Positions 1 to 60,217 of a stretch of DNA of 60,217 nt are shown one piece after another. The stretch is taken from the NCBI RefSeq assembly GCF_000426705.1, contig NZ_KE384559.1, positions 1 to 60,217 of the forward strand, in the 5' to 3' direction. Every line of letters begins with the position of its first letter. Position 1 is the first letter of the stretch. The notes beneath the pieces are model-generated. The model made no database searches and was not told where the DNA came from. It saw only the letters and a list, made by a program, of their open reading frames with translations. A program made the position numbers and the translations under genes. Source of the stretch: Spirochaeta cellobiosiphila DSM 17781. Lineage in GTDB: Bacteria > Spirochaetota > Spirochaetia > DSM-17781.

Positions 1-424
1 TCCCTTCATCATCTGTTTGATAGAGGTATTTTAGGTTCTGCTCATCAATGGTGCTTAGCAAAGATCCTAATTCAGGCCCATTTAGATTAAGAAAAAACTG
101 TTTTGACAAATACTTTATAAGACGTTCTTCAACTATCTCATTTAGATTTTGCTCAAGCGCGTTCTTTTCTCCCTCAATATCAAGGTCTTCCCCTTGAACT
201 ACTGTTAATTCCTGTTCCCATTTTGCGACAACCGCTTCAACTCCATACTCGGCTAAGCGAAACCAATCATCTTGTGTCTGTTGTTGATCGGCTTTGTCCA
301 AATACACTTCTAATAAAGAGGAGTCATAGTTTTGTGAAAGGTCATATTGGCTTTGTCCATATATTGAGTTTACACTTATGATTAACAGGATTATAAATAG
401 GAGAATTGAACTTTTCTTTTTCAT
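1..424 (-). CDS. secreted protein of unknown function, N-terminal part only
   Basis: The minus-strand frame is open from an ATG at 424 to the window edge (about 141 codons), so the 3' end lies outside the window. The N-terminus is a clear signal peptide: MKKKSS followed by a run of Ile, Leu and Val and a small-residue region ending near SVNSIYGQ, so the product should be exported to the periplasm or outer membrane. The rest of the visible part is hydrophilic and acidic (for example KWEQELTVVQGEDLDIEGEK) and looks helical. I do not recognise the family. It is transcribed divergently from the export operon that begins at 739, with an AT-rich gap between. Confidence is for a real gene, not for a function. 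Confidence 0.75.
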   Translation of the reverse strand, partial: MKKKSSILLFIILLIISVNSIYGQSQYDLSQNYDSSLLEVYLDKADQQQTQDDWFRLAEYGVEAVVAKWEQELTVVQGEDLDIEGEKNALEQNLNEIVEERLIKYLSKQFFLNLNGPELGSLLSTIDEQNLKYLYQTDDEG

Positions 425-738
425 TTGTTGCCCTTTTTACAAATCAATTTATATTGTTATATAATTAGTTACCATAATAAACTTAATCCAAAGACTCAAT
501 CAAGAGATATAATTGCACGATCTTAAAAAACATTATGTATTCCCACAAAAAGAAATACTATCCACAATAGACTATTGACAATTCATATTATGTGTATGCT
601 AAATTAAGTAGCTTTTATTTATGTAAACTAAATTATTTAATTATGAATTAATAATCTGAGCACAACTAAATTCCTTACTAATTATTCTATAGCATTGTTG
701 CTGAGGTTTTGTTTATAAAAAAAGGGAGTCATATTAAA
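425..738. other. AT-rich intergenic region between divergent transcription units
   Basis: About 314 bp with no credible gene, very AT-rich, separating the minus-strand secreted protein from the export operon. It must hold promoters for both directions. A good -35 hexamer TTGACA lies at 575-580 on the plus strand, but the best -10 behind it (TAAATT at 600-605) is 19 bp away, so the match is only fair. No RNA family, tRNA or convincing operator was recognised. Confidence 0.5.
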
Positions 739-1419
739 ATGATCTCAAAAAAAAAATGGATATTCATACTAGCAATTAGTTCACTTGTATTTATAGTCTT
801 GGGAACAATCCTGTTATTATCTTCTCCTCAAGTAAAACAAGAAGATATAAGTCATTACTTTGAAGCAAAGAAAAGCTATACGATAGGTGATTTATCAGGT
901 TCTATTAAAACGTTGGAAGTACTTAATAAAAAAAGCCCCCATTTCTATCAAGCAAAGTTTCTTTTGGGCAAATGTTACTATATGACAGACCAGTATGAGA
1001 AATCAGAAAAAATTTTAACCAAACTAATGAAGGATAATCCTTCCTATTTGGAAGCAGGAGTTTGGTTATCTAGAACTTATATCCAATTAAATCAGATTGA
1101 TGAGGCTCAAAAGGAAGCAGAGAACCTATTATCATATAATTCCGATGACCCTAGACTTCTAGGTCTGATGGGGAATATTCTAGAGAAAAAAGGAGATCTG
1201 CATAAAGCCATCGATTATTATCAAAGAGCCACATTGTATGAAGAAGAATTAGCTAAAAACAGATTATATCTTAGTCAGATATATTCACGACTAGGTGTTT
1301 ATGATAAATCCTTATCAGAGTTAAAAAAAGCGAAGTCATTACTTGAGAATGATAGTCCCTTAAATAAACCAATAAAAGTTCTTCAAAATAAATTAACTTC
1401 AGTTCTGGAGAGTGAATAG
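739..1419 (+). CDS. membrane-anchored TPR protein, first gene of RND export operon
   Basis: A 226-residue protein with an N-terminal membrane anchor (residues about 6-29, WIFILAISSLVFIVLGTILL) followed by helical repeats that fit tetratricopeptide repeats, e.g. the segment with LGKCYYMTDQYEKSEKIL and the later GDLHKAIDYYQRAT. The anchor has no clear cleavage site, so the TPR part is probably periplasmic and tethered to the inner membrane. I start it at the ATG at 739, because AAAGGGAG at 721-728 lies 10 bases upstream; a start at 709 would put that site inside the gene. It is the first gene of a tightly spaced operon with TolC, adaptor and RND genes, so a scaffold role for the pump is an inference. 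Confidence 0.75.
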   Translation: MISKKKWIFILAISSLVFIVLGTILLLSSPQVKQEDISHYFEAKKSYTIGDLSGSIKTLEVLNKKSPHFYQAKFLLGKCYYMTDQYEKSEKILTKLMKDNPSYLEAGVWLSRTYIQLNQIDEAQKEAENLLSYNSDDPRLLGLMGNILEKKGDLHKAIDYYQRATLYEEELAKNRLYLSQIYSRLGVYDKSLSELKKAKSLLENDSPLNKPIKVLQNKLTSVLESE

Positions 1420-1420
1420 A

Positions 1421-1918
1421 ATGGTAAAAATTATAAGAAGTATAATATTATTATTAGTTACATCATCTGCTTTTACCGGTTGTATGTTTTTTTTACCAAA
1501 TGTAAGTATTAGTAGTTATTATCCCAAACAACTGGACAATTCAATCAGACTAGGAACTATTCTTATTGAACCTAGCCATACACAAACAGAGGTAATGAAA
1601 GATCTACCCGATGTTATAAAATCTGTAGCAAGTCAGAATGAATTAACTGTAAATTCTGAAGTTATATCTGATTTAGTTATGAATGTGTCCCTATATCGGA
1701 AACCTTATTATAAGAAATTCAAGCAATATGAATCTGTAACAGTGATTGTAGATATCGTAAAAGATTCTACTGAAGTGGCTAGTGTCATATATACTGACGA
1801 TATAACCACACCACTTGAATCCTTTTCACAAATATATCGAATTTTTGACATACTCATGAAAGAACTCAATAATGAATTTCTGAGAATACAAAAAGAAATA
1901 GAAAAAGGTAAAATATAA
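1421..1918 (+). CDS. small predicted lipoprotein in RND export operon
   Basis: Product of about 165 residues. The N-terminus MVKIIRSIILLLVTSSAFTGC has a lipobox-like AFTGC, so it is a predicted lipoprotein. The mature part is about 145 residues of mixed beta and alpha character and I recognise no family, although the size and position suggest a periplasmic or outer-membrane accessory component. The start at 1421 is chosen because GGAG at 1407-1410 is 10 bases upstream; a GTG at 1412 is too close to that site. It follows the TPR gene by one base and precedes the TolC-like gene by one base, so co-translation is likely. Confidence 0.65.
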   Translation: MVKIIRSIILLLVTSSAFTGCMFFLPNVSISSYYPKQLDNSIRLGTILIEPSHTQTEVMKDLPDVIKSVASQNELTVNSEVISDLVMNVSLYRKPYYKKFKQYESVTVIVDIVKDSTEVASVIYTDDITTPLESFSQIYRIFDILMKELNNEFLRIQKEIEKGKI

Positions 1919-1919
1919 A

Positions 1920-3293
1920 ATGAAAAGGCCCATAGGGCTTGTATGTCTCATATTCATATCGGTTAGTCTTTTCCCTCTAGAAGTTACACTGGATGAATCT
2001 GAGGCAATGGCTCTCAATAACTCACAAGAACTAAAGAATCAGCAAAGTTCAATGGAGATCTCCCATTTTTCATATCAATTGGGTATTAGAAATTTTTTCC
2101 CACAATTCTCATTTACCTATAGTAATAGTAGACAGACTCGGTACAACTCAACGGATTCTGACAGTATTCAACTAGGCGTAAACATAGATCAACCAATCTT
2201 TGATGGAGGAAGAACCCTAATCCAACGTGAATTAACAGGGATTCAGCTAAATTTACAATCAGCCAATTTAGAAAAGCAAAGAGATTCCATTAGAAATAGT
2301 GTATGGCAGCTATACCATCAGGTATATATAACACGACAAAAGTTAGACTTACAAAGAGAGTTATATAAAATTAGTGAAGAACAACTTGATATAACACAAA
2401 AAAAATATGATATCGGTAGTATTACAGAAATTGATCTCGTTGAATCTAAAATTGAAGTACAAAGCCTAGAGATAGATATTGTAGCAACAGAAAACCAATA
2501 TCATAGTTTACTATCCCAACTGAATAGCCTATTAGGTCTACCAGTAGAAACGGAATTGGTTTTATTTTCATCAATTGATACTGAATATACAGGGATATCT
2601 CTTAGTATTGATGATAAAGACTATTACTACAATATTGCATTATCCCGGAATTTAGATATCAAAAGTGCACGAGTCGAAACCACCCAAGCAAAAGCACAAT
2701 ATGATATAGCTACACGATCCCTAATTCCTACAATTTCACTAGAAGGTGGTGTGAATTTCTCCGGAGAACAATTCCCCTTACAAACTCCTTCCTATAATGC
2801 AAAATTAAATATTCAATTTCCATTTAAAGCCGTTCCTGTTACTACTAGTGTAGCTTTTAGTTCAACCCCAAAGGTCGAATATTCTTCAAGTAATAGTTAC
2901 TCAGTAACGCCATTAAGCGATATGAGCTTTTTAGTTGATAAGAAATCAGCAGCTATTCAACTTACCTCATCAATGCAAAAGGAACAGGATACTCAAAATA
3001 ACCTTATTTTTAATATTGAAGAACAGTTAAAGGACCTTAAACAAAAAAGGTCATCCATAATTCTGAATAGAAAAGCTTTATCCTTACAAAAACAAAAACA
3101 GGATATTTTGGCTGTAAAATATAAACTTGGTGAAGTTAAAGAGCTTGATTTACTTAAAAGTAATATTGATTACTATAATCAAGAGATTGCAATATGGCAA
3201 AGCATACTAGAACTTATCTTAAGTGAAAGGGCTTTTGAGCAATTGTTGGGCTTAGGATTAGGAGAATTATCAAATTTGGGAGTTCAAAAATGA
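1920..3293 (+). CDS. TolC-family outer-membrane efflux channel
   Basis: A 457-residue protein with a signal peptide (MKRPIGLVCLIFISVSLFPLE) and the repeated long-helix organisation of the outer membrane efflux protein (OEP) family. The first half opens with LDESEAMALNNSQELK, typical of the first OEP repeat, and contains the IDQPIFDGGR strand seen in TolC barrels; helices such as ITQKKYDIGSITEIDLVES carry the usual periplasmic coiled-coil pattern. The second half repeats it, with KYKLGEVKELDLLKS. Length is normal for the family. It would form the trimeric outer-membrane duct for the pump encoded downstream. Its stop codon overlaps the ATG of the adaptor gene (ATGA at 3290). Confidence 0.9.
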   Translation: MKRPIGLVCLIFISVSLFPLEVTLDESEAMALNNSQELKNQQSSMEISHFSYQLGIRNFFPQFSFTYSNSRQTRYNSTDSDSIQLGVNIDQPIFDGGRTLIQRELTGIQLNLQSANLEKQRDSIRNSVWQLYHQVYITRQKLDLQRELYKISEEQLDITQKKYDIGSITEIDLVESKIEVQSLEIDIVATENQYHSLLSQLNSLLGLPVETELVLFSSIDTEYTGISLSIDDKDYYYNIALSRNLDIKSARVETTQAKAQYDIATRSLIPTISLEGGVNFSGEQFPLQTPSYNAKLNIQFPFKAVPVTTSVAFSSTPKVEYSSSNSYSVTPLSDMSFLVDKKSAAIQLTSSMQKEQDTQNNLIFNIEEQLKDLKQKRSSIILNRKALSLQKQKQDILAVKYKLGEVKELDLLKSNIDYYNQEIAIWQSILELILSERAFEQLLGLGLGELSNLGVQK

Positions 3294-4633
3294 AAAAAAA
3301 ATGCTTGTATTTTTTTTCTCTCTTAATGTATATATCTTGTTCTGACGCAAATGAAAAAATACCCGATGCCAATACTGTTGTAAAAACTCAGGTCAGTACA
3401 ATTAAGACAGTAGAAAAAGAAATCATTCCTACATTAACCTCTTTTGGCAGTATATCCTTTCGTTCAAAAGCAGATATTACTTCAACAGTAGATGGAACAT
3501 TAACAAAAATCCTTGTTGAAGAAGGAGATGTGGTGAAAAAAGGTCAGCTCCTTGCCACATTATCTAATATTCAACTTAAAATCAGAAAAGACCAAGCCCA
3601 ATCTTCTCTTGAATCAGCAAAATCAGCAGTAGAACTCGCAGAGACGAAGCTCTATGAAGGTAAATTACAAATAGAATCCCGTTTAGTAAGCTTGGAAAAA
3701 TCTCAACTACAGCTCAAGCAAAAGGAAAGAGAGTTCGAGCAAATAGGGAAAAATCTAGCTAATCAAAAAGAACTATTCGCTATTGGGGGAGCAACAGAAG
3801 AAGATATTATCTCATTAGAGCTGAGTTATAGCGCTTCAGAAACTGAACTACTAGGACTTAGAAAGGACTTATCCATACAAATGGTTGGTCTTAGAGATGA
3901 AGACATTCTTAATTATGGGTATTCAGTTCCAGAGGATCAGGATACACGTATTGAAATTCTTAAGGACATTAATACACGTACCTTACTAGCAGAACTTAAT
4001 GTATCTAAATCCCAACTTAATACAGCAAAAACAGAACTACAGTCTGCAATAGAATTAATGCAAGAACTTAATTTGAAAGCTCCAATTGACGGTATTGTCG
4101 GCGCAAAATATTTGGAGTTGGGAGAAAGAGTCAAGGCAGATACAAAGGTATTTACAGTATTCGATTCTACAATGGTTGACATATCTTTTCCAGTACCAGA
4201 AAACAAAGGAATTTTACTAACAAAAGGATTAAAGGTAGAAGCAGTTGTTGATGCACTTGATAACTCGAAATATGAAGCATCTATAAGACAAATATCACCT
4301 ATGATAGATCCCCAGTCCGGTAATATTACGATAAAAGCTTCCCTGTCGAATAGAGAGGGACTCTTCAAACCTGGCATGTTTTCGAGAGTCAAAGTTGAGT
4401 ATGGAAATAAAAGAAAAGCTATCCTCGTTCCTGAATCATCTATTGTACAAAAAAAAGAAAATAATGCTGTGATCTTTTTGACAGTTAATAATCATGTTTT
4501 TAAGAAACAAGTTGTTTTAGGTGAAGAGTTTAATGGGAATATAGAAATTATTGATGGTATAAAGAAAGGAGATCTGATAATTGATAATCCCTCTCCCCTA
4601 TTAAGGGAAGGAGAAGAAGTTGAAATCAATTAA
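3290..4633 (+). CDS. RND efflux periplasmic adaptor (membrane fusion protein), lipoprotein
   Basis: A 447-residue HlyD/AcrA-type adaptor. The N-terminus has a short hydrophobic stretch ending in YISC, a lipobox-like site, so it is probably lipid-anchored. The biotinyl-lipoyl half-motif VEEGDVVKKGQLLATL (about residues 76-91) and its partner LKAPIDGIVGAKYLELGERV (about 261-280) flank a long coiled-coil hairpin, and the C-terminal beta-barrel contains ISPMIDPQSGNITIKASL and LFKPGMFSRV, standard for the family. It would bridge the RND pump and the TolC channel. It overlaps TolC by four bases and the next gene by 14. Confidence 0.92.
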   Translation: MKKKCLYFFSLLMYISCSDANEKIPDANTVVKTQVSTIKTVEKEIIPTLTSFGSISFRSKADITSTVDGTLTKILVEEGDVVKKGQLLATLSNIQLKIRKDQAQSSLESAKSAVELAETKLYEGKLQIESRLVSLEKSQLQLKQKEREFEQIGKNLANQKELFAIGGATEEDIISLELSYSASETELLGLRKDLSIQMVGLRDEDILNYGYSVPEDQDTRIEILKDINTRTLLAELNVSKSQLNTAKTELQSAIELMQELNLKAPIDGIVGAKYLELGERVKADTKVFTVFDSTMVDISFPVPENKGILLTKGLKVEAVVDALDNSKYEASIRQISPMIDPQSGNITIKASLSNREGLFKPGMFSRVKVEYGNKRKAILVPESSIVQKKENNAVIFLTVNNHVFKKQVVLGEEFNGNIEIIDGIKKGDLIIDNPSPLLREGEEVEIN

Positions 4634-6107
4634 TTATCTATTGTTCTTCTCTTTTCTTATTTTACAATCCTGTAATATAATTGATCTAACAGAATTAAAT
4701 GTATCTTATTATCCTTCGGAAAGAGATCAGATTATTAAGGAAGATAGTACTCTATGGGTATCTTTTTCAGAAGAAGTTAACAAGGATGACGCAGAAGAAT
4801 TATTACAACTTGTGGGACCAAACGGTATCATTGAAGGTGATTTTTATTGGACAAACACTAAACTCAATTTCAAACCTTATCAAAGTTTAATTACTGGATA
4901 TAGATACAATTTTAAGTATCAAGGGGAACTAGAGACCTCTTCAGGCCTTAATTTTTCTGTTAATTCCGATATTCCATTCTATGCAGGGACAAATGAATCA
5001 TTACCTGTTTTAATAGACTATTCCCCTTTTTCCGGTGCAATAACTAACGTTTATGAACCAATAAAATTTAAGTTTAGTAAAGCAATGAACACTAAATTGT
5101 TTGAAGAATATTTTTCTGTAAACCCATCTTCTGAATTAGACTTTTCATGGGATGATGATAAGACAACAGTAACTATTAGTCCCAATAAAAAATGGACAAA
5201 TTTAAGTTTACTTGAATGGAAACTTCCAACAAAAATTACAGATTCTACTGGGGAACCATTACCAATAGAATATAGTGATAATTTCTTAATCCAGTTAGAT
5301 ACAACCTCTCCAGAACTTATGTATATAGTGCCATCAATACTCAACACGACGGGACAATATTCTGCACTAACCAATTTATCACTTGAAGATGTTGAGAATA
5401 GTAATGATATTTATATTGAGTTTGATGAGGGCATAGATTTTTCTAGTCTCTCATCTGCTTTTTCTATAACCCCCGATATGGATGGACATATTAAACAACT
5501 TTCGAATTCCAAGTTTGTCTACATTAAAGGGAATGATTTTGAGCCAGACAAAGAATATTCAATTACAATAGAAAAAGGTATGACAGATTTATCTGGCAAC
5601 AAAATACCTGCAGATCTAAACTTTACTTTTAAACCTAATATACCTCCCATCGTTATAGAGGATATAAGTATTATTTACAAAGGTGGGAATATATCTATAT
5701 CTGATGCACAATTCAATTCAACAAAATTAATCCAGATGCCAGCATCTTTTACATATTTTGGGTCAAACGAAAAAGACTATGCGTTGCAATTCGTTATAAC
5801 TATTAACACTAGCTATTTAGAAGAGGAAATCTTAGCAAAACAAAACCTTATACAAACAATAGGCTGCGAGTTAACATTTCCTCAAAGTCAGAGTTATTCA
5901 TCTCCATATCTTTACAATAGTAATTGGAATGCATCTGGGAACAGTATAACTCTAGAGTTTAGAGGTTTTGCTATCGCTACTAATGATGAGCCTATTTACT
6001 ATAAATTTAATATGGCAAGCGGAAGTAGTTCATCTGCAAATAAATCAGGTTCTTATCTTTTAGATGACGTGTACTTTTATTTCAATGCACAGGGAATGAA
6101 CCCATGA
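4620..6107 (+). CDS. lipoprotein with bacterial Ig-like (Big_5/SbsA-type) domains
   Basis: A 495-residue predicted lipoprotein (LFFSFLILQSCN lipobox) with about three tandem Ig-like units, near residues 25-110, 120-215 and 230-330. They show the Big_5 pattern: a 'P..G.....Y..I.F.FSKAMN' strand (PFSGAITNVYEPIKFKFSKA), a 'WDDDKTTVTISPN' strand and 'ITDSTGEPL' or 'MTDLSGNKIP' turns. The C-terminal 150 residues are unlike these and unrecognised. The start is a TTG at 4620, preceded six bases earlier by AGGAG, and lies inside the adaptor gene. Big_5 domains are usually found in surface or periplasmic proteins; their presence between adaptor and pump genes is unusual. Role in export is inferred from position only. 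Confidence 0.8.
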   Translation: MKSINYLLFFSFLILQSCNIIDLTELNVSYYPSERDQIIKEDSTLWVSFSEEVNKDDAEELLQLVGPNGIIEGDFYWTNTKLNFKPYQSLITGYRYNFKYQGELETSSGLNFSVNSDIPFYAGTNESLPVLIDYSPFSGAITNVYEPIKFKFSKAMNTKLFEEYFSVNPSSELDFSWDDDKTTVTISPNKKWTNLSLLEWKLPTKITDSTGEPLPIEYSDNFLIQLDTTSPELMYIVPSILNTTGQYSALTNLSLEDVENSNDIYIEFDEGIDFSSLSSAFSITPDMDGHIKQLSNSKFVYIKGNDFEPDKEYSITIEKGMTDLSGNKIPADLNFTFKPNIPPIVIEDISIIYKGGNISISDAQFNSTKLIQMPASFTYFGSNEKDYALQFVITINTSYLEEEILAKQNLIQTIGCELTFPQSQSYSSPYLYNSNWNASGNSITLEFRGFAIATNDEPIYYKFNMASGSSSSANKSGSYLLDDVYFYFNAQGMNP

Positions 6108-7675
6108 GAAAAATGATAGTCCCTATTATAGCTATCTGCTTTGTTTCTATTATGTCATGTGATCTTTTTAACATGATGAACTCTGAATACTTGGAAGTAA
6201 CCGATTGGTCTCCTAAGCAAACTAGTATTACTGATAATTCTAACATTGATATATATGTAGGTTTTTCAAAAGCACCAAAGAAAACTATAACAGAAGAAGC
6301 GTTTTCACTAACTTATGATGGAATAGAAGTTCCAGGAAGAAAGATTTGGAAAGATGATAAGACACTAAGGTACAACTTATATCATCCTTTAGAGGATGGA
6401 AGAGATTATATTTTGAAGGTATCTACAAATGCAGAGGATAAGGACGGGAATTCATTAAAACAGGACTTCTCTTTTAGGTTTAGTACAAAAATTTCACAAA
6501 ATAGACCTAAAGTGTTAGGAATAAATCCGAGTCCATTTTCAACTGTTAATGATTCATTATCTCCGATAACAATAAGCTTTGACAAAAGTATGAATTATAC
6601 AAGTGTGATAGACAGTTTTAGTATATCACCCAGTGTAAGCGGGTATTTTACTTGGGATAAAAACCAACAAATTTTCACCTTTAACCCAAAGGAAGAATAT
6701 AAATATCAAGAAGAATATACTGTGACTTTAGCCTCTTCTTTGGAAGATAAAGATAAATGGAATATCGGTTATGATTTTACATCATCATTCAATGTTGGGA
6801 TTGACACTATTTATCCTCAGATAAGTGCGGTATCGGATTCAACTAACTCTTTCTTTATGCGGCTAGAGAATGAAGAGGATGACGAATTTACAGTTACAAG
6901 AGATTGGGAAGTAAATCGGGACATATATATTCAATTCACAAAGTCAATGGATCGGAACAAAACCAAAAATTCTTTAGTAATAGAGCCACAGACCGCGTAT
7001 GATATCACTTGGGATCATAATACCAATGGCGATGTCATGATAATAGAATGGAAAGAGCCTTTAAAGTATGGAACTATTTACACTATGAGAATAACAAATT
7101 CTGCCCTTGATATTTACAATAATAGTCTAGTCAAAACAGCTGTTTATAATTTTGAATCTAATGGTCATTCTTCTATACCTCCAGAACTGATAAAACTGGT
7201 TTATATCAAAGAACCGATGACTAATCCTTTTAGAGAAGAAGTACTTTACAATAAAAATACCCCTTCAGAGAATAAAGTTGATTTTATATTCAGTAATAAA
7301 GATGAGATTAATGATGGTTCACCATTAAAAGTCTGTTTTGATTTTTATTTTTCCTTAGCAGATGATGCATACATTAATTTGTTCTCTTTTATGGAAAATT
7401 TTGCAGTATTACCACAAGATAGCGCATTAACATTTACACCAACTAAAGTAATTGCACAAACAGATACTACAGTACCAGATTTTGGAGGAAGTATATCACC
7501 TATACTCACAGACTCAAATGGTACTTATATAATTGCTAGGGTTTATGGCAATATTGATGATTCGGATATTGATGTTGGGATGGTTGACTTCAAGGTGTAT
7601 AAAGATTTTGAAGATACACTTGGTAATAAAATGTCTGAAGATTGGTACTGGCAGGTGTTTGACAAAGATGAATAG
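6104..7675 (+). CDS. second lipoprotein with bacterial Ig-like (Big_5/SbsA-type) domains
   Basis: A 523-residue protein, a diverged relative of the preceding gene. The signal region IIAICFVSIMSCDLF carries a lipobox. Repeated Ig-like units are seen at about residues 30-125, 140-235 and 250-345, with strands such as PSPFSTVNDSLSPITISFDK and 'FTWDKNQQIFTFNPKEEYKY', and turns like 'NAEDKDGNSLK' and 'SALDIYNNSL'. The C-terminal 170 residues are not recognisable. The start overlaps the previous stop (ATGA at 6104), and the next RND gene starts inside its last eight bases. Probably arose by duplication of its neighbour; both are anchored in the envelope and are likely accessory parts of the pump (inference). 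Confidence 0.78.
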   Translation: MRKMIVPIIAICFVSIMSCDLFNMMNSEYLEVTDWSPKQTSITDNSNIDIYVGFSKAPKKTITEEAFSLTYDGIEVPGRKIWKDDKTLRYNLYHPLEDGRDYILKVSTNAEDKDGNSLKQDFSFRFSTKISQNRPKVLGINPSPFSTVNDSLSPITISFDKSMNYTSVIDSFSISPSVSGYFTWDKNQQIFTFNPKEEYKYQEEYTVTLASSLEDKDKWNIGYDFTSSFNVGIDTIYPQISAVSDSTNSFFMRLENEEDDEFTVTRDWEVNRDIYIQFTKSMDRNKTKNSLVIEPQTAYDITWDHNTNGDVMIIEWKEPLKYGTIYTMRITNSALDIYNNSLVKTAVYNFESNGHSSIPPELIKLVYIKEPMTNPFREEVLYNKNTPSENKVDFIFSNKDEINDGSPLKVCFDFYFSLADDAYINLFSFMENFAVLPQDSALTFTPTKVIAQTDTTVPDFGGSISPILTDSNGTYIIARVYGNIDDSDIDVGMVDFKVYKDFEDTLGNKMSEDWYWQVFDKDE

Positions 7676-10640
7676 TTTAATCACATTAAGCATAAAAAGA
7701 CCAATAGCAACTATAATGTTTTTTCTAGCAATATTTATCTTGAGTCTTTGGGCTATGAACCAAATGTCAATTGATTTTTTGCCAGAAATTGAAGTCCCCA
7801 AATTAACCGTAGTTACAAGTTACGGAGGTCTTCCAGCAAAAGAAGTAAGAGAATTAATTACAATACCATTAGAAGATTCTTTTTCTTCCTTAAAGGGAAT
7901 CAAACATATTAATTCAATTTCACGTGATGGATTAACAATTATAGAGCTTGAGTTCCATTGGGGTACAGATATGGTTCTGGCTGGTGTTGAGACAAGGGAA
8001 GTTATTGATTTGGCCTATTTGACCTTACCTGATGATGCCTCAAAACCACAAGTACTTCCTGTTGATCCCAATGATAGGCCTGTAATCTCTATTGGTATTT
8101 TCCCCAAAGATGGGGATTTAGCATTAGCACGAAGAATCGCTGAGAGAGAAATCAAAACAAGATTACAAAAAAGTACTGGAGTTGGAACAATACAAATATC
8201 TGGTGGATTAATTGAACAAATTCATATATCGATTGATCAAGATTTTTTAATGGCAAAAGGCTTAACACTAACGGATATATCACAGGCATTAGCCTCTACG
8301 AATATTAGTTATCCTGCAGGTGTGATCAATGAGGGAGCAATTGAGTATATAGTAAAAACTGATGGTAAAGCAAAAACTATTAATGATATTAAAAACTACT
8401 ATATACAATCTCAAAATGATTCAAATCCAATACAAATCAAAGAACTTGGTTCTGTAAAAACAGCATATGATGAACAACATTCTGTTTTTATGAGTGACTA
8501 TTCAGAGGGAGTTTTACTATCTATAAGAAAACAATCTGGAACAAGTCCTATTGTAATGTCAAAATCGGTCAGAACGGAGTTAGAAAACTTAAAACGATCA
8601 TACGGAAATATATTAGAATTTAATATTATTGAAGATACCTCTCTGCTCGTAAAAGAATCAATAACAAATTTGGTATATTCCGCTGTTGTTGGAGCATTAT
8701 TTGCCTTTATAATTTTATTACTCTTTTTAAGAAACTTACCTAATAGTCTATTATTAATTATTAGCTTACCTATTTCTATATCATGGGCAATTTTTCTATT
8801 AGCAATGACTGGTCGTGGTTTAAATATAATGAGTTTAGGCGGACTCGCCATGGGTATTGGTATGTTAGTTGATAATGCTATTGTAGTAATGGAAAGATTA
8901 TCAGATCTTGAGAACAAAAACACGGACAATATTATATATTCAACAACATCCTTAGCAAATTCTTTGGTTGGGTCAACAATAACAAGTCTGGTAGTATTTA
9001 TTCCTGTGTTATTTTTACCTGGGGTCTTAGGTACTTTGTTTTCAGATTTAGCCTTCTCTGTAATATTTTCATTAAGTGCCTCTTTAGTTGTCGCAATAAC
9101 CTTAATTCCTGTCCTATTTAAATTGTGGGGTAAAACTGGAGCCCCTACAAAGAGAAATTCAACAAAGTCATATGTTTGGCAAAAAATATTTAAGATATCT
9201 TTTCGAAAACCCATATTTACCATAGTTTTCGTAATAATATTATTCATCAGTGGAGGTATCTTATCCACAACGCTACCTATTGAGTTTTTACCAAGTCTGA
9301 ATTCAGGTACTGCATCTGTAAAATTAGAAATGCCACCTGGTACATCCATCGATTATATGAAAGATATTGGCAAGGATTTCATGAGGCAAGTTAAGAATAT
9401 CGATTATATTACTAGTTTTAGTTTTGAAATTGGCGGGGAAACAAACGATCCATATTACTTATCCAATAAGGAAGCAAGTACAGAGATAATAACTGGAGTC
9501 ATTACTTATAACAAGAATAAGACTACTTTTAAAAAAATACGTGACTCTATCACACAAAGTATTTTATTAAACCAAGGCAAATTACTGATCTCTGAGCCTA
9601 CAGATCTTTTATCATCTATCATAGGAATTGATTCAGGACGTGAAATTTGGTTAGCAACAGGTGAATCACCAGAAGAAGCCCGAAAAAAAGCAGAGAATTA
9701 CATATTAAAACATAAAAATTGGCAAATATTACCTGCAGATAAAAAAACACGAATAACATTATACCCAGATAGAGAATTATTGGCTAAAAATAATTTAAGT
9801 GTATCTACCCTATCACAGTTTATTGGTGCTTCATTATTTGGATCTATACAATCATCATTCTATTCAGAAGGAAGAGATGTTGATATCAAAGTACAATTAG
9901 ATGAAAAGAATAGAGATTCAATACAGAAATTAAGAAATTTTAGCATATTTAATCAAGAGGGAATTAGATATAAATTAGAAGACCTAATTCAACTCAAAGA
10001 AGAAAATAGCCTGCCTTATCTGACGAGGTTTGATAGACAAGATGTTTCAGAAATTTTGTTTGCTGAAAAAACGACTAAAGAGCAAAAGGAATCTTTATAT
10101 AATCTAAATTTTATTTCTGCTGGACAATCACTTATAAATGAAAATATATCAACTATTATTTTAGTGTTTTCTATATCATTACTACTTTTATATCTAACAT
10201 TAGGAGCCCAATTTGAATCGTTTATTCTACCAATTATTTTATTACTAACCTTGCCTCTTGGTTTTACAGGGATTGCCTTTAGTCTATTTATAGGTAGAGC
10301 CAGTATAAATCTAAACTCAATTTTAGGTATATTAGTACTCATGGGAATTAGTGTTAATAATTCAATATTATTATATGAAACATTTATAGCACGATTCAAA
10401 GAAAGCAATAATATTTTGCAATCAATTTATATTGGTACAAAATCAAGAATTAGACCAATAATGATGACTATGCTAACAACAACTCTTGCATTATTACCAA
10501 TGGTCATAGACCCAGCAGGAACAAATACCCAAAGTTCAATGGCATTAGCAATAATTGGAGGACTCTTAATATCTACGTTATTAAGTTTAATCGTGATACC
10601 ACAGGTATTTTATAGATATGAAAATAGAAAAAATTCTTAA
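7668..10640 (+). CDS. RND-family efflux pump inner-membrane subunit 1
   Basis: A 990-residue RND transporter of the AcrB/MdtB type. It starts with the typical 'SLITLSIKRPIATIMFFLAI' first membrane helix, followed by a periplasmic porter domain, TM helices 2-6, a second helix near 'FRKPIFTIVFVIILFISGGI' and a second porter domain with helices 8-12. The TM4 motif GMLVDNAIVVMERL (near residue 400) keeps the acidic residue needed for proton coupling, and TM10 has GISVNNSILLYETF. Start is at 7668 rather than 7533, because only the later ATG gives the family N-terminus; it overlaps the preceding gene by eight bases. Length is a little short of AcrB (1049). Confidence 0.93.
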   Translation: MNSLITLSIKRPIATIMFFLAIFILSLWAMNQMSIDFLPEIEVPKLTVVTSYGGLPAKEVRELITIPLEDSFSSLKGIKHINSISRDGLTIIELEFHWGTDMVLAGVETREVIDLAYLTLPDDASKPQVLPVDPNDRPVISIGIFPKDGDLALARRIAEREIKTRLQKSTGVGTIQISGGLIEQIHISIDQDFLMAKGLTLTDISQALASTNISYPAGVINEGAIEYIVKTDGKAKTINDIKNYYIQSQNDSNPIQIKELGSVKTAYDEQHSVFMSDYSEGVLLSIRKQSGTSPIVMSKSVRTELENLKRSYGNILEFNIIEDTSLLVKESITNLVYSAVVGALFAFIILLLFLRNLPNSLLLIISLPISISWAIFLLAMTGRGLNIMSLGGLAMGIGMLVDNAIVVMERLSDLENKNTDNIIYSTTSLANSLVGSTITSLVVFIPVLFLPGVLGTLFSDLAFSVIFSLSASLVVAITLIPVLFKLWGKTGAPTKRNSTKSYVWQKIFKISFRKPIFTIVFVIILFISGGILSTTLPIEFLPSLNSGTASVKLEMPPGTSIDYMKDIGKDFMRQVKNIDYITSFSFEIGGETNDPYYLSNKEASTEIITGVITYNKNKTTFKKIRDSITQSILLNQGKLLISEPTDLLSSIIGIDSGREIWLATGESPEEARKKAENYILKHKNWQILPADKKTRITLYPDRELLAKNNLSVSTLSQFIGASLFGSIQSSFYSEGRDVDIKVQLDEKNRDSIQKLRNFSIFNQEGIRYKLEDLIQLKEENSLPYLTRFDRQDVSEILFAEKTTKEQKESLYNLNFISAGQSLINENISTIILVFSISLLLLYLTLGAQFESFILPIILLLTLPLGFTGIAFSLFIGRASINLNSILGILVLMGISVNNSILLYETFIARFKESNNILQSIYIGTKSRIRPIMMTMLTTTLALLPMVIDPAGTNTQSSMALAIIGGLLISTLLSLIVIPQVFYRYENRKNS

Positions 10641-13533
10641 CAGTTGGTATGATAAACCTGTAACCCCTAAACTATTCTTTATCTCTATCTTATTTTTTGG
10701 GATTATTGGTTTAATTTATACAGAGCTTGGTGGGCAACAACCATCTGTACAAAAGTCCTTTTCCATTATAACTCAACACTATGGAATAAACAGTGAAGAG
10801 ATTGAACGAACTATTACGATACCACTAGAAGATACAATCGGATCAATTACTGGAATTGAATCTCTCAAATCTTCCAGTGAATTCTCAAAATCTAGAATAG
10901 ATATAATACTCAGGGAAGAGATCGATTCTACCAACTTTTATCTTGAATTAAGGGATCGAGTTGATAGAGTTTATGCGAACATGCCTTCTTCTGTACAAAA
11001 ACCAAGAATTGTCACCAGTAATTCAAATCAAAGATCTTCATTTATAATTAGTTTTGAATCAGAGATAATGGAACCTACACAGCTGAGACAGTATGTTGAA
11101 CACAATATAAAGCCAGCTTTTGAGAAAATACCAGGTGTAGGTGAGATTGAAATTGGTGGAGGAGCTCAAAAAGAAATCCATATTCTAGTAAATGAAGAGA
11201 AAATTACATCTTCAAACTATAGTCCTGATCAAATAGCTTCTTTTATACAAGAACAAAATATCTATACTCCACTTGGCAACATTAAAACTAATAAAAATAA
11301 TATACCTGTTAGTATTGATGGAAGATTTAAAAATATTTCTGATTTTAAGAAGCTTATTCTTAATCAACAAGGAAGTACTATAAACTTAGATGAAATATCA
11401 AATGTCACTTTTGGTTATAGAAATCCTGAGAGTATAAGTAGGGTTCAGGGATCAAAAAAAATCACACTATACATTAAAACCGGTGGTGAAGCTAACATAG
11501 TGTCTTTATCAAAAAAAATTAACTCAGAAGTGGTAAAATGGAACAATAAAGGGCTCCAGACCAACTTGATATACGATCAGGGTGAAAAAATGTTTGAAGC
11601 AATAAAACAGGTTATACTTTCCATTTTTATAGGAATGTTAATTGTTAGTTTATTTATTTTCATTTTCACAGGGGATTTCTTAAAATCTTTATTATTGGCT
11701 TTAACACTGCCTATTACAGGACTAATAACTATTGGAATATTCAGTATTTTTGGATACTCGATAGACAACTATATTCTAGCAGGAATAGCTATAGCCTTAG
11801 GGATTATTATTGATACTGGTATCATCATTACAGAATCAAATTTCGTAAAATCAATCCCGGCTCTTTTATCCTCTACACTAACATCGATAATTGTTTTATT
11901 TCCTCTTATATATTTACGTGATTCAATACTAGGTGTAGCCAATATCAGTTTAGCCCTATTAGTAATGATCATAACCTCTTTATTAATGAATATACTATTT
12001 ATGCCTTACTTTTATAGAAACAAAAGCAAAACCATTTTTAACTTAAAATCTATATCAAAGTTAAAGTTTTATATAATGAAGGCGTGTAGTTTCTCTTATA
12101 AAAATAGCAAATTAGTATTAATATTAACGACATTTCTTTTAGGAATAGCCATATTTATTATGATTGATAATGGTACACAATTTGAAAACATATTAAAAGA
12201 ACCAATTGTCTTTGCACATATTGAAATGGAAAGCGGTACTAATTTAAAGACTGTAGATAAAAGAGTAAATGACTATATAGAAATATTAAAAAAACACCCA
12301 TATATTACACAGATTGAGTCAATATCGAGACGAGATAATGCACAACTAACAATCAAATATAATGAAAAGAAGATAGCTGAAAGCGACCTCATTAAATGGA
12401 TCAAAGATACTTCCAACTCTATTCCTGAAGGCAGCTTGTTTATCCCCGAAAATAATAATAAAAAATTGATCAATCTTGAAATTACATTAACAGGTGAAGA
12501 CAATTTAGAATTAAGACGTGTAGCCAAAGAGACTTTAAATAATCTAATAAAACAAGATTGGGTAACTGAAGGAGTATTGCATTTCAAAGAGGCTCCGCCT
12601 AGTTATGTATTTGATATTGATAACAATCAGTTTCCTATTACTGGTATTTCTACTAGTGACATATCCAATAGAATAAGATGGGATTTACAAGGGCCCGTTG
12701 CTGATAAATGGTTAGATAAAAATGACGAAATAGATGTTCGCATTATGGGAAACAATTATACAGATAGAACAATAACGGAAATAAAGGAATTACCATTTTT
12801 AAATAAAAAAGATTCAGGAGTTCCTTTACGTACAGAGCAATTAGGAACTTTTAATGAAGATATAGAACCTTCTAGAATTTATCGAAACAATAGACAAAGA
12901 AGTGTTAGTTTTTCAATTTCTATTAAAAAAATGAACATAGAAAAAATAGAAAACTTAATCTGGAACGTTTTAAACAGTCAGCAACTAAAACCAGGTTATG
13001 CATTCAAACTTAGCGATACCATATATAAACAACGGAAACAAATGTATAAGCTTTGGGTATTGCTAGGACTAGCTCTTTTTCTAATCTATGCTGTTTTAGC
13101 TAGTGAAGCAGAATCTTTTATTTCACCGCTTGTTATTATTTCTTTTATACCCATATCACTAGCTTTTCCTATTACTGCCTTGAAGCTCATATCACAACCA
13201 ATAACTACTTCGGTAATGATTGGTTTCATTGTATTAACAGGTATGGCAGTAAACAATGCTATCTTGATTATTGATCAGTATAAATCTAATTATTCTAAAA
13301 CCAATCTCAAAGATGATCTTATATTTGCAATATCTGTAAGATTGAAACCACTTTTACTCACTTCGGGTACAACAATACTAGGATCTTTACCACTACTATT
13401 TAATAATCCAGGAGACTTTTCATTTTTAAATGCACTTTCTTTTGTCATGCTTTTTGGTGTATTAGGATCTCTTTTCACATCACTTGTTTTTCTACCGGCA
13501 ATCACTCGATATTTTCCTAAATCTCTTAATTAG
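10618..13533 (+). CDS. RND-family efflux pump subunit 2, divergent TM4
   Basis: A 971-residue RND protein overlapping the end of subunit 1 by 23 bases. The overall architecture is the same (first helix 'LFFISILFFGIIGLIYTELG', porter motif 'YGINSEEIERTITIPLEDTI', last helices 'IGFIVLTGMAVNNAILIIDQ' and 'LPLLFNN'). However TM4 reads IALGIIIDTGIIITES instead of the usual VDNAIVVxE: the Asp is kept but the following Asn and Ala are Thr and Gly. The C-terminal half is otherwise normal. Two RND genes side by side suggest a heteromeric pump such as MdtBC, in which the two subunits are not equivalent; this is inference. Substrate unknown. Its stop overlaps the convergent lipoprotein gene by eight bases. 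Confidence 0.9.
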   Translation: MKIEKILNSWYDKPVTPKLFFISILFFGIIGLIYTELGGQQPSVQKSFSIITQHYGINSEEIERTITIPLEDTIGSITGIESLKSSSEFSKSRIDIILREEIDSTNFYLELRDRVDRVYANMPSSVQKPRIVTSNSNQRSSFIISFESEIMEPTQLRQYVEHNIKPAFEKIPGVGEIEIGGGAQKEIHILVNEEKITSSNYSPDQIASFIQEQNIYTPLGNIKTNKNNIPVSIDGRFKNISDFKKLILNQQGSTINLDEISNVTFGYRNPESISRVQGSKKITLYIKTGGEANIVSLSKKINSEVVKWNNKGLQTNLIYDQGEKMFEAIKQVILSIFIGMLIVSLFIFIFTGDFLKSLLLALTLPITGLITIGIFSIFGYSIDNYILAGIAIALGIIIDTGIIITESNFVKSIPALLSSTLTSIIVLFPLIYLRDSILGVANISLALLVMIITSLLMNILFMPYFYRNKSKTIFNLKSISKLKFYIMKACSFSYKNSKLVLILTTFLLGIAIFIMIDNGTQFENILKEPIVFAHIEMESGTNLKTVDKRVNDYIEILKKHPYITQIESISRRDNAQLTIKYNEKKIAESDLIKWIKDTSNSIPEGSLFIPENNNKKLINLEITLTGEDNLELRRVAKETLNNLIKQDWVTEGVLHFKEAPPSYVFDIDNNQFPITGISTSDISNRIRWDLQGPVADKWLDKNDEIDVRIMGNNYTDRTITEIKELPFLNKKDSGVPLRTEQLGTFNEDIEPSRIYRNNRQRSVSFSISIKKMNIEKIENLIWNVLNSQQLKPGYAFKLSDTIYKQRKQMYKLWVLLGLALFLIYAVLASEAESFISPLVIISFIPISLAFPITALKLISQPITTSVMIGFIVLTGMAVNNAILIIDQYKSNYSKTNLKDDLIFAISVRLKPLLLTSGTTILGSLPLLFNNPGDFSFLNALSFVMLFGVLGSLFTSLVFLPAITRYFPKSLN

Positions 13534-14896
13534 CAGCTAATATTTCTTCTAACCTAGTTTTTAGTATTCCTGTTGATTCATCTTTAACAAGCTCTAAATA
13601 TTTTTTCACTTTAATATCACTCTTTTGAAGCAATTTTAACTTCTCAATCGCTTCTTGTGTAGAATACACTTTAGGTAAATTAAGAAAATGTACCAAGGGT
13701 CTAAGAATCTCTACATTCTGATTACCTATATAATTTGATAGGATGGACTGTACTTCTTGAGGAACCAACATGTACGTGGCAAACTCTTCAGAGACTCCAT
13801 TGTTTTTAGCTATAGATTCTCTATATTTGTTAGCTGTATTAGTTTCTGAATATAATATTCCAAGTTCATAGAATCTTAAAGGTATGTCTTGATTTAAAGA
13901 AGTTCCCATATCAATCAAGTTCTTCCAAAAGATAGGATGGTTGTAATAATATGGGATTAAATTAATAAATTTATTATAATCGGAAAGGTTAAACTGATTG
14001 ATTTGATTCAAACTTATTAATTCTATAAAATCTGTAACTAGATTATCAGGAACTTTCTTGATAATGGATATTACTTCATTGTACTTCTTATTTTTGTAGA
14101 ATGTTAAAAGATCAACAACTTCATCTGGAGAGCCTTCAATTGTTTTTAACTTGCTAATATAGGCCTCCATAGACTGTTCATCGATATACTGTAAGGATAA
14201 TTGATAATCCATATCGATATAACTATAAAGAAGTGATTGAGTAGCGTTACCATTTAATCCAGATATCAATGAAAGCTTTAATCCTAAACTGGGTTGATAC
14301 CCATTCCTCTTCCAATAATCTAACCACAATTTATAAGCATAATTTGTTTCTTCTTGATTGATAGCTAATTCAGATAGAAAATTCCAATCATCATATTTCA
14401 TAAGATTCACGTTATTATTGTACACATGCTTCATTCTTTCAAAAGCTTCAGCATTCTTGTTAAATTTTACCAGAGATCTTGCAATTATAATGTTAACACC
14501 TGCAGAATCATTTTTATCATTATCCAAAGCCTTCCGACCGAAATCTATAGTATTTGTGTAATTATTCTTTCTATATTCAAGTGAAGATAAACCTGCATAT
14601 AACTTATACGTCCATACACTATCGGAATCAATCAATTCTTTCTCAGCGGCCGATAGAGATTCTTCTGCTTCGGCCAGTTTTGAATCTAATAGATACCTTA
14701 AGCCCAAGTCAGTATTAATATAGAAACTATTTGGATTTTTTTCTTTCATTTTCAATAAATAATTAAAATATTCCTGTTTAGAACTTTGGGAATATTCATC
14801 TTGTAATTTCTGTTTAATTACATTTTCATTGCTACAAGAATTCAAAATAATGGTAATAATCAATATTTTTAACACAATCTTTTTCATATCTTTCAT
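13526..14896 (-). CDS. TPR-like lipoprotein, convergent with export operon
   Basis: A 456-residue protein with a lipobox (IIITIILNSCSN), followed by a mature domain of helical hairpins that look like TPR or TPR-like repeats, e.g. 'LLDSKLAEAEESLSAAEKEL', 'NNYTNTIDFGRKALDNDKND' and 'KFNKNAEAFERMKHVY'. Spirochaetes carry several such outer-membrane-anchored TPR lipoproteins, but I cannot name this one. The start at 14896 is uncertain: an ATG three codons in (14887) would also work and neither has a clear Shine-Dalgarno site. The last eight bases overlap the end of RND subunit 2 on the other strand, and the gene shares the high AT content of the export operon. Confidence 0.72.
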   Translation of the reverse strand: MKDMKKIVLKILIITIILNSCSNENVIKQKLQDEYSQSSKQEYFNYLLKMKEKNPNSFYINTDLGLRYLLDSKLAEAEESLSAAEKELIDSDSVWTYKLYAGLSSLEYRKNNYTNTIDFGRKALDNDKNDSAGVNIIIARSLVKFNKNAEAFERMKHVYNNNVNLMKYDDWNFLSELAINQEETNYAYKLWLDYWKRNGYQPSLGLKLSLISGLNGNATQSLLYSYIDMDYQLSLQYIDEQSMEAYISKLKTIEGSPDEVVDLLTFYKNKKYNEVISIIKKVPDNLVTDFIELISLNQINQFNLSDYNKFINLIPYYYNHPIFWKNLIDMGTSLNQDIPLRFYELGILYSETNTANKYRESIAKNNGVSEEFATYMLVPQEVQSILSNYIGNQNVEILRPLVHFLNLPKVYSTQEAIEKLKLLQKSDIKVKKYLELVKDESTGILKTRLEEILAAN

Positions 14897-14928
14897 TATA
14901 CATCATATTTAAACCTTGTCCTACCTGT

Positions 14929-15126
14929 TTATTTACCCTTCAAATGCTTCGGAATCATCCGATTCCGGGCGACCTTAAAGGCGAACTTCATTATCTTCTC
15001 AGTAGAAACGTCAGGACCATGTTTCTTTTTCATAATAAGAACAATGGCTTCCAAGGCATCCTTGCTCAAAGTAAGATAAATAAACCTATCCCTCTCTTCT
15101 GGTGTCATATCTTCCCATTCTACCAT
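14929..15126 (-). CDS. small conserved-looking cytosolic protein, 65 aa, unknown
   Basis: A 65-residue protein with an exceptionally good start: AGGAGG sits seven bases before the ATG at 15126, so this is very likely a real gene. The sequence is charged and helical, begins MVEWEDMTPEERDRFIYLTL and ends in a basic tail (ARNRMIPKHLKGK). There is no signal peptide or membrane segment. I do not recognise the family. It is transcribed away from the mechanosensitive channel gene, with an 88-97 bp spacer that carries a 13-bp palindrome. Confidence 0.7.
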   Translation of the reverse strand: MVEWEDMTPEERDRFIYLTLSKDALEAIVLIMKKKHGPDVSTEKIMKFAFKVARNRMIPKHLKGK

Positions 15127-15167
15127 GAAAACCTCCTATATTTTGTGTATAAAGGGTTAGCTTTTAC

Positions 15168-15180
15168 TACTATGATAGTA
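15168..15180. promoter_or_regulatory. 13-bp palindrome, possible operator
   Basis: TACTATgATAGTA is a perfect 6-1-6 palindrome located between the divergent 65-aa gene and the MscS-type gene. It could be an operator controlling either direction. No regulator is known for it, and palindromes of this size occur by chance in AT-rich DNA. Confidence 0.3.
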
Positions 15181-15223
15181 TAAATTATTCTTTACGAATC
15201 GTCAGAACAAAAGGATGAATAGC

Positions 15224-16471
15224 GTGACAGAGACAATCGAACAATTTCTACAGAATTTGGGTTTCACTACTCAAATGACCCAACTTGCCATAAAAACAGC
15301 TCTTGGACTTCTGTTGTTGGTGTTCATGTTCATTTTAGACTTTATATCTAAAGCCTTTATTAATAAAGGACTATCGAGCTTTGTCAAAAAAACCAAGAAC
15401 ACCTGGGATGATATGATCCTTGAATCAGGAGTGTTAACCAGATTATCTCATATCATACCTGCATTGGTTTTATATTCAGGAATTGGTCTCATACTCGATT
15501 CTGATAATCTATGGACAGATATCATACAAAAAGCATCTATGGTGTACATCCTGCTCATGATTGCACGGGTCATTAGCCGTGTACTGGATGTAATTCAGAA
15601 CATCTACAAAGGTTATACCATATCTAAACGAAGACCGATAAAAGGTTATCTTCAACTGGCAGATATATTTATCCATTCTGTTGTTTTAATCTTATCTGTA
15701 TCTTTAGTAATGGATCAAGATGCAACAGTACTTCTTAGTGGATTAGGAGCGTTAACAGCGGTCATTATGCTGGTATTCAAGGATTCGATTTTAGGTTTAG
15801 TCGCTTCAGTCCAGTTAACAGCAAATAACCTGGTTCAAATTGGGGATTGGATCGAAATGCCCAAGTACGGAGCTGACGGGGATGTTGTTGATATAACGCT
15901 TCAAACTATCAAAGTACAGAATTGGGATAAGACACTGGTGACCATTCCCATTTATGCTTTGATTTCAGATTCCTTTAAGAATTGGAGAGGAATGTCTGAA
16001 TCAGGTGGCCGTAGAATCAAGCGTTCCCTTAATCTGGATCTTAGCTCTATTAAGTTTTTAGATCAGGATTTATGGGATAGATTAGAAAATATAGAATTAT
16101 TAAAACAATATTTGCATAGAAAACAATCAGAATTAAGCAAATATAATGAAGGAAAAAACACTAAAAGTCGTTCTAATTTACGTAGCCTGACAAACATTGG
16201 AACCTTCAGAGCCTATGTGGAAGCTTATTTAAAAGATCATACCCAAATTAATCATGGTATGACTCTGATGGTTAGGCAGCTACCGGCTACATCGGAAGGA
16301 TTGCCTTTGGAGGTTTATGTTTTTGCGGGGACAACCGTATGGGCTGATTATGAAAGTCTACAAGCGGATATATTCGATCACCTATATGCAGTGTTACCGG
16401 AATTTGAATTAAGACCCTATCAAGCCCCATCTGGCTGGGATTTGCGTCTCTATCATCAAGGAGATATTTAA
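15224..16471 (+). CDS. mechanosensitive ion channel, MscS family (YbdG-like)
   Basis: A 415-residue MscS-family protein. Membrane helices are seen at about residues 18-37 (LAIKTALGLLLLVFMFILDF), 60-80 and 95-110, then the pore helix region with 'LLSGLGALTAVIMLVFKDSILGLVASVQL' and the beta domain with 'QIGDWIEMPKYGADGDVVDITLQTIKVQNWDKTLVTIPI', which resembles YbdG (MscM) more than MscS. The long, charged insert 'RKQSELSKYNEGKNTKSRSN' before the last domain is also YbdG-like. It would release solutes on osmotic downshock. I start at GTG 15224, eight bases after AAGGA; an ATG at 15215 touches that site. It ends one base into the next gene. Confidence 0.88.
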   Translation: MTETIEQFLQNLGFTTQMTQLAIKTALGLLLLVFMFILDFISKAFINKGLSSFVKKTKNTWDDMILESGVLTRLSHIIPALVLYSGIGLILDSDNLWTDIIQKASMVYILLMIARVISRVLDVIQNIYKGYTISKRRPIKGYLQLADIFIHSVVLILSVSLVMDQDATVLLSGLGALTAVIMLVFKDSILGLVASVQLTANNLVQIGDWIEMPKYGADGDVVDITLQTIKVQNWDKTLVTIPIYALISDSFKNWRGMSESGGRRIKRSLNLDLSSIKFLDQDLWDRLENIELLKQYLHRKQSELSKYNEGKNTKSRSNLRSLTNIGTFRAYVEAYLKDHTQINHGMTLMVRQLPATSEGLPLEVYVFAGTTVWADYESLQADIFDHLYAVLPEFELRPYQAPSGWDLRLYHQGDI

Positions 16472-17355
16472 TGTTAACATTTGTTGCTATTATTGTAACA
16501 GCTATTGCTTGGGGTATATGGGTACCTCTAACACATAAAGTAAAGTTTCCCTCAAGTTATACCAGGGTATTTTATGTCGCTATAGCGAACCTTATACTGG
16601 CCTTTTTTGTAGCCAGGTTTTCCCCATATTGGGCTGAATTGACTCCTAGAGTTATGATTTTCTCTTTTATAGGAGGAATTATTTGGGCTATTAGTGGTGC
16701 CTGTGCTTTTTATGCTTCTGAAAGAATAGGAATAGCGAAGGCCAATGGAACCTGGGCACCATTGAATATTGTGTTTTCTATCACCTGGGGGATTTTGCTA
16801 TTTGGTGAGTTTCTTGACCTTCCCACACCAATTAAATTATTGGCTTTACTAGCTGTTATCATCATCATTGCAGGTATCTTAATGATTATTACTGCCTCTG
16901 GTGGTAAAGCAACAAAGTCCATGAACTCTTTCCTCCCCTACCTGGCAGCTATAGGAACTGGTGTACTGTGGGGAACTTATTTTATCCCTATCCGACTCAC
17001 CCAAGCTAGTACCTGGGCGGCAGCCTTTCCTTTAGGTATAGGTATTTTGGTGGGAAGCTTAATATTTGTTATTATTAGCAGATCCTCCCTCAAGCTGGAA
17101 AAGACAAAAGATTATGCCATTACAATGACATCAGGTTTATTATGGGGTATTGGTAATTATTCTTCCCTTATCCTAATGGAGCGAATTGGTACAGGCAAAG
17201 GTTATACTATTGCCCAAATCTCATTAGTCATAAATGCTTTGATTAGTATCTTTATTTTTCACCAACCTAGTCCTAAAACCAAAGAAGCGTTAAAGACAGT
17301 CATAGGGATATTAGTGGCTCTTGCAGGTGCGATTATTTTGGGGAACTTGAAATAA
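16471..17355 (+). CDS. GRP/EamA-type sugar transporter, 10-TM
   Basis: A 294-residue membrane protein of about ten helices, with two similar five-helix halves, as in the drug/metabolite transporter superfamily. The sequences AWGIWVPLTHKVKFPSS, GGIIWAISGACAFYASERIG and GTWAPLNIVFSITWGILLFGE, repeated in the second half as LWGTYFIPIRLTQAS and 'SGLLWGIGNYSSLILMERIG', fit the glucose/ribose porter (GRP) group that includes Bacillus GlcU. A proton-coupled sugar import role follows from the family, but the substrate cannot be read from sequence. The ATG overlaps the stop of the channel gene (TAATG), so the two are probably co-translated. Confidence 0.8.
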   Translation: MLTFVAIIVTAIAWGIWVPLTHKVKFPSSYTRVFYVAIANLILAFFVARFSPYWAELTPRVMIFSFIGGIIWAISGACAFYASERIGIAKANGTWAPLNIVFSITWGILLFGEFLDLPTPIKLLALLAVIIIIAGILMIITASGGKATKSMNSFLPYLAAIGTGVLWGTYFIPIRLTQASTWAAAFPLGIGILVGSLIFVIISRSSLKLEKTKDYAITMTSGLLWGIGNYSSLILMERIGTGKGYTIAQISLVINALISIFIFHQPSPKTKEALKTVIGILVALAGAIILGNLK

Positions 17356-17375
17356 TAGATCGATAGTATTACACT

Positions 17376-17558
17376 ATGAGTATGGAAATAGCACAAAACC
17401 CTGTTGAATCTGCTTCTATAGCGATGAAGCAGATCTTAGATTCAGCCCAAACTCAAAGTAGTGACTTATCTAATAAGCTGCTGAAAGTTAATGTTCAGCA
17501 GCAAATTGATGTTAGTCAGCTAGCTTATATGGGTAACACAATAGACTTGTACGCTTAA
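17376..17558 (+). CDS. YjfB-like putative motility protein, 60 aa
   Basis: A 60-residue protein that fits the YjfB_motility family in length and pattern: an amphipathic helix (SASIAMKQILDSAQTQSSDLSNKLL), then a short loop and the conserved end YMGNTIDLYA, which matches the family's G..IDvyA ending. The family is linked to motility, though its molecular role is not established. The gene follows the transporter by 20 bases and is not in a flagellar operon here. It overlaps the convergent acyltransferase gene by four bases. Start at the first ATG; the second Met (residue 3) would also do. Confidence 0.72.
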   Translation: MSMEIAQNPVESASIAMKQILDSAQTQSSDLSNKLLKVNVQQQIDVSQLAYMGNTIDLYA

Positions 17559-18217
17559 ACAAACTTTAAGTAGTTAGTTGTCTTTTGAGACATATCTGAA
17601 TAATAACCTCTGTAATCTTCTGGTAGGCACTCGGCTATCTGATACATGACTTCGTCTACGACCTTTTTTCGTAGCTCTTGAGACATCTTCTCTTCTTGAA
17701 TATCGATAATAAAAGGTTTGCCGATTTTTATAGTAATCTTGGTACGCCGAAGCCTTTTCATATTATATTTGAGGTTCTCACCACCCCAATGAACAACAGG
17801 AATAATGGGAACTCTGCTTTTCTCTGCTATAACAACAGTGCCTGGTCTTCCTTTTAAAAGCTTTCCATTCTTGTTACGAGTTCCTTCAGGAGATAGACTA
17901 AAAAAAGCACCCTCCTCTAAGGATTCCATGGCCTTACGCATGGCACCAACGTCAGCAGCTCCCCGCTTAATAGGAATAACATGCCAGGCTTTCATTAAGC
18001 TTTTTACCACAGGAACTTTCCAAAGCTCTGCTTTGGCCATTCCTATAATGGGTCTAGGTTGTAAGGATAAGTATAGTAGGGGCACATCAAGAAAGTTAAT
18101 ATGATTACCAGCCAGTATGTAGGGACCTTCCAATGGCAAATTAACTAAATCGCTATCGTCAATCTTGCATAAACATTTCAAAAAAAAGTTAATAATACCA
18201 TTTATGATTTTTATCAC
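17555..18217 (-). CDS. plsC: 1-acyl-sn-glycerol-3-phosphate acyltransferase (PlsC family)
   Basis: A 220-residue lysophosphatidic acid acyltransferase that makes phosphatidic acid in membrane phospholipid synthesis. The catalytic HX4D motif is seen as NHINFLD (His39 to Asp44), the substrate-binding block as SPEGTRNKNG (Glu111, Arg114), and GTVVIAEKSRVPIIPVVHWGG as the third conserved block. An N-terminal hydrophobic segment (IINGIINFFLKCLCKI) likely anchors it to the inner membrane. It sits just downstream of a lipid kinase gene on the same strand (21-base gap), which suggests a shared lipid-metabolism unit. Several PlsC paralogues usually exist, so the precise acyl acceptor is uncertain. Confidence 0.88.
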   Translation of the reverse strand: MIKIINGIINFFLKCLCKIDDSDLVNLPLEGPYILAGNHINFLDVPLLYLSLQPRPIIGMAKAELWKVPVVKSLMKAWHVIPIKRGAADVGAMRKAMESLEEGAFFSLSPEGTRNKNGKLLKGRPGTVVIAEKSRVPIIPVVHWGGENLKYNMKRLRRTKITIKIGKPFIIDIQEEKMSQELRKKVVDEVMYQIAECLPEDYRGYYSDMSQKTTNYLKFV

Positions 18218-18238
18218 TCTATTATCCTTTATATTCTC

Positions 18239-19261
18239 TTAAGTAATATCTAAGACTCTTATACCTGAAGGTACGATTTTCATGGTAAGGGGAAAATTCT
18301 CTTTATTAATCCATAGGGTATCCCCGTCCCTATTTAAAAGAATACGACCGTCATATTGAATGGTTATTTCTTCTGATTCATAAAAGTTTGTTTCCTTTAT
18401 ATTCCTATGAGCTCCTGTATAAAAAGCTCCCTTGATCATAATACGGCGAAGTATACTTCCCCAGTTTACAGCTAAAAAATTATTTTGATCAGGAAGGATC
18501 TTCATCTGATTACCATAGGTTCGATTTCCTGTGACTCCCATACAGGCAAATAAGAATCTGTCCTTTATTTCTTTTATTCCATCCAGTGTTTTTACTGAGA
18601 TCTCCATAGGACGAATAGAAACAAAGAGGTCATAGAATATGGTAGATAGATCAACAGCTATCTTATAAAAATTACCGGGTATTCTGCTTTTCATAATATT
18701 GGTCATATGAGTAACAAAGGCATCCAATCCAACAGTACCAATATTAAAAGCATACTGAGTCTCTAGTTTAGGTCCATCAATTTTAATGGTTCCCAACTCT
18801 TTATGATCCTCTTTATGTAGCAAGCCCACCAGGGACTCTTTAAAAGTATTAGCATCTAATCCATCATTGCCAGTTCCCATGGGGACTCTAAATAACCACA
18901 AATTATTACGCTTGCTTAAGGGAAGACTCATTAATCCAGTACAGAATTCCATACTGGTACCATCTCCTCCCATAAGGAAAACAATAGTTTCCTCCTCACA
19001 AGAGAGCCCTATCTCTTTGGATATTAGGGAGGCATGTCCCGGACTGGTTGTTTTTATCACCTTCCATTCGAAATCAACCTCTGGCCTATCCTTTGATTGC
19101 TCTAAAATACTTAGTAATTCTCTGTGATGTTTAGCCAAGTGTTTGAATCCTCCAGCTATGGGATTCATTACCAAATAGACTTTATGGAACGATTTTTTGT
19201 GAATGATCTGGGTTTTTGCTAAAAACAAACGGAAATCATTAAGGAATTCATCAATGCGCAT
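18239..19261 (-). CDS. diacylglycerol/lipid kinase catalytic-domain protein
   Basis: A 340-residue member of the DAGK/sphingosine kinase/YegS superfamily. The N-terminal nucleotide-binding part shows VYLVMNPIAGGFKHL and the signature VFLMGGDGTSMEFCTGL; the C-terminal beta-rich part includes 'AFNIGTVGLDAFVTH' and ends with 'GDTLWINKENFPLTMKIVPSGIRVL', the usual lid and C-terminus. It probably phosphorylates a lipid such as diacylglycerol. ATG 19261 is preferred over an upstream TTG at 19276. It is the first gene of a two-gene lipid unit with plsC and is divergent from the S1-domain protein gene, with 46 bases between. Confidence 0.85.
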   Translation of the reverse strand: MRIDEFLNDFRLFLAKTQIIHKKSFHKVYLVMNPIAGGFKHLAKHHRELLSILEQSKDRPEVDFEWKVIKTTSPGHASLISKEIGLSCEEETIVFLMGGDGTSMEFCTGLMSLPLSKRNNLWLFRVPMGTGNDGLDANTFKESLVGLLHKEDHKELGTIKIDGPKLETQYAFNIGTVGLDAFVTHMTNIMKSRIPGNFYKIAVDLSTIFYDLFVSIRPMEISVKTLDGIKEIKDRFLFACMGVTGNRTYGNQMKILPDQNNFLAVNWGSILRRIMIKGAFYTGAHRNIKETNFYESEEITIQYDGRILLNRDGDTLWINKENFPLTMKIVPSGIRVLDIT

Positions 19262-19307
19262 TGCACAAATGTACAATAGGTTTTATTTTTCACGCAAGAG
19301 GAATGAG

Positions 19308-20138
19308 ATGGAAATTGGTAAAGTAAACCTACTGACAGTAGAAAGAATAAAAAAAGACGGGGCAATTCTAAAAGGTGTAGAAGATACAGTGTTTTTGAAT
19401 CGGAAAGGATTCCCTAAAGTAATGAAAGAAGGAATGACCTTAGAAGGTTTTATTTATAATGATGGAAAAGAAGGAATAGCTGTTACTTTAAAAAAGCCTT
19501 ATGCACAGTTAGGTGAAGTAGCCATTATGACAGTAAAAGAACTCACAGATTTTGGAGCCTTCCTAGATTGGGGAATTTTCAAGGATCTTTTCCTCCCTAA
19601 AAGGAATTTTGCATTTCAACCAAAGGTAGGAGAGAGAATACTTGTTAAAATCATCATGGATTTTGAAGGAAAAGGACTCATTGCTGAAGCTCGTATAGAA
19701 GAGATTGTAGAAGAAGCACCTCTGGATATACCTCTGAGACAAAAAGTTCCCTGTTTAATCTATAAAGATACAAGAATAGGCTATCAATGCCTTGTAGACA
19801 ACAAATACCAGGGAATGCTCTATAAAGATGAAACTTTCGAACCTTTATTTAGAGGAATGACGAGGATGGCTTTTATTAAGAAAGTTCGGGAGGATGGTAA
19901 ACTGGATATGGCTATACAGCAACCTGGGTTTCAAAGTGGAAAAAACGATGAAAAAGAAAAAATACTTACTCAATTACTCAAATCAGGGGGACATATCTAC
20001 TTAACAGATAAAAGTGATCCGGATCAGATAAGACATCAATTGAAAATGAGTAAGAGAAATTTCAAAGCTGTTGTCGGAATGCTTATGCGTGAAGGGAAAG
20101 TTACACAAGACGAAAAGGGAGTACATCTCTGTGATTGA
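19308..20138 (+). CDS. CvfB/YitL-like S1 RNA-binding protein
   Basis: A 276-residue protein of the CvfB (YitL) family, built from S1-type OB-folds and a C-terminal winged helix. The diagnostic segment is ELTDFGAFLDWGIFKDLFLP at about residues 77-96, and another S1-like unit follows at 'KVPCLIYKDTRIGYQCLVDNKYQGMLYKDE'. The C-terminus (IYLTDKSDPDQIRHQLKMS) matches the winged-helix part. Family members bind RNA and affect expression of many genes; the target here is unknown. The start at 19308 is set by AAGAGGA six bases upstream. The next gene begins inside its end. Confidence 0.85.
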   Translation: MEIGKVNLLTVERIKKDGAILKGVEDTVFLNRKGFPKVMKEGMTLEGFIYNDGKEGIAVTLKKPYAQLGEVAIMTVKELTDFGAFLDWGIFKDLFLPKRNFAFQPKVGERILVKIIMDFEGKGLIAEARIEEIVEEAPLDIPLRQKVPCLIYKDTRIGYQCLVDNKYQGMLYKDETFEPLFRGMTRMAFIKKVREDGKLDMAIQQPGFQSGKNDEKEKILTQLLKSGGHIYLTDKSDPDQIRHQLKMSKRNFKAVVGMLMREGKVTQDEKGVHLCD

Positions 20139-20700
20139 TAGTCACATAAGTGGCGTATTAGCAGGTCATTGGATTGGGCTTTGTCTTCAACCCCATTCTA
20201 CATCATGGGAAGATGTACATCTTTTGCTAAAAGATCCTTCCCACTATCCCTTAACGAACCCTTTAATGAAAGGGGATTTCCTTCATTGGTTGGATCATGA
20301 TAATCGCCTGAGAACCTACTTTGGTTTTTACCTTTTAAAAAATAGCTTAGTCATTAAACCCTCTGATATGGAAATATTACTGGGACATAGTTATATGAAA
20401 AATGAAGACTTTTACAACTATAGAATGGATCTTGAGAAAAAAACCTTACAAGGGCTTCATAATAAAATTATAAAACTAGTCAAAAAGCATGGAGGAGATA
20501 AGCTGCTTGATAGACCTGAAGAAAAAAAAATGCTTAAGAAACATTTAAGAGTTCAAAATAAACTTCTTGTCAAAGTAGCCAGTTTATCTATGGAACATGA
20601 TGACAAAAAAATAACTTCCCTCGTTGATATTACTAAATCAGAACTGAGGGAAGCTATCATAACAATTAATAATTATTACAGTATGTCACCAGGAGTATAA
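20131..20700 (+). CDS. uncharacterised 189-aa protein, coupled to S1 protein gene
   Basis: A 189-residue cytosolic protein with no signal or membrane segment. The N-terminal half is mixed (VLAGHWIGLCLQPHSTSW, then FLHWLDHDNRLRTYFGFYLL), while the C-terminal half is a highly charged helical stretch rich in Lys (IIKLVKKHGGDKLL, EEKKMLKKHLRVQNKLLVK). I recognise no family. The GTG at 20131 is preferred over 20071 because AAAAGGGAG ends nine bases upstream and because the reading overlaps the preceding stop by eight bases, implying translational coupling to the S1 gene and perhaps a shared RNA-related role (inference). Its end overlaps purB on the other strand by 25 bases. Confidence 0.6.
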   Translation: MIDSHISGVLAGHWIGLCLQPHSTSWEDVHLLLKDPSHYPLTNPLMKGDFLHWLDHDNRLRTYFGFYLLKNSLVIKPSDMEILLGHSYMKNEDFYNYRMDLEKKTLQGLHNKIIKLVKKHGGDKLLDRPEEKKMLKKHLRVQNKLLVKVASLSMEHDDKKITSLVDITKSELREAIITINNYYSMSPGV

Positions 20701-22100
20701 TCTCGTCCTTCCGGATATTTTATGAGCCATTGGTTTACGTCTTCTTTAAACCGTTCTACTTGCTCCATTGCCCCACCTACTAATTCAGCACCTCGATTAA
20801 TAACAGCCTCTAATTCTGTTTGTGATAAACCCAAACGTGAATCGGCAGCTAATCTTTGAAGTAAATCGTTTTGAGTAATAACCCCATTGCGCAAGTCTAA
20901 TACTGTAGATACAGCATGTTCTTTGATAGCTTCATGAGCTAATTCACGTCCCGCCCCCTTCTTGACGGCTTCCATTAATATGGTTGTTGTTGATAAAAAG
21001 GGAAAGTAATGATCATTCTCTTGTTTAATAATGGCAGGAAAAGTACTCATCTGATTGAGAATAGTAAGGAAAGTTTCAAATAAACCATCTAAGGCATAGA
21101 AACTGTCAGGAAGAGCCACTCGACGGACAACGGAACAGGAGACATCCCCTTCATTCCATTGATCTCCTGATAATCCAGCCAGCATATTTAAGTAACCATT
21201 AAGTATAATGTGGAATCCGTTAACTCTTTCACAGGAACGGCTATTCATTTTATGAGGCATTGCGGAAGATCCCACCTGTCCTTTAGCAAAACCTTCACTG
21301 GCTGTTTCATTTCCTGCCATGATTCTTAAGGTTTTAGAAAAGCTGCTTGCTCCTGAGGATATTTGATACAAGACACTGACGACTTGATAATCCAAACTAC
21401 GAGGATAGACTTGGCCAACAGCATTAATTGTGGAAGCGATACCTAAGTGAGTAGCTATTTTACTCTCCAAAGCTTTAATTTTGTCATGATCACCATCAAA
21501 TAAAGTCAATTGATCCAAATAAGTACCAACGGCGCCTTTGATACCACGAACAGGATAAGACTGAATTAAATTATCCAGAGAAGTGAGGGCTAATAGTATT
21601 TCCTGACCAAACATTGCAATTCGTTTACCGAATGTCGTTGGCTGAGCGGCAACGTTGTGAGTTCTGGCGGTTATTATCTGTTCACTATGCTGTTCTGCTA
21701 ATTGGGCTAAACGATTTAAAGTAGCTAGGGTCTTTTTCCGAACAACCTTCAAGGCCTTAAAGATTTGAAGCTGCTCTACATTCTCTGTAAGATCCCTACT
21801 GGTCATCCCTTTATGAATATGTTCTGCACCAGCTAACTCACAGAATTCCTCTATACGGGCTTTGACATCATGTCTTGTTATCTTTTCACGAGCTTTAATG
21901 GATTCCAAATCAACTTGATGCTTAACATTTTCATAGGATTCAATGATTTGATCATCAACATCTAGTCCTAATTCCTTCTGTGCCCGGAGAACAGCAATCC
22001 ACAACTCCCTTTCCAGTACGACTCTTCCTGTACTTGACCATATATTTTTCATTTCCTGGGAGGCATAGCGATCTGCTAAGACATTTACAATGGGATCCAT
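20676..22100 (-). CDS. purB: adenylosuccinate lyase
   Basis: A 474-residue fumarase/aspartase-superfamily enzyme that acts twice in purine synthesis, cleaving SAICAR and adenylosuccinate with release of fumarate. The superfamily signature is seen as GSSAMPHKMNSRSCERVNG (SSxMPxKxN), with the catalytic-region segments TSRDLTENVEQ and ARTHNVAAQPTTFGKR. Length is normal. AGAGGAA sits eight bases before the ATG. It is the last gene after mrfA and mrfB on the minus strand, 52 bases downstream of mrfB, and may be co-transcribed. Confidence 0.94.
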   Translation of the reverse strand: MDPIVNVLADRYASQEMKNIWSSTGRVVLERELWIAVLRAQKELGLDVDDQIIESYENVKHQVDLESIKAREKITRHDVKARIEEFCELAGAEHIHKGMTSRDLTENVEQLQIFKALKVVRKKTLATLNRLAQLAEQHSEQIITARTHNVAAQPTTFGKRIAMFGQEILLALTSLDNLIQSYPVRGIKGAVGTYLDQLTLFDGDHDKIKALESKIATHLGIASTINAVGQVYPRSLDYQVVSVLYQISSGASSFSKTLRIMAGNETASEGFAKGQVGSSAMPHKMNSRSCERVNGFHIILNGYLNMLAGLSGDQWNEGDVSCSVVRRVALPDSFYALDGLFETFLTILNQMSTFPAIIKQENDHYFPFLSTTTILMEAVKKGAGRELAHEAIKEHAVSTVLDLRNGVITQNDLLQRLAADSRLGLSQTELEAVINRGAELVGGAMEQVERFKEDVNQWLIKYPEGRDYTPGDIL

Positions 22101-22152
22101 ATAACATTCCTCTATTATTTGATTATTTGTAGGTAGGCATACGTTAACCTAT

Positions 22153-23289
22153 TTAAATCTTTTGTTTAAGACGTTTAAGACGCTTTTCCAGTTCATTTCT
22201 CTGTCCCTCTCTAAGGACATTTAAAGGTATCAGATTAAGATAATCCAAGGCCTTAATAGGATCTTTTTGCTTGTGCTCATAGTATTTTGCTAATTCTGTA
22301 TAGGCAAAATAGGGTTTAATAGAGGCCAGTTCCCTCCATAGGGATAAGGCTTTATCCCAGTCTCCCCTCTTTTTATATAGATTACCCATATAACGCATAC
22401 TATGATAATGAGGCAAGGATGCTGATTGTTCGATAAGAATAGGTCCTTCAGGCCTGTTAATTTCTTGTAGACATAAGCCCAAACGAAAACGGTCAACTAA
22501 GGAATATTCAAAAGGATGAGCAAAAATTTTCTCTATGTAAAAGAGTAACTTAACCAGGCTATAAATATCTTCTTGATTATGATAAAACACACCTTGCAAA
22601 TCTTTGGCATCTCTTGATTTTAAAAAATCAAAATACATTTGTGGAACAAGGGCTCCAGGAACATCCTGGGTCTGTCTTTTGATACCGAGAATCACTTCCT
22701 CTATATTTGATAATTTGCAAGATCCTATACAATTCTTCCACAATCTTCTCGATATGGTTAAAAGGTCTAATTGGGGGGGAATCATCCAATTCATACGGTT
22801 CATCAAAAACCTGGTACGTATTAAATGACTATCATAGGTTTTGCCATTATAGCTGACATGAAGCTTAGTGGGATCAAGGTCCTTTTTAATCAATGCCAGT
22901 AAGTCCCCTTCTCCTGGATAATCGGACAGAAAGTACTGTTTGAATTGAAAGGCATCACCCTTAATAAAGCCTATGCCTACCAAAAAGGGAACTGTACCCG
23001 CCCCCCCTGATAAGCCTGTAGTTTCTGTATCATAGAATAAGAAATCCTCGGCTTGACGTTGACCATTATACAAATAGGGATCTTTCGACCAATATGGTTG
23101 TGGTAACGGTAAATTCTCTTCCCTGAGCCATAAATGAGGAGCGACTTGATGGAAACCATCCAGCCCCTTAATACTCACTTCCTGCTCTTTTGATTTTACT
23201 GTTGTTTTTTTAGTCAGTTCCTGAGCTTGTCGTAAGGCTCCTAAACGGGAGGACAAAGAAGATCTAGCCATGTTTAAACCATTGATCAA
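22153..23289 (-). CDS. mrfB: MrfB/YprB-type exonuclease with TPR tail
   Basis: A 378-residue protein. The N-terminal half is an RNase-H-like/DnaQ-type 3'-5' exonuclease: FLFYDTETTGLSGG (Asp87, Glu89), then LHVSYNGKTYDSHLI and a later NQEDIYSLVKL Asp. The C-terminus carries TPR-like helices (MRYMGNLYKKRGDWDKAL, YFAYTELAKYYEH). This is the domain order of B. subtilis YprB, renamed MrfB, which works with the helicase MrfA (YprA) in repair of mitomycin-type DNA lesions. The neighbour here is exactly that helicase, and the start overlaps its stop by 26 bases, so the pair is conserved. Confidence 0.85.
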   Translation of the reverse strand: MINGLNMARSSLSSRLGALRQAQELTKKTTVKSKEQEVSIKGLDGFHQVAPHLWLREENLPLPQPYWSKDPYLYNGQRQAEDFLFYDTETTGLSGGAGTVPFLVGIGFIKGDAFQFKQYFLSDYPGEGDLLALIKKDLDPTKLHVSYNGKTYDSHLIRTRFLMNRMNWMIPPQLDLLTISRRLWKNCIGSCKLSNIEEVILGIKRQTQDVPGALVPQMYFDFLKSRDAKDLQGVFYHNQEDIYSLVKLLFYIEKIFAHPFEYSLVDRFRLGLCLQEINRPEGPILIEQSASLPHYHSMRYMGNLYKKRGDWDKALSLWRELASIKPYFAYTELAKYYEHKQKDPIKALDYLNLIPLNVLREGQRNELEKRLKRLKQKI

Positions 23290-25624
23290 TAAGAGCTCTT
23301 GTTCTGTCTTTATAGTTTAAATTACTATTATCAAGTGATTTGCTTATCTCTGGATCATCACTGGACTCAGGACCGACACAGGAGGGGCAGCCTTTCTCAC
23401 AGGTACAATTATTAATAACCTCCTGTGAAGCTTGTAATATTCGGGTCAGTTTTTGAGGAACCTGTTCTGCTAATCCAACACCACCGGGATAGTTATCATA
23501 AAGGTAGATAGTGGGACAATCATAATGGGGATCATTAACCCGCTCAGAGACACGAATGTCTCCGGAATCGCACATTAAGAAAATGGGGATAGTTTGAGCT
23601 AATAGATTACCTATTCGTCGTAAGACAGCTCCCTGCTCATCCATGGGCCATTGATTGAAAGCCATACCCATTATGGTAGAAGAATGGAATACTATCATAC
23701 AGGCTCTCGTATGCATTTCGTCTTCCGGAAGAAATATTTCTCCGTATCCTAAATTCTCATGCGTATTATAACGAAGTTTTTTGTATTTAGCGACTTGTCT
23801 ACGGACCAGAACATCCCCCAGGATACTCTGATACAGGGAATAATCATTTTTTTCATCCTCTGATAATACTTTTATATCAGTTTTTACTACGGAATCAGTA
23901 TAATAGTTGACCTGACTAGCTTCTATATGGCACTTAAGGTTCAGAAGATCTAGATGTTTTACAACAAATTGATTACCACGATGAATATATATGGCATTAT
24001 CATGAAGAAGCTCTTTAGCACTGGACTTATCCATCTCACCGATAATCTCATATCGTCCTTTGGTCTCATCAATGATAACTACATTTTCATTAGTGATAGC
24101 TCTGAGGCTCACAGTCTCTGCTGGATATCCTCTATCAGCCCAATAGTAGCGATCCTGAGTATTGCGTAGAACTCCTTCAGATTCTAAATAAACCAACAGC
24201 TCCTGGACATCTCCTCCAAAAGCTTCACCTTTTGCAAAGGGCAGTTCAAAACTGGCACATTTTAAGTGATCCATCAAAATGTAAGGGTTATCTGGATCAA
24301 CATAGGCTGACTCAGGTGGTTTTTCTAAAAAATATTCCGGATGACTGATTAAATACTGATCCCTAGGTCCGGATGTGGCTATAAACAAACTAATAGAAGT
24401 ATTACGACTACGTCCAGCCCGTCCTGACTGCTGCCAGGCAGAAGCTACTGTAGAAGGCATCCCAGCTATGATGGCTCCATCTAATCCACCAATGTCTATA
24501 CCTAACTCGAGGGCATTTGTGGAAACAACCCCTTGAATGGTCCCCTCTCTAAGACCCTTCTCAATGGATCTTCTTTCATTTGGTAGATATCCACCTCGAT
24601 AGGACTCAACAGTTATACGATTATTTTCATTAAAATGATTAGCCAAATTTTGATTAATATAGGATCGAATAAGTTCAGTACGAACTCTGCTTTTTGCGAA
24701 CACAATAGTTTTTATTCCTGACTTAAGAAAGCGTAAGGCCCATTTTTGGGATTCCAGAACAACTCCTCTTCTTATTCCCTGAACACTATCCACTACTGGA
24801 GGGTTATATAAAAGAATATGCTTTTCCCCATGGGGAGCCCCATTCCTATCAATCAAAGTTAATGGTTCCTCCAGTAATTGTTTTGCTAACTCAAGAGGAT
24901 TACCAATAGTGGCGCTACAGAGGATAAATTGAGGAGTAGCACCATAAAAGGCTAGTATTCTTTTGAGCCTGCGTATCAAATTCGTCATATGGGAGCCAAA
25001 AACACCTCTATAGGTATGCACTTCATCAATTACGATATATTTTAATGTCTTAAGAAAGGCTATCCATTTAGGGTGATTCGGTAGAATACCAGAATGAAGC
25101 ATATCAGGATTGGTCACAATGATACGACCTTGATCTCGGGCACTGATTCTTAATGAACTGGGAGTATCCCCATCATAAGTTACAATTTTAATAGGTAGCC
25201 CGGAAGGAAGAACCAGTTCGTTCAGGGCAGATTGTTGATCTTGACTCAAAGCCTTAGTAGGAAAAAGATACAGGGCTTTACTGTGAATATCCTCTAATAG
25301 TGATTGTAGAATGGGTAGATTATAACAGAGAGTCTTTCCCGAGGCCGTAGGAGTAACGACAACGATATTGTCCTTTTGTCTAACAGACTGATAACATTCA
25401 GCTTGATGTGTATATAATTTATGTATACCTTTCTGATGGAGCGCCTCAATCAGTTGAGGGTGCAAATCATCTGGTAAAGGAAGATACTGACCTTCCTGAG
25501 AAGGTATTGTTTCGTGATGGGTTAAACAACGGAGGAACTGTTTGTCCTCATTTAATCCCTCAATAAAATGATCCATTTCCGCCATAGAGGGTACTATATC
25601 ATATTTTTTCTTGACCGACATCAT
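23264..25624 (-). CDS. mrfA: MrfA/YprA-type DEAD/DEAH-box DNA helicase with Cys-rich DUF1998 end
   Basis: A 786-residue superfamily-2 helicase. Walker A is VTPTASGKT (about residues 90-98), the Walker B box reads VIDEVHTY, and motif VI is QQSGRAGRSRNTS. The C-terminus is the DUF1998/MZB domain, with a four-Cys cluster at Cys740, Cys742, Cys746 and Cys749 (NCTCEKGCPSCVG). In Bacillus subtilis this protein acts with MrfB in mitomycin C damage repair, separately from UvrABC; a role here is by homology. It is the first gene of mrfA-mrfB-purB and is divergent from glgC. Start may be the second Met. Confidence 0.9.
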   Translation of the reverse strand: MMSVKKKYDIVPSMAEMDHFIEGLNEDKQFLRCLTHHETIPSQEGQYLPLPDDLHPQLIEALHQKGIHKLYTHQAECYQSVRQKDNIVVVTPTASGKTLCYNLPILQSLLEDIHSKALYLFPTKALSQDQQSALNELVLPSGLPIKIVTYDGDTPSSLRISARDQGRIIVTNPDMLHSGILPNHPKWIAFLKTLKYIVIDEVHTYRGVFGSHMTNLIRRLKRILAFYGATPQFILCSATIGNPLELAKQLLEEPLTLIDRNGAPHGEKHILLYNPPVVDSVQGIRRGVVLESQKWALRFLKSGIKTIVFAKSRVRTELIRSYINQNLANHFNENNRITVESYRGGYLPNERRSIEKGLREGTIQGVVSTNALELGIDIGGLDGAIIAGMPSTVASAWQQSGRAGRSRNTSISLFIATSGPRDQYLISHPEYFLEKPPESAYVDPDNPYILMDHLKCASFELPFAKGEAFGGDVQELLVYLESEGVLRNTQDRYYWADRGYPAETVSLRAITNENVVIIDETKGRYEIIGEMDKSSAKELLHDNAIYIHRGNQFVVKHLDLLNLKCHIEASQVNYYTDSVVKTDIKVLSEDEKNDYSLYQSILGDVLVRRQVAKYKKLRYNTHENLGYGEIFLPEDEMHTRACMIVFHSSTIMGMAFNQWPMDEQGAVLRRIGNLLAQTIPIFLMCDSGDIRVSERVNDPHYDCPTIYLYDNYPGGVGLAEQVPQKLTRILQASQEVINNCTCEKGCPSCVGPESSDDPEISKSLDNSNLNYKDRTRALIDQWFKHG

Positions 25625-25656
25625 AGGCCTACCTAAAATACATTAAAGGAGTAGAA

Positions 25657-26934
25657 ATGGAAGTACTTAGTTTGATTCTTGGCGGAGGCAAAGGAACAAG
25701 ACTATATCCCTTAACAAAGCAAAGATCTAAACCCGCAGTTCCCTTTGGAGGCAAGTACCGACTTGTGGATATTCCTATCAGTAACTGTATTAATTCAGGC
25801 TTTAGAGAAATATATATTTTGACGCAATTTAACTCAGCATCCTTACATGTTCATGTGAATCACACCTATGTTTTTGATAGTTTTTCCAGGGGTTTTGTTG
25901 AAATATTGGCCGCTGAACAAACCTTTGAACATAGCAGCTTTTATGAAGGTACAGCAGATGCAGTACGGAAGAACTTCAGTCACTTTCATACCCATAACCC
26001 AGAAAATTACTTGATACTATCTGGTGATCAGTTATTTCGTATGGATTTACAGGATTTTTACAGAACTCATAAAAATAATGCTGCTGATATATCCCTTTCC
26101 TGTACTCCAGTCACAAAAGAGAAAACATTAGATTTAGGAATACTAAAAGTTGACGAAGAAGGTCGTGTAATAGGATTTATAGAAAAGCCAAGTCTGGATA
26201 AAGATATTAGTGAGTATAAAATGCCACGAAACCTGCATCCGGATCAGGAAGCCTATGAGAAAGGAGAATGTTACCTGGCAAGCATGGGAATGTATTTCTT
26301 TAAAGCTTCTGCAATGGAACATAGCCTGGATAATAATAAACCTGACTTCGGAAAGAACATCATCCCTGACTCTATTGATCATATGAAAGTTCAAAGTTAT
26401 ATCTATACAGGTTTTTGGGAAGATATTGGTACGATTAAAAATTTCTATCAGAACAATATTAACCTCTCCTCTGTTAATCCCGCTTTCAACTTTTATGATG
26501 AAAAAATGCCTATTTATACTCATAGACGGGATTTACCAGCCTCAAAGATCAACTTCTGTACCATAAGTCAAACCCTTACTGCTGATGGATGTATCATTAC
26601 TAATGCCAGTATTGCCAATAGTATAATTGGAATACGTACACTGATTGATTCAGGGTCTAATTTAGATGGTGTTATCTGTATGGGTGCTGACTTCTATGAA
26701 ACAATGGATCAAAAAAATCAAAATAAGCGTCAAGGCGTTCCCAATATTGGAATAGGTAAAGGGACAATTGTCAAAAAAGCCATCATTGATAAGAATGTTC
26801 GAATAGGTGAGAACTGCCGCATAGGTATTGATAATATAAACAGAAAAGAAGGAGATTACGGCAACTATCATATTAAGGATGATGTCATCGTAATTCATAA
26901 AGGAGCTGTTCTTCCTGAGGGATCTATCATATAG
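25657..26934 (+). CDS. glgC: glucose-1-phosphate adenylyltransferase
   Basis: A 425-residue ADP-glucose pyrophosphorylase, the committed step in glycogen synthesis (glucose-1-phosphate + ATP to ADP-glucose + PPi). The N-terminal nucleotidyltransferase signature is ILGGGKGTRLYPLTKQRSKP (near residues 7-26), then AVPFGGKYRLVDIPISNC, ILSGDQLFRMD and the sugar-binding GFIEKP and GFWEDIGTI. The C-terminal part is a left-handed beta helix (IIDKNVRIGENCRIG). AAGGAG lies seven bases before the ATG. It is divergent from mrfA by 32 bases and ends next to the convergent Nudix gene. No other glycogen gene is nearby. Confidence 0.95.
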   Translation: MEVLSLILGGGKGTRLYPLTKQRSKPAVPFGGKYRLVDIPISNCINSGFREIYILTQFNSASLHVHVNHTYVFDSFSRGFVEILAAEQTFEHSSFYEGTADAVRKNFSHFHTHNPENYLILSGDQLFRMDLQDFYRTHKNNAADISLSCTPVTKEKTLDLGILKVDEEGRVIGFIEKPSLDKDISEYKMPRNLHPDQEAYEKGECYLASMGMYFFKASAMEHSLDNNKPDFGKNIIPDSIDHMKVQSYIYTGFWEDIGTIKNFYQNNINLSSVNPAFNFYDEKMPIYTHRRDLPASKINFCTISQTLTADGCIITNASIANSIIGIRTLIDSGSNLDGVICMGADFYETMDQKNQNKRQGVPNIGIGKGTIVKKAIIDKNVRIGENCRIGIDNINRKEGDYGNYHIKDDVIVIHKGAVLPEGSII

Positions 26935-26938
26935 ATTC

Positions 26939-27343
26939 CTACAGGTTGAAGGCTCTTCTGTTTTCGATTAGATATTCGTAGATTGGCATATCAGAATCAG
27001 CCAATCTCAAGGCATCCATATCCTCTAATTTGAACCATTTTGCAGCTTGATGCTCCGTGAGTATTCTGGGAATTTTTCGATCCATTTGAGCCAAAAATGC
27101 TAGTAATTTAAAATGTTTACTACCATTAGTAAACTGGCTCTCTAAAAACAGATCCTCTACTTTTAAATCAATACCAAATTCTTCCTGATATTCTCGTTTA
27201 AGACCCTCTTCCGGGGTTTCTCCAGGATCGACCTTACCACCGGGAAATTCCCACCGGTCTCCTTGAGCCCCTCCTGGATTACGAAGAGCTAAAAAGACCT
27301 TTTTATGTTTGATGACAATACCAGCTGTTGAAATGTATTCCAT
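26939..27343 (-). CDS. Nudix hydrolase, MutT/8-oxo-dGTP diphosphatase-like
   Basis: A 134-residue Nudix protein. The complete Nudix box is present: GGKVDPGETPEEGLKREYQEEFGID (quoted in two parts: GGKVDPGETPEEGL and KREYQEEFGI), with the Glu cluster that binds Mg. Its small size and the GDRWEFPGGK start fit the MutT/CTP-pyrophosphohydrolase group, which remove oxidised or non-canonical nucleotides. The start abuts the stop of the membrane-protein gene (one shared base), so the two are likely co-translated. Substrate is uncertain. Confidence 0.88.
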   Translation of the reverse strand: MEYISTAGIVIKHKKVFLALRNPGGAQGDRWEFPGGKVDPGETPEEGLKREYQEEFGIDLKVEDLFLESQFTNGSKHFKLLAFLAQMDRKIPRILTEHQAAKWFKLEDMDALRLADSDMPIYEYLIENRRAFNL

Positions 27344-27753
27344 TATATTAAAAGTAATCCCGGCAGCAAGAAATGAAGAATTCCTGTCAATATTGTGGCG
27401 ATTCCAATGATATTCTTGTTTGCCAATACGCTATGATCCAATTTGTCTACGACATCGCTAGTGGTAGTCGCTTTCTCCTTATAGTACTCAAGCATGAGTG
27501 TGACACCAGAAGCCATACCAGCCAAAGCAGGTATAAGGTCTCCAACGATTGGATAAGCACCTTCAGTATAGGTCAATAAATTTACAATCCCGATGATGGC
27601 TGTTACTAACCCCATAAATCCTTTCACACCAGTGCTGGACATCAATTCCACGAATCGTGCCAAGGAAGGAAGCTTTTCATCAAGAGACTCTTTAGCTAGT
27701 ATACCACCAGCAAAAACATTCAATACAATGGATAAAAAATAGATTTGATACAT
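27343..27753 (-). CDS. predicted membrane protein, 136 aa, unknown
   Basis: A 136-residue protein with four likely membrane helices: residues 3-18 (QIYFLSIVLNVFAGGI), 43-60, 66-86 (VGDLIPALAGMASGVTLML) and a C-terminal one (IGIATILTGILHFLLPGLLL). It has few charges apart from the central EYYKEKATTTSDVVDKLDH. No family is recognised; it looks like a conserved spirochaetal small membrane protein, which is inference. AAGGGAGG precedes the ATG. It is followed directly by the Nudix gene. Confidence 0.65.
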   Translation of the reverse strand: MYQIYFLSIVLNVFAGGILAKESLDEKLPSLARFVELMSSTGVKGFMGLVTAIIGIVNLLTYTEGAYPIVGDLIPALAGMASGVTLMLEYYKEKATTTSDVVDKLDHSVLANKNIIGIATILTGILHFLLPGLLLI

Positions 27754-27821
27754 CTTAGTTATCCTCCCTTTATTCTGCTTGAAGCATAGTCAAAACTCTT
27801 TTAGGGGTCAACAAATTTTTC

Positions 27822-28352
27822 TCACTCCCCTAATCTAATATCAGGCTTAATTGTCTTTGTTATATCATTCCATATCAAATTTATCTCTATATTCTTGCCT
27901 TTTGGAATCTTTAGACGAATGACATCCTCTTGCCTTGTTCCCGGTAAGTTGAAATACTGTTGTTCTTGTAGAACATGATCAACAATAACCTCCATTTTCA
28001 AAGGAGAACTCTCTTCTATAGGGTCCTTCTGCTTTATTTCTAAGCTGAGTAACATATTATCTGATAGAGAATAAGCATGAGCACTGAATTTTAAATGTTT
28101 CCATTGTTCATCTTCTATTTGACGATTCAAAAATGGAACAAGGAGAAAACCAATGAGAAATAGTACAGAGATATCCGCTAAGATAAGACCTAATCTTTTA
28201 TTGGCCTTTACAAAACCCCATAACCCCTTATATCGATAACGATTGATTATCCTATCCGCCAGGGTATTAGGCAAACCTTTTTGTCTCTCTTTCCTATCAT
28301 AATAAAAAAAGAAATCTCCATCACCCTCCGTCTCCGGACCACGATATATCAC
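27822..28352 (-). CDS. single-pass membrane protein, 176 aa, unknown
   Basis: A 176-residue protein with a charged N-terminal cytosolic part (MIYRGPETEGDGDFFFYYDR), one membrane helix (LGLILADISVLFLIGFLLVP, about residues 54-73) and a periplasmic C-terminal domain of about 100 residues with beta-strand patterns. No family recognised. It starts four bases after the stop of the NAD(P)HX repair gene, so it is probably the third gene of the operon that starts at 30966. A G+C hairpin overlaps its stop codon. Confidence 0.6.
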   Translation of the reverse strand: MIYRGPETEGDGDFFFYYDRKERQKGLPNTLADRIINRYRYKGLWGFVKANKRLGLILADISVLFLIGFLLVPFLNRQIEDEQWKHLKFSAHAYSLSDNMLLSLEIKQKDPIEESSPLKMEVIVDHVLQEQQYFNLPGTRQEDVIRLKIPKGKNIEINLIWNDITKTIKPDIRLGE

Positions 28353-28356
28353 TATT

Positions 28357-29775
28357 TTAACTCCCTATGATCAAAGATACTCCCTTAAGAATATCATCGG
28401 CAACAATTCTGCCAGCTTCATTATGAATCAGTAAGCTTTGTGTTATAGCATCAAAAGAGGAATATCCCTGGCAAAGAAGTCCACCTAATAATCCAGCAAG
28501 TATATCACCAGACCCACCTGTGCCTAAATAACCGTTAGGTTCACTATGAATATATATAGACTCTCCTGGAGCTGTGAATCGACTAGTAAAATCCTTAAGA
28601 AGAACCCAGCAATTGTATTTATCTGCTAAAGTTCTCACACAGGAATCAGGGTCACTCTTTATAATCTCGATAGTCGTATCTAATAAGTAGGCAGCTTCAC
28701 CAACATGAGGTGTTAAAACAAGCTTATTTTTGTTAGAATAACTACTAATATCCACCTTTTTGAGTGCAAAAAGACCATCAGCATCAACCACAGTAGGAAT
28801 AGATAAGGATAATAGTCTATTCAACACATCTAACCGTTCAGCATTCCTTCCCCATCCACAACCGAGGACTAAAGCCTTTGCTTTAGGAGAAGAGTTTTCC
28901 TCATTGTTGATCATGACAAAAAGATCAGTACATCGACGAGACACATGATCCGGATGAGAAGTATGAATACAAACCAATCCTGCACCAATACGACCGGAAC
29001 CTGATGCCGCTAAAAGGGCAGCTCCCTCCATCCCCGGACTGCCACCCCATATTTCTACTAAACCATGAGTCCCTTTATGTCCAAAGGGATTTGGTATTAA
29101 GTTCTTTTTATCCTGTGATTCGATTAAAAAAAAGTTCTTAGAAAGTTTTCCAAACGAAACTTGAGGAAAGCCGGGATCAGCCACAATGATGCGTCCTCGA
29201 TAGGGTTGGATATGTGGATGATACAGAAGTTTTTTTAATGCACCCATAGCAATAGTTAGATCACAGGGTATAAAGTCTTCATGATTAGTGTCAGAACACC
29301 CACTAGGAACATCTATACTAACTTTTATACCTTTATAATTTTTTATTTGGGCAATTATTGACTTGATGTTATCTCTCAGGGGACCATTGACTCCTGTTCC
29401 AATTAGACCATCAATGATGACATCATATTCATCTTCAGGAAAGTTGCTAAGAAAATAAAGTCCCATGGACACACATATTTCTTTCTGAATAAGAAAGGAT
29501 TCAGAACCCTTTATAAAAGGATTATAGATAGAGACAGAATAACCTTTATCATACAGAACCCTTGCTATAACAAGAGCATCGCCACCATTATTACCAGCTC
29601 CAGCTAGTATAAGAATATTATTGTTAACTAATGATTTGATTTCAGGCTGAGACAAAAGAATTTCACAAAAAGATCTACCTGCATTTTCCATGAGAACAAT
29701 ACCAGGAATATGGTACTCATTCTGTACATCCCTATCCATTTGAGCCATTTGCTGACAGGTATAGAGAGCTTTCAT
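28357..29775 (-). CDS. nnr: bifunctional NAD(P)HX epimerase / ADP-dependent dehydratase
   Basis: A 472-residue two-domain repair enzyme. The N-terminal YjeF (NnrE) domain, about residues 1-215, has GIVLMENAGRSF and ILAGAGNNGGDALVIAR and epimerises damaged NAD(P)HX. The C-terminal NnrD domain has LTPHVGEAAYLL and the signature NGYLGTGGSGDILAGLLGG and dehydrates S-NAD(P)HX back to NAD(P)H using ADP. The fusion is the usual bacterial arrangement. Its ATG directly follows the TAA of the upstream lipoprotein gene, so they share a transcript; no functional link is obvious. Confidence 0.93.
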   Translation of the reverse strand: MKALYTCQQMAQMDRDVQNEYHIPGIVLMENAGRSFCEILLSQPEIKSLVNNNILILAGAGNNGGDALVIARVLYDKGYSVSIYNPFIKGSESFLIQKEICVSMGLYFLSNFPEDEYDVIIDGLIGTGVNGPLRDNIKSIIAQIKNYKGIKVSIDVPSGCSDTNHEDFIPCDLTIAMGALKKLLYHPHIQPYRGRIIVADPGFPQVSFGKLSKNFFLIESQDKKNLIPNPFGHKGTHGLVEIWGGSPGMEGAALLAASGSGRIGAGLVCIHTSHPDHVSRRCTDLFVMINNEENSSPKAKALVLGCGWGRNAERLDVLNRLLSLSIPTVVDADGLFALKKVDISSYSNKNKLVLTPHVGEAAYLLDTTIEIIKSDPDSCVRTLADKYNCWVLLKDFTSRFTAPGESIYIHSEPNGYLGTGGSGDILAGLLGGLLCQGYSSFDAITQSLLIHNEAGRIVADDILKGVSLIIGS

Positions 29776-30966
29776 TTAATTACCTCGCAGATTATCAGAC
29801 CTCCACCAAACGACATGTGCGGACTCATGATCTACCAGTAGAGCATATAATAGACCAGAAGCATCTACTTTAAAGTTAGTATAATAGAATTCTTCATCTT
29901 TTACTTCTATTAAGCGCTTTGCTATTAATTTCCCTGAACGGCTGTAAACAAATAAAGTGTGTTTGTCATGTGTTCCACTTGTTAAAAAAAACAAATCGTT
30001 ATTAAGGGAAGAGCCTAAAAACATTAAAGGCAGAATAACTGATTGCATATCTAGTAAACCTTCTCCCTTTAAAGTGGCTTTAAAATCCGGTAAAACAAAA
30101 CCCTGATCAAATTCATGTGTGATTCCATCAAAATTATAAACCACAGATCTTGTCTTTGAGACGCCTATACTAGCACCAGTGTTTTCTTCAATTCCCTCTT
30201 TATAGTAATCCAAAGTAACAAATAAAGTCCCTATATCTGTTTGGGAAGGGAAAACACCTTCCACATTAATGAATACGCCCTCTCCTTTATGGGGAAATAA
30301 GGAACTGCTCATAGTATATTTTTTAATAAAAGTACCATCAGTGTTATAATTATATAAACGATATTCATCATCATATTGTGTTAAGACTAAAAGAGTATCA
30401 TTGGCCGCCATATTTATATTCATGATATAGGAAAAGGGAGTCCCCTCTAAACCTTCTTCCCCAATATACCCACTATACTCACCATTACTGTCGAATTTTA
30501 GAATAATATTCTTTAATGCACTGTCTTTTCCATTAATTATCTGTCTGCTTTTATCTACCACTTCCTGTACAAACATAGTTCGGTTTTCAGATACCGTTAT
30601 TTCACCAGGAGACACAAAGGGAAACGGAATGGCTTTTTTGTTGGAACGCTCAGAGGACTTAAGACTTAAAGCTACAGGTTGGGGGTTTTTGTCTGCATTA
30701 TAATAAAGAGAAAGAAGATCACCATAACTAGTTAACTGCATTACCTTTGAACCAGTACCATTAGCTATAAAAAAGATGCCGTCTTTCATGTAAATGCGGT
30801 TTTTATCATTGGGCATGACATCGTTCCTTAGAAACACATCCATTTCATTTTCCAGAACACCCAATCGAAGACTAAATAGATTCTCCCTCTTTAGAAGGGG
30901 ACCATTCAAATGACAACCCACAAAAAGTAAGGCAATTGCGAGTGTGAGGCTTTGCTTTTTGTTCAT
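29776..30966 (-). CDS. lipoprotein with propeller-like repeats, spirochaete-type
   Basis: A 396-residue protein with a lipobox (LFVGCHLNGP, Cys18). The mature part is rich in repeated beta-strand segments such as YMKDGIFFIANGTGSKVMQL, GEYSGYIGEEGLEG and 'FKVDASGLLYALLVDHESAH', in the style of a beta-propeller with NHL-like strands. From memory it resembles a spirochaetal LIC_12708-type lipoprotein family; I could not check this. First gene of an operon with nnr and three downstream genes on the minus strand. The spacer to secA is 107 bp. Confidence 0.68.
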   Translation of the reverse strand: MNKKQSLTLAIALLFVGCHLNGPLLKRENLFSLRLGVLENEMDVFLRNDVMPNDKNRIYMKDGIFFIANGTGSKVMQLTSYGDLLSLYYNADKNPQPVALSLKSSERSNKKAIPFPFVSPGEITVSENRTMFVQEVVDKSRQIINGKDSALKNIILKFDSNGEYSGYIGEEGLEGTPFSYIMNINMAANDTLLVLTQYDDEYRLYNYNTDGTFIKKYTMSSSLFPHKGEGVFINVEGVFPSQTDIGTLFVTLDYYKEGIEENTGASIGVSKTRSVVYNFDGITHEFDQGFVLPDFKATLKGEGLLDMQSVILPLMFLGSSLNNDLFFLTSGTHDKHTLFVYSRSGKLIAKRLIEVKDEEFYYTNFKVDASGLLYALLVDHESAHVVWWRSDNLRGN

Positions 30967-31037
30967 TTAATGATGACTCCTGCTAGTCCGATAGTACACC
31001 CCAGTCTTTTGGGCTGTCAATGAGGGGGCTTTTTGTC

Positions 31038-31066
31038 TTGACCACCCTTATAAAAGTGGATAAATT
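31038..31066 (+). promoter_or_regulatory. predicted secA promoter
   Basis: TTGACC (31038-31043) and TAAATT (31061-31066) are separated by 17 bases, a good sigma-70-type promoter. The expected transcription start is at about 31073-31074, the A of the secA ATG, which would make the mRNA leaderless. No Shine-Dalgarno site is seen before the ATG. An alternative -10 TATAAA at 31049-31054 lacks a good -35. Confidence 0.45.
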
Positions 31067-31073
31067 GGGTCAC

Positions 31074-33797
31074 ATGTTGGAAAAAATTATCACAACCCTC
31101 TTTGGGTCAAAACATGAAAGGGACCTGAAATTACTACTCCCCCTTCTTCATAAAGTCAATAGCCTAGAAAACTGGTCCATGGCCTTGTCAAAAGAAGATA
31201 TAAAACAAAAAACCGCCGAGTTTAAAGATAGAATCCAAAAGGGAACAGAATTGGATGAGATTCTCCCTGAAGCTTTCGCTATAGCCCGTGAAGCCGCAAG
31301 GAGAACCTTAGGGGAACGCCCCTACGATGTTCAGATATTGGCTGGATTAGTTTTACATCAAGGTAAGATTATGGAGATGAAAACAGGGGAAGGTAAAACC
31401 TTATCCTCTGTAGCTCCAGCTTATTTGAATGCACTCTCTGGTAAGGGAGTTCATATGGTCACAGTCAATGATTACCTGGCAGAACGTGATGCCAAATGGA
31501 TGAAACCTGTTTTTGAATATCTAGATATTTCAGTAGGTTTTATTCTGTCCAATATGGATCCTGACAGACGTAAAGAATCATATAGTTGTGATATAACCTA
31601 CGGGACAAACAATGAGTTTGGCTTCGATCACCTTCGGGACAACATGCGAGTCTCTGGGGATCAGAGGGCGCAAAGAGGATACAATTATTGTATCATTGAT
31701 GAAATTGACTCCATCCTGATAGACGAAGCTCGAACACCTTTAATTATATCCGGAGCGGTTCAAGAAGATACTACACGCTTTAATGAAGTTGACAAACTTG
31801 TACCCTACTTAACAGAATGTGAAAAGGATCCTCAAACGGGGGATTATCCGGAAGAACCTGTCGGTGATTTCAAACTTGATGAAAAGGGAAAAAGAGTCCT
31901 ATTCACTGATGAGGGAATGAATAAAGTAGAAACCCTACTTCAAAAAAACAACCTTATATCAGGTTCACTATTCGATGAAGAAAATTTTGAATTTATCCAT
32001 TACATGACACAGGCCATGAAGGCTCATCATCTGTTCCATATTGATGTTGATTATGTTGTTCAGGAAGGAACAGTCCAGATTGTTGATGAATTTACAGGAC
32101 GTATACTACACGGTAGACGTTATTCTGAAGGATTACATCAAGCTATTGAAGCCAAAGAAAATATTAAAGTAGCCCAGAAAAACAAAACGTTGGCAACTAT
32201 AACCTTTCAGAACTACTTCCGAATGTATGACAAACTTGCAGGGATGACCGGTACAGCAGATACAGAAGCTAAAGAATTTACAAAGATCTATAATCTTGAT
32301 GTTGTGGTTATTCCAACGAACAGACCTATAGCTCGTTTAGATGAAGATGACATTATCTATTTCAATGAAGACTTTAAGTTTCAAGCCATTGCTGATGAAA
32401 TCGAAGAAGTTCATAAGAAAGGGCAACCAATTCTTGTAGGGACCATCAGTATTGAAAAATCTGAAAAACTAAGCCGTTTGTTAAAAAAACGGGGTATAAG
32501 ACATGAGATATTAAATGCCAAAAACCATGGTCGGGAGGCCATGATTATTGGAGAAGCTGGTGCTAAAGGATCTGTAACAATAGCCACGAATATGGCTGGT
32601 AGAGGAACAGATATTAAGCTCGGAGGTAATCCAGAAGTTAAAGCACGTCGAATCGCAGGGACAGAGGCAACACCGGAAGAGTTTCAGGCGGCACTTGAAA
32701 AAGTTTCATCCGAATGGCAGAGAGATTATGAGGAAGTAAAAAGCCTTGGAGGTCTCTACGTTCTGGGAACAGAACGTCATGAATCAAGACGGATTGATAA
32801 TCAGCTTAGAGGACGTTCAGGAAGACAAGGAGATCCAGGAAGAAGTAGATTCTATGTCTGTCTAGATGATGATTTAATGCGCCTCTTTGCTTCTGATAGT
32901 GTGCGAAACTTTATGGGTAGAATGGGAATGGATAATGGAGAGCCTATTCATCACCGAATGATAACAAGATCCTTGGAAAAAGCACAACGACGAGTGGAAG
33001 ATCGTAACTTCGATATTCGTAAACATTTGTTAGACTATGATAACGTATTAAGTGAACAAAGAAACTTTATCTACGACCAGAGAGATCAAATCTTAATGGG
33101 AGAGGACTTAAGTCACAGAGTACTTGATACGGCTAAGGAGATGTTGGAAGACATTTTTGATACATATAGCAAAAACAAGAATAACTTTACTGATAAACTT
33201 CCTATCCTATTAGCAGATTTACAAGAAACTTTCTTATATCAAAATGATAATGCTTCAGAAGAATGGAAAGATTTAAGTACAGATGCGATAAGGGAACAAG
33301 TTTTTCAATCCCTTAAATCGGAGATCGAAGATAAGGAAAATCAGGTAGGAAAAGATGTTCTTAACCAGTTTATCAGATTTGAATATCTAAGAACTATTGA
33401 TATGAGATGGCAAGACCATCTGGAAGCATTAACAGCCTTACGTGAAGCGGTATACTTAAGAGCCTATGCTCAAAAGAACCCTCTAAATGAATATAAACTT
33501 GAAGGTTTTCAAATGTTTGATGAACTCATTCAAGAAATCAAGACTGGTATTGCAAGAAGACTATTCAGGGTTAAGGTCGAAACGAATCCAGCGGAAAAGG
33601 CACGAGCCAGACGAGTCAGTCGTGTTCAAGCTAATCATAGTGGTATGGATGCTTTTGGTTCAAATAGAGGCCCCGGTCCTGCCCAGGAAAATAGAAAAGC
33701 CGTACAGGTAGAACGCTCCACACCTAAAGTAGGGAGAAATGATCCCTGTCCTTGTGGTAGTGGTAAGAAATACAAACACTGTCACGGAGCTTCTTAA
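31074..33797 (+). CDS. secA: preprotein translocase ATPase SecA
   Basis: A 907-residue SecA, the ATPase that drives unfolded proteins through SecYEG. Walker A is MKTGEGKTL (about residues 102-110), motif II reads [35 protein letters not shown] is the NBD1 signature and [14 protein letters not shown] the NBD2 one. The C-terminal SEC-C zinc motif is intact, Cys892-x-Cys894 and Cys903-His904 ([14 protein letters not shown]), and would bind SecB or ribosomes. The start at 31074 gives the normal [12 protein letters not shown]-terminus; the upstream 31020 start does not. It is a single-gene unit ended by the terminator at 33812-33860. Confidence 0.97.
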
Positions 33798-33811
33798 CCA
33801 ATAATGCAAAT

Positions 33812-33860
33812 AAAAAAAGAGGGCTCTAACAAAAGTATATTTTGTTCTGGCCCTTTTTTA
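33812..33860 (+). terminator. secA terminator hairpin
   Basis: A-run, GAGGGC, an inner AACAAAA/TTTTGTT pair around a GTATA loop, then GCCC followed by a run of T. It sits 15 bases after the secA stop codon and is a normal intrinsic terminator. Confidence 0.8.
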
Positions 33861-33901
33861 TGCCCTAAGTAAAATGATATGTAATATTTTTTAGATATCT
33901 T

Positions 33902-33952
33902 AAAGGGCTATTGCCATAAGTCTGTTAGAACTTTGCAACAGCCCTTTTTTTA
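33902..33952 (+). terminator. second terminator-like hairpin behind secA
   Basis: GGGCTATTGC (33905-33914) pairs with GCAACAGCCC (33935-33944) with one mismatch, then seven T. It may back up the secA terminator or, read from the minus strand (where the mismatch becomes a G.U pair), end the M23-peptide transcript, although the minus-strand T run is only three bases. Confidence 0.55.
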
Positions 33953-33972
33953 TTCAAGTAAAATTATTCAGT

Positions 33973-34092
33973 CTATTCCGTAAGTACAATGGGATTCGGA
34001 GTCTCTGCCACATTCAGATCATTGCCAGCAAAAGCTCTGATCAAAGTAAATACAGCGAGCATTCCTACAATAAACATAGCAAGCCTTCTCAT
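33973..34092 (-). CDS. 39-aa peptide with signal or membrane segment, behind M23 gene
   Basis: A 39-codon frame with an ATG at 34092 and a TAG stop, preceded by GGGAG at a seven-base spacing (AAGGGAGCGTAAGATG). The product starts MRRLAMFIVGMLAVFTLIRA, followed by FAGNDLNVAETPNP, so it has a signal or membrane segment with basic start and a polar tail of about 17 residues. It lies 27 bases downstream of the M23 peptidase stop codon on the same strand, so it is likely translated from the same transcript. No known family. Confidence 0.6.
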   Translation of the reverse strand: MRRLAMFIVGMLAVFTLIRAFAGNDLNVAETPNPIVLTE

Positions 34093-34119
34093 CTTACGCT
34101 CCCTTAGAAGATGGTTTCA

Positions 34120-35256
34120 TTATAGCTTCAAAAATTTCTTAGGATCAACAGGTTTTTTATTTTCGAACACACAAAAATGTAAATGACTTCCTGTACTGTA
34201 ACCTGTAGAGCCCATTAATCCAATTTGGTCTCCCTGCATAACACGTTGTCCTTTTTTTACAAGTGCTTTTTGTAAATGTCCATATAAAGTTTGGTATCCC
34301 TTTTGATGATTAATAACAATATAGTTACCATAACTGGAATGATAGCCGACAGTCACAACAGTCCCATCTAAAGCAGCTTTGATAGGGGTACCCAAAGGTC
34401 CAGCGATATCTAGTCCATTATGAAAACGTCTCAAACCAGTAAAAGGATCATTTCTATATCCAAAGGGACTTGTAACGACCCCTCTTGTAGGAGTTAAAAA
34501 CAATTGATTCAAAGCACGCTTCAAATCAAATAAGTTCATACTTGCCTTTGGAAGGAATAACTCCTCACCCATTTTTAGTTTATCAGTTTCCAGAGTATTC
34601 GCATCTAAAATGGAGGTTACAGCTACACCATATTCATCGGCTATCTTATTGAGATTATCCCCGAACTTAACTTTATAGAGAACTCCGTCCATATTGGGGA
34701 TCTTAATGACATCTCCAGGCTTAAGCTTATCTGCATTCCTAATTTGATTAAAACTTATTAATGTACCCAAAGCCAAATTATGGTCATAGGCAATAGAAGA
34801 CAAAACATCCTTATTCTTAACGGTGTATTCAAAACTATCAACAGCTTTAAGAACCGCATCTGAAGGTAAGTCAATGATAGCCTGATCTGCAGCTGCTCCG
34901 CCGATACCGTCATAAGTTGTTCCTATTTCATCAAAATAATATAATTCCTCACCACTTTCTGTTGGCAAACTCAAGTCATTTGAAGCAAAATCACCTCTCC
35001 AATATCCTTGTTCTTTTTCTCCACCAATCAGAGAAAAAAGTAATACCATACTTGGTATTCCCCCTAACAAAATCAACAATGTTTTTCGTGAGAATTTAAA
35101 GGGTGACTTTGGTAGCTTCGTCATTCGTTTAGTATTGGACACTTGAGTTGCTTTTCGCTTTAAAGCACCAAAAAGGCTAATCATATTATTATTATGATAA
35201 TATTGATGATTTTTTTGCCTTCTTACTACTTTTTGATTTTGAAGTAAGATTTCCAT
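34120..35256 (-). CDS. LysM-domain M23 metallopeptidase, membrane-anchored
   Basis: A 378-residue cell-wall peptidase. After a basic tail a membrane helix (residues about 58-80, KTLLILLGGIPSMVLLFSLI) leads to two LysM units (YTVKNKDVLSSIAYDHNLAL and 'YKVKFGDNLNKIADEYGVAV'), which bind peptidoglycan, and a C-terminal M23 domain: FHNGLDIAGPLGTPI, the H..D zinc site, and GSHLHFCV. Zinc ligands are thus present, so an active endopeptidase is expected, though the family also has regulators of amidases. AAGGGAG precedes the ATG. It is divergent from the PBP gene and followed by the 39-codon peptide. Confidence 0.88.
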   Translation of the reverse strand: MEILLQNQKVVRRQKNHQYYHNNNMISLFGALKRKATQVSNTKRMTKLPKSPFKFSRKTLLILLGGIPSMVLLFSLIGGEKEQGYWRGDFASNDLSLPTESGEELYYFDEIGTTYDGIGGAAADQAIIDLPSDAVLKAVDSFEYTVKNKDVLSSIAYDHNLALGTLISFNQIRNADKLKPGDVIKIPNMDGVLYKVKFGDNLNKIADEYGVAVTSILDANTLETDKLKMGEELFLPKASMNLFDLKRALNQLFLTPTRGVVTSPFGYRNDPFTGLRRFHNGLDIAGPLGTPIKAALDGTVVTVGYHSSYGNYIVINHQKGYQTLYGHLQKALVKKGQRVMQGDQIGLMGSTGYSTGSHLHFCVFENKKPVDPKKFLKL

Positions 35257-35310
35257 TTATAATGTCTCCCTTTTAGTGTTATCGGATCATTGCAAAACGC
35301 ACTTAATGGT

Positions 35311-35339
35311 TTGTCACGGAAAAGGAAAAGTGTTATTCT
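35311..35339 (+). promoter_or_regulatory. predicted promoter of the PBP-DUF115 operon
   Basis: TTGTCA (35311-35316) and TATTCT (35334-35339) with 17-bp spacing. Transcription would start near 35346, about 12 bases before the ATG at 35358. No Shine-Dalgarno site is visible in that short leader. Confidence 0.4.
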
Positions 35340-35357
35340 TTGTTTACAATTAGTATT

Positions 35358-37250
35358 ATGGAAAAGAAAGACACAAACCCCGTAGAAAAAAGCTTCAAAC
35401 GCTTAAAGACTTTGATTATTTCAGGAATTGTAATCCTGTTAATATTATATATTCAGTACGCCAGATTAATGATCTTTGGACCTTCTGAGCGCTTACAGGA
35501 TTCCATCCCCTTCCCTGCTATTGAACGTGGCCCCATTCTTGATAGAAATGGAGAACTTCTAGCCATCACAACTCAGTTAGATTCTGTGACCTTATCAGGC
35601 CCTCATATAACCAATGTGCAGGAAACAGCCAAATATCTATCTGAAATTCTTGACATGGATGAGGTAGAGTTAGAAGAAAAACTAAGTACAGATGCGGCTT
35701 TTAGCTTTATTAAAAGAAAAATCAGTCCCACACAAAGCGGACAGATCCGCAAACTACAGGAACAGGGATTTTTGAAAGGGATATATCTTGAACAGGAATT
35801 TGGAAGAAATTATCCTAGACAATCTCTTGCTAGTCATGTATTGGGTTATGTTGGTACGGATAATGTAGGCCTGGATGGCATTGAATATACTTTTAATGAC
35901 ACCCTTAGCCCTCCAGTCATGGGAGGAGAAAAAGATATCATCCATGGAAATCAGGTTTATCTCACCCTGGATATGAATATTCAATACGAAACAGACCAGG
36001 CAGCTCTTAGGTTAATGGAAGATAATAATGCTGATTCTGTAATGATTTTAGTAATGGCTGCTAAATCAGGAGAAATATTAGCCTATTCAGCTGTTCCTAC
36101 TTTTGATCCGAATACCTATGGAGATTATCCTCAGGATAATTGGAGAAATAGACCTTTATCACTAACCTTTGAACCAGGTTCTGTTTTTAAAGCATTTTCT
36201 ATGGCTTCCTTACTGGAAAACAATTCTATAACGTTAGAGGATCAATTTTATTGTGCTGGACATTATGAAACTAAAAACCCCAATGGTTCTATAGAGTACA
36301 TTAATTGTCTTGGAGTTCATGGTTGGCAGAATGTGGGAGGAATCCTCAAATATTCCTGTAATGCTGGTGCCGCACTGGCAAGTGAGCACATTAGTAAAGA
36401 AGATTTATATAACACTCTTAGTAAATTTGGCTTTGGAAACAGAACAGATCTTCCTTTATTAGGGGAATCAGCAGGGTTATTAAGAAAACCAGATAAATGG
36501 TCATATCGTTCAAAACCAACGTTAGCTATGGGCCAGGAAATCGGAGTTTCAGCCATGCAGATGATTACAGCAGCTACAGCTTTGACCAATGATGGTGTAC
36601 TACTCCAACCACATATAGTGAAAAAGATTGTGGATCCTCAAGGCAATGTTGTAAAAGAATATAATAGAACACCAGTCAGGGAAGTCTTAAAACCTGAAAC
36701 CGCCCATGAAATGGTACGTTTATTAGAAGGCGGATCCGAAGCAGGTGGTACTGGTAGAAGAGCGAGAATCGATAACTTTGAAATCGGTATTAAAACAGGA
36801 ACCGCACAAAGCCTGGATCCAACAACAGGAACTTATTCAGAGAGTAATTATATTGCCTCTGCAATGAGTATATTCCCCCTACCCGATCCACAGCTCATTT
36901 CCTATATAGTTATACAGAATCCCAAAGGATCCAGTTACTATGGCGGTGTATTAGCAGGACCTGCTACAAAATCATTGATTAATTATATGATTAACTATCT
37001 TGATCTACCAATAGAGGGGGAACAGGCTATCGCTCATGATGGAAAGGTGTCAGTAAAAGCAAATAAAGAGATTATCCTCGATGGAAAAATGCCCAATGTT
37101 CAAGGATATTCCAAAAGGGAAATATTAGGTTTGTTCAAAGATCCCTCCCTCAAAATAAGCATTAGTGGTAGTGGTTGGGTTGTTAAACAAACACCTAGTC
37201 CTGGAGTAGTTCTAGAGCCTGACACACAAATAACACTGGAATTAAAGTGA
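35358..37250 (+). CDS. class B penicillin-binding protein (FtsI/PBP2-like) with PASTA domain
   Basis: A 630-residue transpeptidase that cross-links peptidoglycan. After a membrane helix (residues about 18-35) comes the PBP dimerisation domain (PAIERGPILDRNGELLA) and the transpeptidase domain with all three motifs: Ser275-Val-Phe-Lys278 (FEPGSVFK), SCN at 333-335 and KTG at 479-481 (IKTGTAQ). A PASTA-like unit ends the protein (about residues 570-630, MPNVQGYSKREILGLFKD and WVVKQTPSPGVVL), as in FtsI/SpoVD-type enzymes. The ATG at 35358 gives the normal N-terminus; the upstream candidate is only TTG. Its stop overlaps the next gene's GTG start, so they are coupled. Confidence 0.9.
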   Translation: MEKKDTNPVEKSFKRLKTLIISGIVILLILYIQYARLMIFGPSERLQDSIPFPAIERGPILDRNGELLAITTQLDSVTLSGPHITNVQETAKYLSEILDMDEVELEEKLSTDAAFSFIKRKISPTQSGQIRKLQEQGFLKGIYLEQEFGRNYPRQSLASHVLGYVGTDNVGLDGIEYTFNDTLSPPVMGGEKDIIHGNQVYLTLDMNIQYETDQAALRLMEDNNADSVMILVMAAKSGEILAYSAVPTFDPNTYGDYPQDNWRNRPLSLTFEPGSVFKAFSMASLLENNSITLEDQFYCAGHYETKNPNGSIEYINCLGVHGWQNVGGILKYSCNAGAALASEHISKEDLYNTLSKFGFGNRTDLPLLGESAGLLRKPDKWSYRSKPTLAMGQEIGVSAMQMITAATALTNDGVLLQPHIVKKIVDPQGNVVKEYNRTPVREVLKPETAHEMVRLLEGGSEAGGTGRRARIDNFEIGIKTGTAQSLDPTTGTYSESNYIASAMSIFPLPDPQLISYIVIQNPKGSSYYGGVLAGPATKSLINYMINYLDLPIEGEQAIAHDGKVSVKANKEIILDGKMPNVQGYSKREILGLFKDPSLKISISGSGWVVKQTPSPGVVLEPDTQITLELK

Positions 37251-39043
37251 ATTACTGGGATAGGAACTGGTTACTTTTAGAAAAGAAATATCCACAGATA
37301 GCTGAAATAAAACCTATTGCATGGGAACCTAATGCCGATTTTGAGTGGATTTATCACACAAACGATAAACCTAGTGCAAAATGGAAGGGGCGTTATCTCC
37401 ATAGTTCACGAGCTCCCGGTCAGGAAGCAAAGAAAATAGCCGAATCCTACTTAAACAGGGACAATCCATCCAGTGGTTGGATTTATTATGGACTTGGATT
37501 GGGATATGTTCCAGAAGTCATCTTAGAACAAAGTAAGCAGCCCTATCTTATAGTAGAACCAGATATAGACCTTTTCTACCATTTACTATATCACCAGGAT
37601 TATTCCACTTTATTCAGTCATCCCGGTTTTAATCTCTTAGTTAGTGCTCCTTCTAGTGGAATTCACTTCTTTTTAGAAGACATTATTGGAGGAATAGTAC
37701 AATGGGTTCCTAATAAAGCCTACCAAAGCCTTTTTCCTGAACTATGGACCAGCTATATAAAAGAGTATGACGCCTATCAAGAGAGAAGGAAGATTAATAG
37801 AAATACCCTCAAAAGATTTGGAAAACTGTGGATCCATAATATGGCCCGTAATATAGGTTCCATTGAGAAGTATCCAGGAATTCAATTATTACAGAATGTG
37901 CTACATGACATTCCAGTGATAATATTGGCTGCCGGTCCAAGTCTCGATGAAGGACTGGCTAAATATGCTCAACTCAAGAATAGAGCCTTCATTATTGCTG
38001 TTGATACGGTTTGTACAGCCCTAAAGCACCATGGAGTAAAACCTGACATGGTAATATCAGTTGATCCCCAATACTGGAACTCAAGACACCTCGACCGCTT
38101 TAATTCTTCACAAGTGATTTTAGTCACCGATTCTACGACTTATGGGTCCTTATTAAATGACTGGCAAGGCCCTGTATTTCTTACAGCAAGCCACTTCCCC
38201 CTATGTGAGTACCTGGAAGCCAAGATTGCCCCTAAGGGGAAGATTGCAGCAGGTGGATCTGTAACAACGGCAGCATGGGATTTAGCAAGGATTATGGGCT
38301 CCAAAGAAATATATATTTGTGGTATGGATTTAGGTTATCCCAATGGGAGAACTCACATGGGTGGAGCCTTTTTTGAAGAAAGGATGAACTTTATAGCTAA
38401 TCGCTGGAATACCTCGGAAAAACAATCTTATCAATATATTTATAGTGGGAATCCTACCTTTGATAAAGATTATCAGGAACAGCTTCTGCTCACAGACCAA
38501 CGTTTAACAATATATAGAACCTGGTTTGAAAGGATTCTGCCACGATATAAGGACATCACCAATAGAACCTTAAGTCCAAGAGGACTACATATAAAGAGCT
38601 TGGCTCCCTATAGTATCAATGAATTTCTATCTAATAGGACAAAGATTAATAGACAGGGCTTAACAGAAAAAATAGTACAGAAACAAAATGAACTCTCTCA
38701 AAAGACCTTTCTTGAAGTGAATAATATCGTAAATGACCTTAAAAAGATGAAAAAGGCCTGTCGATTAGGCATAGACTGCATAAAAGGGCCCTTAAGCATT
38801 CAACAGAAGAATAAGCAATTATCACATATTGATCAAATCATTATATCTAATCCTGCTAGACATGCAGCATCCTATCTCATACTTCCCTATATGGAAGATC
38901 TTATCAATAGTACTAACTTAGAACAAGAAAAAGCAATGGATTTGTCAGAGTCTTTTTATGACTCCCTATTAAGCACACTTAACTACACAATCTCTCAGAT
39001 GGAATTAGGTTTAGACCAATTTCAACGAATGTATAGGAACTAA
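37247..39043 (+). CDS. DUF115/MptE-like motility-associated glycosyltransferase (Maf type)
   Basis: A 598-residue protein of the DUF115 (6-hydroxymethylpterin pyrophosphokinase MptE-like) family, in which many members, called Maf, sit by flagellin genes and transfer sugars to flagellin. The domain core is VIILAAGPSLDEGLAKYA, AVDTVCTALKHHGVKPDMV, SVDP and 'ICGMDLGYPNGRTHMGG'. The N-terminal part (GWIYYGLGLGYVPEVI) also matches. There is no signal peptide, so it acts in the cytosol. GTG start overlaps the PBP stop (GTGA). No flagellin gene is in the window, so the target is unknown. A strong terminator is 87 bases downstream. Confidence 0.85.
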   Translation: MNYWDRNWLLLEKKYPQIAEIKPIAWEPNADFEWIYHTNDKPSAKWKGRYLHSSRAPGQEAKKIAESYLNRDNPSSGWIYYGLGLGYVPEVILEQSKQPYLIVEPDIDLFYHLLYHQDYSTLFSHPGFNLLVSAPSSGIHFFLEDIIGGIVQWVPNKAYQSLFPELWTSYIKEYDAYQERRKINRNTLKRFGKLWIHNMARNIGSIEKYPGIQLLQNVLHDIPVIILAAGPSLDEGLAKYAQLKNRAFIIAVDTVCTALKHHGVKPDMVISVDPQYWNSRHLDRFNSSQVILVTDSTTYGSLLNDWQGPVFLTASHFPLCEYLEAKIAPKGKIAAGGSVTTAAWDLARIMGSKEIYICGMDLGYPNGRTHMGGAFFEERMNFIANRWNTSEKQSYQYIYSGNPTFDKDYQEQLLLTDQRLTIYRTWFERILPRYKDITNRTLSPRGLHIKSLAPYSINEFLSNRTKINRQGLTEKIVQKQNELSQKTFLEVNNIVNDLKKMKKACRLGIDCIKGPLSIQQKNKQLSHIDQIIISNPARHAASYLILPYMEDLINSTNLEQEKAMDLSESFYDSLLSTLNYTISQMELGLDQFQRMYRN

Positions 39044-39092
39044 TAACTTTTTTGTAAAAAACGTCTAAAGGAATTTTCCAGAAAGTCGAAGA

Positions 39093-39172
39093 TATAATTG
39101 AGCGATGCATTTTATATGCTCACAAGGAAACGGTATGCTGCATTACGACGTCCAGGCATACCGTTTTTTTTT
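39093..39172 (+). ncRNA. candidate small RNA with own promoter and terminator
   Basis: A perfect -10 box TATAAT at 39093-39098 is followed by about 65-70 bases containing a hairpin (TGAGC...GCTCA near 39099-39121) and then the terminator at 39130-39172. The -35 region is poor, so the promoter is doubtful. If used, it yields an RNA of about 70 nt. It might equally be only the 3' tail of the DUF115 transcript. Confidence 0.3.
39130..39172 (+). terminator. intrinsic terminator
   Basis: AACGGTATGC pairs with GCATACCGTT across a loop of about 17 bases, then a run of nine or more T. It ends the PBP-DUF115 operon. The T run is only on the plus strand. Confidence 0.85.
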
Positions 39173-39202
39173 ATCCTAAGGAAAAACTCATCTAACAGTC
39201 TG

Positions 39203-40381
39203 TTATGTAAAATCCAAAGCCAATTGTTTAAAGGCTTTAAGGGATCGTAGAATCATATCTTTTTTCACACAATAAGAGATCCTCATATAACCTTCAACAT
39301 AAAAGCTATTACTTGGTACAAGAAGAAGATTGTATTTTGTTTTAGCATATTCACAGAATTTTTCTGCATCTTGATCCAGAGTTTTAACAAATAAATAGAA
39401 AGCACCCTCAGGCATAATACAATGATATCCCATAGCGCTTAACTCTTTGTATAGAATATCTCTATTTTCCTTATACACAGATATGTCAATTTCTGTATCA
39501 ACACATTCAGAAACAACGTATTGAAAGATACTAGGAGCGCAGACAAAGCCCATACTTCTTCCTGCTCCACATACAGCAAGGAAAACCTGATCTCCTTCCT
39601 CTACCCCATCACTGACATAGATATACCCTATCCTTTCACCAGCCAGAGAAAAAGATTTACTATAAGAGTAACAAACAATGGTGTTTTGATAATAATGAGG
39701 AACATAAGGAACAGAAACATCGCCATATACGATTTCTCGATAAGGTTCATCTGTTATAAGATATATGGGATGACCATTTTCTTTTGATTTATCCTTTAGC
39801 ATTGCCCCTAAAGATTTAATAGTGTCCTCAGAGTAAACAAATCCAGAAGGATTATTGGGAGAATTAATGATGAGGCCCTTGGTCTTTGAAGAAAAGCACT
39901 TTTCCAAATCTTCAAAGTCAATATCCATTGTGTCCGGATTTGGTTGAGACACGACAATCGACGCACCAACACTTTCGACAAAGCACTTATATTCGGGAAA
40001 AAAGGGAGCCAGAACAATCCATTCATCCCCGGCAACTGTGAGAGCTTTGATAGTACAGGTCAAGGAGGCGGCCGCTCCGCAAGTCATGTAAATACGATTA
40101 GGATCAGCCTTCATTCCAAATCGCTTATTGATTGATTTGGCAATAGACTCCCTAACAGAAGGATGTCCGGCAGCTGGTGTATAACCATGAACATTATCCC
40201 TTTGTAATAGGTCTGACAATGTATTTGTCACAGTCTCTGGAGGGGGAACACTGGGACTACCCAAACTAAAATCGTATACATTTTCCTCACCAATTTCAGC
40301 GGCTTTTTGCCGACCATACATGAATAATTCTCTAATAATAGAACTCTTACTTCCTAGTTCATACATTTTCTTTGATATCAT
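39203..40381 (-). CDS. PLP-dependent class I/II aminotransferase (aspartate-type)
   Basis: A 392-residue fold-type-I aminotransferase. It shows the pyridoxal-phosphate pattern: GFDFSLGSPSVPPPETV-like start (YDFSLGSPSVPPP), NSPNNPSGFVYSE, ITDEPYREIVY and the lysine motif CYSYSKSFSLAGERIGYIYV. Substrate is not determined by these motifs: aspartate, aromatic and branched-chain enzymes all have them. GAGG precedes the ATG by about ten bases. It is alone on its strand, divergent from the TrkH gene. Confidence 0.9.
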   Translation of the reverse strand: MISKKMYELGSKSSIIRELFMYGRQKAAEIGEENVYDFSLGSPSVPPPETVTNTLSDLLQRDNVHGYTPAAGHPSVRESIAKSINKRFGMKADPNRIYMTCGAAASLTCTIKALTVAGDEWIVLAPFFPEYKCFVESVGASIVVSQPNPDTMDIDFEDLEKCFSSKTKGLIINSPNNPSGFVYSEDTIKSLGAMLKDKSKENGHPIYLITDEPYREIVYGDVSVPYVPHYYQNTIVCYSYSKSFSLAGERIGYIYVSDGVEEGDQVFLAVCGAGRSMGFVCAPSIFQYVVSECVDTEIDISVYKENRDILYKELSAMGYHCIMPEGAFYLFVKTLDQDAEKFCEYAKTKYNLLLVPSNSFYVEGYMRISYCVKKDMILRSLKAFKQLALDFT

Positions 40382-40535
40382 AAACTAACAACCTCAATTA
40401 GATATACTTAAGATGTGATCTTCATCATAATACATGGTTTTAATAAATTTTAGTATAATTTATGTTCCACTTAGTCGAATCTATATTCCATCATTATTAA
40501 AGAAACCAATCGTAAGTATGTGTTATGATTATAGA

Positions 40536-41867
40536 ATGGAACAAAGAAAGAAGTATCCTCCCCGTATTGTCGCATTAAGTTTCTTAGCTCTTATCTTAAT
40601 AGGGTGGCTCTTATTGCTCCTCCCCTGGTCAAGTAAAGAAGGTTCCTTGACCATACTAGAAGCCTTTTTTACAGCTACTTCTGCGGTATGTGTTACTGGT
40701 TTATCAGTGATAGAATTAAGTCAATTAAGCTTGCTAGGCCAAACTATCGTCATGATACTAATTCAGTTTGGTGGCATAGGTTTCATGGTTATTTCTTATT
40801 TCCTGGTCCTAACCATTAGAGGAAACTTAAGCTTAAGTGATGATACTGTTATGGAAATGATTGTGAGTAAAGATGATTATGGCTCTCTTAATAAGGGCGT
40901 TCGCTTGATTGTCACCTATACCTTCGTAATCGAAGCCCTGGTGTTCATCTTTATTCTAATAAGCACACCTGTTCATACAACGAGAGCCAATCATATCTGG
41001 AATTCCTTATTCCTCAGTATATCATCCTTTTGTAACGCCGGTTTTACCCTTTCCCATCGAAGCCTTCAATCCTATATATCCAATGTTCCCTTTAATCTGG
41101 TTATAATGACCGCTATCATATTGGGGGCATTAGGTTTCCCGGTTATCAATGATTTATTACAATGGATTAAGTCAAAGTGGAGTAAGAAGAATTACAAATT
41201 AAACATCAACACCCTTTTAGTATTACGGGGAACTATTATTCTCCTCCTTCTGTCCTCTCTTTTGATCTATGTGAGTGAACGGGAGAATATCTTACAATTC
41301 ATGAATCCCAAAGAAAAAATGATAGCAACCTTCTTCCAAGCTGTAACCTTAAGGACAGCTGGATTCTCGACCATACCTTTTTCCCAACTAAGAAGGGCAA
41401 CACTGCTAATATTAATCCCATTTATGTTCATTGGAGGAGGTGCCGGAGGAACGGCCGGTGGAATAAAAATCAATACAGCCGCCCTTTTACTACGTAAAAT
41501 CATAAATCTGGCTAAGGGAAGCAAGCGCTTGATCATTGGCAATTTTGAAGTAGGCAAAGATCAGATTATCAAATGTTTTATCTTATTTTTCATGGGAATC
41601 ATTTGTTTATATACAGCAAGCTTTCTTCTCATCCTATTTGAACCGGCTTCTGAGTTCATTAATCTTATCTTTGAATCTGTATCAGCCTATGGGACGGTAG
41701 GCCTCTCTACGGGAATTACTTCCCAACTGAACTGGCAGGGACAGGTCATACTTATTCCCCTTATGATAATGGGGCGTATAGGGTCTCTCACCTTAGTAAC
41801 GGCCTTATCTACTCCAAAGGATAAATCAATGATAGAATACCCTGGTACAACTTTTAATATAGGATGA
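40536..41867 (+). CDS. Trk/Ktr-type potassium uptake membrane subunit
   Basis: A 443-residue potassium transporter subunit of the TrkH/KtrB group. It has four pore-type repeats, for example FTATSAVCVTGLSVIELS, FCNAGFTLSH, TLRTAGFSTIPFS and SVSAYGTVGLSTGITS, in which the Gly residues of the filter are kept. About ten membrane helices. The ATG at 40536 gives a normal short cytosolic start; the upstream frame to 40434 is not family-like. It lacks a clear Shine-Dalgarno site, but a TATGAT box at 40524-40529 lies six bases before the ATG. Followed by its regulatory subunit after four bases. Confidence 0.9.
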   Translation: MEQRKKYPPRIVALSFLALILIGWLLLLLPWSSKEGSLTILEAFFTATSAVCVTGLSVIELSQLSLLGQTIVMILIQFGGIGFMVISYFLVLTIRGNLSLSDDTVMEMIVSKDDYGSLNKGVRLIVTYTFVIEALVFIFILISTPVHTTRANHIWNSLFLSISSFCNAGFTLSHRSLQSYISNVPFNLVIMTAIILGALGFPVINDLLQWIKSKWSKKNYKLNINTLLVLRGTIILLLLSSLLIYVSERENILQFMNPKEKMIATFFQAVTLRTAGFSTIPFSQLRRATLLILIPFMFIGGGAGGTAGGIKINTAALLLRKIINLAKGSKRLIIGNFEVGKDQIIKCFILFFMGIICLYTASFLLILFEPASEFINLIFESVSAYGTVGLSTGITSQLNWQGQVILIPLMIMGRIGSLTLVTALSTPKDKSMIEYPGTTFNIG

Positions 41868-41871
41868 TGGA

Positions 41872-42525
41872 ATGGATAAAAATATTGCTGTAATCGGTTT
41901 GGGGACAATGGGGCGAACCATCTGTGAGACCCTCGTCAATAGAGGGGCCAGTGTATTGGCCATAGATAATTCCATTGCCCTTGTGGATAAGGTAAAAACA
42001 TCTGTTGAAAAAGCCATTGTCATGGATACCTCTGATTCAGATGCCATTAATCAAGCCCCTCTAGACAACATTGATATAGCTATAGTGACCATTGGTGACA
42101 GTATTGAAGATAATATATTAACAACCACCTTACTGAAACAAAAGAAGATCCCCTATATCATTTCCAGAGCCTTAAATCCTACTCACAGCCAGGTACTCAG
42201 ACAATTAGGTGCTGATAAAATAATCAATGTAGAAGAAGATTATGGTAATCAACTGGCAGAGGAGTTAATGAATCCCTATGTGATAGGAAAGGTATCCATA
42301 AATGATGACTACATCATCCAAGAGATATCAGTGGAGGAAATCCCCATGAAGGTCACAAACAAATTCTTCGCAAACCATAATATCCAAATATGTGCAATCC
42401 AACGGGAAGACGATCTCATTCTTATCAATGATATAGAAGATATACAACCAAATGATGTTCTCTTTTGTCTGGGAAGTAAAAGCAACTTTAATACCCTCTT
42501 CCAGGATATTTCCCGCAAGTCATAA
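41872..42525 (+). CDS. Trk/Ktr potassium channel regulatory subunit (RCK domains)
   Basis: A 217-residue cytosolic protein with an N-terminal RCK_N domain (NAD(H)/ATP-binding IAVIGLGTMGRTICETL) and a C-terminal RCK_C domain (about residues 135-217). A single N and C pair, about 217 residues, makes it KtrA-like rather than the double-length TrkA. It would gate the adjacent TrkH-type subunit according to nucleotide or cyclic-dinucleotide binding. It follows that gene by four bases and is certainly in the same operon. Confidence 0.92.
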   Translation: MDKNIAVIGLGTMGRTICETLVNRGASVLAIDNSIALVDKVKTSVEKAIVMDTSDSDAINQAPLDNIDIAIVTIGDSIEDNILTTTLLKQKKIPYIISRALNPTHSQVLRQLGADKIINVEEDYGNQLAEELMNPYVIGKVSINDDYIIQEISVEEIPMKVTNKFFANHNIQICAIQREDDLILINDIEDIQPNDVLFCLGSKSNFNTLFQDISRKS

Positions 42526-42558
42526 AGAAGAAGTATAATACAGATAACACTATATGGA

Positions 42559-43176
42559 TTACTTTTGGCAGAGAATGGTAAAGTCATTAAGACGGTATTG
42601 ATTAAATAATTGGACATCCCAAGGATACGACTTCAACTGTTCCTTGACCCATTGAGGATCAAAATAAGAATACTTTTCCTCCTTTGCAGGAGAGTCAACA
42701 CTTAGTAAATTAAAGACAAGACTTTCCGTAAAGAGACTATCCAAGCTATCCATGCAATGAATAAAAAAAGAAGACATGTCTCCTATATTGAGATTAAAAA
42801 TACCTGATATATAGATGAGATCAACAGGAAGGGACTTTTTCAAATCAACAGGAAGTTCTCCTGTATGACTAAAAAGATCACAGTGAAAAAAAACACCATC
42901 TTGAAAGCTTCTCTTGCATTCATCGATCATTTTTGCAAGAACATCTGTCCCTATATACCGACTGTTTATACCATTGCTCTTCAAATAGGAATTTAAATCC
43001 CCCAAGCCACATCCGATATCTAGTATTGATTTGTCTTTCAAATCCACAAGATTAGTCAGTTGTTCAAAACGCTGATACTGTGCTTCCTTACTTTCCCAGT
43101 CAAGGATCTCATAATTTTCACTATGCTTTTCAAATCTTGGTAGATAATGATCATTTAATTTATCAATTTCAATCAT
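42559..43176 (-). CDS. class I SAM-dependent methyltransferase
   Basis: A 205-residue methyltransferase. The SAM-binding motif I is ILDIGCGLGDLNSYL (residues 53-59 DIGCGLG); motif II (IGTDVLAKMIDECKR) and the motif IV-like DLIYISGIFNLNIG follow. The target (small molecule, protein or tRNA) cannot be told from sequence. It is on its own, with the TrkA end 33 bases away and a receiver gene divergent on the other side. Confidence 0.82.
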   Translation of the reverse strand: MIEIDKLNDHYLPRFEKHSENYEILDWESKEAQYQRFEQLTNLVDLKDKSILDIGCGLGDLNSYLKSNGINSRYIGTDVLAKMIDECKRSFQDGVFFHCDLFSHTGELPVDLKKSLPVDLIYISGIFNLNIGDMSSFFIHCMDSLDSLFTESLVFNLLSVDSPAKEEKYSYFDPQWVKEQLKSYPWDVQLFNQYRLNDFTILCQK

Positions 43177-43300
43177 AATTTATTAAGTGCCCCTTAAAAG
43201 GATAGGGAAAAGTTAAGTAAGAGGCAAGTATCAAGGAGCTATTAAAAGAAACTTGCAAAACAGCAAGTCATCTCCATAATTGTGTATAGAGGTATATTAT

Positions 43301-43657
43301 ATGAAGATAATGTGTGTAGATGATTCTCCCTCCATACGAATATTGGTTAAGAAAGCTCTTGATGGACAAGGCTATGGTTTAGTTGAAGCCGAAAATGGCC
43401 TGGATGCTATGGATAAACTATCAACAGATATTTCCCTGTTTATTGTTGATATAAATATGCCCAAAATGAATGGCTTTGAATTTGTAGAAAATCTAAAACA
43501 AAAGCCGGACTATGGACAAAAACCAGTTGTTTTTCTCACAACGGAAAGCTCTGATGATAAAAAAGCAAAAGGAAAAAGCTTAGGAGTACGAGGTTGGATA
43601 GTAAAACCTTTTGAGCCAGAATCCTTACAAAAAGTTGTAAAAATGCTTCTTAATTAA
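43301..43657 (+). CDS. single-domain CheY-like response regulator
   Basis: A 118-residue receiver domain with no output domain. The acidic pair is Asp7-Asp8 (MCVDDSPSIR), the phosphoacceptor Asp50 (FIVDINMPKMNG), the Thr is at 80-81 (FLTTESSDD) and the Lys is Lys102 (VKPFEP), all intact, so it can be phosphorylated. ATG 43301 is chosen because AGAGG lies eight bases upstream; the first ATG of the frame at 43280 would lengthen it by seven residues. It overlaps the convergent hybrid kinase by eight bases. Its partner kinase is unknown; it may serve chemotaxis or the neighbouring kinase. Confidence 0.9.
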   Translation: MKIMCVDDSPSIRILVKKALDGQGYGLVEAENGLDAMDKLSTDISLFIVDINMPKMNGFEFVENLKQKPDYGQKPVVFLTTESSDDKKAKGKSLGVRGWIVKPFEPESLQKVVKMLLN

Positions 43658-45581
43658 GTTGTACAGATTCGATGGCCTTAAGAACGGCCCGTTTGTCATA
43701 GGGCTTAGATATAAGTCCAATCATACCGGAATTCTTGTATTCTTCGCTCTCCCCTACCGTAACATGAGCTGTTAAAGCAATAATAGGAATAGGATGGGAC
43801 TCATAAATCTTACTGATCTGTGTCGCTGCTTCCAGACCATTCATAACAGGCATTCCAATATCCATAAAAATAAGATCAGGCTTCTTTAAGCGTGCCATCT
43901 CTACAGCTTCCTGCCCATTACGAGCTTCTCTGACCTGATAGTTATTTTTATGAAGAACAGTCTTTAAGTATAATCGGTTAATGATTTCATCTTCAGCAAT
44001 GAGGATTTCCTTAATAGATGGGAACTCTGGGACATCCACTTCTTTGAGCACTTGTTCTTTGGAATAACCACTCTCCTGAGGGGGAATATCTATGTAAAAA
44101 GTACTACCTTCCTCTTCTTTTGATTCCACATTAATAGTGCCATCCATAATATTCAGTAAAGATTTAATGATACTCAAACCAATACCCAAACCTTCATGTC
44201 TTTTAGTATAGGGATCCTCTAATTGCTGGAAGGGAGTAAAAATATCCTTAATTGTCTGAGGAGCCATGCCTATACCCTGATCTTTTACACTAAAAGACAA
44301 ATGACCATTAAACAAAACCAGGGACAAAACAATCCGCCCTTTATTGGAGAACTTAATACTATTATCCAATAAATTATTGATGATCTTTTTGATCCTCTGA
44401 GCATCCCCCACAAATATAGGGGAGTCCACATCTTTCTCAAAGTCTAAAACGAGCCCCTTCTGTTCCGCCTTATTCACATGGAGATTCATACTTTGCTGGA
44501 ATAAATCAACAGCATTAAAAGGTTCTGTCTTCAGGGTAACTTTGTCTCGATCTAGACGGGTAATATCAAGAAGGTCCTGAACCATAGCAAGCATCCCCTC
44601 TGCGGAATGAAGAGCCATTTGGAGGTATTCTTCTTCCTGTGGACTATGTGTATCCATAAGAAGAAGGCTTAACATTCCCATAATCCCATTTAGAGGAGTT
44701 CGAAGTTCATGACTAACATTAGCCAGAAATTTGGTTTTAATGACTCCTGCTTCCCGATTCTCATTATACTCACCGACCATCTTTTCATAGGTCGTTTTTG
44801 CTTCTGACATATCCCATAAAGAAATCAGCCAGTAGGGGCGATGATGACTTTCTTCCTTTAGGAAATAGACCTGACATTTAACCCAACGTGCCTCATTACC
44901 AATGGATTGTATAAATTTTTTTTCAAAGCTCGTTCCTTGTCCCATCTCTTTACTAATGAATTGTTGAATATTATCTGCATCCCCTATGGGAACAATACGG
45001 GACAATTGATTAATATCCGATAACACATCTTTAGAGGTAACCATTCCAAAGGTTTCCAAACAATCTGTTGTATACGTTGTTTTACCCTGTTCCAAATCAA
45101 AAACAGTAAAACTAAAAGGAACAGTGGACATGACAATATCAAACCACTGGGGTACAACTAAAGATTCTTTATAATAGGATGTGATGGTAAAATCGATCTG
45201 TTCTCTAAGATCACAGAAATACTGATAAGCCTTATCCTCCCAGGGAGTTAACTCTTTATTTAACGCAAGAATCACGCCCCAGGTATCTAAACCTTGAGAA
45301 GATAAAATTAAAGCACGAACCCCGATAATATCATAATTAGCAAATACATTGAGTTGGGATAAATCATAAACCCCCTGTTCTTTGGGAAAACTATCAAGCT
45401 CCTCCGGTGAAGGGAAATCCTCACCATCCAACCACAAATCATGTTCCGCTGGCCAGATACAGACCCACTCTTTATCCCTACGTTCCAATATTAGTATCTG
45501 ATCAACATTAAACGTAGCCTGAAATCGTTCAAACTTCACTTTCCATCGATTCCAATCCCCTAACAAAGGATGCTCAGCCAT
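43650..45581 (-). CDS. hybrid sensor histidine kinase with C-terminal receiver
   Basis: A 643-residue soluble kinase. The N-terminal 140 residues are an uncharacterised sensor-like region; a PAS-like region spans about 145-265 (FSFTVFDLEQGKTTYTT). The HisKA H-box is FLANVSHELRTPLNG (His291), the HATPase has NNLLDNSIKFSN, VKDQGIGMAP and EGLGIGLSIIK, and the receiver has phosphoacceptor Asp574 (FMDIGMPVMNG) and Lys626. No membrane segment is seen, so the signal is cytosolic. It is convergent with the CheY-like gene and may signal to it, which is inference. Confidence 0.9.
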   Translation of the reverse strand: MAEHPLLGDWNRWKVKFERFQATFNVDQILILERRDKEWVCIWPAEHDLWLDGEDFPSPEELDSFPKEQGVYDLSQLNVFANYDIIGVRALILSSQGLDTWGVILALNKELTPWEDKAYQYFCDLREQIDFTITSYYKESLVVPQWFDIVMSTVPFSFTVFDLEQGKTTYTTDCLETFGMVTSKDVLSDINQLSRIVPIGDADNIQQFISKEMGQGTSFEKKFIQSIGNEARWVKCQVYFLKEESHHRPYWLISLWDMSEAKTTYEKMVGEYNENREAGVIKTKFLANVSHELRTPLNGIMGMLSLLLMDTHSPQEEEYLQMALHSAEGMLAMVQDLLDITRLDRDKVTLKTEPFNAVDLFQQSMNLHVNKAEQKGLVLDFEKDVDSPIFVGDAQRIKKIINNLLDNSIKFSNKGRIVLSLVLFNGHLSFSVKDQGIGMAPQTIKDIFTPFQQLEDPYTKRHEGLGIGLSIIKSLLNIMDGTINVESKEEEGSTFYIDIPPQESGYSKEQVLKEVDVPEFPSIKEILIAEDEIINRLYLKTVLHKNNYQVREARNGQEAVEMARLKKPDLIFMDIGMPVMNGLEAATQISKIYESHPIPIIALTAHVTVGESEEYKNSGMIGLISKPYDKRAVLKAIESVQLN

Positions 45582-45661
45582 AGACTCTCCTGATTAAAAG
45601 TCTAGGAGTGACCCTTGGCAAATGCAAGGAATTCCTATCATTATAATGGTGAGGTCTATCA

Positions 45662-46336
45662 ATGCTTATAGAGAAAATGAAACGAATCCCCTTATTCAAG
45701 TCCGTTAATGATACACTCCTTAAAGATCTTAATAAGGAATATTCCTGTCGAATATTAAGTTATGACAAAGGGAATATTATCGCCTTCCGTGGTGATGTCA
45801 TGGAATACCTCTACATACTGGAAGAAGGAGTCGTTTCTACTCATATAGCCAGTATAAAGGGTAAGATTCTAAAGGTAGAAACACTAACAAGCCCCCACTT
45901 GTTAGCAGGGCCGCTAATATTTGCCAATCCAGCATTATGGCCAGTTCAGATCACAGCAGACACAGGGGTTAGGATATTATCAATACCCAAAGAAGGATTT
46001 GTTCAATTACTACACAAAGATATCCATCTCATGGAAAAGTTTCTCCAACTTTGCGGTAATAAAATCAGCTTTCTATCTGAGAAAATTCATCTTTATCAAC
46101 ATACAAATATCAAACAAAAGATAGCGATTTATTTGTTAGAACAGGTCAATCAACAAGGTACTAAGGATATACAAATTCCCCATACACTAGAAAGTCTAGC
46201 CGAACTCTTCAGTATAAGCCGACCATCCCTCTCCCGTACAATCGGAGAGCTGGTAGAAGAGCAATTCATAGTAAAAGAAAAAAAGACCTTCCATATTCTA
46301 GATAAAGAAGGTCTTGAACATTTAATTTATGAATAA
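45662..46336 (+). CDS. Crp/Fnr-family transcriptional regulator
   Basis: A 224-residue regulator. The N-terminal cyclic-nucleotide-type beta roll (residues about 10-115, 'GNIIAFRGDVMEYLYILEEG') lacks the typical GE(x)5AxR phosphate-binding arrangement and the Fnr cysteines, so the ligand is unclear. The C-terminal winged helix (ESLAELFSISRPSLSRTIGEL) has a normal recognition helix. GAGG lies seven bases before the ATG. Divergent from the hybrid kinase and convergent with argS, separated by one base. Confidence 0.85.
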   Translation: MLIEKMKRIPLFKSVNDTLLKDLNKEYSCRILSYDKGNIIAFRGDVMEYLYILEEGVVSTHIASIKGKILKVETLTSPHLLAGPLIFANPALWPVQITADTGVRILSIPKEGFVQLLHKDIHLMEKFLQLCGNKISFLSEKIHLYQHTNIKQKIAIYLLEQVNQQGTKDIQIPHTLESLAELFSISRPSLSRTIGELVEEQFIVKEKKTFHILDKEGLEHLIYE

Positions 46337-46337
46337 A

Positions 46338-48044
46338 TTACATTCTACCAGCGACTTCTATCCCTAGAAGTTCCAAGCCCTGTTTAATGACCTTAGCGGT
46401 TAGATCACATAGATAAAGTCGACTCAGCTTAATGTCCTGATCCTCAACAATGACCCTATTGGCATTATAGAAAGTGTTAAAGTCCTGTGCTAAATCAAAT
46501 AAATAATCAGAAACAACGTTTGGCCGATAGCTTTCAGCCGCTTTCTGGAGAGCGGAAGGGAACTGGATAAGTTGTCCAAGCAACCTAATCTCTTGAGGTT
46601 CCTTAAAGATCTCAGACTTAGGAGAAGATATATTATCGATACCTGCTTTAGTCTTAATTGATTGTATACGAGCATACACATATTGAAGATAGGGAGCCGT
46701 ATTACCATCAAAACTCAGATTCTTGTCCCAATCAAAGATAATAGCAGAACTTCGGTTCTGGCTAAGATCGGCGTATTTAACGGCACCCACACCAACTATT
46801 CGAGCTATATCCCTTTGTTCTTCTTCAGGAAGATCTGGGTTTTTCTCCTTCACAACATCAAAAGCTCTTCGTTCAGCTTCGTCTAACAAGTCCTTTAGAT
46901 AGATAACATTACCCTTACGACTGGAAAAGTGACCATCTTTGAACTTCATAATCCCAAAACTAATATGTTCACATTTAACATCCCAATCTAGCTTGGAAGC
47001 AATACTGAACACTTGCTTAAAGTGAGGAGCTTGTCTGTCATCTGTAACATAGATTAATTGATTCACATCATAATCTTCCATTCTCATCTTAATACATGCC
47101 AGATCACTGGTTGCATACAAGTAGGCGCCATCTTTCTTCTGAACAATACAGGGATGAAGATGTTCCTCTTCATCGAAGAAAACAACCTGGGCTCCCTCAC
47201 TTTCTTTGGCTAACCCCTTTGTTTTAAGGAGGTCCAAGATAGAGGGCATTAAAGGATGGTAATGAGATTCCCCATAGTAAGTATCAAAACTAACATTAAG
47301 GCGGGTATAAATCTTATTATATTCTCTGATAGAAGCCTGAATGAATTCTTTCCATAACTCTACTTGTGTAGCATCCCCATCCTGGAGCTTCTTAAGCTCT
47401 GACCTAGCTTCTTCTAGCATCTCAGGCTTATCATGAGAACGCTTTTCAAACTCGACATATAAACGCTCTAATTCTTCTACAGAGTCTTTGGCATAGGCAT
47501 CCCTGTCTAACCACTGGTTATAAGCTACGATCAACTTACCAAATTGCGTTCCCCAATCCCCTAAGTGGTTGTCTCCAACAGTGTGATATCCTAAGTAATT
47601 GTAAATTCGTTTTAAAGAATCCCCAATAATAGTACTTCGTAGATGACCAATATGCATCCGCTTAGCAATATTAGGAGATGAGTAATCGATTATGATATCA
47701 CCAGCTCTATCCAAATTGCTGAATAAATCCTCTGTATTGAAGAGATTATTACAGTATTCAATGATTTTACTCTGACTAATGGTAAAATTAATAAATCCCG
47801 GACCAGCTATTTCAATGGATTCCAGGACATCCTTCTTATCAATAGCATCAACGATTTTTGTAGCGATGGACCGTGGATTATCTCTCAAAGGCTTGGCTAA
47901 AGTCATTGCAGCATTACTCTGCATATGACCAAACTTAATATCTTTTGTGAACTGTAATTGGGTGTCTGCAACATCCACTTGAGGAAAGGCTTTTAAAATA
48001 CCTTCATTAAGAATCTTAAGTACTTGTTCTGTAATTATTTCCAT
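46338..48044 (-). CDS. argS: arginyl-tRNA synthetase
   Basis: A 568-residue class I synthetase that charges tRNA-Arg. The ArgRS N-terminal domain (about 1-105) is followed by the HIGH-type motif YSSPNIAKRMHIGHLRST (about residues 121-137), and the KMSKS position reads FSSRKGNVIYLKDLL, the usual ArgRS variant. The C-terminal anticodon-binding DALR domain (NTFYNANRVIV...) ends the protein. AAGGAG precedes the ATG. It follows a D-alanyl-D-alanine carboxypeptidase gene by 24 bases, so they may be one operon. Confidence 0.96.
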   Translation of the reverse strand: MEIITEQVLKILNEGILKAFPQVDVADTQLQFTKDIKFGHMQSNAAMTLAKPLRDNPRSIATKIVDAIDKKDVLESIEIAGPGFINFTISQSKIIEYCNNLFNTEDLFSNLDRAGDIIIDYSSPNIAKRMHIGHLRSTIIGDSLKRIYNYLGYHTVGDNHLGDWGTQFGKLIVAYNQWLDRDAYAKDSVEELERLYVEFEKRSHDKPEMLEEARSELKKLQDGDATQVELWKEFIQASIREYNKIYTRLNVSFDTYYGESHYHPLMPSILDLLKTKGLAKESEGAQVVFFDEEEHLHPCIVQKKDGAYLYATSDLACIKMRMEDYDVNQLIYVTDDRQAPHFKQVFSIASKLDWDVKCEHISFGIMKFKDGHFSSRKGNVIYLKDLLDEAERRAFDVVKEKNPDLPEEEQRDIARIVGVGAVKYADLSQNRSSAIIFDWDKNLSFDGNTAPYLQYVYARIQSIKTKAGIDNISSPKSEIFKEPQEIRLLGQLIQFPSALQKAAESYRPNVVSDYLFDLAQDFNTFYNANRVIVEDQDIKLSRLYLCDLTAKVIKQGLELLGIEVAGRM

Positions 48045-48068
48045 TGTCCAACTCCTTCCAAGTTTTTA

Positions 48069-49271
48069 TCATATTGATTTAGGCTTCATCAAGTCCCGGA
48101 AAAAGAGAAGGATCTTATGCCATGCAACTTTATACCAGGGTCCTTTATTAACAGAGGTAGGACTCTCAAGTGTAAAGTGAGCCAATTCCTTATCCCCAAT
48201 ATAATAAGTCAAAGAGCCTAACTCAGTTCCTGCTGGGAAGGGAGCCATAAGCTCTTCTTTTAGATAATATTCGCTCCTTAATTGATCTTTTTGATCATTA
48301 GGAACAACGATTTTAACAGAGCCATTCACAGAAGGAGAGATCCAATTCTTATCGCCCAACCAAACCTGTACCTGAGACATATCAGGAATGGGTGGTGTGA
48401 TGAATTGATTATCCTTGAAGCCATAATCTAAAAGCCGGGCTGCTTCCTGAGCTCTTAAAGCAATACCATTCATGTAATCATCCGTATTGATTCCTAACAA
48501 GATTCCTATTAGTCGATAATCACCTTGTTTAGCGGTTACAGCAATATTAAATCCCGACTCATCAATATATCCTGTCTTTAATCCATCAGCTCCGGGATAG
48601 GCTCCAATAAGCAGATTGGTATTTTGTTTTGTTCTCACACGGACATTGGGATGATTGTCAAAAATCCAATTATCCTCTTTGGGAAAGGTCATAGTATGCT
48701 GAGAATGATATAATTTAAGACTATCAGGATAATTGCGAATATAGATCCTGGCAAACTTAGCCAAATCTCTGGCAGTAGTAATGTTTTTCTCAGACAGTCC
48801 TGAAGGATCATCAAAATGGGTCTCTGATAAACCTAAGTCCAAAGCTTCCTGATTCATCCGATCAACAAAGGAATCAATATCGCCGGCTATGGTGATTGCC
48901 AATGTATTAGCAGCATCATTTCCACTCATGACAGCCGTACCTCTTATCAACTCATCTAAGGTAACCCTCATATCTGCATACAACCCCATATGACTTGAAA
49001 AAGGTGGTAAAGCGGCTAAAGTCCCTTCATAAGGAATAGGGACATAATCATCTAATTTAATTTGTCCAGATTTAATCTTTTTGTAAACCAGATCAAGGGT
49101 CATAAGCTTAGTTATGGAAGCAGGAGGAATAGGCATATCAGAGGACTTTTCATAGATAATCTGGCCTGTAGTCTCCTCAATCAGGATAGCAGAAGAGGCT
49201 ATCGTATCAAACCCAAATATATTATGTGATATCAATATTGATAATACAATAAAAGGTAATTTTTTAATCAT
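48069..49271 (-). CDS. D-alanyl-D-alanine carboxypeptidase (S11, DacA-type)
   Basis: A 400-residue penicillin-binding protein that trims the terminal D-Ala of peptidoglycan stem peptides. It has a signal peptide (MIKKLPFIVLSILISHNIFG), the SxxK motif Ser52-Ile-Thr-Lys55 (PPASITKLMT), SGN (VMSGNDAAN) and KTG (GLKTGYIDE), and a C-terminal beta-rich domain ending in an amphipathic helix, typical of PBP5/DacA. The start at 49271 is chosen for the GGGGGA site four to five bases upstream; the 49292 frame start adds seven residues without one. Confidence 0.92.
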   Translation of the reverse strand: MIKKLPFIVLSILISHNIFGFDTIASSAILIEETTGQIIYEKSSDMPIPPASITKLMTLDLVYKKIKSGQIKLDDYVPIPYEGTLAALPPFSSHMGLYADMRVTLDELIRGTAVMSGNDAANTLAITIAGDIDSFVDRMNQEALDLGLSETHFDDPSGLSEKNITTARDLAKFARIYIRNYPDSLKLYHSQHTMTFPKEDNWIFDNHPNVRVRTKQNTNLLIGAYPGADGLKTGYIDESGFNIAVTAKQGDYRLIGILLGINTDDYMNGIALRAQEAARLLDYGFKDNQFITPPIPDMSQVQVWLGDKNWISPSVNGSVKIVVPNDQKDQLRSEYYLKEELMAPFPAGTELGSLTYYIGDKELAHFTLESPTSVNKGPWYKVAWHKILLFFRDLMKPKSI

Positions 49272-49361
49272 AGTTCCCCCAGAAGGGCGCATTATAAGGG
49301 ATTATTAGATAAGGGAAAAGAGAATACCCCTGGGATATTCTCCATTATTCCCCAGGTTCTT

Positions 49362-49820
49362 TTATTTTTCCTTGCCGATATCAACAAGAAAATAAGTTCC
49401 AGTTGCCGTTGAAGTCAATGTTTGAATAACCTTAACGGCTCCTTTAGAAGCCACATCGACAGCACGGCCAGACAGGATTCCTTCCTTTTCCAGATACTTT
49501 TTGAGATCTGTTACAGCATCCTCACCAGACTTAGACATATTATCACCATCAAAGGCAATGACCTTGTATTTAACGAATACCTTATCTCCTGACTTTCTTT
49601 CAATAGAAGAGATAACAGGAATTTGACCGGATCTATCTTTTAAGACATAGACACTTAAGGAAGTGAAAGGAACGTTCACCGCTTTCGTTACTTCACCAGC
49701 AAGAAAAACCTCCGTCCCCCCATAACGGGCAGGATTATTCTTCAGAGTCTCGATGTTAGTTGACACACAACCAACAAAAAACAAAGCCACGAATGATAAA
49801 ATTATGCTTTTTTTAATCAT
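49362..49820 (-). CDS. lipoprotein with OB-fold-like domain, 152 aa
   Basis: A 152-residue predicted lipoprotein (FFVGCVSTN, Cys18). The mature part resembles tRNA_anti-like/OB-fold lipoproteins: a 'GTEVFLAGEVTKAVNVPF' first strand, then 'VYVLKDRSGQIPVISSIERK' and 'DKVFVKYKVIAF'. It is likely periplasmic or outer-membrane-anchored; a binding partner is unknown. AAGGAG is close to the ATG (CCTTCTTT region). The gene lies upstream of dacA, with a 90-bp gap that includes a GC-rich stem (49340 region) lacking a good T run. Confidence 0.68.
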   Translation of the reverse strand: MIKKSIILSFVALFFVGCVSTNIETLKNNPARYGGTEVFLAGEVTKAVNVPFTSLSVYVLKDRSGQIPVISSIERKSGDKVFVKYKVIAFDGDNMSKSGEDAVTDLKKYLEKEGILSGRAVDVASKGAVKVIQTLTSTATGTYFLVDIGKEK

Positions 49821-49890
49821 TTCAATCTCCTTCCTAAAAAAGATAGCAAAAAAAATGGATTAATTCATCTATTTCCCCGATATTAAACGG

Positions 49891-50754
49891 ATGGTTGAAG
49901 AGCTTTTATCCCTAGAGGAATTTAAAGATTTTTGTCACTTGGATTGTAATAGAAGTAGCTATCTCCATCGATTACTAAGTAAAAAAGATATTCCCTTCAA
50001 GGGAATAACCAACAAAGACGCTTATAACTTTCTCATCCTTCCAGGAGCTGGAAACCCCAAAGACTTTGATAGACTCTATGTGGCTCATTATGACAGAATC
50101 AAAGGGACCTATGGAGCCAATGATAATTCAGCAGCGGTCTTCCAATTAATAAAACATGCCCTTCTCATTCAAAGACAGAATCAAAAAAAGAACACAGCTA
50201 TCCTACTGACAGATCTAGAAGAGTTTCATTTTCATAATAGACATAACAAACAAGGTAGCTATTATTTTGCCAAGGAGTTTGAACAAGCCCCTTTTATGAA
50301 CCATATATTCGTTTTTGATATGTGCGGCATTGGGGATCATATTATCTGGTCCAAAACCTTTCATAAAGCCTTTAATAATGATGCCCTTGAAAGGACCAGA
50401 CAAAGGATCAGAAAGCAAGTCATAACCTCTAGTTATCCCATTAGTATGAACCGCCTTCCCTTTAGTGATGATCTTGGCTTCTTCCAGGCCGGGCACTTTG
50501 CCCAACTTATAAGCCTTCTTCCTCAGGAAGAGTTGGATCAACTAAGCCAATGGCAGCAAGCAGAACTTCCTAAATCTAAACCTGACAATTATTTACAATT
50601 CAAAAAGCACGATCACAGCCTATGGAGGAAGACCCTTCCTGATGCCTGGAAGGTGAATCATACCATTGAGGATACCTTTGAAAGTTTGACTCAGGAATCC
50701 TTTGATCTTATGGGAGAATTTCTTTCTTACCTAAGTGACCTCGAATTCGCTTGA
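49891..50754 (+). CDS. M28-like zinc peptidase, cytosolic
   Basis: A 287-residue protein with the zinc-site layout of M28 aminopeptidases: a His with VAHYDRIKG, an Asp in GANDNSAAV, a Glu pair in LTDLEEFHFH, an Asp in FDMCGIGD, and a later His in FKKHDHS. This matches the H, D, EE, D, H order of the family. There is no signal peptide, unlike most M28 enzymes, so it is presumably cytosolic. No clear Shine-Dalgarno site precedes the ATG at 49891. It overlaps or nearly abuts the helicase gene. Substrate unknown; the active site reading is by eye. Confidence 0.72.
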   Translation: MVEELLSLEEFKDFCHLDCNRSSYLHRLLSKKDIPFKGITNKDAYNFLILPGAGNPKDFDRLYVAHYDRIKGTYGANDNSAAVFQLIKHALLIQRQNQKKNTAILLTDLEEFHFHNRHNKQGSYYFAKEFEQAPFMNHIFVFDMCGIGDHIIWSKTFHKAFNNDALERTRQRIRKQVITSSYPISMNRLPFSDDLGFFQAGHFAQLISLLPQEELDQLSQWQQAELPKSKPDNYLQFKKHDHSLWRKTLPDAWKVNHTIEDTFESLTQESFDLMGEFLSYLSDLEFA

Positions 50755-50785
50755 ACAACTCTATTATTTTCATAACAATGGCCCT

Positions 50786-52789
50786 ATGATCTATAACCTA
50801 AAGAATGAATTAAATGACAAACAGTATGAGGCCGCTACGACCATTGATGGACCTCTTTTACTAATAGCTGGTGCCGGTTCCGGTAAAACAAGGGTAATCA
50901 CCTTTCGTATTGCCAATATGCTGGCCCATGGTATACACCAATCTTCCATCCTGGCCCTCACCTTTACTAATAAGGCGGCAAAGGAAATGTCAGAACGGGT
51001 AAAGGATTTGACCGGAAGAAAACTGTCGAATTTGACCGTTAGTACCTTTCATTCCTTTGGTGTTCAAGTATTAAGAGAATCTATAACAAAACTAGGGTAT
51101 CGACCTAACTTCACCATATATGATGCAGTAGACAAGATAAGTCTTCTTAAAGAAGCAGCTCGCGAACTGAACCTGGTGTATGAACCACAGGAATTACAAA
51201 ACATAGGACAAATATTCTCAGGCCTGAAAACATGGAGGACCTCCTGGTCTGAAGTAGATGGGTCTCTAAAACCTCTCTATGAAGAATATGAAGATCATCT
51301 TAAAACCTATAATGCTGTCGACTTTGATGACTTGATTGTCAAGCCTGTACAGCTCTTCGAAAACTTTCCAGAAGTATTGGAAAGCTACCAAAAACGATTT
51401 ACCTATGTCATGGTAGATGAATTTCAGGACACATCCATAGCTCAATACAAAATGATGAAATACATTGCCCTCGGTTCACGCAATATCTGTGTTGTAGGGG
51501 ATGACGATCAGTCTATCTATAGCTGGAGAGGGGCTAACTATGAAAACATTCTCCAATTCGAAAGGGAATTTCACGAACTAAAGGAAATCAGACTAGAACA
51601 AAACTATCGATCAACAGGGATGATTCTTAATGCGGCCAATGCGGTTATAGCCAATAATACCAACCGTAAAGACAAGGTCCTCTGGACAGGAATGGAAGGA
51701 GGAGCTTCGATCAGCTTGAACCATCCAGAATCAGAACTTAAAGAAGGTGAGTTCATTGCCGAAACCATTAAGACCCTGGCTTTCCGGGAAGGAATACGTT
51801 ATGGAGATGTGGGTATCTTGGTTAGAACCAATAGTCTAACCAAATCTATTGAAGTCGCTCTCCTGACAGAAAACATCCCCTATCGAGTATCTGGAGGTAC
51901 GAGTTTCTTCCAGCGTAAAGAGATCAAAGATATTATTAGTTACTTAAGAATCATCTATAACCCAGATGATGATGTAAACCTGTTGAGGGTCATTAATACT
52001 CCCCGTAGAGGGATAGGGAAACGTTCCTTACAGACTATCAATGCCATCGCCAATACGAAAAGCTCAAGCTTATACAGCTCTATATATGACCTTACTTTTG
52101 CTAGTGACACTCCCATTGGATCCACTATGCAAGGCTCCTTAAGTGAGTTCATCGAACTCATTGAAGAATACAAAGATAGATTCAATTCCAAAGATAAATT
52201 AGCTGATACTCTCAGGGACATGGTAGAATCTATTGATTATTGGGGGCATCTAATACAGGAAAATCCTAAAAGCGATAAAGCAGCCCGGTGGAAATACCAG
52301 AACCTGGAAAGCTTCATCAGTATTCTGGAAGATTGGGAGAATAACCCGGATGTACAGGATAAGTCTCTCGGAGCCTTCTTAAACAGAATTACTCTAATCA
52401 CCAGAGACGATGTTAGTGATGATTCAGAAGACCATAGCAAGGTTAATCTTATGACAGTGCACGCCTCAAAAGGACTCGAGTTCAAGGTCGTCTTCCTGGC
52501 TGGTGTGGAGGAAGGCATTATTCCCCACCAACGTTCCCTGGAAGAAGGTGATGGGAATGTTGAAGAAGAAAGGCGCCTTTTCTATGTGGCTATCACAAGA
52601 GCAAGGGAACAACTTTTCATGACCGCTTGCCGGACGAGACGATCCATGAATGAAACGATTGAACCAGCCGCTAGTCCTTTTCTTGATGAAATCCCAACAG
52701 AACTTATCCAGTATCATGAGTTTGAGGACTATGTCGATGTTTCCGAAGCGAAAGATCTTTTTAAGGATTTAAAGAAGCGCTTCTCCTAA
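50786..52789 (+). CDS. Rep/UvrD-type ATP-dependent DNA helicase
   Basis: A 667-residue superfamily-1A helicase that unwinds DNA 3'-5'. Motif I is GAGSGKTRV (residues 29-37), motif II VDEFQDTS, motif III DDQSIYSWRGA, motif IV QNYRST and motif VI VAITRAREQLFM. The protein ends about 45 residues after motif VI, so it lacks the C-terminal extension of UvrD/PcrA and is closer in length to E. coli Rep. The start is uncertain: ATG 50786 gives the family N-terminus, a GTG at 50735 would add 17 residues; neither has a clear ribosome site. Confidence 0.92.
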   Translation: MIYNLKNELNDKQYEAATTIDGPLLLIAGAGSGKTRVITFRIANMLAHGIHQSSILALTFTNKAAKEMSERVKDLTGRKLSNLTVSTFHSFGVQVLRESITKLGYRPNFTIYDAVDKISLLKEAARELNLVYEPQELQNIGQIFSGLKTWRTSWSEVDGSLKPLYEEYEDHLKTYNAVDFDDLIVKPVQLFENFPEVLESYQKRFTYVMVDEFQDTSIAQYKMMKYIALGSRNICVVGDDDQSIYSWRGANYENILQFEREFHELKEIRLEQNYRSTGMILNAANAVIANNTNRKDKVLWTGMEGGASISLNHPESELKEGEFIAETIKTLAFREGIRYGDVGILVRTNSLTKSIEVALLTENIPYRVSGGTSFFQRKEIKDIISYLRIIYNPDDDVNLLRVINTPRRGIGKRSLQTINAIANTKSSSLYSSIYDLTFASDTPIGSTMQGSLSEFIELIEEYKDRFNSKDKLADTLRDMVESIDYWGHLIQENPKSDKAARWKYQNLESFISILEDWENNPDVQDKSLGAFLNRITLITRDDVSDDSEDHSKVNLMTVHASKGLEFKVVFLAGVEEGIIPHQRSLEEGDGNVEEERRLFYVAITRAREQLFMTACRTRRSMNETIEPAASPFLDEIPTELIQYHEFEDYVDVSEAKDLFKDLKKRFS

Positions 52790-52865
52790 GCTTTTCCCTT
52801 GACAAGGGCTTTCATATAACTGATCATGGGACAGTTAATGGATACTTTGAATGAGGAGATTTCTT

Positions 52866-53165
52866 TTGAGTACAAATAAAAAGAGGGTTCAGGCAGAGGT
52901 TCAGAAGGCACAGGAAAAGATATTAAAAGTCTATACAAGACGAATGCAGGGTAAAGAAAAAAGAGCCCTCACAGCCTTCTTGCAAAAGGGAGGCCGCATT
53001 GGTTCTTCCGAATTCCAAACCTTAAGCAGCACAAGCAAGGATGCCTTGGTTGAACTGAACCTCAAATCAATAGAGATAATGAAAAGACATACAAAAAACC
53101 CCTTCCAAAAGATTCGGTTTTCTGTAGCAGGCTTTATGACAAAGAAACTGCGATCTTCACTATAA
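52866..53165 (+). CDS. small basic protein, 99 aa, unknown
   Basis: A 99-residue, strongly basic, helical protein with no signal or membrane segment, e.g. KKRVQAEVQKAQEKILKVYT and 'RRMQGKEKRALTAFLQKGGRIG', ending in KIRFSVAGFMTKKLRSSL. The charge suggests nucleic-acid or ribosome contact, which is inference. A TTG at 52866 is the better start, because GAGGAG lies seven bases upstream (52853-52858); an ATG at 52851 contains that site. It lies 76 bases after the helicase and is closed by the palindromic terminator at 53187. Confidence 0.6.
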   Translation: MSTNKKRVQAEVQKAQEKILKVYTRRMQGKEKRALTAFLQKGGRIGSSEFQTLSSTSKDALVELNLKSIEIMKRHTKNPFQKIRFSVAGFMTKKLRSSL

Positions 53166-53186
53166 TTTTTTGATGTTGAAACAAGA

Positions 53187-53221
53187 AAGGGATGATAATC
53201 ATTATCATCCCTTATTTTTTT
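53187..53221 (+). terminator. perfect 13-1-13 palindrome terminator, contains a Fur-box-like core
   Basis: AAGGGATGATAATcATTATCATCCCTT followed by ATTTTTTT is a normal intrinsic terminator for the 99-aa gene. Its core at 53193-53207, TGATAATCATTATCA, equals the classical 7-1-7 Fur box, so a regulatory role is possible but unproven. Confidence 0.8.
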
Positions 53222-53265
53222 ATAACAAACTATTGACATTAGGATGTGCAAAAATCATTGGACCA

Positions 53266-53294
53266 TAAAAAAAGACCATCAAATAGATGGTCTT
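53266..53294 (-). terminator. tRNA-Leu terminator
   Basis: On the minus strand GACCATC, a TATTT loop and GATGGTC are followed by seven T, starting about ten bases after the tRNA end. Clear intrinsic terminator. Confidence 0.85.
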
Positions 53295-53304
53295 AATTGT
53301 GGAG

Positions 53305-53389
53305 TGCCGAAGACGAGACTTGAACTCGTACAGCCATAATAGCCGAGGGATTTTAAGTCCCTTGTGTCTACCAATTCCACCACTTCGGC
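53305..53389 (-). tRNA. tRNA-Leu (anticodon UAA)
   Basis: An 85-nt minus-strand tRNA. The acceptor stem GCCGAAG (53389-53383) pairs with CTTCGGC (53312-53306), and the anticodon loop CTTAAAA between GGGA and TCCC stems gives UAA, reading UUA. The long variable arm is typical of Leu. The T-arm GAGTTCAAGTCTC is present. CCA is not encoded after the discriminator A. Confidence 0.95.
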
Positions 53390-53400
53390 AACTGAAAACT

Positions 53401-53429
53401 ACAATAACGAGATTCCCATTCTTAGTCAA
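53401..53429 (-). promoter_or_regulatory. tRNA-Leu promoter
   Basis: Read on the minus strand, TTGACT (53429-53424) and TATTGT (53406-53401) with exactly 17 bp between. Transcription would begin just before the mature tRNA 5' end at 53389. Strong match to the sigma-70 consensus. Confidence 0.7.
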
Positions 53430-53478
53430 TACGTTATTTTCACTTTTCCTTTCTGATTAAAAACGCTATTTTAGGGGA

Positions 53479-54264
53479 ATGAATAATACATACAAATTAA
53501 TAGATACACACTTTCATATGATGGAGATGTTACGCAAAGAAATTTCACCCCATGACATATTTACCCAATCACAGGATATTGCCTTTCTTATGGATATAGC
53601 AGTGGATGGTGATAATTTTGACCAGCGTACAAACATCACCCATTCATCCTTATACTACAGTGCTGGAATTCATCCTGAGAATACGAATATTGATATAGAT
53701 AAACATAAAAATCTTGTACTGGAACAGGTAGAACATCCCCGGGTAATAGCCATAGGAGAGACAGGGATTGATCTTCATTACACAAAAGACACTCTGCCTA
53801 TTCAACTTGACCTCCTACACTTCCAGGCGGAACTGGCCATAAAAAAGGACCTACCCTTAGTCATCCATAGTAGGGATGCAGATAAGGAGATCCTCCAGGC
53901 TCTCAAGCCCTATAAAGGCAAAGTACAAGGGATCTTTCACTGTTTTTCCTCGGGACCGGAATTTGTAGAGAACTCCCTTGATCTGGGATTCTACTATTCC
54001 TTTGCCGGGAATGTGACCTTCAAATCTGCCAGGAACATACAGGAGGCGGCCAGAGTCGTACCTAAAGAAAGGATATTTGTAGAAACAGATGCCCCTTATC
54101 TGACACCCGTTCCTCATAGAGGCAAAGGGAATTCCCCCCTTTATGTACATCACACACTAGAGTATGTGGCCACTCAAAGGGAAATGCTGCCCAAAAGTCT
54201 GGAAGATCAAATTCTTATTAATATAAGATCCCTATGGGGCAATAAGATCAATCTTCCATTATAA
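53479..54264 (+). CDS. tatD: TatD-family metal-dependent hydrolase
   Basis: A 261-residue TatD-type nuclease/hydrolase of the amidohydrolase superfamily. Metal-binding motifs are present: DTHFHMM near the N-terminus, IGETGIDLHY, VIHSRDADKE, GIFHCFSSG and VETDAPYLTP. Family members remove nucleotides from 3' ends and may take part in DNA repair. AGGGGA precedes the ATG closely. Its end overlaps the OmpA-type gene on the other strand by 17 bases. Confidence 0.92.
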   Translation: MNNTYKLIDTHFHMMEMLRKEISPHDIFTQSQDIAFLMDIAVDGDNFDQRTNITHSSLYYSAGIHPENTNIDIDKHKNLVLEQVEHPRVIAIGETGIDLHYTKDTLPIQLDLLHFQAELAIKKDLPLVIHSRDADKEILQALKPYKGKVQGIFHCFSSGPEFVENSLDLGFYYSFAGNVTFKSARNIQEAARVVPKERIFVETDAPYLTPVPHRGKGNSPLYVHHTLEYVATQREMLPKSLEDQILINIRSLWGNKINLPL

Positions 54265-55510
54265 CGATCTCAACCCTCCTGTTTTGAGCTCGCCCTTCGT
54301 CGGTATTATTATCAGCGACAGGTTCTCGTCCCCCCCGTCCTTCAAACAGAATGCGTCGGGGATCGATACCATTGTTCATTAGATACTTAGCTACCGTCTT
54401 AGCCCTTTCCATAGACAAGCTTTGCTGACTTTCAGCAGAGCCTACATCTGCTGTATGCCCTAGAACATGAAAAGTACGATCGGGAACAGCCTGGAGGACT
54501 TTGGTTATCTGGGACAACTTTTTATCTTCTCCCGGGAGCAATGTGGCTTGATCTGGATAAAAATTGAGAGTGTTCATAGTTAACATAACCCCTTCTTCAT
54601 TCTCACTCACACTAAAGTCACCTGCTTGGTCTGTCCCACCTGTTCCAGAACCATCTTTAGCTCCTGATCCGCCAGCCCCGTTCCCCGGTTCTAATTGATC
54701 TATTTGATCCTGTATCTCATCGGATAAGCTACGTTCTAACTCTGCAATAAGGGAGCTTCTCTGAAGGGGAATGATATCTTTATACCAGGTCAAATGAAAG
54801 CCTTTATGCTCGATCTGGCGTCCATCATTATAATAAAACTCATCTGTCAGAGTGTCTCTCATAAATATAGGCTTCCCTTCCAGGGATACATAAAAAGCAA
54901 TGACATGCTTGCCGCTAGTCTTTAATAAATTACGATCCCCCTGGGGATCATCACCATTTTGATACCTGAGGGCATATTGTCCAGTGATCACATGAACCTG
55001 TTCTCCCAGATAATCATCAAGACCTCTATACTCATACTCACAAAGGATAGGAACGGTGGTATAATTTCCGTCATTGAGAGGGTCTATAACTTTTTGTCCA
55101 TAACTGGTCCACCGCTGGCCTACTTTGATACCTTCAGGAGGAGCACTGGGGAAATTTCTGAAGACAGGATACGCCTGATGCCCCTGACTAATCCAATCCC
55201 CTTTAGGACTAATATTCAGATTAATATCAAGAACCTGGTTAACTCCGTTAATCGTATAGCGATTATCTTTTTTCGTTTCCTGAAGGACAAAATACTGACC
55301 GGCATAAGAACCTGGTTCCTGTTGATTGAGAATTCCCCGAACCTCACGATAGGCTAATCCCTGGTACCTATTATTTTCTTTAATCCTAAAATCATAACGA
55401 TGGAGAATTTTAAATTGATCCGGGTATACAATCTGAGTTAATTCCTGCCCCCATGAGGGTATACATAAGACGAATATTAAACTAATGAGAATGAGGGGTC
55501 CTTTTGACAT
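54248..55510 (-). CDS. OmpA-family outer-membrane/peptidoglycan-binding protein
   Basis: A 420-residue exported protein: signal peptide (MSKGPLILISLIFVLCIPSWG), an unassigned N-terminal domain of about 260 residues rich in beta strands (HRYDFRIKENNRYQGLAYRE), a Gly/Asp-rich linker (GNGAGGSGAKDGSGTGGTDQ) and a C-terminal OmpA domain (about 325-420: FHVLGHTADVGSAESQQSLS, LFEGRGGREPVADN, NRRVEIVI) that binds peptidoglycan. Length and order fit the OmpA group. It starts 12 bases after the cNMP kinase gene. Confidence 0.88.
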   Translation of the reverse strand: MSKGPLILISLIFVLCIPSWGQELTQIVYPDQFKILHRYDFRIKENNRYQGLAYREVRGILNQQEPGSYAGQYFVLQETKKDNRYTINGVNQVLDINLNISPKGDWISQGHQAYPVFRNFPSAPPEGIKVGQRWTSYGQKVIDPLNDGNYTTVPILCEYEYRGLDDYLGEQVHVITGQYALRYQNGDDPQGDRNLLKTSGKHVIAFYVSLEGKPIFMRDTLTDEFYYNDGRQIEHKGFHLTWYKDIIPLQRSSLIAELERSLSDEIQDQIDQLEPGNGAGGSGAKDGSGTGGTDQAGDFSVSENEEGVMLTMNTLNFYPDQATLLPGEDKKLSQITKVLQAVPDRTFHVLGHTADVGSAESQQSLSMERAKTVAKYLMNNGIDPRRILFEGRGGREPVADNNTDEGRAQNRRVEIVIMED

Positions 55511-55522
55511 GATGAAGCTCCT

Positions 55523-56704
55523 TTAACGTCCTTTGATAGGAAGATATATGGTAATCTTGGTGCCCTGCCCCATCTGACTATCAACAGATATGGTTCCATG
55601 GTGGGCTTCGATAACATTCTGAACAACTAACATACCTAAACCTGTACCACCACTATTGGATTGGCTAAAGAAAGGATCAAATACATGCTCCACGACCTCT
55701 GGACTCATACCTTCCCCATCATCAATGACTTCCAGTTTAAAATGAATATCATCTTCATACAGGGAACGAAGAGTCAGACATCCTCCTCTCGACATAGCTT
55801 TACGGCCATTATCAGCCAGATTATAGAGAACCCTCAGGATTCGCTCTACATCGATCAAAACAGGTCCATTATATTGAAGGTCCTTTTTAAAAGTAATTTG
55901 GTTACGAGGATCTCTTGATTTGATAAAACTTTGGACTTCATCAAAGATAGAAGCCATATCTGTAATCGACCAGTTCAATCTTATCTGACCTCTGGAAAAA
56001 TCCAATAGTTCATTGCATTGGCGATTTAGGCGATCCACCTCTGTCTGTATATTCTTAATATAAGAACAAATCTTATCTTCCCTTGGAATTTGATAAGAAA
56101 TGAGTTCACTATAGCTCTTGATAATAGATAAAGGATTTCGCAAGTCATGAATAATACTGGAAGAAAACTTACCCACTGTAGATAAACGTTCTGAACGAAC
56201 CAGTTCTGCCTGAGTTTGACGGAGTTCTCGTAAAGCATTTTCTAACTGAGTATTTTGAAGACGCAGTTCTTCCACAAAACTATCGTTACTCTTGCGGACC
56301 ATACTGGATACGGATTTCATAATAGCCAGGGCAATAGCTGAATTGCTTTTAATAAGTTCTTGAAAATCATTTTGATTCTGATAAAGGACCTTAGTCGCTT
56401 TGGCAGCGATAACAGTGGCAGATCGGGGTAAATCATCGATAAGAGCCATTTCACCAAATAAGCCCCCCTCCTTATGAACAGCAAGAAGGTCACTATTCTC
56501 GGCTCCCCAGTCTTTCCAAACTTCTACGGTACCTTTAAGGACTATATAAAACCTATCGGCCTGATCCCCTTCCCGAAAGATAATCTCTCCTGCGGAAAAA
56601 TAATCTTCCTGACAATACTTAATGACTTCATCTACCTCTTGATCAGTCAAATTAGTGAAAAAGGCTACTTTCTTTATAAAATCCTGATACACCGGAACCC
56701 CCAT
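55523..56704 (-). CDS. soluble histidine kinase with N-terminal cyclic-nucleotide-binding domain
   Basis: A 393-residue protein with a cNMP-binding domain (about 10-120, FSAGEIIFREGDQADRFYI and the phosphate-binding cassette FGEMALIDDLPRSATV), a coiled coil (135-170) and a histidine kinase core: His186 in SIIHDLRNPLSIIKSY, an N-box NLADNGRKAM, DDGEGMSPEVVEHVFDPFF and GGTGLGMLVVQN. No membrane helix, so it senses a cytosolic nucleotide. The partner response regulator is not adjacent. It precedes the OmpA-type gene by 12 bases. Confidence 0.9.
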   Translation of the reverse strand: MGVPVYQDFIKKVAFFTNLTDQEVDEVIKYCQEDYFSAGEIIFREGDQADRFYIVLKGTVEVWKDWGAENSDLLAVHKEGGLFGEMALIDDLPRSATVIAAKATKVLYQNQNDFQELIKSNSAIALAIMKSVSSMVRKSNDSFVEELRLQNTQLENALRELRQTQAELVRSERLSTVGKFSSSIIHDLRNPLSIIKSYSELISYQIPREDKICSYIKNIQTEVDRLNRQCNELLDFSRGQIRLNWSITDMASIFDEVQSFIKSRDPRNQITFKKDLQYNGPVLIDVERILRVLYNLADNGRKAMSRGGCLTLRSLYEDDIHFKLEVIDDGEGMSPEVVEHVFDPFFSQSNSGGTGLGMLVVQNVIEAHHGTISVDSQMGQGTKITIYLPIKGR

Positions 56705-56803
56705 AACATTTTGGAGGATATATTTACATTAGGCAAGTAAAACCCAAGGACTGGAATGTTATTCTATCTTTTATTATCCTGTTAACACTTAAAGGAGGTA
56801 TTT

Positions 56804-58540
56804 GTGACTCAGGAACAGAGTGATCTTATACAGATATTAAAGGAAAAAGGACAGGAACATCTCGTCGGTCATTCCGATTCATATTATTCCCAGTTAATAA
56901 AAGCTCATCAGGCTTATCCCGGAGGGATTGGTCATTATATAGACAACGCCCGAAAGCTTCTTCAGGAATCACAGGCGGGAGTGAATCCCTATGACGGCTA
57001 TATTCCCTCACAACCGGAAGTACAAGATTTAACAAGTCTTGATGCCCATTATGAAGCCCTCGAACAACGTGGTTTGGAACATATAAATAAAACAGCCTTT
57101 GTACTCGTTGCCGGCGGTTTAGGGGAACGCCTGGGTTACACTGGTATCAAATTAGACATTCCCGTTGAGGTTCTCAGAGAAACTTCTTATATAAAACATT
57201 ACGCCCAATGCTTATTAGCCTTACAAAAAAGAATGTCATCTCCACAGCCTATCCCCTTTGTCATTATGACATCAGAAGATACAAATGATAAAACCTTAGA
57301 AAGCCTCAAAACAAACAACTACTACGGCTTAGATCCAAAGCAAGTTATTATCATAAAGCAGGAGCTTGTTCCTGCTTTATCAGACAATGAGGCTCATATA
57401 GCTCTGGATGAAAACAATGAAGTTGTCTTCAAACCCCATGGTCATGGAGATGTGCATATGCTGCTTCATACAACAGGAACAGCTCGTAAACTCTATGAAC
57501 AGGGAATCGAACATCTTGTATTCATGCAGGATACCAATGGACAGATCTTTAATGCCGTACTAGGTGCCATAGGAAGTTCTCTGGAATATGACTATGACTA
57601 CAACTCTATGGCTGTTAACCGTGTCCCCGGTGAAGCGGTAGGTGGTTTGGTTAAGCTTACCAAAGAAGGGCATTCCATGACCATCAACGTAGAATACAAT
57701 CAGCTAGACGGCCTTCTTAAAGACACAATCAGTCCAGAAGGGGATACACCTAATGAACATGGTTACTCACTATTTCCGGGTAATATTAATATTCTATTGA
57801 TCAAAATGAAATCTTATGTGGATATCCTGGATAAGACTGGAGGAATTATAGCAGAGTTTGTTAATCCCAAATACAAGGATGAAAAAAGGAATGCCTTCCT
57901 CAAACCAACTCGATTAGAGACTATGATGCAAGATCTTCCTAAGTATTATGATAACAGTCACAAAGTGGGCGTTACCATATTCAATAGAGAATGGTGCTTT
58001 TCAACAGATAAGAACAATGTCGTCGATGCAGCAAAACGATATGCCTCCGGTAAACCAGCAGAATCAGCCTGTTCTGCAGAATCTGATTTTTACTTAGCCA
58101 ACAGGATGAAAGCAAAGCTGGCTCAAATGCATACAGAAGAAGGAACAGAAGATCTGATGCAGGGGATTCCCTTTGTACGATCAGCTCGTATCCTCTTATT
58201 CCCTGACTTTGTTATGACCCTTAAAGAAGTGAAAGACAAGATCAAAGGGGGAAAAGCGGAACCAGACTCCACCCTTATCATCGAAGGCCAGGATATTATT
58301 CTCGAGAATGTAGTCCTCACAAAAGGTTCTGCCCTTATTGTCAAAGCTGTGGAAGGAGCTAAGGTTACTATCAAAAACAAGACCATTAGCAACAAAGGCT
58401 ATGCATTGGTAAAACTTAGTGATGCAGAATTAAAATCCCCGGATACTCCTGAATATCTTAAAATTCGTGGTTACCGATTTGAAGAGCAGGAAGCAGAACG
58501 ATTAGTGTTCGACAAGCCCGGTGAATATATTATCGAATAA
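56804..58540 (+). CDS. UDP-sugar pyrophosphorylase (UTP-monosaccharide-1-phosphate uridylyltransferase)
   Basis: A 578-residue nucleotidyltransferase of the UDPGP family. The G-rich nucleotide loop is VLVAGGLGERLGYTGIK (about residues 100-116), followed by VIMTSEDTNDKTLE, the 'PHGHGDVHMLLHTTG' substrate segment and 'FMQDTNGQ'. This resembles plant-type UDP-sugar pyrophosphorylase, which activates glucose-, galactose- and other sugar-1-phosphates with UTP, more than GalU. GTG start at 56804, with AAGGAGG six bases upstream. Products would feed glycan synthesis; the downstream stretch to 58838 is non-coding. Confidence 0.88.
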   Translation: MTQEQSDLIQILKEKGQEHLVGHSDSYYSQLIKAHQAYPGGIGHYIDNARKLLQESQAGVNPYDGYIPSQPEVQDLTSLDAHYEALEQRGLEHINKTAFVLVAGGLGERLGYTGIKLDIPVEVLRETSYIKHYAQCLLALQKRMSSPQPIPFVIMTSEDTNDKTLESLKTNNYYGLDPKQVIIIKQELVPALSDNEAHIALDENNEVVFKPHGHGDVHMLLHTTGTARKLYEQGIEHLVFMQDTNGQIFNAVLGAIGSSLEYDYDYNSMAVNRVPGEAVGGLVKLTKEGHSMTINVEYNQLDGLLKDTISPEGDTPNEHGYSLFPGNINILLIKMKSYVDILDKTGGIIAEFVNPKYKDEKRNAFLKPTRLETMMQDLPKYYDNSHKVGVTIFNREWCFSTDKNNVVDAAKRYASGKPAESACSAESDFYLANRMKAKLAQMHTEEGTEDLMQGIPFVRSARILLFPDFVMTLKEVKDKIKGGKAEPDSTLIIEGQDIILENVVLTKGSALIVKAVEGAKVTIKNKTISNKGYALVKLSDAELKSPDTPEYLKIRGYRFEEQEAERLVFDKPGEYIIE

Positions 58541-58838
58541 TTCTTAGTTAGCTGTGTTTTTCCTGCTGTCCTTTTGACTTAGGACGGGAGGAGAACACAG
58601 ACTGTTATTGTCTTTTCTAACAAAACCTCTATACAGCAGTATTTGATATCACCTCTGATTTATTATTTGTGATAGGTTAAGCTTTTAACGAGAAAGGACC
58701 AGTTTAATATTACTCAGCACTAAAAATCATTTTGAAAGGCCCTGTAAAACTTTTTGAATGGGCCTGTAAAACTTTTTTAAAGGGCCTTTCGAGATTACTT
58801 ACTATGCTTTATTCAAACATAGTAGAGGTAACAGGGTA
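58541..58838. other. non-coding stretch with hairpins and direct repeats
   Basis: 298 bp without a credible gene between the pyrophosphorylase and the STAS gene. It holds an imperfect long hairpin (58552-58600, CTGTGTT...AACACAG, without a strong T run), a small TATCAC/GTGATA stem near 58645, and the GGCCC-bounded repeat block at 58735-58790. None is a recognised RNA family. Confidence 0.5.
58735..58790. repeat. direct repeat of CCTGTAAAACTTTTT within GGCCC/GGGCC inverted ends
   Basis: GGCCCTGTAAAACTTTTT (58738-58755) and GGGCCTGTAAAACTTTTTT (58760-58778) are near copies 22 bp apart, and the outer AAAGGCCC and GGGCCTTT are inverted. It may fold into alternative hairpins and may act as terminator for either strand. 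Confidence 0.5.
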
Positions 58839-59183
58839 TTACTTTTTTCCTTCCCAGGCAGAGGCCTCATCATCATAGATTTCAAAAACAGTATTGAGAC
58901 GGGTAAGTTTGAACACAGAAGAGACTTGTTCTGTAGGTGAGAATAAACGGAAATATCCACCACTCCCCTTCGATAATTTAAGACCAGAGACAAGAGCCGC
59001 TAAACCGGAGCTATCCAGAAAGTCCAAAGCATGGAGATCGACTATTATATTATTATTGCCTTCTTCAATACAGGTACGAATATCTTCTTTCAATTCCCCT
59101 ACACTTACAGCATTGAGTCGTCCCGTTAGTAAGATTTTAACTTTATGGTCCTCTAGCTTTTGCAGTTCTGTAGTTAAAGCCAT
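58839..59183 (-). CDS. STAS-domain anti-sigma-factor antagonist
   Basis: A 114-residue STAS (SpoIIAA/RsbV-like) protein. The typical LDFLDSSGLAALVSGL motif contains the Ser phosphorylated by anti-sigma kinases, and VKILLTGRLNAVSVGELK is the first strand pair. ATG 59183 is set by AAGGAG six bases upstream; the GTG at 59189 lies too close to that site. It may be part of a partner-switching circuit; no serine kinase or sigma gene is nearby. Confidence 0.85.
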   Translation of the reverse strand: MALTTELQKLEDHKVKILLTGRLNAVSVGELKEDIRTCIEEGNNNIIVDLHALDFLDSSGLAALVSGLKLSKGSGGYFRLFSPTEQVSSVFKLTRLNTVFEIYDDEASAWEGKK

Positions 59184-59248
59184 AGTCACTCCTTAGGGTT
59201 CTTCCTTTTATTATCGTTCATAGGACGTGACCTTTCCAGTATTTAAGC

Positions 59249-59274
59249 GAAAAAGGGCTGTCACAACAGCCCTT
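59249..59274 (-). terminator. terminator overlapping the stop codon of the acidic repeat protein
   Basis: Minus strand: GGGCTGT, loop, ACAGCCC, then five T. The stop TGA (59263-59261) overlaps the stem and loop, so the hairpin includes the end of the coding region. Confidence 0.75.
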
Positions 59275-60217
59275 CTTCAAAACCTTCAAATAAATCAATC
59301 AGTTCAGATTCATCAATATCATCTTCATTGGGGTCTATATCATTTCCTAAGGTCATATCCTCAGAGGTATTGGCATTATCAATATCCATAATATCGACTA
59401 TACCATCTAGAGATACATCAGCCCCTGAATCTTCTCCCACTAAGAAGGATTCATCAGAGGAGGCTGAGAGATCTAAATCTACAGCTACTTCCTCCACAAC
59501 AAGTTCATTATCTACTTCGATATCTATTAGTTCTTGATTCCCCTCATCCTGCTCTGAACCATCCAAAGAGGATTCTAAATAATCTAGGACTTCATCTAAG
59601 GAGGCATCCCCCTCTAGAGAGGCATCTCCTTCTAATTCTCCTTCTGACGTCACTTCTAATTCAGACTCCTGATCTAGGGATACTAAAGCTTCTGAATCCT
59701 CAGAACTAGTATCCTCAGCAAAGATATTGGTGTTCTCACCCTGATCATCACTATTATCAGCTCCTTCATATCGATTGTCACCTTTACTTTCATTATTGCT
59801 TAGGTTGTCATCAATATCCCTGGAACTATCTAGGGAATTGGATTCTGTTCCCAGATCATCATTAGTAGCATCAACACTTTCAGAGTCTTCTGTTAGTACA
59901 TCTTCTACAGGATCTTTGGTGCTACCGTTATCCTTATTCGTATTCTCTCCCTGATCATAGCGGTTATCACCACCTTCATAACGATTATCACCTTTACTTT
60001 CGTTATTGCTTAAATCATCGTTGTTAGGGTCATCATCGTTGTTAGGGTCATCATCGTTGTTAGGGTCATCATCGTTGTTAGGGTCATCATCGTTATTAGG
60101 GTCATCATCGTTATTAGGGTCATCATCGTTATTAGGGTCATCATCGTTGGGATCATCGTCGTTGTTGGGTTCATCGTCGTTGTTGGGTTCATCGTCGTTG
60201 TTGGGTTCATCGTCGTT
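59261..60217 (-). CDS. very acidic repeat protein, C-terminal part only
   Basis: The frame is open from the window edge to TGA at 59261 (318 codons visible; N-terminus missing). Sequence is dominated by Asp, Glu, Asn and Ser. The N-terminal visible part is a tandem NNDDDP/NNDDEP repeat (units of 6 residues, 18 bp, about 11 copies, 60019-60217). Two copies of a 28-residue module (SNNESKGDNRYEG...DQGENTN) follow, at 59935-60019 and 59728-59810, then acidic segments such as LSASSDESFLVGEDSGADVS and a C-terminal DESELIDLFEGFEEGLL. No family recognised. Such composition suggests a disordered, possibly calcium-binding protein, which is inference. Confidence 0.75.
   Translation of the reverse strand, partial: NDDEPNNDDEPNNDDEPNNDDDPNDDDPNNDDDPNNDDDPNNDDDPNNDDDPNNDDDPNNDDDPNNDDLSNNESKGDNRYEGGDNRYDQGENTNKDNGSTKDPVEDVLTEDSESVDATNDDLGTESNSLDSSRDIDDNLSNNESKGDNRYEGADNSDDQGENTNIFAEDTSSEDSEALVSLDQESELEVTSEGELEGDASLEGDASLDEVLDYLESSLDGSEQDEGNQELIDIEVDNELVVEEVAVDLDLSASSDESFLVGEDSGADVSLDGIVDIMDIDNANTSEDMTLGNDIDPNEDDIDESELIDLFEGFEEGLL
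60019..60217. repeat. 18-bp tandem repeat array coding NNDDDP/NNDDEP
   Basis: About 11 units with a period of 18 bp, in three homogeneous blocks: four units with GTTGTTAGGGTCATCATC, three with GTTATTAGGG, one 15-bp unit, then three with GTTGTTGGGTTCATCGTC. All are in frame with the acidic gene. The array continues beyond the window end. Confidence 0.85.

What the first reader, a model, noticed from the sequence alone, without database searches (positions are those of the whole stretch)
739..13533. RND export operon with TPR protein and two Big_5 lipoproteins inside it
Seen: eight plus-strand genes with gaps of one base or overlaps, i.e. TPR anchor, small lipoprotein, TolC, adaptor, two Ig-like lipoproteins, two RND subunits. 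Known: tripartite pumps need only TolC, adaptor and RND. Inference: the extra envelope proteins may form an extended pump or export a specific lipid or protein, giving a distinct, perhaps undescribed type of machine.
Basis: partly seen in the sequence, partly recalled or inferred. Interest (0 to 1): 0.7.

Follow-up and report, generated by a model that had tools for sequence, protein, structure and literature searches.

The report
Spirochaete toxin-export operon with RND pump
This gene cluster, found across many spirochaetes, combines a pump that spans both membranes with extra envelope lipoproteins, and it is linked to giant secreted proteins whose swappable wall-cutting tips look like weapons against other bacteria, so it may be an undescribed toxin-secretion machine.

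Summary
Eight tightly coupled genes encode a TPR protein, a lipoprotein, TolC, an adaptor, two Ig-like (Big_5) lipoproteins and two RND subunits. It is not a local oddity. The tandem Ig pair occurs across Spirochaetota, and nearly always sits with TolC, adaptor and RND genes (64 paired loci: adaptor in 60, TolC 56, RND1 55). Relatives of that protein are about 2,650-3,700 aa. They look like polymorphic toxins: conserved for about 2,600 aa, then an abruptly variable C-terminal ~370 aa. One third of 33 tips match peptidoglycan peptidases. Most are followed by a small exported protein (probable immunity), and there are arrays of orphan tip plus immunity modules. One species' tip is 97% identical to an orphan module in another. 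Of 74 genomes with the giant, 72 have the Ig profile. Ten of 11 checked genomes have no secretin and ten no two-partner transporter. Best explanation: a dedicated proton-driven RND-TolC apparatus that exports giant antibacterial polymorphic toxins. Linkage is shown; export is inferred. I found no published description.

The parts
2..424 (-). N-terminal 141 aa of a giant secreted protein (signal peptide), cut by the contig end; candidate cargo, a polymorphic toxin
   Evidence: Similar to giants beside the cassette in other species (BLASTP 42%, 4e-26; profile hit 5.6e-46). An almost identical 370-bp start (window 439 to 70) lies at the end of contig C27 of the same genome
739..1419 (+). TPR protein with one N-terminal membrane anchor
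   Evidence: Pfam TPR_19 7e-19; found in 40 of 64 paired loci
1421..1918 (+). Small lipoprotein; predicted fold like PelC, CsgG and TraT, outer-membrane ring lipoproteins
   Evidence: AlphaFold pLDDT 79; PelC 5t0z Foldseek E 2.4e-6, VIA Z 12.6, rmsd 3.4 over 132 residues; found in 29 of 64 loci
1920..3293 (+). TolC-type outer-membrane factor
   Evidence: Pfam OEP 6e-46
3290..4633 (+). Periplasmic adaptor (membrane fusion) lipoprotein with a family motif IGFRDxDI
   Evidence: NCBIfam RND_mfp, 213.5 bits against a cut-off of 94.9; alignment
4620..6107 (+). Ig-like (Big_5) lipoprotein A, TTG start
   Evidence: Pfam Big_5 6e-20; tandem with B in 64 loci
6104..7675 (+). Ig-like (Big_5) lipoprotein B; predicted as a string of four Ig-like domains
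   Evidence: Pfam Big_5 2e-30; invariant lipid cysteine C19; model pLDDT 82
7668..10640 (+). RND permease 1
   Evidence: Pfam ACR_tran 4e-168; TM4 aspartate in 52 of 52 homologues and a cassette-specific clade with support 1.0
10618..13533 (+). RND permease 2
   Evidence: Pfam ACR_tran 4e-120; TM4 aspartate in 45 of 48 homologues
13526..14896 (-). TPR-like lipoprotein, convergent here but directly upstream of the TPR gene in many relatives
   Evidence: Homologues in about 20 cassette loci

Best explanation
The operon encodes a dedicated export apparatus for giant, cell-wall-attacking polymorphic toxins used against other bacteria. Proposed order of events: (1) the giant (about 300-400 kDa) is taken to the periplasm by Sec through its signal peptide; (2) the adaptor joins a proton-driven RND pair in the inner membrane to TolC in the outer membrane; (3) the TPR protein, the PelC-like ring lipoprotein and the two elongated Ig lipoproteins capture, unfold or guide the giant, or hold it at the surface, while the pump drives it out; (4) on or near a neighbouring cell the variable C-terminal tip (M23 or M15 peptidase, probable L,D-transpeptidase-like and others) attacks peptidoglycan; (5) kin are protected by the small exported protein encoded right after the giant. 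Shown by sequence: the conserved gene set, its linkage to the giants, and the tip, immunity-like and orphan-module architecture. Inferred: that this apparatus moves the giant, the order of steps, and the antibacterial action.
For: Conserved set: Ig profile in 130 of 393 Spirochaetota genomes, 80 of 168 genera; neighbourhoods. Giant beside it. 72 of 74 giant-bearing genomes have the Ig profile, Fisher p 8e-40; within one genus all 14 giant-bearing genomes lie among the 15 Ig-bearing of 20, p 4e-4. By the coordinates the two are within about 16 kb in at least 36 genomes, and still co-occur when far apart (G025, G358, G226). Toxin architecture: in the closest pair 75-99% identity over about 2,600 aa then 13-37%, sharp border about 110 aa after an invariant HEAxRxG motif; 34 pre-tip ORFs, with 26 of 29 following genes scored as signal peptide or lipobox; 10 of 33 tips Peptidase_M23 (best 1e-16), one M15_4 3e-12; tip swap 96.8% identical with partner gene 91%; tandem orphan array. 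Other routes: no secretin in 10 of 11, no TPS barrel in 10 of 11.
Against: No RND pump is known to me to move a protein of this size; AcrB-type pumps export small molecules. Seven genomes have the pre-tip module without the Ig profile, and 21 have a strong Ig match without the giant N-terminus (some have a shorter giant, others are fragmented MAGs). One cassette (L126) carries the giant but no adjacent RND genes. In some genomes the giant lies far from the cassette. Genomes are related by descent, so the Fisher p-values are overstated. PorV-family matches below the cut-off occur in all 11 genomes, so a type IX-like route is not formally excluded.
Confidence: 0.6

Rival explanations
1. The giants are polymorphic toxins, but the RND-TolC-Ig cassette does another job in the same weapon system, for example exporting a lipid, small molecule or surface anchor, or protecting the envelope. 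The giant crosses the outer membrane by an unidentified route.
For: RND pumps normally move small molecules. Seven genomes carry pre-tip modules without the Ig profile. In G025, G358 and G226 giant and cassette are unlinked (coordinates).
Against: 72 of 74 co-occurrence. Genes are adjacent in many families. No secretin in 10 of 11 and no TPS barrel in 10 of 11 giant-bearing genomes. The cassette is a complete inner-to-outer membrane conduit.
Confidence: 0.22
2. The giants are not weapons but secreted or periplasm-spanning wall-remodelling proteins, with the cassette as their assembly factor, used for the cell's own morphogenesis or surface layer. The variable tips are alternative wall enzymes.
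For: The tips recognised with confidence are peptidoglycan enzymes, which could serve the cell itself.
Against: Abrupt tip divergence between close species, tip and partner exchanged as a unit, arrays of orphan tip-partner modules, and absence from some genomes of the same genus. These mark polymorphic toxins rather than housekeeping enzymes.
Confidence: 0.1
3. An ordinary multidrug RND efflux pump of the MdtABC kind with accessory lipoproteins; linkage to the giants reflects a shared mobile island.
For: TolC, adaptor and RND families are all standard. Two RND genes in a row occur in MdtBC. The operon region is AT-richer than the rest of the window.
Against: The Ig pair is kept across classes of the phylum, with its own RND1 clade. 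Co-occurrence persists when genes are unlinked. Tripartite efflux needs no Ig, TPR or PelC-like parts.
Confidence: 0.08

Closest known systems
Tripartite RND efflux pumps (AcrAB-TolC; two-permease form MdtABC-TolC)
   Same: RND permeases, periplasmic adaptor and TolC. The TM4 aspartate matching the first of AcrB's pair is kept.
   Different: Two Ig lipoproteins, a PelC-like lipoprotein, a TPR protein and a giant secreted protein are conserved with it. The second TM4 aspartate and the TM10 lysine are replaced, though the same genome's ordinary RND paralogues share this.
Polymorphic toxin systems (CdiA, Rhs, MafB)
   Same: Long conserved N-terminal part, exchangeable C-terminal tip, next-door immunity-like gene, orphan tip-immunity cassettes (compare PMC3482391, PMC3150448).
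   Different: No CdiB-type transporter beside it and no known trafficking domain matched by Pfam. The linked export genes are RND-TolC-Ig. 'RND' and 'TolC' do not occur in the held text of PMC3482391.
Type I secretion (ABC-HlyD-TolC), e.g. giant RTX adhesins (from general knowledge)
   Same: Adaptor plus TolC linked to a giant exported protein.
   Different: RND permeases instead of an ABC transporter in the cassette; cargo has an N-terminal signal peptide, implying a periplasmic intermediate.
Pel exopolysaccharide exporter (PelC ring lipoprotein)
   Same: The small lipoprotein is predicted to share the PelC fold, and both systems have TPR parts.
   Different: About 7-11% sequence identity; the same fold is shared with CsgG, TraT, LptE and PqiC; no PelB barrel or sugar synthase in the locus.

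Membership tests
Tripartite RND pump | TolC/OEP outer-membrane factor | tested here: met
   Pfam OEP 6e-46
Tripartite RND pump | RND-type periplasmic adaptor | tested here: met
   RND_mfp over its cut-off
Tripartite RND pump | RND permease with proton-relay aspartate in TM4 | tested here: met
   ACR_tran; D in 52/52 RND1 and 45/48 RND2; AcrB's second D and K are not kept
Tripartite RND pump | Exports drugs or other small molecules | not testable with these tools
   Needs transport assays
Polymorphic toxin system | Conserved N-terminal part with abruptly variable C-terminal domain | tested here: met
   Window identity profiles between congeneric species
Polymorphic toxin system | Recognised potentially toxic domain at the C-terminus | tested here: met
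   M23 in 10 of 33 and M15_4 in 1 of 33; toxicity itself not tested
Polymorphic toxin system | Cognate immunity gene immediately downstream | tested here: inconclusive
   Position and export signals fit (26 of 29) and partner travels with tip; neutralisation not tested
Polymorphic toxin system | Orphan tip-immunity modules | tested here: met
   L204, L163, L175 and the window's own genome
Polymorphic toxin system | The window's own giant has a variable toxic tip | not tested
   Only 141 codons lie in the window; tip modules lie on other contigs of the genome and were not joined to it
CDI / two-partner secretion | TpsB (ShlB/CdiB) outer-membrane barrel | tested here: not met
   None in 10 of 11 giant-bearing genomes; one weak unlinked hit in the window's own genome, C1, E 2e-6
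Type II secretion | Secretin | tested here: not met
   None in 10 of 11 giant-bearing genomes, the window's own included; present in G198
Type I secretion | ABC transporter encoded with adaptor/TolC | tested here: not met
   The energising genes in the window cassette are RND; ABC transporters elsewhere in the genomes were not searched
Type IX secretion | PorV-type shuttle and SprA translocon | tested here: inconclusive
   PorV-family matches only below the cut-off in 11 of 11; SprA not searched

The most novel reading that the evidence does not exclude
A previously undescribed secretion system of Spirochaetota in which a proton-driven RND-adaptor-TolC conduit, with Ig, TPR and PelC-like lipoproteins, exports 300-400 kDa polymorphic toxins that attack the peptidoglycan of rival bacteria. 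It would be, to my knowledge, the first RND machine shown to secrete proteins across the outer membrane.
Probability: 0.5. Interest if true: 0.95.

Novelty: new variant of a known kind. Interest (0 to 1): 0.85.

Why it matters
How spirochaetes secrete large proteins across their outer membrane is poorly understood. A phylum-wide machine tied to giant toxins would explain how they compete with other bacteria in their habitats. It would extend RND pumps from small-molecule efflux to protein secretion, and add a delivery route to the known list for polymorphic toxins. The tips and their partner genes offer a ready test bed of new wall-degrading enzymes and inhibitors.

Tried and rejected
Outside the phylum the cassette was sampled only in the phylum of one 'Planctomycetota' MAG: 1 of 149 genomes has it, so horizontal transfer or mis-binning is likely; other phyla were not sampled. 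The replaced TM10 lysine looked special but the genome's ordinary RND paralogues share it, so it was dropped. Anti-phage defence: no PADLOC match. No PDB relative by sequence for the giant's N-terminal or pre-tip domain. Pfam and NCBIfam on whole giants gave nothing useful. The Ig model matches generic Ig domains of L,D-transpeptidases and CopC, judged uninformative. Literature searches found no description of this system; the library is open-access only.

Full report
WHAT IS THERE. The window (first 60 kb of contig C29, 212 kb, of a 3.95-Mb genome) holds eight co-directional genes at 739-13533 with junctions of +1, +1, -4, -14, -4, -8 and -23 bases. Pfam and NCBIfam identify a TPR protein, TolC (OEP), an RND-type adaptor over its NCBIfam cut-off, two Big_5 lipoproteins and two ACR_tran permeases. 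The 165-aa lipoprotein has no family match. In the whole genome Big_5 passes its cut-off only in these two proteins. Three further RND proteins of this kind lie elsewhere.

THE CASSETTE IS CONSERVED. A single-protein search with IgB found relatives in 29 of 98 genomes of the class. A 22-sequence profile found them in 130 of 393 genomes of the phylum and 80 of 168 genera. Neighbourhoods show the same genes in the same order, TPR-LPP-TolC-adaptor-IgA-IgB-RND1-RND2, in many families, with regular rearrangements: TPR-IgA-IgB-TolC-adaptor-RND1-RND2 in one genus, and adaptor-RND1-RND2-IgA-IgB in other classes. Of 64 loci with a tandem Ig pair, many of them cut by contig ends, 60 have the adaptor, 56 TolC, 55 RND1, 49 RND2, 40 TPR and 29 LPP. 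The loci that have no RND, TolC or adaptor genes had weak, single Big_5 matches. Cassette RND1 proteins form one clade with support 1.0 that excludes the three paralogues of the same genome. Named carriers include Spirochaetales and Spirochaetes MAGs and Candidatus Thalassospirochaeta sargassi. In the phylum of one MAG labelled Planctomycetota, 1 of 149 genomes carries it.

TWO MISSED PARTS. Clustering the flanking genes showed two more conserved families. One is the window gene 13526-14896, a TPR-like lipoprotein present near about 20 cassettes. The other is a giant secreted protein. The window's 2-424 (minus) is its first 141 residues, cut by the contig end (42% identity to the giant of L032, 4e-26). 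Full-length relatives are about 2,650-3,700 aa, with signal peptides and no Pfam domain over most of their length. They are encoded either divergently upstream of the cassette, as in the window, or just downstream of RND2.

THE GIANTS LOOK LIKE POLYMORPHIC TOXINS. (a) In four species of one genus the giants are 75-99% (closest pair) or mostly 45-85% (other pairs) identical over about 2,600 aa and then fall to 12-39%. The border is sharp, about 110 aa after an invariant HEAxRxG motif. (b) Among 34 distinct ORFs with this pre-tip domain the untruncated tips run 347-494 aa past the motif; 29 have a following gene at -96 to +46 bases, and 26 of these score as signal peptide or lipobox by a crude rule. 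(c) Of 33 tips, 10 match Peptidase_M23 (best 1.4e-16), one Peptidase_M15_4 (2.9e-12) and one YkuD weakly (0.026). Others show short SxGC-like motifs by eye, which is only suggestive. (d) The tip of the G198 giant is 96.8% identical over 345 aa to an orphan tip in G230, whose own giant has an unrelated tip; the partner genes are 91% identical; orphan partners occur in G288 and G304. (e) G274 carries a tandem array of tip-partner modules behind its giant (L204). (f) The window's own genome has a second giant start nearly identical over 370 bp and at least four tip modules on other contigs, each followed by a protein that looks exported.

GIANT AND CASSETTE GO TOGETHER. The giant N-terminal profile hits 74 of 393 genomes; 72 also have the Ig profile, Fisher p 8e-40, or 71 of 74 at a stricter Ig threshold, p 7e-55. 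These p-values ignore shared ancestry. Within one genus (g60) all 14 giant-bearing genomes are among the 15 Ig-bearing ones of 20 listed, p 4e-4. By the coordinates at least 36 genomes have both within about 16 kb, while in G025, G358 and G226 they are hundreds of kb or more apart yet still co-occur. Exceptions: the pre-tip profile hits 48 genomes, seven without the Ig profile; 21 strongly Ig-positive genomes lack the giant N-terminus, of which G011, G055 and G083 have shorter proteins of about 1,500-1,900 aa with the pre-tip domain.

HOW IT PROBABLY WORKS. The giants carry Sec-type signal peptides, so they need a route from periplasm to outside. Ten of 11 giant-bearing genomes have no secretin and ten have no two-partner barrel (the controls ring for secretin, but none of the 14 controls rings for ShlB, so that negative is less well calibrated). 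The cassette is a full conduit: RND pair, adaptor, TolC. RND1 keeps the TM4 aspartate in 52 of 52 homologues and RND2 in 45 of 48, consistent with proton drive. The small lipoprotein's AlphaFold model (pLDDT 79) matches PelC, an outer-membrane ring lipoprotein (Foldseek 2.4e-6; VIA Z 12.6, rmsd 3.4 over 132 residues), then CsgG, TraT, LptE and PqiC. The low-identity fold match shows kinship of fold, not function. IgB is predicted as a string of four Ig-like domains. I therefore favour Sec export followed by RND-TolC-driven export of the giant, with the lipoproteins capturing, guiding or displaying it. Only the linkage and the toxin architecture are shown; export is inference.

COMPARISON AND NOVELTY. 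As a pump it meets the sequence criteria of tripartite RND systems, with extra parts. As a weapon it meets most criteria of polymorphic toxin systems except a tested immunity function, and the window's own giant is only partly readable. It does not meet the tested criteria for CDI, type II or type I secretion; type IX is inconclusive. The main survey of polymorphic toxin trafficking (PMC3482391) mentions neither RND nor TolC in its held text. No paper on this system was found. I rate it a new variant of a known kind, with a real chance that it is a categorically new secretion machine.

LIMITS. Gene calls are mechanical ORFs; genomes are a sample and many are fragmented MAGs; most carry no names here; family annotations are predictions; the signal-peptide rule is crude; only single chains could be folded.

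Noticed in passing
window 1-16000 versus 16000-60217: The operon region is 30-34% G+C while most of the rest of the window is 36-42%, hinting at a different history for the cassette.
   Followed up: no
L126 and L116 (genome G251): G251 has two cassettes: L126 carries TPR-TolC-adaptor-IgA-IgB followed directly by the giant with no RND genes, L116 has the RND pair but no giant in the stretch read. The RND pair may be shared.
   Followed up: partly
L049, L051, L052 (genomes G011, G055, G083): In this family RND2 is very divergent and a conserved ~775-aa protein of unknown type follows the cassette; the giants there seem shorter (about 1,500-1,900 aa).
   Followed up: no
L142 (MAG labelled Planctomycetota): Core of the cassette plus a complete 3078-aa giant in a genome otherwise outside the phylum; horizontal transfer or mis-binned contig.
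   Followed up: partly
L205, L206 (G047) and L207 (G026): Arrays of pre-tip/tip-immunity modules in genomes with no Ig cassette match; the N-terminal carrier is unknown there.
   Followed up: partly
Partner genes after tips: L156:10215-11498, L161:10508-11491, L163:2265-3230, L174:9300-10265, L197:8911-10077: Several candidate immunity proteins share a C-terminal stretch with GxGxGE...VVLNGFVD..R..LYK.N.R.K; looks like a recurring family.
   Followed up: no
G000:C1:245854-246333: Weak ShlB-type match (2e-6) in a 451-aa frame, the only such hit among 11 genomes; nature not examined.
   Followed up: no
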